Assembly: GCA_021779635.1 (NCBI GenBank)
Contig: JAJYAH010000076.1
Location: 1,021 to 15,110 of the forward strand
DNA: 14,090 nucleotides
From: Pseudomonadota bacterium
GTDB taxonomy: Bacteria; Pseudomonadota; Alphaproteobacteria; Rhizobiales; Xanthobacteraceae
Reading direction: 5' to 3'
The translations under genes were made by a program, and so were the position numbers. The notes under the pieces are model-generated. The model ran no database searches. It was not told the origin of the DNA and saw only the letters and a list, made by a program, of their open reading frames with translations. This document shows positions 1 through 14,090 of this stretch, piece after piece; within the stretch, counting starts at the first letter, position 1, and each line of letters opens with the position of its first letter.

Positions 1-1
1 G

Positions 2-1426
2 GCCAACCGCTTCGAGGTGCTGGAATGCGCGGTCGCGATCGACGCGGTGGCGGAAAATGCGCAGGACACCCCGCCGCTGCGCACCGGCGCGCTGGATGTG
101 CTGGCGCAGCATGTGCTCGGCTGCGCCTGCGGCGAACCGTTTCTGTCCGATCAGCTCTATGATGAAGTGTTGACCGCCGCACCCTATTCGGGCCTGAGCC
201 GAACCGATTTCGATGATGTGGTCGATTTCGTCGCCACCGGCGGCTACGCGCTGAAAACCTACGAGCGCTTCGCACGCATCAAGCAGGACAAGACCGGCCG
301 CTGGCGCGTCACCAATCCGCGGGTGCGGCAAAGCTATCGCCTCAATGTCGGCACCATCGTCGAGGAGACGATGCTGAAGGTGCGGCTGGTGCGCTCGCGG
401 AGCGACGGTTCCGGATCACGCGGTAGCGGATCGGGATCGACCGGCGCGCTCAGGCGCGGCGGCCGGATGCTGGGCGAGATCGAGGAATATTTCATCGAAG
501 GGCTGGTGGTCGGCGATACCTTTGTGTTCGGCGGCGAGGTCGTGCGCTACGAGCAGCTTTCCGAAGACGTTGTCTATGTCTCGCGCGCCAACGACAAGGA
601 CGCCAAGGTGCCGTCCTATATGGGTGGCAAGTTTCCGCTCTCGACCTATCTCGCCGAGCGGGTTCGAAAATTGCTCGCCGACCGGCGCGCCTGGAACGCG
701 TTGCCGGATCAGGTGCGCGACTGGCTGTCGCTGCAGGCGCATCTGTCTGTTGTCCCCGGCGTGCGCGAACTGGTGGTGGAGACGTTTCCGCGCGCCGACA
801 AGCATTATCTGGTCTGTTATCCCTTCGAGGGGCGGCTGGCGCATCAGACGCTCGGGATGCTGCTGACGCGGCGGCTCGAGCGGGCGCGTGCCCGGCCGCT
901 CGGCTTTGTCGCCAATGAATATGCGCTGGCGGTGTGGGGACTTGGCGATGTGTCGTCGATGATCCGGCACGGCCGGCTCGATCTCAATGCGCTGTTCGAT
1001 CCGGACATGCTGGGCGACGATCTCGAAGCGTGGCTTGCCGAATCCGCGCTGATGAAGCGCACCTTCCGCGCCTGCGCGATCATCTCCGGCCTGATTGCGC
1101 GCCGCTTCACCGGCGAGGAGAAGACCCGGCGTCAGGTGCTGTTCTCGACCGACCTGATCTACGATGTGCTGCGCAAGCACCAGCCGGATCACGTTTTGCT
1201 GCGCGCGGCGCGGGCCGATGCCGCGACCGGGCTGCTCGATATCCGGCGGCTCAGTGATATGCTCTCCCGAATCAAGGGGCGAATCACCCACAAGGAACTC
1301 GATCGCATTTCGCCGTTGGCCGTGCCGGTGATGCTGGAAATCGGCCGCGAGCAGGTTTATGGCGAAGCGTCCGACGAGTTGCTGGCAGAAGCCGCCGAGG
1401 AACTGGTCAAAGAGGCGATGTCGTAG
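2..1426 (+). CDS. Ligase-associated DNA damage response DEXH-box helicase (Lhr-like), 3' part
   Basis: This is the C-terminal 474 codons of an Lhr-type superfamily 2 helicase; the reading frame is open from base 2, so the true start lies left of the window. The visible part lacks the Walker and DEXH motifs, which sit in the N-terminal half of this family. It carries the winged-helix and Lhr C-terminal region, recognisable by stretches such as GGKFPLSTYLAERVR and GFVANEYALAVWG. In the family this 3'-5' helicase is encoded with an ATP-dependent DNA ligase, an exonuclease and the phosphoesterase PdeM; PdeM is indeed the next gene, 101 bp downstream in the same direction. A Ser/Gly-rich stretch at 398-445 (SRSDGSGSRGSGSGSTG) interrupts an otherwise well-ordered region and looks like a flexible low-complexity insertion. 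An alternative is a generic Lhr helicase, but the pdeM neighbour favours the ligase-associated subtype. Confidence 0.9.
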   Translation, partial: ANRFEVLECAVAIDAVAENAQDTPPLRTGALDVLAQHVLGCACGEPFLSDQLYDEVLTAAPYSGLSRTDFDDVVDFVATGGYALKTYERFARIKQDKTGRWRVTNPRVRQSYRLNVGTIVEETMLKVRLVRSRSDGSGSRGSGSGSTGALRRGGRMLGEIEEYFIEGLVVGDTFVFGGEVVRYEQLSEDVVYVSRANDKDAKVPSYMGGKFPLSTYLAERVRKLLADRRAWNALPDQVRDWLSLQAHLSVVPGVRELVVETFPRADKHYLVCYPFEGRLAHQTLGMLLTRRLERARARPLGFVANEYALAVWGLGDVSSMIRHGRLDLNALFDPDMLGDDLEAWLAESALMKRTFRACAIISGLIARRFTGEEKTRRQVLFSTDLIYDVLRKHQPDHVLLRAARADAATGLLDIRRLSDMLSRIKGRITHKELDRISPLAVPVMLEIGREQVYGEASDELLAEAAEELVKEAMS

Positions 1427-1465
1427 TATAGAATGGATTTGCCGTTGAACTCCGAAGTATCAACA

Positions 1466-1534
1466 TCGTCATGGCCGGGCATAGGCGAGCGGAAGCGACG
1501 CCGTCCTTCAGACGGCTGTGCCCGGCCATGACGA
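1466..1534. repeat. Intergenic palindromic repeat with 16-bp arms
   Basis: The arms at 1466-1481 (TCGTCATGGCCGGGCA) and 1519-1534 are perfect reverse complements over 16 bp. Pairing continues inward through a G-T wobble and two further pairs. Inside lies a second stem, GCCGTC (1500-1505) with GACGGC (1511-1516) around the loop CTTCA. The GTCATGGCCGGGC core is, from memory, a dispersed palindromic unit frequent between genes of Bradyrhizobium and Rhodopseudomonas. It fills most of the gap between the helicase and pdeM, and its right arm runs into the start of pdeM. Confidence 0.8.
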
Positions 1535-2223
1535 GAACTGCTGTCGGCATCGCGAGTCATTCATCGGTAAATGTCGCAGGCATCGCCCTGGTCGCCGATC
1601 TCTCCGGCGCGCTGTTCTGGGAGGAACAGAGCCTGCTGGTGGTCTCCGACCTGCATCTCGAAAAAGGTTCCAGCTTCGCCGCGCGCGGCGTGCTGCTGCC
1701 GCCCTATGACACGGTGGCGACGCTCGGCCGCCTCGCGGCGGTGATCGCGCGGCATGATCCGCGCATGGTGATTGCGCTCGGCGACAGCCTTCACGACCGC
1801 GATGCCCATGACCGGCTGTCCGCGCCGGACCGCGACGCCATCGCGGCGCTCCAGGCACGGCGCGACTGGATCTGGATATCGGGCAATCACGATCCCGCAT
1901 TGCCGCCGGATCTCGGCGGCGTGGTCGCCAGCGAAGTTGCGATCGGTGGAATCGCGTTCCGTCACGAGCCGACCGGCGCCGCCGGCGAGATCGCCGGTCA
2001 CCTGCATCCGAAGGCGCGGGTCTCGACCCGCGGCCGCTCGATGGAGCGGCGATGTTTTGCCTGCGACGGCGAGCGCGCCGTGATGCCGGCGTTCGGCGCC
2101 TATACCGGAGGCTTGAGCATTCGCGACGAAGCGTTCGCGAAAATATTCCAGTCGCGAGGTTTGATGGCGCATGTGCTCGGCGACAGCAGGCTGCACACGA
2201 TTGCCGCCTCACGCTGTTATTGA
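1528..2223 (+). CDS. pdeM: Ligase-associated DNA damage response endonuclease PdeM (metallophosphoesterase)
   Basis: A 231-residue calcineurin-like metallophosphoesterase that acts as the nuclease component of the ligase-associated DNA repair module. The metal-binding motifs appear in order: DLHLEKG (D41, H43), GDS around D86, GNHD (119-122), the RHEP histidine (146) and GHLH (157-160). These are the five blocks expected for a binuclear metal centre. The family-typical start region VAGIALVADLSGALFWEEQ begins about residue 16. The reading frame extends up to an ATG at 1471, but that part is entirely palindromic repeat sequence, so I chose the ATG at 1528, which itself lies in the right repeat arm. 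No later ATG, GTG or TTG gives a sensible start, and no clear Shine-Dalgarno is visible. The gene follows the helicase and probably depends on the same transcript. It converges on ccoG with 40 bp between the two stop codons. Confidence 0.92.
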   Translation: MTRTAVGIASHSSVNVAGIALVADLSGALFWEEQSLLVVSDLHLEKGSSFAARGVLLPPYDTVATLGRLAAVIARHDPRMVIALGDSLHDRDAHDRLSAPDRDAIAALQARRDWIWISGNHDPALPPDLGGVVASEVAIGGIAFRHEPTGAAGEIAGHLHPKARVSTRGRSMERRCFACDGERAVMPAFGAYTGGLSIRDEAFAKIFQSRGLMAHVLGDSRLHTIAASRCY

Positions 2224-2263
2224 CCGATCACGTCAAGCAGCGAAATCCAGGCCTGCTGCAATC

Positions 2264-3700
2264 CTATCGCTTGGGCGATACGAAATGATCCTCGACGCTT
2301 GCAGTGTTTCCAGTGGCCGTGTCGGTCACCTTGATCTCGACGTCGGTGGAGTTCGGGCGATCCGCCGCGCCTGCCACCTGCACCGACAGGCGGATTTCGC
2401 GCGTCTGATCCGTTCCGACTTCGACGATCTCCGTGCCATCGGCTCCACGTTCGATGCCTGCGACGTGCAAGGCCGCGCCCGGCAAGCCGGAGACTTCCAG
2501 CCTGAATTTCCGGTCGGCGCCCTTGTTCAGAATACGCACGGTGTAGTCGTTTCGAACGCTGCCATCCGCCAGCAGCACATAGAGCGGATTGCGTTCGTGA
2601 AGCACGTTGACGCCGATGGAGCTTCGGGTCGCCAGCGCATACAGCATGATGCCGCCGACCAGCGCGATGATGCAAGCATAGAGAATCGTCCGCGCCCGGA
2701 TAACGCGATAGATCGGCGGTTTGCCCGCCAGCCGCCGCTGGCCGTTGATGTCGGTATCGTAGGCGATCAGGCCTGACGGCCGGCCGATCTCGCTCATGAT
2801 GGTGTCGCAGGCGTCGATGCACAGGCCGCACTGGATGCAGCCGAGCTGGATTCCATCGCGAATATCCACCCCTGTGGGGCAGACGTTGATGCATTGGTGG
2901 CAATCGATGCAGTCACCGGCCGGCTCGCCATGGTGGCGCAATTGTTCGGCTTTCTTGACGGACACTCGGGGTTCGCCGCGGTCGCGGCGATAGGTGACAT
3001 TGAGCGCCCACTCGTCGGTCAGCGCGGCCTGAATCCGCGGCCACGGACACATGTAAATGCAGACCTGCTCGCGCGCATGGCCGGCAAAAGTGTAGGTGGT
3101 GGCGGTCAGAATGGCGATCCACAGATAGGCGACGAACGGCGCCTGAAACGTCGCCAGATCCTTGACCAGGGTCGGCGCATCGGCAAAGTAAAGAACCCAG
3201 GCTCCGCCGGTCCACCACGCGATCATCAGCCAAATTGCATGTTTGGTTACGGCTTGGCGGATGTGCGTGAACGTCCATCCTCGCTTGTCGCTCATGATCC
3301 GTTCGCGGCGGTCGCCTTCGACAAGGCGCTCCACTGCATAGAACAGATCCGTCCAGATCGTCTGCGGGCACATGTAGCCGCACCACACCCGGCCGGCCAC
3401 GGCGTTCATCAGAAACAAGGTCATCGCGGCGATGATCAGCAGGCCGGTGAAATAGTAGACTTCCTGCGGCCAAAGCTCGATGAAGAAGAAATAGAACCGT
3501 CGATGCGGGAAATCGACAAGCACGGCCTGGCTGGGCAGGCCAGGTCCGCGATGCCAGCGAACGAAGGGCAGCAGGTAGTAGGTCGCCAAGGTGACGCCAA
3601 GGATCGCCCATTTGATGCGGCGAAACTTGCCTCGGACGGCCTGCGGATACACCTTCTTGCGGGCCGCGTAGAGGGGACCTTCTATGATGGTTTCGTTCAT
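2264..3700 (-). CDS. ccoG: Cytochrome c oxidase accessory protein CcoG (FixG/RdxA)
   Basis: A 478-residue membrane iron-sulfur protein that in other bacteria reduces and handles copper for assembly of the CuB centre of cbb3-type oxidase. Five membrane segments are evident at about residues 31-50, 82-102, 155-172, 188-207 and 336-357. Two CxxxCP motifs (C107/C111 and C214/C218) lie at membrane ends. An 8-cysteine ferredoxin domain with two 4Fe-4S signatures follows: C264, C267, C270, C274 and C288, C291, C294, C298. The C-terminal 110 residues form the periplasmic Ig-like domain of the family. The frame can begin at a TTG at 3712, but the ATG at 3700 (MNETIIEGP) fits better; neither has a strong ribosome site. 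It lies 115 bp downstream of the DUF2892 gene on the same strand, distal in the sqr gene line. No ccoNOPQ, ccoH, ccoI or ccoS genes are beside it, which is unusual because ccoG normally starts the ccoGHIS cluster. Confidence 0.95.
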   Translation of the reverse strand: MNETIIEGPLYAARKKVYPQAVRGKFRRIKWAILGVTLATYYLLPFVRWHRGPGLPSQAVLVDFPHRRFYFFFIELWPQEVYYFTGLLIIAAMTLFLMNAVAGRVWCGYMCPQTIWTDLFYAVERLVEGDRRERIMSDKRGWTFTHIRQAVTKHAIWLMIAWWTGGAWVLYFADAPTLVKDLATFQAPFVAYLWIAILTATTYTFAGHAREQVCIYMCPWPRIQAALTDEWALNVTYRRDRGEPRVSVKKAEQLRHHGEPAGDCIDCHQCINVCPTGVDIRDGIQLGCIQCGLCIDACDTIMSEIGRPSGLIAYDTDINGQRRLAGKPPIYRVIRARTILYACIIALVGGIMLYALATRSSIGVNVLHERNPLYVLLADGSVRNDYTVRILNKGADRKFRLEVSGLPGAALHVAGIERGADGTEIVEVGTDQTREIRLSVQVAGAADRPNSTDVEIKVTDTATGNTASVEDHFVSPKR

Positions 3701-3799
3701 GGCGGCCGACAATCCAGCTATTCACGCAAACCGTGCGGGGCTCGAGGCGATCTTCAGTAAACCGTGTGCGGAGTTCTCGCTTTGCGATAGCTCAAGCAA

Positions 3800-3814
3800 C
3801 GGCCTGCACGGCCG
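3800..3814 (-). terminator. Short GC hairpin after the DUF2892 stop (possible attenuator)
   Basis: CGGCC (3800-3804) pairs with GGCCG (3810-3814) around a five-base loop, directly downstream of the minus-strand TGA at 3816-3818. No T-run follows on the minus strand, so at most partial termination between the sqr-trxC-DUF2892 unit and ccoG is implied. Weak call. Confidence 0.25.
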
Positions 3815-3815
3815 A

Positions 3816-4019
3816 TCATGAAAACGCGTTGCCGCCTCGCAGGCCGAGCTTCCTGAACACGATCGCGGCCGGACAAAATCCGGTGAACGCCGACTGGATC
3901 ATGTTCAGTCCGGCAAACGCCGTCAGCAGGTACCAATAGGGGCTGACCAGCCAGCCGAGCGCGAGGCCGAGCAGCACCACACATCCGGCGAAGGTAAGAA
4001 CGGCTTTATCGATATTCAT
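3816..4019 (-). CDS. DUF2892 (YgaP transmembrane-domain-like) small inner-membrane protein
   Basis: A 67-residue protein with two hydrophobic helices (about residues 8-24 and 27-45) and the family signature FTGFCPAAIVFRKLGL near the C-terminus. It belongs to the DUF2892 family, which is the membrane anchor of the rhodanese YgaP in E. coli and is often found as a free-standing small protein beside sulfur-handling genes. The cysteine in GFCP (residue 49) is the conserved one. The start ATG at 4019 is preceded by an AAGGA ribosome site about eight bases upstream, and the gene begins 28 bp after trxC, so it belongs to the same operon. No rhodanese domain is fused here. A role in holding or passing sulfane sulfur at the membrane is inferred from context only. 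Confidence 0.85.
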   Translation of the reverse strand: MNIDKAVLTFAGCVVLLGLALGWLVSPYWYLLTAFAGLNMIQSAFTGFCPAAIVFRKLGLRGGNAFS

Positions 4020-4047
4020 GACGTGTTCCTTTGTCTTGGTTCAAAAA

Positions 4048-4494
4048 TCATTGGGCCCGGGCGAGCCCGGTCATTGTCCATGCGACGATGGCCTTGGCGT
4101 CCATCGCTCCTGACGTTCGCGCAATCTCGCGGCCGCCCTGCATCAATAGAAGTGTCGGGATGCCGCTGATCGCCAGGCGCGACGAGACCGAGGGCGCGGT
4201 ATCGGCGTTCAATTTCAGCAGGCGAACCCGGGGTTCAAGCTCCCGGGCGGCGCGTTCGAACATCGGCGCCATCGCGCGGCAGGGACCGCACCACGGCGCC
4301 CAGACATCGACGAGAACCGGGATGTCGCTGTGCGCCACGTGGCGGCCGAAACCCGCTTCGTCGACCTCGATCGGATGGCCGCCGAAGATAGGCTGGTGGC
4401 ACGATCCGCACCGCGCGGCGGTCAGAGTCCGTTCGGCGGGCAGCCGGTTGATCTTCCCGCAATGCCCACAGACGATTTGGTGGCTCGCGCTCAT
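4048..4494 (-). CDS. trxC: Thioredoxin TrxC (thioredoxin 2) with N-terminal zinc ribbon
   Basis: A 148-residue thioredoxin-2. The N-terminal zinc ribbon is given by C9xxC12 and C29xxC32. The thioredoxin fold follows with the active site WAPWCGPC (C69 and C72) and the cis-proline in GIPT (P113). There is no signal peptide, so it acts in the cytoplasm. TrxC proteins are thiol-disulfide reductases typically tied to oxidative stress, and thioredoxins can also reduce protein and low-molecular-weight persulfides. The ATG at 4494 overlaps the sqr stop in an ATGA arrangement, so the two are translationally coupled and very probably work together. One reasonable role is reducing per- or polysulfides formed by the oxidoreductase, or recycling the disulfide form of the divergently encoded sensor; both are inference. 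The frame runs far upstream across sqr, but that extension is an antisense-free frame shadow and not coding. Confidence 0.94.
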   Translation of the reverse strand: MSASHQIVCGHCGKINRLPAERTLTAARCGSCHQPIFGGHPIEVDEAGFGRHVAHSDIPVLVDVWAPWCGPCRAMAPMFERAARELEPRVRLLKLNADTAPSVSSRLAISGIPTLLLMQGGREIARTSGAMDAKAIVAWTMTGLARAQ

Positions 4495-5777
4495 GTCCCC
4501 GTCTTGACCTCCTTGATCTTCGCGATGTTGAGCTTGTCCAGCAGGAAACGCTCGTAGAACGGCTCGCTTTCGCCGCGGCGGATTTTGCGCAGGAAGTATT
4601 TCTCGAAGGCGACCTTGGCGAGATGAACCCATTCGCCCTTGGAGGACCAGTTGACGTTGCGGGGAGGGATCTGCGGCTGTGCCAGGAAGGCGACGCCGGA
4701 ATCGCCAAAGTCGGCAAGACAGATCGCGTTCCAGGTCGGTTGTGCCGACGGTGTCTGGCCTCGCAGCAGCGAGCCGATGTTCATGGCCGTCGCGGTGACC
4801 ATCGACTCGATCATGAATCCGGTCTTCGGCACGCCGACCGGAACCGGGGTCGCGCCGACCGGTGCGATCGCCACGCAAACTCCGATCGCAAAGATATTTG
4901 GAAACGCCGGATTGCGCTGGTGCTTGTCGACAACGACAAAGCCACGGGGGTTGGTGAGCTTCTCGATGCCCCTGACGGCACCGACGCCGCGGAATGCGGG
5001 CAGCATCATCGAATAGGAGAACGGCAGCTCGTGAGTCTTCCGGACCGAACCGTCGTCCGCTATCTCCTCGACCGACATCTTTCCCGGCTCGACATTCTTG
5101 ACGCGGGCGTTGGTGATCCATTTGACATGCTTCTCGCGCATCTCGCTTTCAAGCAGGCCCTTGGTGTCGCCGACGCCGTCAAGCCCGAGATGTCCGATAT
5201 AGGGCTCGGAAGTGACGAAGGTCATCGGCACACGGTCGCGCAGCTTGCGCCGGCGCAACTCGGTTTCCAGGATGAACAGGAATTCGTAGGCCGGACCGAA
5301 GCACGACGCTCCCTGGACGGCGCCGATCACGACCGGTCCCGGATTGGCCGCGAGCTTCTCGAATGCTTCCTTGGCGTGCGTGGCGTGATCGACATGGCAG
5401 ATCGATTGCGTATTGCCGTCCGGCCCGAGCCCCGGAATCTCGTCGAAGGCAAGCTCCGGACCGGTGGCGACGACCAGATAATCGTAATCGATCGATGCGC
5501 CGTCGGCGAGCTCGACGCGGTTTTCCGCCGGATGTACGCGTTGCGCACCTTGTGTCAGCAGGCGAATGCCCTTGCGCTTCATGATATCGACCAGGTCGAT
5601 TTCAATATCGCCGCGCTTGCGCCAGCCGATCGCCACCCAGGGATTGGAGGGTACGAAGTGATAGACCGGCCCTTGCGATATCACGGTCAGGCGGTCGTCC
5701 TTTCTCAATTGCGGCAGCAATTCATAGGCCATCAGCGTTCCGCTGAGACCGGCTCCGATAACAACAACTTCCGCCAT
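4491..5777 (-). CDS. sqr: Sulfide:quinone oxidoreductase (FAD-dependent)
   Basis: A 428-residue flavoprotein of the disulfide-oxidoreductase fold. It oxidises sulfide at the cytoplasmic membrane, passes electrons to the quinone pool and produces per- or polysulfide sulfur. The FAD-binding GxGxxG is at residues 8-13 (IGAGLSG), and a second conserved block is ATGPELAF. All three redox cysteines are present: C127 in QSICHVDHA, C159 in GASCFGPAYEF and C353 in WNAICLADFGD. The spacing and surrounding sequence closely match, from memory, the Acidithiobacillus ferrooxidans enzyme. The C-terminal amphipathic region (WVHLAKVAFEKYFLRK) fits the membrane-anchoring part. An extra cysteine, C301, lies near the quinone-side loop. 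The frame extends to 5819, but the ATG at 5777 has a GGAGG five bases upstream (5783-5787) and starts directly at the FAD motif. It is the first gene of the leftward operon and divergent from the ArsR-type regulator. Confidence 0.95.
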   Translation of the reverse strand: MAEVVVIGAGLSGTLMAYELLPQLRKDDRLTVISQGPVYHFVPSNPWVAIGWRKRGDIEIDLVDIMKRKGIRLLTQGAQRVHPAENRVELADGASIDYDYLVVATGPELAFDEIPGLGPDGNTQSICHVDHATHAKEAFEKLAANPGPVVIGAVQGASCFGPAYEFLFILETELRRRKLRDRVPMTFVTSEPYIGHLGLDGVGDTKGLLESEMREKHVKWITNARVKNVEPGKMSVEEIADDGSVRKTHELPFSYSMMLPAFRGVGAVRGIEKLTNPRGFVVVDKHQRNPAFPNIFAIGVCVAIAPVGATPVPVGVPKTGFMIESMVTATAMNIGSLLRGQTPSAQPTWNAICLADFGDSGVAFLAQPQIPPRNVNWSSKGEWVHLAKVAFEKYFLRKIRRGESEPFYERFLLDKLNIAKIKEVKTGT

Positions 5778-5848
5778 GATAGCCTCCGTTTCCTGCGTTC
5801 CTGGGTGCGGTTGCGCCAATTTGAACCTGGCTTGTTCTACCGTGCGTG

Positions 5849-5877
5849 TTGACTATATATTCGAACTATCGTATATA
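5849..5877 (+). promoter_or_regulatory. Strong sigma-70-type promoter for the ArsR-type regulator operon
   Basis: TTGACT (5849-5854), exactly 17 bases, then TATATA (5872-5877) give a near-consensus housekeeping promoter. Predicted initiation about seven bases past the -10 falls at 5884-5885, right at the ATG chosen for the regulator, implying a leaderless message. Confidence 0.65.
5854..5877. promoter_or_regulatory. Candidate BigR/SqrR-type operator shared by both divergent operons
   Basis: TATATA at 5854-5859 and TATATA at 5872-5877 are symmetrical arms separated by 12 bases in an AT-rich patch inside an otherwise GC-rich genome. The arms are the -10 boxes of the two opposing promoters, so one bound dimer would block both. 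BigR and SqrR proteins are known to bind AT-rich imperfect palindromes overlapping promoters. The assignment to this regulator is inferred from position. Confidence 0.5.
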
Positions 5878-5882
5878 CGCAA
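5854..5882 (-). promoter_or_regulatory. Candidate sqr operon promoter
   Basis: On the minus strand TTGCGT (5882-5877), a 17-base gap and TATATA (5859-5854) form a plausible promoter. The -10 is good and the -35 weak. Predicted initiation near 5847 would leave a leader of about 70 bases before the sqr ATG. A weak -35 is what one would expect of a promoter kept low and opened by loss of a repressor. Confidence 0.5.
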
Positions 5883-5884
5883 GT

Positions 5885-6217
5885 ATGAAAATAGATATTG
5901 CAGCCATGGAATCTGCCGCCGATCAGGCGAGCGATCTGTTGAAGTCACTCTCCAACCGTCACCGGTTGCTGATTATCTGCCAGCTGATCGACGGCGAGCG
6001 ATCGGTCGGCGATCTCGCCGGGTTCCTGAAGCTTCGCGATTCCACGGTGTCACAGCATCTTGCTCTCCTTCGCAAAGATGGCTTGGTGTCCGCGCGACGC
6101 GATGCCCAGACGATTTACTACTCGATCGCAAGCGATCCCGCGCGCGAACTTCTAAAGACGCTTTATCAAGTCTATTGCGCGCCCCCGAAAGTCTCGAAGG
6201 CCAAGCGTAAATTATGA
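5885..6217 (+). CDS. bigR: ArsR-family persulfide-responsive repressor (BigR/SqrR type)
   Basis: A 110-residue winged-helix ArsR-family repressor. The DNA-recognition region is DSTVSQHLALLRKDGLVSARR (about residues 52-72), followed by the wing DAQTIYYS. Two cysteines, C32 (LLIICQLIDGERS) and C98 (YQVYCAPP), stand 66 residues apart. That is the spacing of the C42/C108 and C41/C107 sensing pairs that I recall for BigR and SqrR. In those proteins reactive sulfur species link the pair through an oxidised sulfur bridge and release DNA. The metal-binding CxC motif of arsenic sensors is absent. The frame opens at a GTG (5846), but the ATG at 5885 fits the promoter placement; an ATG at 5906 is the other candidate. 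No ribosome site is visible before either. It is the first gene of the rightward operon and divergent from sqr, so it probably represses both sides. Confidence 0.9.
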   Translation: MKIDIAAMESAADQASDLLKSLSNRHRLLIICQLIDGERSVGDLAGFLKLRDSTVSQHLALLRKDGLVSARRDAQTIYYSIASDPARELLKTLYQVYCAPPKVSKAKRKL

Positions 6218-6320
6218 AGACGTGCGCGACAGCACCTTGAGGCAGGTCAATATCCTCGTAATGAACTTCAATGAAATGTCGCAACAAATGCCGCGGGTGC
6301 GGCGTGGAATGGGCATACCG

Positions 6321-7310
6321 ATGCGCAGATTGATTCTATCGAGCCTGGTCGTGGTTGCGGCATTGGGCGCGGTTCCCGCGGACGCGGAAGTCCTCACCGT
6401 CGCATCGAGGTCGGTGGCCGACGAGAAGGCGGTGTTTGCCACGGTCGAGAGCATCAGCGTGGTGCCGGCGCGCGGGCGAATCGGCGGCACCGTCGTCCAG
6501 CTCAACGTCAGGGAAGGCGATTCGGTCACGAGCGGCCAGGCGATTGCAGCCATCGGCGACGAGAAGCTCGCTTTGCAGATGAAGTCGCTCGATGCGCAGA
6601 TCGGTGCGTTGCAGGCGCAGTCGGACCAGGCGCAAATCGATTTTACGCGAACCGAAGGGCTGGTGGACCGCGGCATACTTCCGCGCGTCAAACTGGACGA
6701 GGCCCGGACCGCCCTCAATGTCGCGGAAAACGGGCTGCGAGCGAAGACTGCCGAGCGAGCGGTGGTCCAGCAGCAGTTCACCGAAGGCCAGGTGCTTGCG
6801 CCCGCCGGCGGACGCGTGTTGAAGAAGCTGGTGGCGATGGGTTCCGTCGTGCTGCCTGGCGACCCCATTGCGATGATCGCGCAACAGGATTTCAAGCTGC
6901 GCCTGCGGGTGCCGGAACGCCACGCCCGCTTTCTGAAAGCCGGCGACAAGATCCGCGTCGACGGCGCCGAGTTCGGCGACCAGACCTCCAAGTCGGGCGT
7001 GATCGATCTGGTCTATCCGCAGATCGAGGATGGCCGCGTCATAGCCGATGCCACGGTTGCAGGGCTTGGGGAGTATTTCGTCGGCGATCGCCTCAGGGTC
7101 TGGATTTCGGGCGGAACGCGGACGGCCTTCGTGATCCCGTCGAGCTATGTGACGACCCGCTTCGGCATCGACTACGTCCATATCCGCCAGGCCGGGCGCA
7201 CCATCGACGTGCCGGTGCAGCGCGGCCGCGATTTGCCTTCTCCTGACCTTCCCAGCGGCCTTGAAATCCTGTCAGGCCTTCGCGTTGGTGACCAACTGGT
7301 GCAACCTTGA
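6321..7310 (+). CDS. RND efflux periplasmic adaptor subunit (HlyD/AcrA family)
   Basis: A 329-residue membrane-fusion protein linking an inner-membrane RND pump to an outer-membrane channel. The N-terminus MRRLILSSLVVVAALGAVPADA is a Sec signal peptide with likely cleavage near residue 22. There is no lipobox cysteine, so it should be a soluble periplasmic adaptor. The biotinyl-lipoyl halves are at about residues 48-82 (RGRIGGTVVQLNVREGDSVTSGQ) and 155-190 (APAGGRVLKKLVAMGSVVLPG). They flank a short alpha-hairpin of about 70 residues, then come beta-barrel and membrane-proximal domains to the C-terminus. Start choice is uncertain: in-frame ATGs also occur at 6261 and 6309, and a GTG at 6222, five bases after the regulator stop. 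I prefer 6321 because it begins exactly at the signal peptide. Its stop overlaps the start of the pump gene. The short hairpin suggests a heavy-metal or small-molecule rather than AcrA-like pump, but this is weak evidence. Confidence 0.88.
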   Translation: MRRLILSSLVVVAALGAVPADAEVLTVASRSVADEKAVFATVESISVVPARGRIGGTVVQLNVREGDSVTSGQAIAAIGDEKLALQMKSLDAQIGALQAQSDQAQIDFTRTEGLVDRGILPRVKLDEARTALNVAENGLRAKTAERAVVQQQFTEGQVLAPAGGRVLKKLVAMGSVVLPGDPIAMIAQQDFKLRLRVPERHARFLKAGDKIRVDGAEFGDQTSKSGVIDLVYPQIEDGRVIADATVAGLGEYFVGDRLRVWISGGTRTAFVIPSSYVTTRFGIDYVHIRQAGRTIDVPVQRGRDLPSPDLPSGLEILSGLRVGDQLVQP

Positions 7311-10300
7311 ATCTCGGCTTGTCGGGACGGCTCACCCGGGCGACCATCAATTCGCCGCTGACGCCGCTGTTTCTGCTCGCGTCGCTGGTCGTCGGCCTGA
7401 TCGCCGTCGTCGTCATCCCGCGCGAGGAAGAGCCCCAGATCAGCGTTCCCATGGTCGACATCCGCGTCAACGCGGACGGACTGCGCGGGCCCGATGCAGT
7501 TGAGCTCGTCACCAAGCCTCTCGAGGCGATCGTCAAGGGCATCGATGGCGTGGAGCATGTCTACAGCCAGACCGAAGACGATCGCGTCATGGTCACCGCG
7601 CGCTTCCTGGTCGGAACGAAGTCCGATGACGCGATCCTGCGGGTTCATGAGAAGATCCGGGCCAATCTGGACCGGATCCCGGTTGGCATTCCGGAGCCCC
7701 TGATCGTTGGCCGAGGCATCAACGACGTCGCCGTCACCACGCTCACGCTTTCGCCGAAGCCGTTTGCTGCCGATCGATGGTCGGACAAAGACCTCTATGA
7801 ACTCGCAGACAAATTGCGCGCCGAATTGACAAAGGTCGACAGTATCGGCCTGACTTACATCTCCGGCGGCGGAGCCCAGCAGATCAGGGTCGAGCCCGAT
7901 CCAGAGAAGCTGTCGCTGTTTGGCGTCACGCTCCAGCAACTCGTCGCCAAGGTGAAGGACGCCAATCGTTCGTTCCTGGCGGGACAGGTCCGCGACGCTG
8001 GTATCGTTCGCAGCGTCTCGGCCGGCCAGACCTTGTCGGGTATTCCCGACATTGGCCTGCTGCTGATTTCGACGCGGGACGGCCGGCCTGTTTATGTCAA
8101 GGACGTGGCCGCGGTGGTCATCGGACCGAGCGCGGCGGAGCACCGCGTCTGGAACGATGCGCCGGACGGCAAGGGCAGCTGGAACCGAGGTCCCGCGGTC
8201 ACCCTGGCGCTGGCCAAGCGGGCGGGCGCCAACGCGGTGGTCGTATCCGAGGATATCGCGCACAGGCTCGACGGGCTGAAGTCACGGCTGATCCCCGATG
8301 ACGTCGACGTCACGGTGACCCGCGACTATGGCGAGACAGCCAACGAGAAAGCCAACGAACTGCTGTTTCACCTCGGTCTCGCGACGATCTCGATCGTCGT
8401 TCTGATTGCGGTCGCGATCGGCTGGCGCGAGGCGCTGGTCACTCTCGTGGTGATCCCGACGACGATTCTGCTGACGCTGTTTGCCGCCAATCTGATGGGC
8501 TACACCATCAATCGCGTCAGCCTGTTCGCGCTGATTTTCTCGATCGGTATCCTGGTCGACGATGCCATCGTGGTGGTCGAGAACATCGCCCGCCATTGGG
8601 GAATGAAGGACGGGCGGCCCCGCCTGCAGGCCACGATCGAGGCGGTCGCCGAAGTCGGCAATCCAACCGTGGTCGCGACCTTGACGGTCGTCGCGGCGCT
8701 GCTGCCGATGCTGTTCGTCTCCGGACTGATGGGCCCCTACATGGCGCCGATTCCGGCCAATGCCTCCGCGGCCATGCTGTTTTCGTTCTTTGTCGCGATG
8801 GTGGTGGCGCCTTGGCTGATGCTGCGGCTGGCGCCGAAGGACGGCGCGGTTCCGGTTCACGCGGCCCATGACGAAGGCGTGCTCGGGCGCATCTATCGGC
8901 GCATCGCGACGCCGATCGTCAGCAGCAAACGCTCGGCCTGGATATTCCTGATGAGCGTCGGCGTCGCGACGTTGCTGTCGATGGCCCTGTTCGCGACGAA
9001 ATCCGTGACGGTCAAATTGCTGCCGTTCGACAACAAATCCGAGATCGCGGTCATGGTCGATCTGCCGGAGGGGGCAAGCCTCGAGGACACCGAGCGCACA
9101 TTGTTCGCGGCGGCGGATATTGCGCGCGGACTGCCCGAAATCACTTCGGTGCAGTCCTACGCCGGCACGCCGGCGCCCTTCAATTTCAACGGTCTCGTGC
9201 GCCACTATTATGTTCGCGAAAGACCTGAACTGGGCGAATTGCAGGTCAATCTGGCCGCGCGCGGGGATCGCAAGCGGGCAAGCCACGACATTGCGCTCGA
9301 TCTGCGACAGCGCCTCAAGGTCGTCAGCGTTCCCGCAGGCACCAGCATCAAGGTCGTCGAGGTGCCGCCTGGGCCGCCGGTGCTTGCTACCCTGCTGGCT
9401 GAAATCTATGGGCCCGATGCGGCAACGCGACGGGCGGTCACCGGCGAGATCAAAAAGCTCTTCGCCGAAGTACCGTTCATCGTCGATATCGATGATTCGA
9501 TCGGCGAGAAGCGGCCACGGCTGCGGCTGTCGATCGACCAGGAACGGCTTGAGTTTTTTGGTGTCGAGCAACGTGACGTCTACGACACCGTCCAGACGCT
9601 GTTCGGCGGCGTATCGATCGGCTATTCCCATCGCGGCGAAGACCGCAATCCGATCGAGATCGCGGTCAGGCTGCCGAAGCATTATCTCGCCTGGACCGAG
9701 GCCCTGGCGTCAACGCCTGTTCCCGCGAACACGCTGCCGGGCAACAAAACCGTTGTCGAACTCGGACAAGTCGTCAAGACGACCATCGAGGAGGGATCTC
9801 CGGTCATCTTCCGGCGCGACGGCCGCTTTGCCGATATGGTGATGGCCGAACTCGCTGGCCGCTTCGAGGCGCCGCTCTACGGCATGCTCGAAGTGGCCAA
9901 GCGCGTCGACGCCCACGACTGGGGCGCGTTGCCAAAGCCGGTCATCAGCCTGCACGGACAGCCGTCCGACGAGTCCCATCCGACACTATTGTGGGACGGC
10001 GAGTGGGAAATCACCTATGTGACCTTCCGCGACATGGGCGCGGCCTTTGGCGCGGCGATCCTCGGCATCTACGTGCTGGTCGTGGCCCAGTTCCGCAGCT
10101 TCAAGCTTCCGCTCGTCATCCTGACGCCGATTCCTCTCACCCTGATCGGAATTCTGGTTGGGCATTGGCTGTTGGGCGCGCCTTTCACCGCGACCTCGAT
10201 GATCGGCTTCATCGCGCTCGCGGGCATCATCGTGCGCAATTCGATCCTGCTCGTTGACTTCATTCGTCACAGTGGCGGACAGGGCAAGACGCTGCGCGAC

Positions 10301-10522
10301 GTGGTGCTGGAAGCCGGCGCCGTGCGCTTCAAGCCGATCCTCCTCACCGCGCTGGCGGCGATGATCGGCGCCGCCACCATTTTGCTCGATCCGATTTTTC
10401 AGGGCCTGGCGATCTCGCTGCTGTTCGGCCTTGCGTCCTCAACGCTGCTGACGGTCCTCGTCATCCCCGCGATTTACATTGCGCTACGCCAGCCCTCACC
10501 GCAGACATCACCCAGCAAGTAA
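7307..10522 (+). CDS. RND efflux transporter permease (HAE-1/AcrB-like)
   Basis: A 1071-residue proton-driven inner-membrane pump of usual length, with the twelve-helix duplicated RND plan. The first helix (about residues 20-38) is followed by a periplasmic pore loop, then helices 2-6 from about 355 to 510. The TM4 proton-relay pair is present as GILVDDAIVVVEN (D418 and D419). The second half ends with helices 8-12 from about 915. In TM10 the block GIIVRNSILLVDF has arginine (R977) where AcrB has lysine 940. The start is TTG at 7307, overlapping the adaptor stop as TTGA; no other start preserves the family N-terminus. The substrate cannot be read from the sequence. The acidic TM4 pair separates it from CzcA-type metal pumps with the DFG..DGA variant, and the context suggests a sulfur-related or stress-generated substrate. 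No outer-membrane factor gene accompanies it. Confidence 0.93.
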   Translation: MNLGLSGRLTRATINSPLTPLFLLASLVVGLIAVVVIPREEEPQISVPMVDIRVNADGLRGPDAVELVTKPLEAIVKGIDGVEHVYSQTEDDRVMVTARFLVGTKSDDAILRVHEKIRANLDRIPVGIPEPLIVGRGINDVAVTTLTLSPKPFAADRWSDKDLYELADKLRAELTKVDSIGLTYISGGGAQQIRVEPDPEKLSLFGVTLQQLVAKVKDANRSFLAGQVRDAGIVRSVSAGQTLSGIPDIGLLLISTRDGRPVYVKDVAAVVIGPSAAEHRVWNDAPDGKGSWNRGPAVTLALAKRAGANAVVVSEDIAHRLDGLKSRLIPDDVDVTVTRDYGETANEKANELLFHLGLATISIVVLIAVAIGWREALVTLVVIPTTILLTLFAANLMGYTINRVSLFALIFSIGILVDDAIVVVENIARHWGMKDGRPRLQATIEAVAEVGNPTVVATLTVVAALLPMLFVSGLMGPYMAPIPANASAAMLFSFFVAMVVAPWLMLRLAPKDGAVPVHAAHDEGVLGRIYRRIATPIVSSKRSAWIFLMSVGVATLLSMALFATKSVTVKLLPFDNKSEIAVMVDLPEGASLEDTERTLFAAADIARGLPEITSVQSYAGTPAPFNFNGLVRHYYVRERPELGELQVNLAARGDRKRASHDIALDLRQRLKVVSVPAGTSIKVVEVPPGPPVLATLLAEIYGPDAATRRAVTGEIKKLFAEVPFIVDIDDSIGEKRPRLRLSIDQERLEFFGVEQRDVYDTVQTLFGGVSIGYSHRGEDRNPIEIAVRLPKHYLAWTEALASTPVPANTLPGNKTVVELGQVVKTTIEEGSPVIFRRDGRFADMVMAELAGRFEAPLYGMLEVAKRVDAHDWGALPKPVISLHGQPSDESHPTLLWDGEWEITYVTFRDMGAAFGAAILGIYVLVVAQFRSFKLPLVILTPIPLTLIGILVGHWLLGAPFTATSMIGFIALAGIIVRNSILLVDFIRHSGGQGKTLRDVVLEAGAVRFKPILLTALAAMIGAATILLDPIFQGLAISLLFGLASSTLLTVLVIPAIYIALRQPSPQTSPSK

Positions 10523-10533
10523 GGAGCCCTCTC

Positions 10534-10893
10534 ATGGAAAAGAACTATTCCGACATCACCAAGCGCATTTCCGGCGACCTGCGGAAACTGCGCCAGGACA
10601 TTCCCGACACCATGAAGGCCTTCTCGGCCTTGGCGCAGGCGGCGACCCGCGAAGGCGTGCTTGACAAGAAGACCAAGGAGCTGATTGCGCTGGCGATCGG
10701 CATTGCCACGCGCTGCGACGGCTGTATCGGCTTCCATACCGAGGCGCTGGTCAAGCTGGGCGCCACGCGCCAGGAAGTGGAGGAAACACTCGGCATGGCC
10801 GTCTACATGGGCGGCGGTCCGTCGCTGATGTATGCCGCCGATGCGATATCCGCCTATGAACAATTTGAGAAGCAGCTGAACGTTGCCGCCTAG
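10534..10893 (+). CDS. AhpD-like carboxymuconolactone decarboxylase family protein
   Basis: A 119-residue single-domain protein of the CMD/AhpD fold. It carries the full catalytic pattern E-x11-CxxC-x3-H of AhpD-type thiol peroxidases or reductases: E49, C61, C64 and H68 (RCDGCIGFHTEALVKLGA). Family members form oligomers and use the CxxC pair to reduce peroxide or disulfide partners, with the histidine and glutamate relaying protons. True gamma-carboxymuconolactone decarboxylases lack the CxxC, so a decarboxylase role is unlikely. The start at 10534 has a GGAG (10523-10526) immediately after the pump stop, so it is translated from the same operon under the persulfide-type repressor. A function in oxidant or persulfide reduction during sulfide stress is inferred. 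No signal peptide is present; it is cytoplasmic. Confidence 0.92.
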   Translation: MEKNYSDITKRISGDLRKLRQDIPDTMKAFSALAQAATREGVLDKKTKELIALAIGIATRCDGCIGFHTEALVKLGATRQEVEETLGMAVYMGGGPSLMYAADAISAYEQFEKQLNVAA

Positions 10894-10948
10894 ATTGATC
10901 TGAGGTCGCGGATACCCCGTCCGGAATTGGCAAACGCGCGCCAGCGTG

Positions 10949-10969
10949 CGACCTCCCCGGCGGGGGTCG
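10949..10969 (+). terminator. GC-rich hairpin after the RND operon
   Basis: CGACC-t-CCC pairs with GGG-GGTCG around a four-base loop, 56 bases after the stop of the AhpD-like gene. It is a strong stem with one bulged T but has no T-run, so it is either a weak intrinsic terminator or a 3'-end stabilising structure. Confidence 0.4.
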
Positions 10970-11103
10970 GACAACTTGACATGGCCGCGTATGGTGCGCA
11001 CCGCAATTGTTCACTCAGGGTTCATCGCGAAATAGCACAATGGACGAGATGCTAATGTTTGCGACGGTCGTCGGCCGCAAACCCGAGGAAAGGACCCAAT
11101 TGG

Positions 11104-11343
11104 ATGAGCAGAAAAATTCTTTCGATTTCGGCATTCGCCGCCTTGTTGTGCTTCGCAAGCGTTAGTGCCCAGGCCGCGGGCGGTTGTGGCCGCGGCGAAC
11201 ATCGCGGCGGGGATGGTCGGTGCTACGCTAACGAAGGCGTGGTCGTGGTGCCCGGTGCGGTGGTTGTTGCTCCACCGGTCGGCGTGGTTTGCGGACCAGG
11301 ACTTCGCTGGCACCCTCGGCGGCACCGCTGCTGGGCCTACTGA
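11104..11343 (+). CDS. Small secreted cysteine-containing protein, function unknown
   Basis: A 79-residue protein with a clear Sec signal peptide (MSRKILSISAFAALLCFASVSAQA, cleavage after about residue 24). The mature part of about 55 residues has four cysteines (C28, C40, C63 and C76). They sit in two parallel blocks, GGCGRGEHRGGDGRC and VVCGPGLRWHPRRHRCW, separated by a Val/Pro-rich linker. Two disulfides in the periplasm are likely. Similar short proteins ending in WHP-RRHRCW are, from memory, common in Bradyrhizobium and relatives and have no assigned function. The frame extends to 11059, but the ATG at 11104 starts at the signal peptide and has AGGAAAGGA about nine bases upstream. It stands alone and converges on the cytochrome c gene. 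Confidence 0.75.
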   Translation: MSRKILSISAFAALLCFASVSAQAAGGCGRGEHRGGDGRCYANEGVVVVPGAVVVAPPVGVVCGPGLRWHPRRHRCWAY

Positions 11344-11641
11344 GTCCATCAGGCGAATTGGCGGACCCTCAGCTGAAAACAAGACGATGACAGCGGCAAA
11401 GCCCATTGCCGTTGTTGCGTTCGATAGGGCGTTCCAGCGAGGCGGAACGGAAGACAGAGATGCCCAGCCGGGGGTGGGTATTCAACCGCTGGGCATCGGG
11501 TAAATCAGGCCGACTTTCGAAATCGGCACCTTTGCGACATGCCGGCCGGCCCAGCGAATGTCTGAAGTTAGGGGTGGACCGGAAGTGATCAGCGGACGCT
11601 CACGAGTCGTGGTCGCCAGCTCGCACCTGAGATCGCCTACT
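11344..11641. other. Intergenic stretch between convergent genes, hairpins only
   Basis: No supported gene in 298 bases. It holds several stems: CGTTCC/GGAACG at 11430-11449, the long hairpin listed separately at 11459-11497, and a near-palindrome CCGACTTTCGAAATCGG at about 11509-11525. These fit 3'-end structures for the two converging transcripts. The remainder looks like decayed or non-coding sequence. Confidence 0.5.
11459..11497. terminator. 10-bp inverted repeat, candidate bidirectional terminator
   Basis: GATGCCCAGC (11459-11468) pairs perfectly with GCTGGGCATC (11488-11497) around a 19-base loop, between the convergent secreted-protein and cytochrome c genes. On the minus strand it is followed by a pyrimidine-rich stretch (TCTGTCTTCC); on the plus strand there is no T-run. 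Confidence 0.35.
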
Positions 11642-11959
11642 CTAATGCCTTTTTAGACTAAGAATATATGCGATCAGGTCGTTTGAATCGGCGCTGGAAA
11701 TTATGAAGTCGGGCATATTCTCGTGGTTTGAATGAAGAAACGCATTCAAGGAAATTCCCGTGGTCGATGGCAGGTCAGCGATGCTCTGAAAGCTTGGAGG
11801 ATCAGCTTTGTCGGTAAGGGTCATCGGCAGAACGCGATGGCATGAGCTGCATCGCTTCGTCGCGATCGCGCGACCAGACACTGCATCGCCAACTGACTGA
11901 GCGAGTGCTGGAAACTGTGCCGCTAAAATCGCCGCAGCGACTAAGCATGGTAGTTTCAT
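11642..11959 (-). CDS. Small periplasmic class I cytochrome c
   Basis: A 105-residue precursor with a signal peptide (MKLPCLVAAAILAAQFPALA, cleavage near residue 20) and a mature domain of about 85 residues. The haem-attachment motif is CSSCH (37-41). The distal methionine ligand is probably M82 in ENMPDF, and the C-terminal helix DLIAYILSLKR is typical of class I cytochromes c. It would shuttle electrons in the periplasm. The frame can extend to a GTG at 11977, which has a weak AGAGA upstream; the ATG at 11959 begins at the signal peptide but has no clear ribosome site, so the start is unsettled. It stands alone, divergent from the small gene at 12195, with two inverted repeats between them. 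A donor role to an oxidase or reductase cannot be decided. Confidence 0.85.
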   Translation of the reverse strand: MKLPCLVAAAILAAQFPALAQSVGDAVSGRAIATKRCSSCHRVLPMTLTDKADPPSFQSIADLPSTTGISLNAFLHSNHENMPDFIISSADSNDLIAYILSLKRH

Positions 11960-12019
11960 CCAACGCACGGTAATCACCCTGTCTCTTCATGGCGGGAAGG
12001 CCGGAATTGATCGGCGCTC

Positions 12020-12039
12020 GTCAAACCGGCGCGTTTGAC
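12020..12039. promoter_or_regulatory. Inverted repeat GTCAAAC-N6-GTTTGAC, candidate operator
   Basis: Perfect 7-bp arms (12020-12026 and 12033-12039) with a six-base spacer lie 43-81 bases upstream of the two possible cytochrome c starts. Each arm contains TTGAC reading outward. The geometry fits binding of a dimeric repressor or activator; the regulator is unknown. Confidence 0.45.
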
Positions 12040-12087
12040 CAACCACCCCCCTCTTTTCTACCTTGGCGCAGCAAAATTCCAGCTTTA

Positions 12088-12107
12088 TATGTCGACTCCC
12101 CGACATA
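12088..12107. promoter_or_regulatory. Inverted repeat TATGTCG-N6-CGACATA, candidate operator
   Basis: Perfect 7-bp arms (12088-12094 and 12101-12107) with a six-base spacer lie about 88 bases upstream of the small gene at 12195. The site overlaps a possible plus-strand -10 (TATATG, 12086-12091) preceded at 17 bases by TTGGCG (12063-12068), so occupancy would block that start. Confidence 0.45.
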
Positions 12108-12194
12108 ACGGGCATCTGGTTTTACTCTTTACCGTCCTTTGTTGCCGGTAACTGAGGGTGTCGTGCTCCCGTCCTGCCTGCAGGGGAATCGACC

Positions 12195-12380
12195 ATGGAT
12201 AAATTCCTGCACGAAGAGAACCTGAAATTACTCCACAAACGACTGACGGAAACGACCGACGAAAAACAACGTCAGGTCCTTGAAAATCTCATTGCCGAAC
12301 GCGAGACCAGTTGCCGCGAGTGGCAGCTCAAACCCGGTCGAGGATTGGCGCAATCCCGAGCCAGGGGGCGAGCGTTATGA
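12195..12380 (+). CDS. Small conserved-type hypothetical protein coupled to the methyltransferase
   Basis: A 61-residue soluble protein without signal peptide. Residues 1-36 form a charged amphipathic helix pattern (MDKFLHEENLKLLHKRLTE, then KQRQVLENLIAERE). This resembles short proteins of Bradyrhizobium relatives that begin MDxFxxxENL and end near LLAEE. The last 25 residues (CREWQLKPGRGLAQ onward) look unlike that family, are Arg/Gly-rich, and may be drift or an extension past the ancestral end. The start has a strong AGGGGAA ribosome site. The stop overlaps the next start (ATGA at 12377-12380), so the pair is translationally coupled. Function is unknown. Confidence 0.7.
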   Translation: MDKFLHEENLKLLHKRLTETTDEKQRQVLENLIAERETSCREWQLKPGRGLAQSRARGRAL

Positions 12381-13210
12381 GCGATGCGACTTCGCAGACC
12401 ATATATTTTTACGATCGGCATCCCATCTCGTACGAGATCATCCTTGCGAAACTACGCGCAAGCCGTGGCCACCTCGATGGCCTGCGTCCGGAAGAATTAT
12501 TTCCACATGACCAGGATCATTATGGTGGTGTTGCAGCCACGGATGAATTGGCGCGCGGGGCACAGATCGGTCATGGAACGCGCGTAGCCGATTTCTGTGC
12601 CGGTCTGGGCGGCACCGTGCGCTATCTTGCTTGCAAATATGGCGCCAATGTCACCGGTATTGAATTGACTCCGGCGCGTGTCGCAGGCGCGCAAGAGCTG
12701 ACTAAACGCGTTGGTCTTCAGGAAGTCGCCCGTGTCATCGAGGGCAACGTATTGGAGACTCCACTGGCTGACGCGAGTATGGACGCCGTTGTCAGCCAAG
12801 AGGCATTTTGTCATGTGCCCGACCTGAAAAGAGCGCTTGCCGAGGCCTTTCGGATTCTAGGAAAAGACGGCAGGTTGGCGTTCACAGACTGGGTAGCCAA
12901 TCACCCGCTCGCCGCCGACGATGCACAATTGATGTGGGAAGGGATGGCCATTCAGCCTCTGCGGTCAATCCCCGAATATCGCAATCTGGTCGAGAGCGTC
13001 GGTCTGAGGGTGATATCGTCAAAAGATTTGACGGAGGATTGGGAACCAATTCTGAAAGAGCGCCTGGCAATGTATCAACGGCTGCGTGAAGAAGCCCGGC
13101 AAGCTGGGACCCCAATGGGGCACGATGCGTTTCACAAGTCCTACATTCGATTTGTTGAACTGATTCAAGAGCGCAAGATGGGCGGCGTCAGGATAGTGGC
13201 GACGAAGTAG
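12377..13210 (+). CDS. Class I SAM-dependent methyltransferase
   Basis: A 277-residue Rossmann-fold methyltransferase. Motif I is VADFCAGLGG (70-79), a variant of DxGxGxG. The acidic residue at the end of strand 2 is E96 (GIELTPAR), a GNVLETPLADASMD block (123-136) follows, and the post-motif SQEAFCHVPD (140-149) resembles enzymes acting on small amines such as sarcosine/glycine or phosphoethanolamine N-methyltransferases. The N-terminal extension (YDRHPISYEIILAKL) and FPHDQDHYGG probably form a substrate lid. The exact substrate is not assignable. The start ATG at 12377 is preceded by GGGGGCG and overlaps the upstream stop; the frame runs further up to 12311 but only across the preceding gene. 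Base composition is visibly more AT-rich than the RND operon, a hint of separate origin. It converges on the truncated haemoglobin gene with 144 bp between. Confidence 0.88.
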   Translation: MSDATSQTIYFYDRHPISYEIILAKLRASRGHLDGLRPEELFPHDQDHYGGVAATDELARGAQIGHGTRVADFCAGLGGTVRYLACKYGANVTGIELTPARVAGAQELTKRVGLQEVARVIEGNVLETPLADASMDAVVSQEAFCHVPDLKRALAEAFRILGKDGRLAFTDWVANHPLAADDAQLMWEGMAIQPLRSIPEYRNLVESVGLRVISSKDLTEDWEPILKERLAMYQRLREEARQAGTPMGHDAFHKSYIRFVELIQERKMGGVRIVATK

Positions 13211-13284
13211 CAGGCGCGTGATTGAGGAACGCCATAGCACCAACGTCTTATTTTGACCCAGACGGCGTGAGAGCCCCATCGATG

Positions 13285-13309
13285 CCGTGATTCCCTTTCT
13301 GAATCGCGG
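13285..13309. terminator. 9-bp hairpin between convergent genes
   Basis: CCGTGATTC (13285-13293) pairs with GAATCGCGG (13301-13309), with one G-T wobble, around a seven-base loop. It lies between the methyltransferase and haemoglobin stop codons and may end both transcripts. There is no T-run on either side. Confidence 0.4.
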
Positions 13310-13354
13310 TGGGGGGATCAGAGGTTTCGTTCAGAGGGCGAAGGGGTGCTTCGT

Positions 13355-13768
13355 TCAGGCATTGCGCATCAGGTTGGCCAGGCGCAAAAAGCCACGGTCC
13401 ATGACGGCGCGCATGTCGGCCGGCAGCCCGCATTCGTCCATCGCGCGACGCATGCAGATCATCCATTCGTCACGCTCGACGTCGCCGATCGCATAAGGAC
13501 GATGCGCCGACATGATGCAGCGGTGCTCGGGCCGTTTGAAATAGAGCGGCGGCCCACCGAGCCAGCCGCTCAGGAACTCGAACAGAAGCTGGCGGATCGG
13601 AGCCAGATCCCGACCGTGCATAGCGCGGATGCGGGCGGCGCCGGGATCGGTGTCCAGGATCTCGTAGAAGCGGTCGGCCAGCCGCCTTACCGTCGCCTCG
13701 CCGCCGATTTGTTCATACGGCGTTACTTCGATTTTTGGGGGGTCAGCTGTCGATTTGCTGGCGGTCAT
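13355..13768 (-). CDS. Group II truncated haemoglobin
   Basis: A 137-residue two-over-two globin. Family marks are YEQIGGEATVRRLADRFYEIL, with the B10 tyrosine probably Y35, the block FLSGWLGGPPLY (65-76), the proximal haem ligand H89 within AHRPYAIG, and the G8 tryptophan W102 in DEWMICM. Y-B10 with W-G8 is the group II (TrHbO-like) pattern. Group II globins bind oxygen and NO and are often linked to NO or oxidative protection under low oxygen. The proximal region has unusual substitutions for the family, CIMSAH where RLRxRH is common. The ATG at 13768 is supported by a GATGAG about eight bases upstream. A perfect FixK/FNR site sits 63 bases upstream of the start, consistent with induction at low oxygen. 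Confidence 0.92.
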   Translation of the reverse strand: MTASKSTADPPKIEVTPYEQIGGEATVRRLADRFYEILDTDPGAARIRAMHGRDLAPIRQLLFEFLSGWLGGPPLYFKRPEHRCIMSAHRPYAIGDVERDEWMICMRRAMDECGLPADMRAVMDRGFLRLANLMRNA

Positions 13769-13824
13769 CGAATCTCATCCCAATCAATGCTTGATGAGGC
13801 AACATGTCATGCCGGGATTGCGCT

Positions 13825-13838
13825 TTGATTTGGATCAA
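13825..13838 (-). promoter_or_regulatory. FixK/FNR box upstream of the truncated haemoglobin gene
   Basis: TTGAT-TTGG-ATCAA is a perfect FNR-family palindrome. Its centre lies 63 bases above the minus-strand ATG at 13768. With the class II position of -41.5, transcription would begin near 13790 and leave a leader of about 22 bases containing the ribosome site. The minus-strand -10 is not obvious, as is common for activator-dependent promoters. Confidence 0.75.
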
Positions 13839-13935
13839 TGGGACGGATTCCTTCGACACCACGTCATCGCCTGTTGTATTTTAGTCCGCTGCCTGAATGC
13901 ATCTATCCGCTGCCTGCGGCGCCTCGGCCGCCGAT

Positions 13936-13949
13936 TTGACATAGATCAA
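13936..13949. promoter_or_regulatory. Second FixK/FNR box, probably for a gene to the right
   Basis: TTGAC-ATAG-ATCAA is a near-perfect FNR/FixK2 box 111 bases right of the first. It is too far from the haemoglobin gene for class II activation there. If read rightward, initiation would be near 13984 with a leader of about 100 bases to the possible TTG start at the edge. Direction is not settled. Confidence 0.65.
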
Positions 13950-14090
13950 AACCGCTATCGCGCGATGCGCCGCGGGCGTGCACCAAATGCTTCGCCCGAA
14001 GCAACCGCAATCGCGGCTGGACGCGCGGGCAACGTCGGCCGCCGCTTCGGATTTACGGCCCCTTAAGGACGAAGAGGTATTCTTGGATCC

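Follow-up and report, generated by a model that had tools for sequence, protein, structure and literature searches.

A cysteine-free RND pump encoded, and apparently controlled, with hydrogen-sulfide-handling genes in Bradyrhizobium-related bacteria

Introduction

The divergent gene island described here, located in a 14,090-nucleotide stretch of alphaproteobacterial DNA (hereafter the window), probably represents a local response module for reactive sulfur (persulfide), in which a pump of the RND family adds to persulfide dioxygenase (PDO). As read from the sequence, a predicted two-cysteine repressor of the BigR/SqrR type and a conserved divergent element are accompanied, directly downstream, by the genes for an adaptor and the pump. 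Our best guess for the substrate of the pump is sulfane sulfur or a sulfur-modified metabolite.

Sulfide-oxidising cells make sulfane sulfur, which is a useful signal and is toxic in excess. Enzymes for sulfane sulfur are known, and we know of no established tripartite exporter of it. Two-cysteine ArsR repressors next to sulfide genes are found in the BigR operon of Xylella and Agrobacterium and in the SqrR regulon of Rhodobacter capsulatus.

The link between such pumps and sulfur is touched on in the relevant parts of two earlier papers. One sentence of a 2025 paper lists RND efflux pumps among the likely targets of sulfane-sulfur ArsR regulators (PMC12423496); unlike the present analysis, the section in which it stands does not name a pump family or a control site, and gives neither cysteine depletion nor statistics. 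The other paper, in the parts that concern these genes, describes an operon of Azospira suillum PS (Dsui_3440-3443) with an RND pump, an adaptor and SQR, which is highly expressed under H2S and gives a Bar-seq fitness signal; a DUF2892 gene rises about 10-fold under H2S (PMC5358917). Deletion of SQR or of the whole RND-SQR operon left the rate of H2S oxidation unchanged, and in a DUF2892 deletion the oxidation set in only slightly later (PMC5358917). These deletion results would fit a role in tolerance and do not prove it. The Azospira operon resembles the window in that pump, adaptor and SQR genes lie together, and differs from it in that, as described there, the DUF2892 gene lies at another place and no regulator is named. 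The SqrR of PMC10128140 is, from the part concerned, an unrelated sigma-54 regulator of the same name.

Results

Genes of the island

All genes named in the earlier note were found on the strands first described, SQR-TrxC-DUF2892-CcoG leftward and ArsR-adaptor-RND-AhpD-like rightward (Table 1). The SQR more likely starts at ATG 5777 than at TTG 5819. It matches Acidithiobacillus SQR over its full length, with three aligned cysteines (SIC, GASCFGPAYE and NAIC), and we take it to be a Type I SQR. The DUF2892 gene is present as described; its product should be read as Pfam PF11127, the YgaP-like transmembrane domain, so that the window does contain half of YgaP, a rhodanese-membrane protein. The YgaP architecture, rhodanese plus PF11127, is thus represented in the window by PF11127 only. 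Cys49 of this protein is invariant in 138/138 aligned sequences, E. coli YgaP among them.

On the right arm, the adaptor reading frame starts 4 bases past the repressor gene and has 4 bases in common with the pump gene. In the AhpD-like protein, the CxxC...H core (CDGCIGFH) is aligned to PDB 5dik. Its gene is found no more than 5 kb from the pump in 32/79 close relatives (80 loci minus L055, in which the pump match is split) and in 7/56 sampled relatives, and is a lineage-restricted part of the pump operon. CcoG, within 5 kb of the pump in 23/79 close relatives, is an accessory gene of the cluster.

As the earlier note had it, the window contains no PDO or rhodanese gene in a six-frame scan with the models built in this analysis, and no member of the TauE/YeeE family among its 14 proteins in a Pfam scan. 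The cluster therefore has no PDO gene of the kind that defines a PDO-type BigR operon.

Table 1. Features of the divergent island, in window positions
Feature	Position	Strand	Evidence
CcoG, cbb3 oxidase assembly protein	2264..3712	-	TIGR02745 553.6 bits, cut-off 316.7
DUF2892 = YgaP-like transmembrane domain, 67 aa	3816..4019	-	PF11127 38.3 bits, cut-off 25.3
TrxC, zinc-ribbon thioredoxin 2, CGPC	4048..4494	-	NF008229 126.4 bits, cut-off 125; Pfam
SQR, Acidithiobacillus type	4491..5819	-	PDB 3sz0, E 3e-144
34-bp divergent control element	5849..5882	.	between SQR and regulator; two mirrored promoter-like sites
BigR/SqrR/YgaV-type ArsR repressor	5885..6217	+	profile and structure matches; two sensing cysteines
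RND periplasmic adaptor (MFP), no cysteines	6222..7310	+	TIGR01730 104.6 bits, cut-off 94.9
RND permease, 1071 aa, no cysteines	7307..10522	+	PF00873 474.9 bits
AhpD-like / CMD-domain protein	10534..10893	+	PDB 5dik, E 6e-44

Repressor and control element

The regulator is nearest to the structures of HlyU, BigR and YgaV. Both sensing cysteines, presumably at SqrR C41/C107-type positions, are present in it and in 119/133 aligned regulators. Since its score against the NCBIfam BigR model (85.8 bits) is below the cut-off of 155, it is a relative of BigR and not BigR itself. ATG 5885 is the likelier start; the reading frame opens at GTG 5846.

A specific conserved element was found inside the single control region that the two arms had been said to share. 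Promoter-like hexamers, read by eye from the consensus only, are TTGACT (5849-5854) and TATATA (5872-5877) rightward, mirrored by TTGCGT (5882-5877) and TATATA (5859-5854) leftward. The element also holds a conserved SqrR-like box, ATTC-N8-GTAT (5859-5874), a putative operator in the promoter region of the repressor itself; it is one letter off the SqrR box, given as ATTC-N8-GAAT in the part of PMC9774250 that deals with it. At up to 9 mismatches the element was kept in 61/75 loci and in 0/375 regions shuffled by mononucleotides. When a wider regulon was sought in 10 genomes at up to 3 mismatches, a threshold that weaker sites would escape, the element matched once per genome, at the pump locus, in 10/10. 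The repressor therefore looks like a local regulator.

Linkage of the pump family to sulfur genes

We sampled 56 relatives at least 60% identical to the window pump from evenly drawn genomes, leaving out one partial 460-residue match at 64%. At least one gene for DUF2892, SQR, rhodanese or PDO lay within 5 kb of the pump in 41/56 relatives, compared with 1/40 other RND pumps of pump-bearing genomes (Fisher 2.7e-13), a comparison in which the gene models, built from the first 80 loci (for PDO, from six regions), favour finding genes near family pumps and could miss divergent versions near controls. The 40 controls were hand-picked every few rows among roughly 155 or more listed matches and come from 13 of the 20 genomes searched; their neighbourhoods were taken at known coordinates. 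All Fisher values given here overstate certainty, since the relatives are not independent. The count rises to 46/56 if a regulator of the BigR/SqrR type is also accepted; of the 15/56 relatives without such a sulfur gene within 5 kb, 5 have only an ArsR gene. A sister clade of 12 pumps is wholly unlinked to sulfur genes in a quick tree with SH-aLRT support only. The pump was thus found mostly beside sulfur genes and not away from them, in agreement with the tie to a BigR/SqrR-type regulator and sulfide genes proposed earlier.

Across the 65 linked loci the genes stand in 42 different orders, a count in which sets with extra paralogues or cut at an edge make orders of their own. Inherited synteny alone therefore does not explain the link. 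Some locus regions end at contig edges (e.g. L139 and L149), and for several relatives with a stop inside the search match the stop-free stretch was used. We also hand-picked 45 more distant loci (36-46% identical) from 108 lower search rows. Among 241 alphaproteobacterial genomes, Acidithiobacillus-type SQR was found in 10/24 pump-bearing and 2/217 pump-less genomes (p 8e-10), with 2-3 or up to 7 candidates scored per genome, depending on the search. A protein search gave at least 120 close relatives, those named being mostly of Bradyrhizobium type. Named relatives are those of Paracoccus pantotrophus (pPAN2), Azospirillum brasilense and Sphingomonas (pISP1), of which the last has a TolC gene of its own. 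The pump is also encoded in Paracoccus denitrificans PD1222 and Bradyrhizobium BTAi1.

Sequence features of the pump

The proton relay of the window pump consists of D418, D419, R977, R1007 and T1014. The Asp pair of TM4 (D418, D419) and the basic residue of TM10 (R977), which mark HAE-type pumps, were found in 56/56 relatives. No cysteines were present in 42/56 family pumps, counted on the model-matched stretch, compared with 2/40 controls, for which the entire search match was counted; there are 2 in E. coli AcrB. Since RND pumps are low in cysteine in general, this argument is one of degree. Lys682, which falls at the position of AcrB F664 in a distant alignment and which a scan picked out along with 13 other positions, was found in 64/65 linked and 19/36 unlinked pumps.

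Discussion

Alternative explanations

The pump might export metals, or the complexes that sulfide would form with the metals of the cell. Such export is proposed, in the part of the Azospira study concerned, for RND pumps that rise under H2S (PMC5358917). The adaptor matches the CzcB/NccB model weakly (56.5 bits, cut-off 319.3), and CusA M573 has a methionine as its counterpart in the window pump. However, the AcrB-type D418/D419 and R977 stand in place of the CusA relay, the score with TIGR00914, a metal-pump model, is 255 where the cut-off is 701, and the family lacks most of the CusA triad: V replaces M573 in 43/56, M is found at the M623 position in only 12/56 (L in the window), and the M672 position is a gap in 56/56. 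Neither the full methionine triad nor the CusA relay of HME metal pumps was thus found in the pump family. We rejected a heavy-metal pump for lack of the full triad, and consider metal export distinctly unlikely. It is also unlikely that an ordinary multidrug pump is merely switched on by sulfane sulfur, as is reported for pumps under MarR-family control. Sulfane sulfur is reported, in the source passages concerned, to act on MarR-family multidrug regulators in other bacteria, and several sources label the protein AcrB or a multidrug pump. Yet the aromatic trap of AcrB is changed and fixed (F136 to V, F615 to L and F617 to V, each in 56/56), though F610 is kept in 54/56, and both the sulfur-gene neighbours in so many arrangements and the depletion of cysteines relative to paralogues argue against a general drug pump.

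The earlier note placed the pump where PDO usually stands, as a substitute outlet for the SQR product. The window does lack PDO, and a strong Blh-type PDO match was absent in 7/12 related genomes. However, PDO was found in 11/24 pump-bearing and 96/217 pump-less alphaproteobacterial genomes (Fisher p = 1.0), at a cut-off of 1e-40, below which divergent PDO types may fall, with few candidates scored per genome (2-3 or up to 7, depending on the search) and genomes of unstated completeness. PDO presence was thus independent of the pump in this sample, and replacement was rejected. In 4/56 sampled relatives a PDO gene stands no more than 5 kb from the pump, the PDO set adjoins the pump set in Paracoccus pantotrophus, and Bradyrhizobium BTAi1 has two PDO-like genes elsewhere in its genome. 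Substitution is therefore highly improbable and, as a rule, largely refuted; individual PDO-less lineages could be exceptions. The RND pump probably adds to PDO and does not generally replace it. Nor is there support for the view that the module is unusual for lacking rhodanese: rhodanese genes lie within 5 kb of the pump in 16/56 sampled relatives, and rhodanese belongs to the wider module and is missing in the window. Least probable is that the pump transports some unrelated compound and stands beside the sulfur genes only by chance or through horizontal transfer. The unlinked relatives and the occurrence of the family on plasmids (51 records) would agree with this, whereas the tight spacing of repressor, adaptor and pump genes in the window and a linkage kept through many rearrangements speak against it. 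The earlier reading of the island as a whole is partly supported.

Proposed mechanism

For the reactive-sulfur response module that we prefer, the following course can be proposed. At rest, a dimer of the repressor would cover both promoters. A rise in sulfane sulfur, brought about by SQR or by outside sulfide, would cause the two cysteines of the repressor to become linked through sulfur and the DNA to be released. SQR would then oxidise sulfide into the quinone pool and yield sulfane sulfur, TrxC would reduce persulfides back, and sulfane sulfur may be carried at the membrane by the YgaP-type protein, whose cysteine is invariant, and in relatives also by rhodanese. The proton-driven, cysteine-free pump would clear sulfane-sulfur species or a sulfur-modified metabolite from the periplasm or membrane, with export through a TolC-type channel presumably encoded elsewhere.

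A more specific reading is possible, and we put it forward tentatively. A dedicated and ancient class of cysteine-free RND pumps might export sulfane sulfur itself, as polysulfide, membrane-dissolved elemental sulfur or persulfidated small thiols. SQR and the YgaP-type protein would feed such a pump, the latter by handing sulfur to the pump side through its invariant cysteine, and Lys682 of the pump might help to select an anionic or polarised sulfur substrate.

Comparison with known systems

Like the BigR and SqrR systems, the window has a two-cysteine ArsR repressor beside sulfide genes and a putative SqrR-like box, and in Paracoccus pantotrophus the set adjoining the pump consists of PDO, YgaP-like, YeeE-like and sulfurtransferase genes. 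Unlike those systems, the window is without PDO, rhodanese and TauE/YeeE, and an RND adaptor and pump come after the repressor gene. With ygaV-ygaP of E. coli it shares a YgaV-type regulator and, in DUF2892, the membrane domain of YgaP together with its cysteine. The window lacks the rhodanese half, rhodanese being a separate gene in some relatives, and E. coli has no pump gene beside ygaVP. The pump is of the same protein family as AcrB, MdtB/C and CusA of E. coli and keeps the proton relay positions of AcrB and MdtB/C; it differs from the E. coli pumps in lacking most of the aromatic pocket of AcrB and most of the methionine triad of CusA, in having R in place of K940, and in being free of cysteines.

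Significance

If sulfane sulfur is indeed exported, this would be, to our knowledge, the first tripartite system to export zero-valent sulfur, a view that our literature search did not contradict; it might explain extracellular sulfur from bacteria without sulfur globules. A conserved pump family tied to persulfide sensing is a concrete candidate for experiments, for which a control site, a marker residue and tractable hosts are available. Some proteins that carry the label 'multidrug efflux pump AcrB' in these genomes may thus have a role in sulfur tolerance. Bradyrhizobium-related soil bacteria encode, and apparently control, a cysteine-free pump together with genes that handle hydrogen sulfide. 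Since the same pairing is found in Pseudomonadota in many different gene orders, it may mark a little-studied class of pumps that helps bacteria to survive reactive sulfur.

Gene content of the module

All genes named in the earlier note were present on the strands it described, and a scan of every frame of the window with models built in this analysis found neither persulfide dioxygenase (PDO) nor rhodanese, in agreement with that note. The sulfide:quinone oxidoreductase (SQR) aligned over its full length to the Acidithiobacillus enzyme, with three cysteines aligned. The structures closest to the ArsR regulator were HlyU, BigR and YgaV; its score against the BigR model was 85.8 bits, below the cut-off of 155. 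The DUF2892 protein belongs to PF11127, the membrane domain of YgaP, a link absent from the earlier note, and its Cys49 was invariant in 138/138 aligned sequences, E. coli YgaP among them. The nearest relatives among the matches listed were of the Bradyrhizobium and Afipia types, which makes that group the most likely origin of the window.

Features of the window and of two other loci
Feature	Position	Strand	Remark
Lhr-type helicase C-terminal part, then metallophosphoesterase	17-2223		adjoins the sulfur module, apparently unrelated to it
CcoG		-	
DUF2892	3816-4019	-	
TrxC		-	
SQR	4491-5819	-	
Control element	5849-5882		TTGACTATATATTCGAACTATCGTATATACGCAA
ArsR regulator		+	
RND adaptor	6222-7310	+	
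RND permease (the pump)	7307-10522	+	1071 aa
AhpD-like protein		+	
Small cytochrome c, SAM methyltransferase, truncated-type globin	11642-13768		right of the module
Blh-type PDO and YgaP-like domain, Bradyrhizobium BTAi1	G004:C1:3850535-3851690		locus L275
Pyridine nucleotide reductase-rhodanese fusion	L206:12217-13959		between DUF2892 and pump genes of a distant relative

Linkage of the pump to sulfur genes

In the genome collection, the 80 best relatives of the pump were 69-95% identical to it, and nearly all had the module (79 counted). Within 5 kb of the pump we found ArsR (74/79), DUF2892 (74/79), SQR (46/79), TrxC (34/79), AhpD-like (32/79), rhodanese (12/79) and PDO (2/79) genes. Since this set is biased to near relatives, evenly drawn genomes were used. 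The pump was present at 62% identity or above in 24/241 alphaproteobacterial genomes, and at full length with at least 60% identity in 39/397 Pseudomonadota genomes, 32 of the 39 being new; these 56 relatives (24 + 32) form the sampled set. A DUF2892, SQR, rhodanese or PDO gene lay within 5 kb of the pump (hereafter linked) in 41/56, compared with 1/40 in a control set of other RND pumps, chosen from 13 genomes that carry the pump (Fisher test, 2.7e-13). Taken singly, DUF2892 was near 40/56, SQR 27/56, rhodanese 16/56 and PDO 4/56; the regulator was near 40/56, and either the regulator or a sulfur gene near 46/56. More distant pumps (36-46% identical; 45 picked from 108 such rows) were linked in 24/45 cases.

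Synteny inherited by descent is no explanation of this linkage, because the 65 linked loci of the sampled and distant sets showed 42 different gene orders. The many orders suggest selection for co-location of the pump and sulfur genes. A quick tree was built from 106 rows, 102 from the wider pump family and 4 from E. coli. Its linked and unlinked rows clustered, with 14 changes against a shuffle mean of 29.7. All 12 pumps of one sister clade were unlinked, and this is also the clade whose pumps carry cysteines, 1-6 each.

Relationship between the pump and persulfide dioxygenase

The earlier note had proposed that the pump takes the place of PDO. The Blh model, at a threshold of E 1e-40, called PDO in 107/241 alphaproteobacterial genomes, namely 11/24 with the pump and 96/217 without it (p = 1.0), and the PDO genes close to the pump in the sampled set belong to loci L142, L157, L160 and L162. 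Substitution for PDO is therefore not the rule. The window-type SQR, in contrast, occurred in 10/24 alphaproteobacterial genomes with the pump versus 2/217 without it (p 8e-10), and in 8/24 it lay no more than 5 kb away from the pump. The pump tracks the window-type SQR, not the absence of PDO.

Bradyrhizobium BTAi1 carries both systems, its separate PDO and its pump cluster being some 45 kb apart.

A shared control element

The control element between the SQR and regulator genes reads rightward as TTGACT-17-TATATA, ending 7 bases before the regulator ATG at 5885, so that the message would be nearly leaderless, and leftward, toward SQR, as TTGCGT-17-TATATA. Since these two promoter-like sites are mirror images on the same 34 bases, one bound dimer would block both. 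In the 75 of the first 80 loci that have the regulator, the element was kept at 9 or fewer mismatches in 61/75 and absent from 14/75; it appeared in 0/375 shuffled regions. At 3 or fewer mismatches it occurred once per genome in the 10 whole genomes searched, always at the pump locus as judged by coordinates or identical site sequence, and the reversed pattern, used as a control, was found in none of the same 10. Its core, ATTC-N8-GTAT, is one letter off the SqrR box, which PMC9774250 gives as ATTC-N8-GAAT. The regulator reading frame from GTG 5846 passes through this conserved element. The likely start is therefore ATG 5885, and a gene called automatically from the GTG may include 13 surplus codons.

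Properties of the pump

The window pump has the AcrB-type aspartate pair, with R in place of K940. At most positions of the AcrB aromatic pocket a different residue is fixed, and the CusA methionine triad is incomplete, the window pump having one of the three. These residues make a classic pump for drugs or for metals less likely. Neither the pump nor its adaptor contains a cysteine, and 42/56 family pumps are cysteine-free compared with 2/40 controls; a cysteine-free machine would make sense for a thiol-attacking cargo. Lys682 occupies, in a distant alignment, the position of AcrB F664 in the access pocket. It was found in 64/65 linked pumps and 0/12 of the unlinked clade. Across all unlinked pumps it was present in 19/36, and it is therefore a better marker of the family than of linkage.

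Comparison with published systems

One sentence of PMC12423496 states that the apparent targets of sulfane-sulfur-responsive ArsR regulators include RND pump genes too. According to a study of Azospira suillum (PMC5358917), an operon of four genes, among them those for an RND pump, its adaptor and SQR, is highly expressed under H2S and gives a signal in Bar-seq fitness assays; expression of a DUF2892 gene rises about 10-fold. Deleting SQR or the entire operon had no effect on the rate of H2S oxidation, and without the DUF2892 gene oxidation set in slightly later. Its authors proposed metal-sulfide export. The operon resembles the window module in its described gene content. Titles and abstract openings, a coverage without most subscription papers and all preprints, yielded no published study on the substrate, control site or cysteine depletion of this family.

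Variation among individual loci

Named examples were checked with the gene models of this analysis. On Paracoccus pantotrophus pPAN2 the row comprises PDO (annotated as MBL hydrolase), YgaP-like domain, membrane protein, DUF6691 protein, TIGR01244 sulfur transferase, ArsR, cytochrome c, DUF2892, adaptor and pump; a nearby flavoprotein is only a distant match to the SQR model (211 bits). Azospirillum brasilense plasmid p2 (L282) carries SQR, DUF2892, adaptor, pump, rhodanese and ArsR, the adaptor gene adjoining the pump being split into two annotated pieces. Sphingomonas MM-1 plasmid pISP1, typed as conjugative, carries CMD protein, TolC, DUF2892, SQR, rhodanese, adaptor, pump and ArsR.

In single checks among the 36-46% identical pumps, L207 and L216 each had a TolC-type gene adjoining the pump genes. 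Three consecutive rhodanese matches were seen in the pump sets of L216-L219, L221, L223 and L224 (37-40% identical), a group in which L216, the one member checked, has its own outer-membrane channel. The L206 fusion is of the persulfide- or CoA-disulfide-reductase type. In two Afipia loci (L006, L007), the place of SQR is occupied by a flavoprotein that is only distantly related to the window SQR (about 24% identity) and has a Tat-like leader as judged by eye. Plasmids also carry pump relatives (51 records, of which 6 are predicted to be conjugative and 3 mobilizable), including those of Vibrio, Salinivibrio, Flammeovirga and the cyanobacteria Kovacikia and Pseudanabaena at 33-42% identity.

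Significance of the module

The sequence comparisons give good support to co-location and to a shared control element, and the kinship of the regulator suggests that the module would be regulated by sulfane sulfur. The missing PDO, which the earlier note took to set the module apart, does not do so; what is unusual is the pump family itself. The finding is real and goes further than had been claimed, the genes forming a conserved, probably persulfide-responsive module that includes an RND pump of its own.
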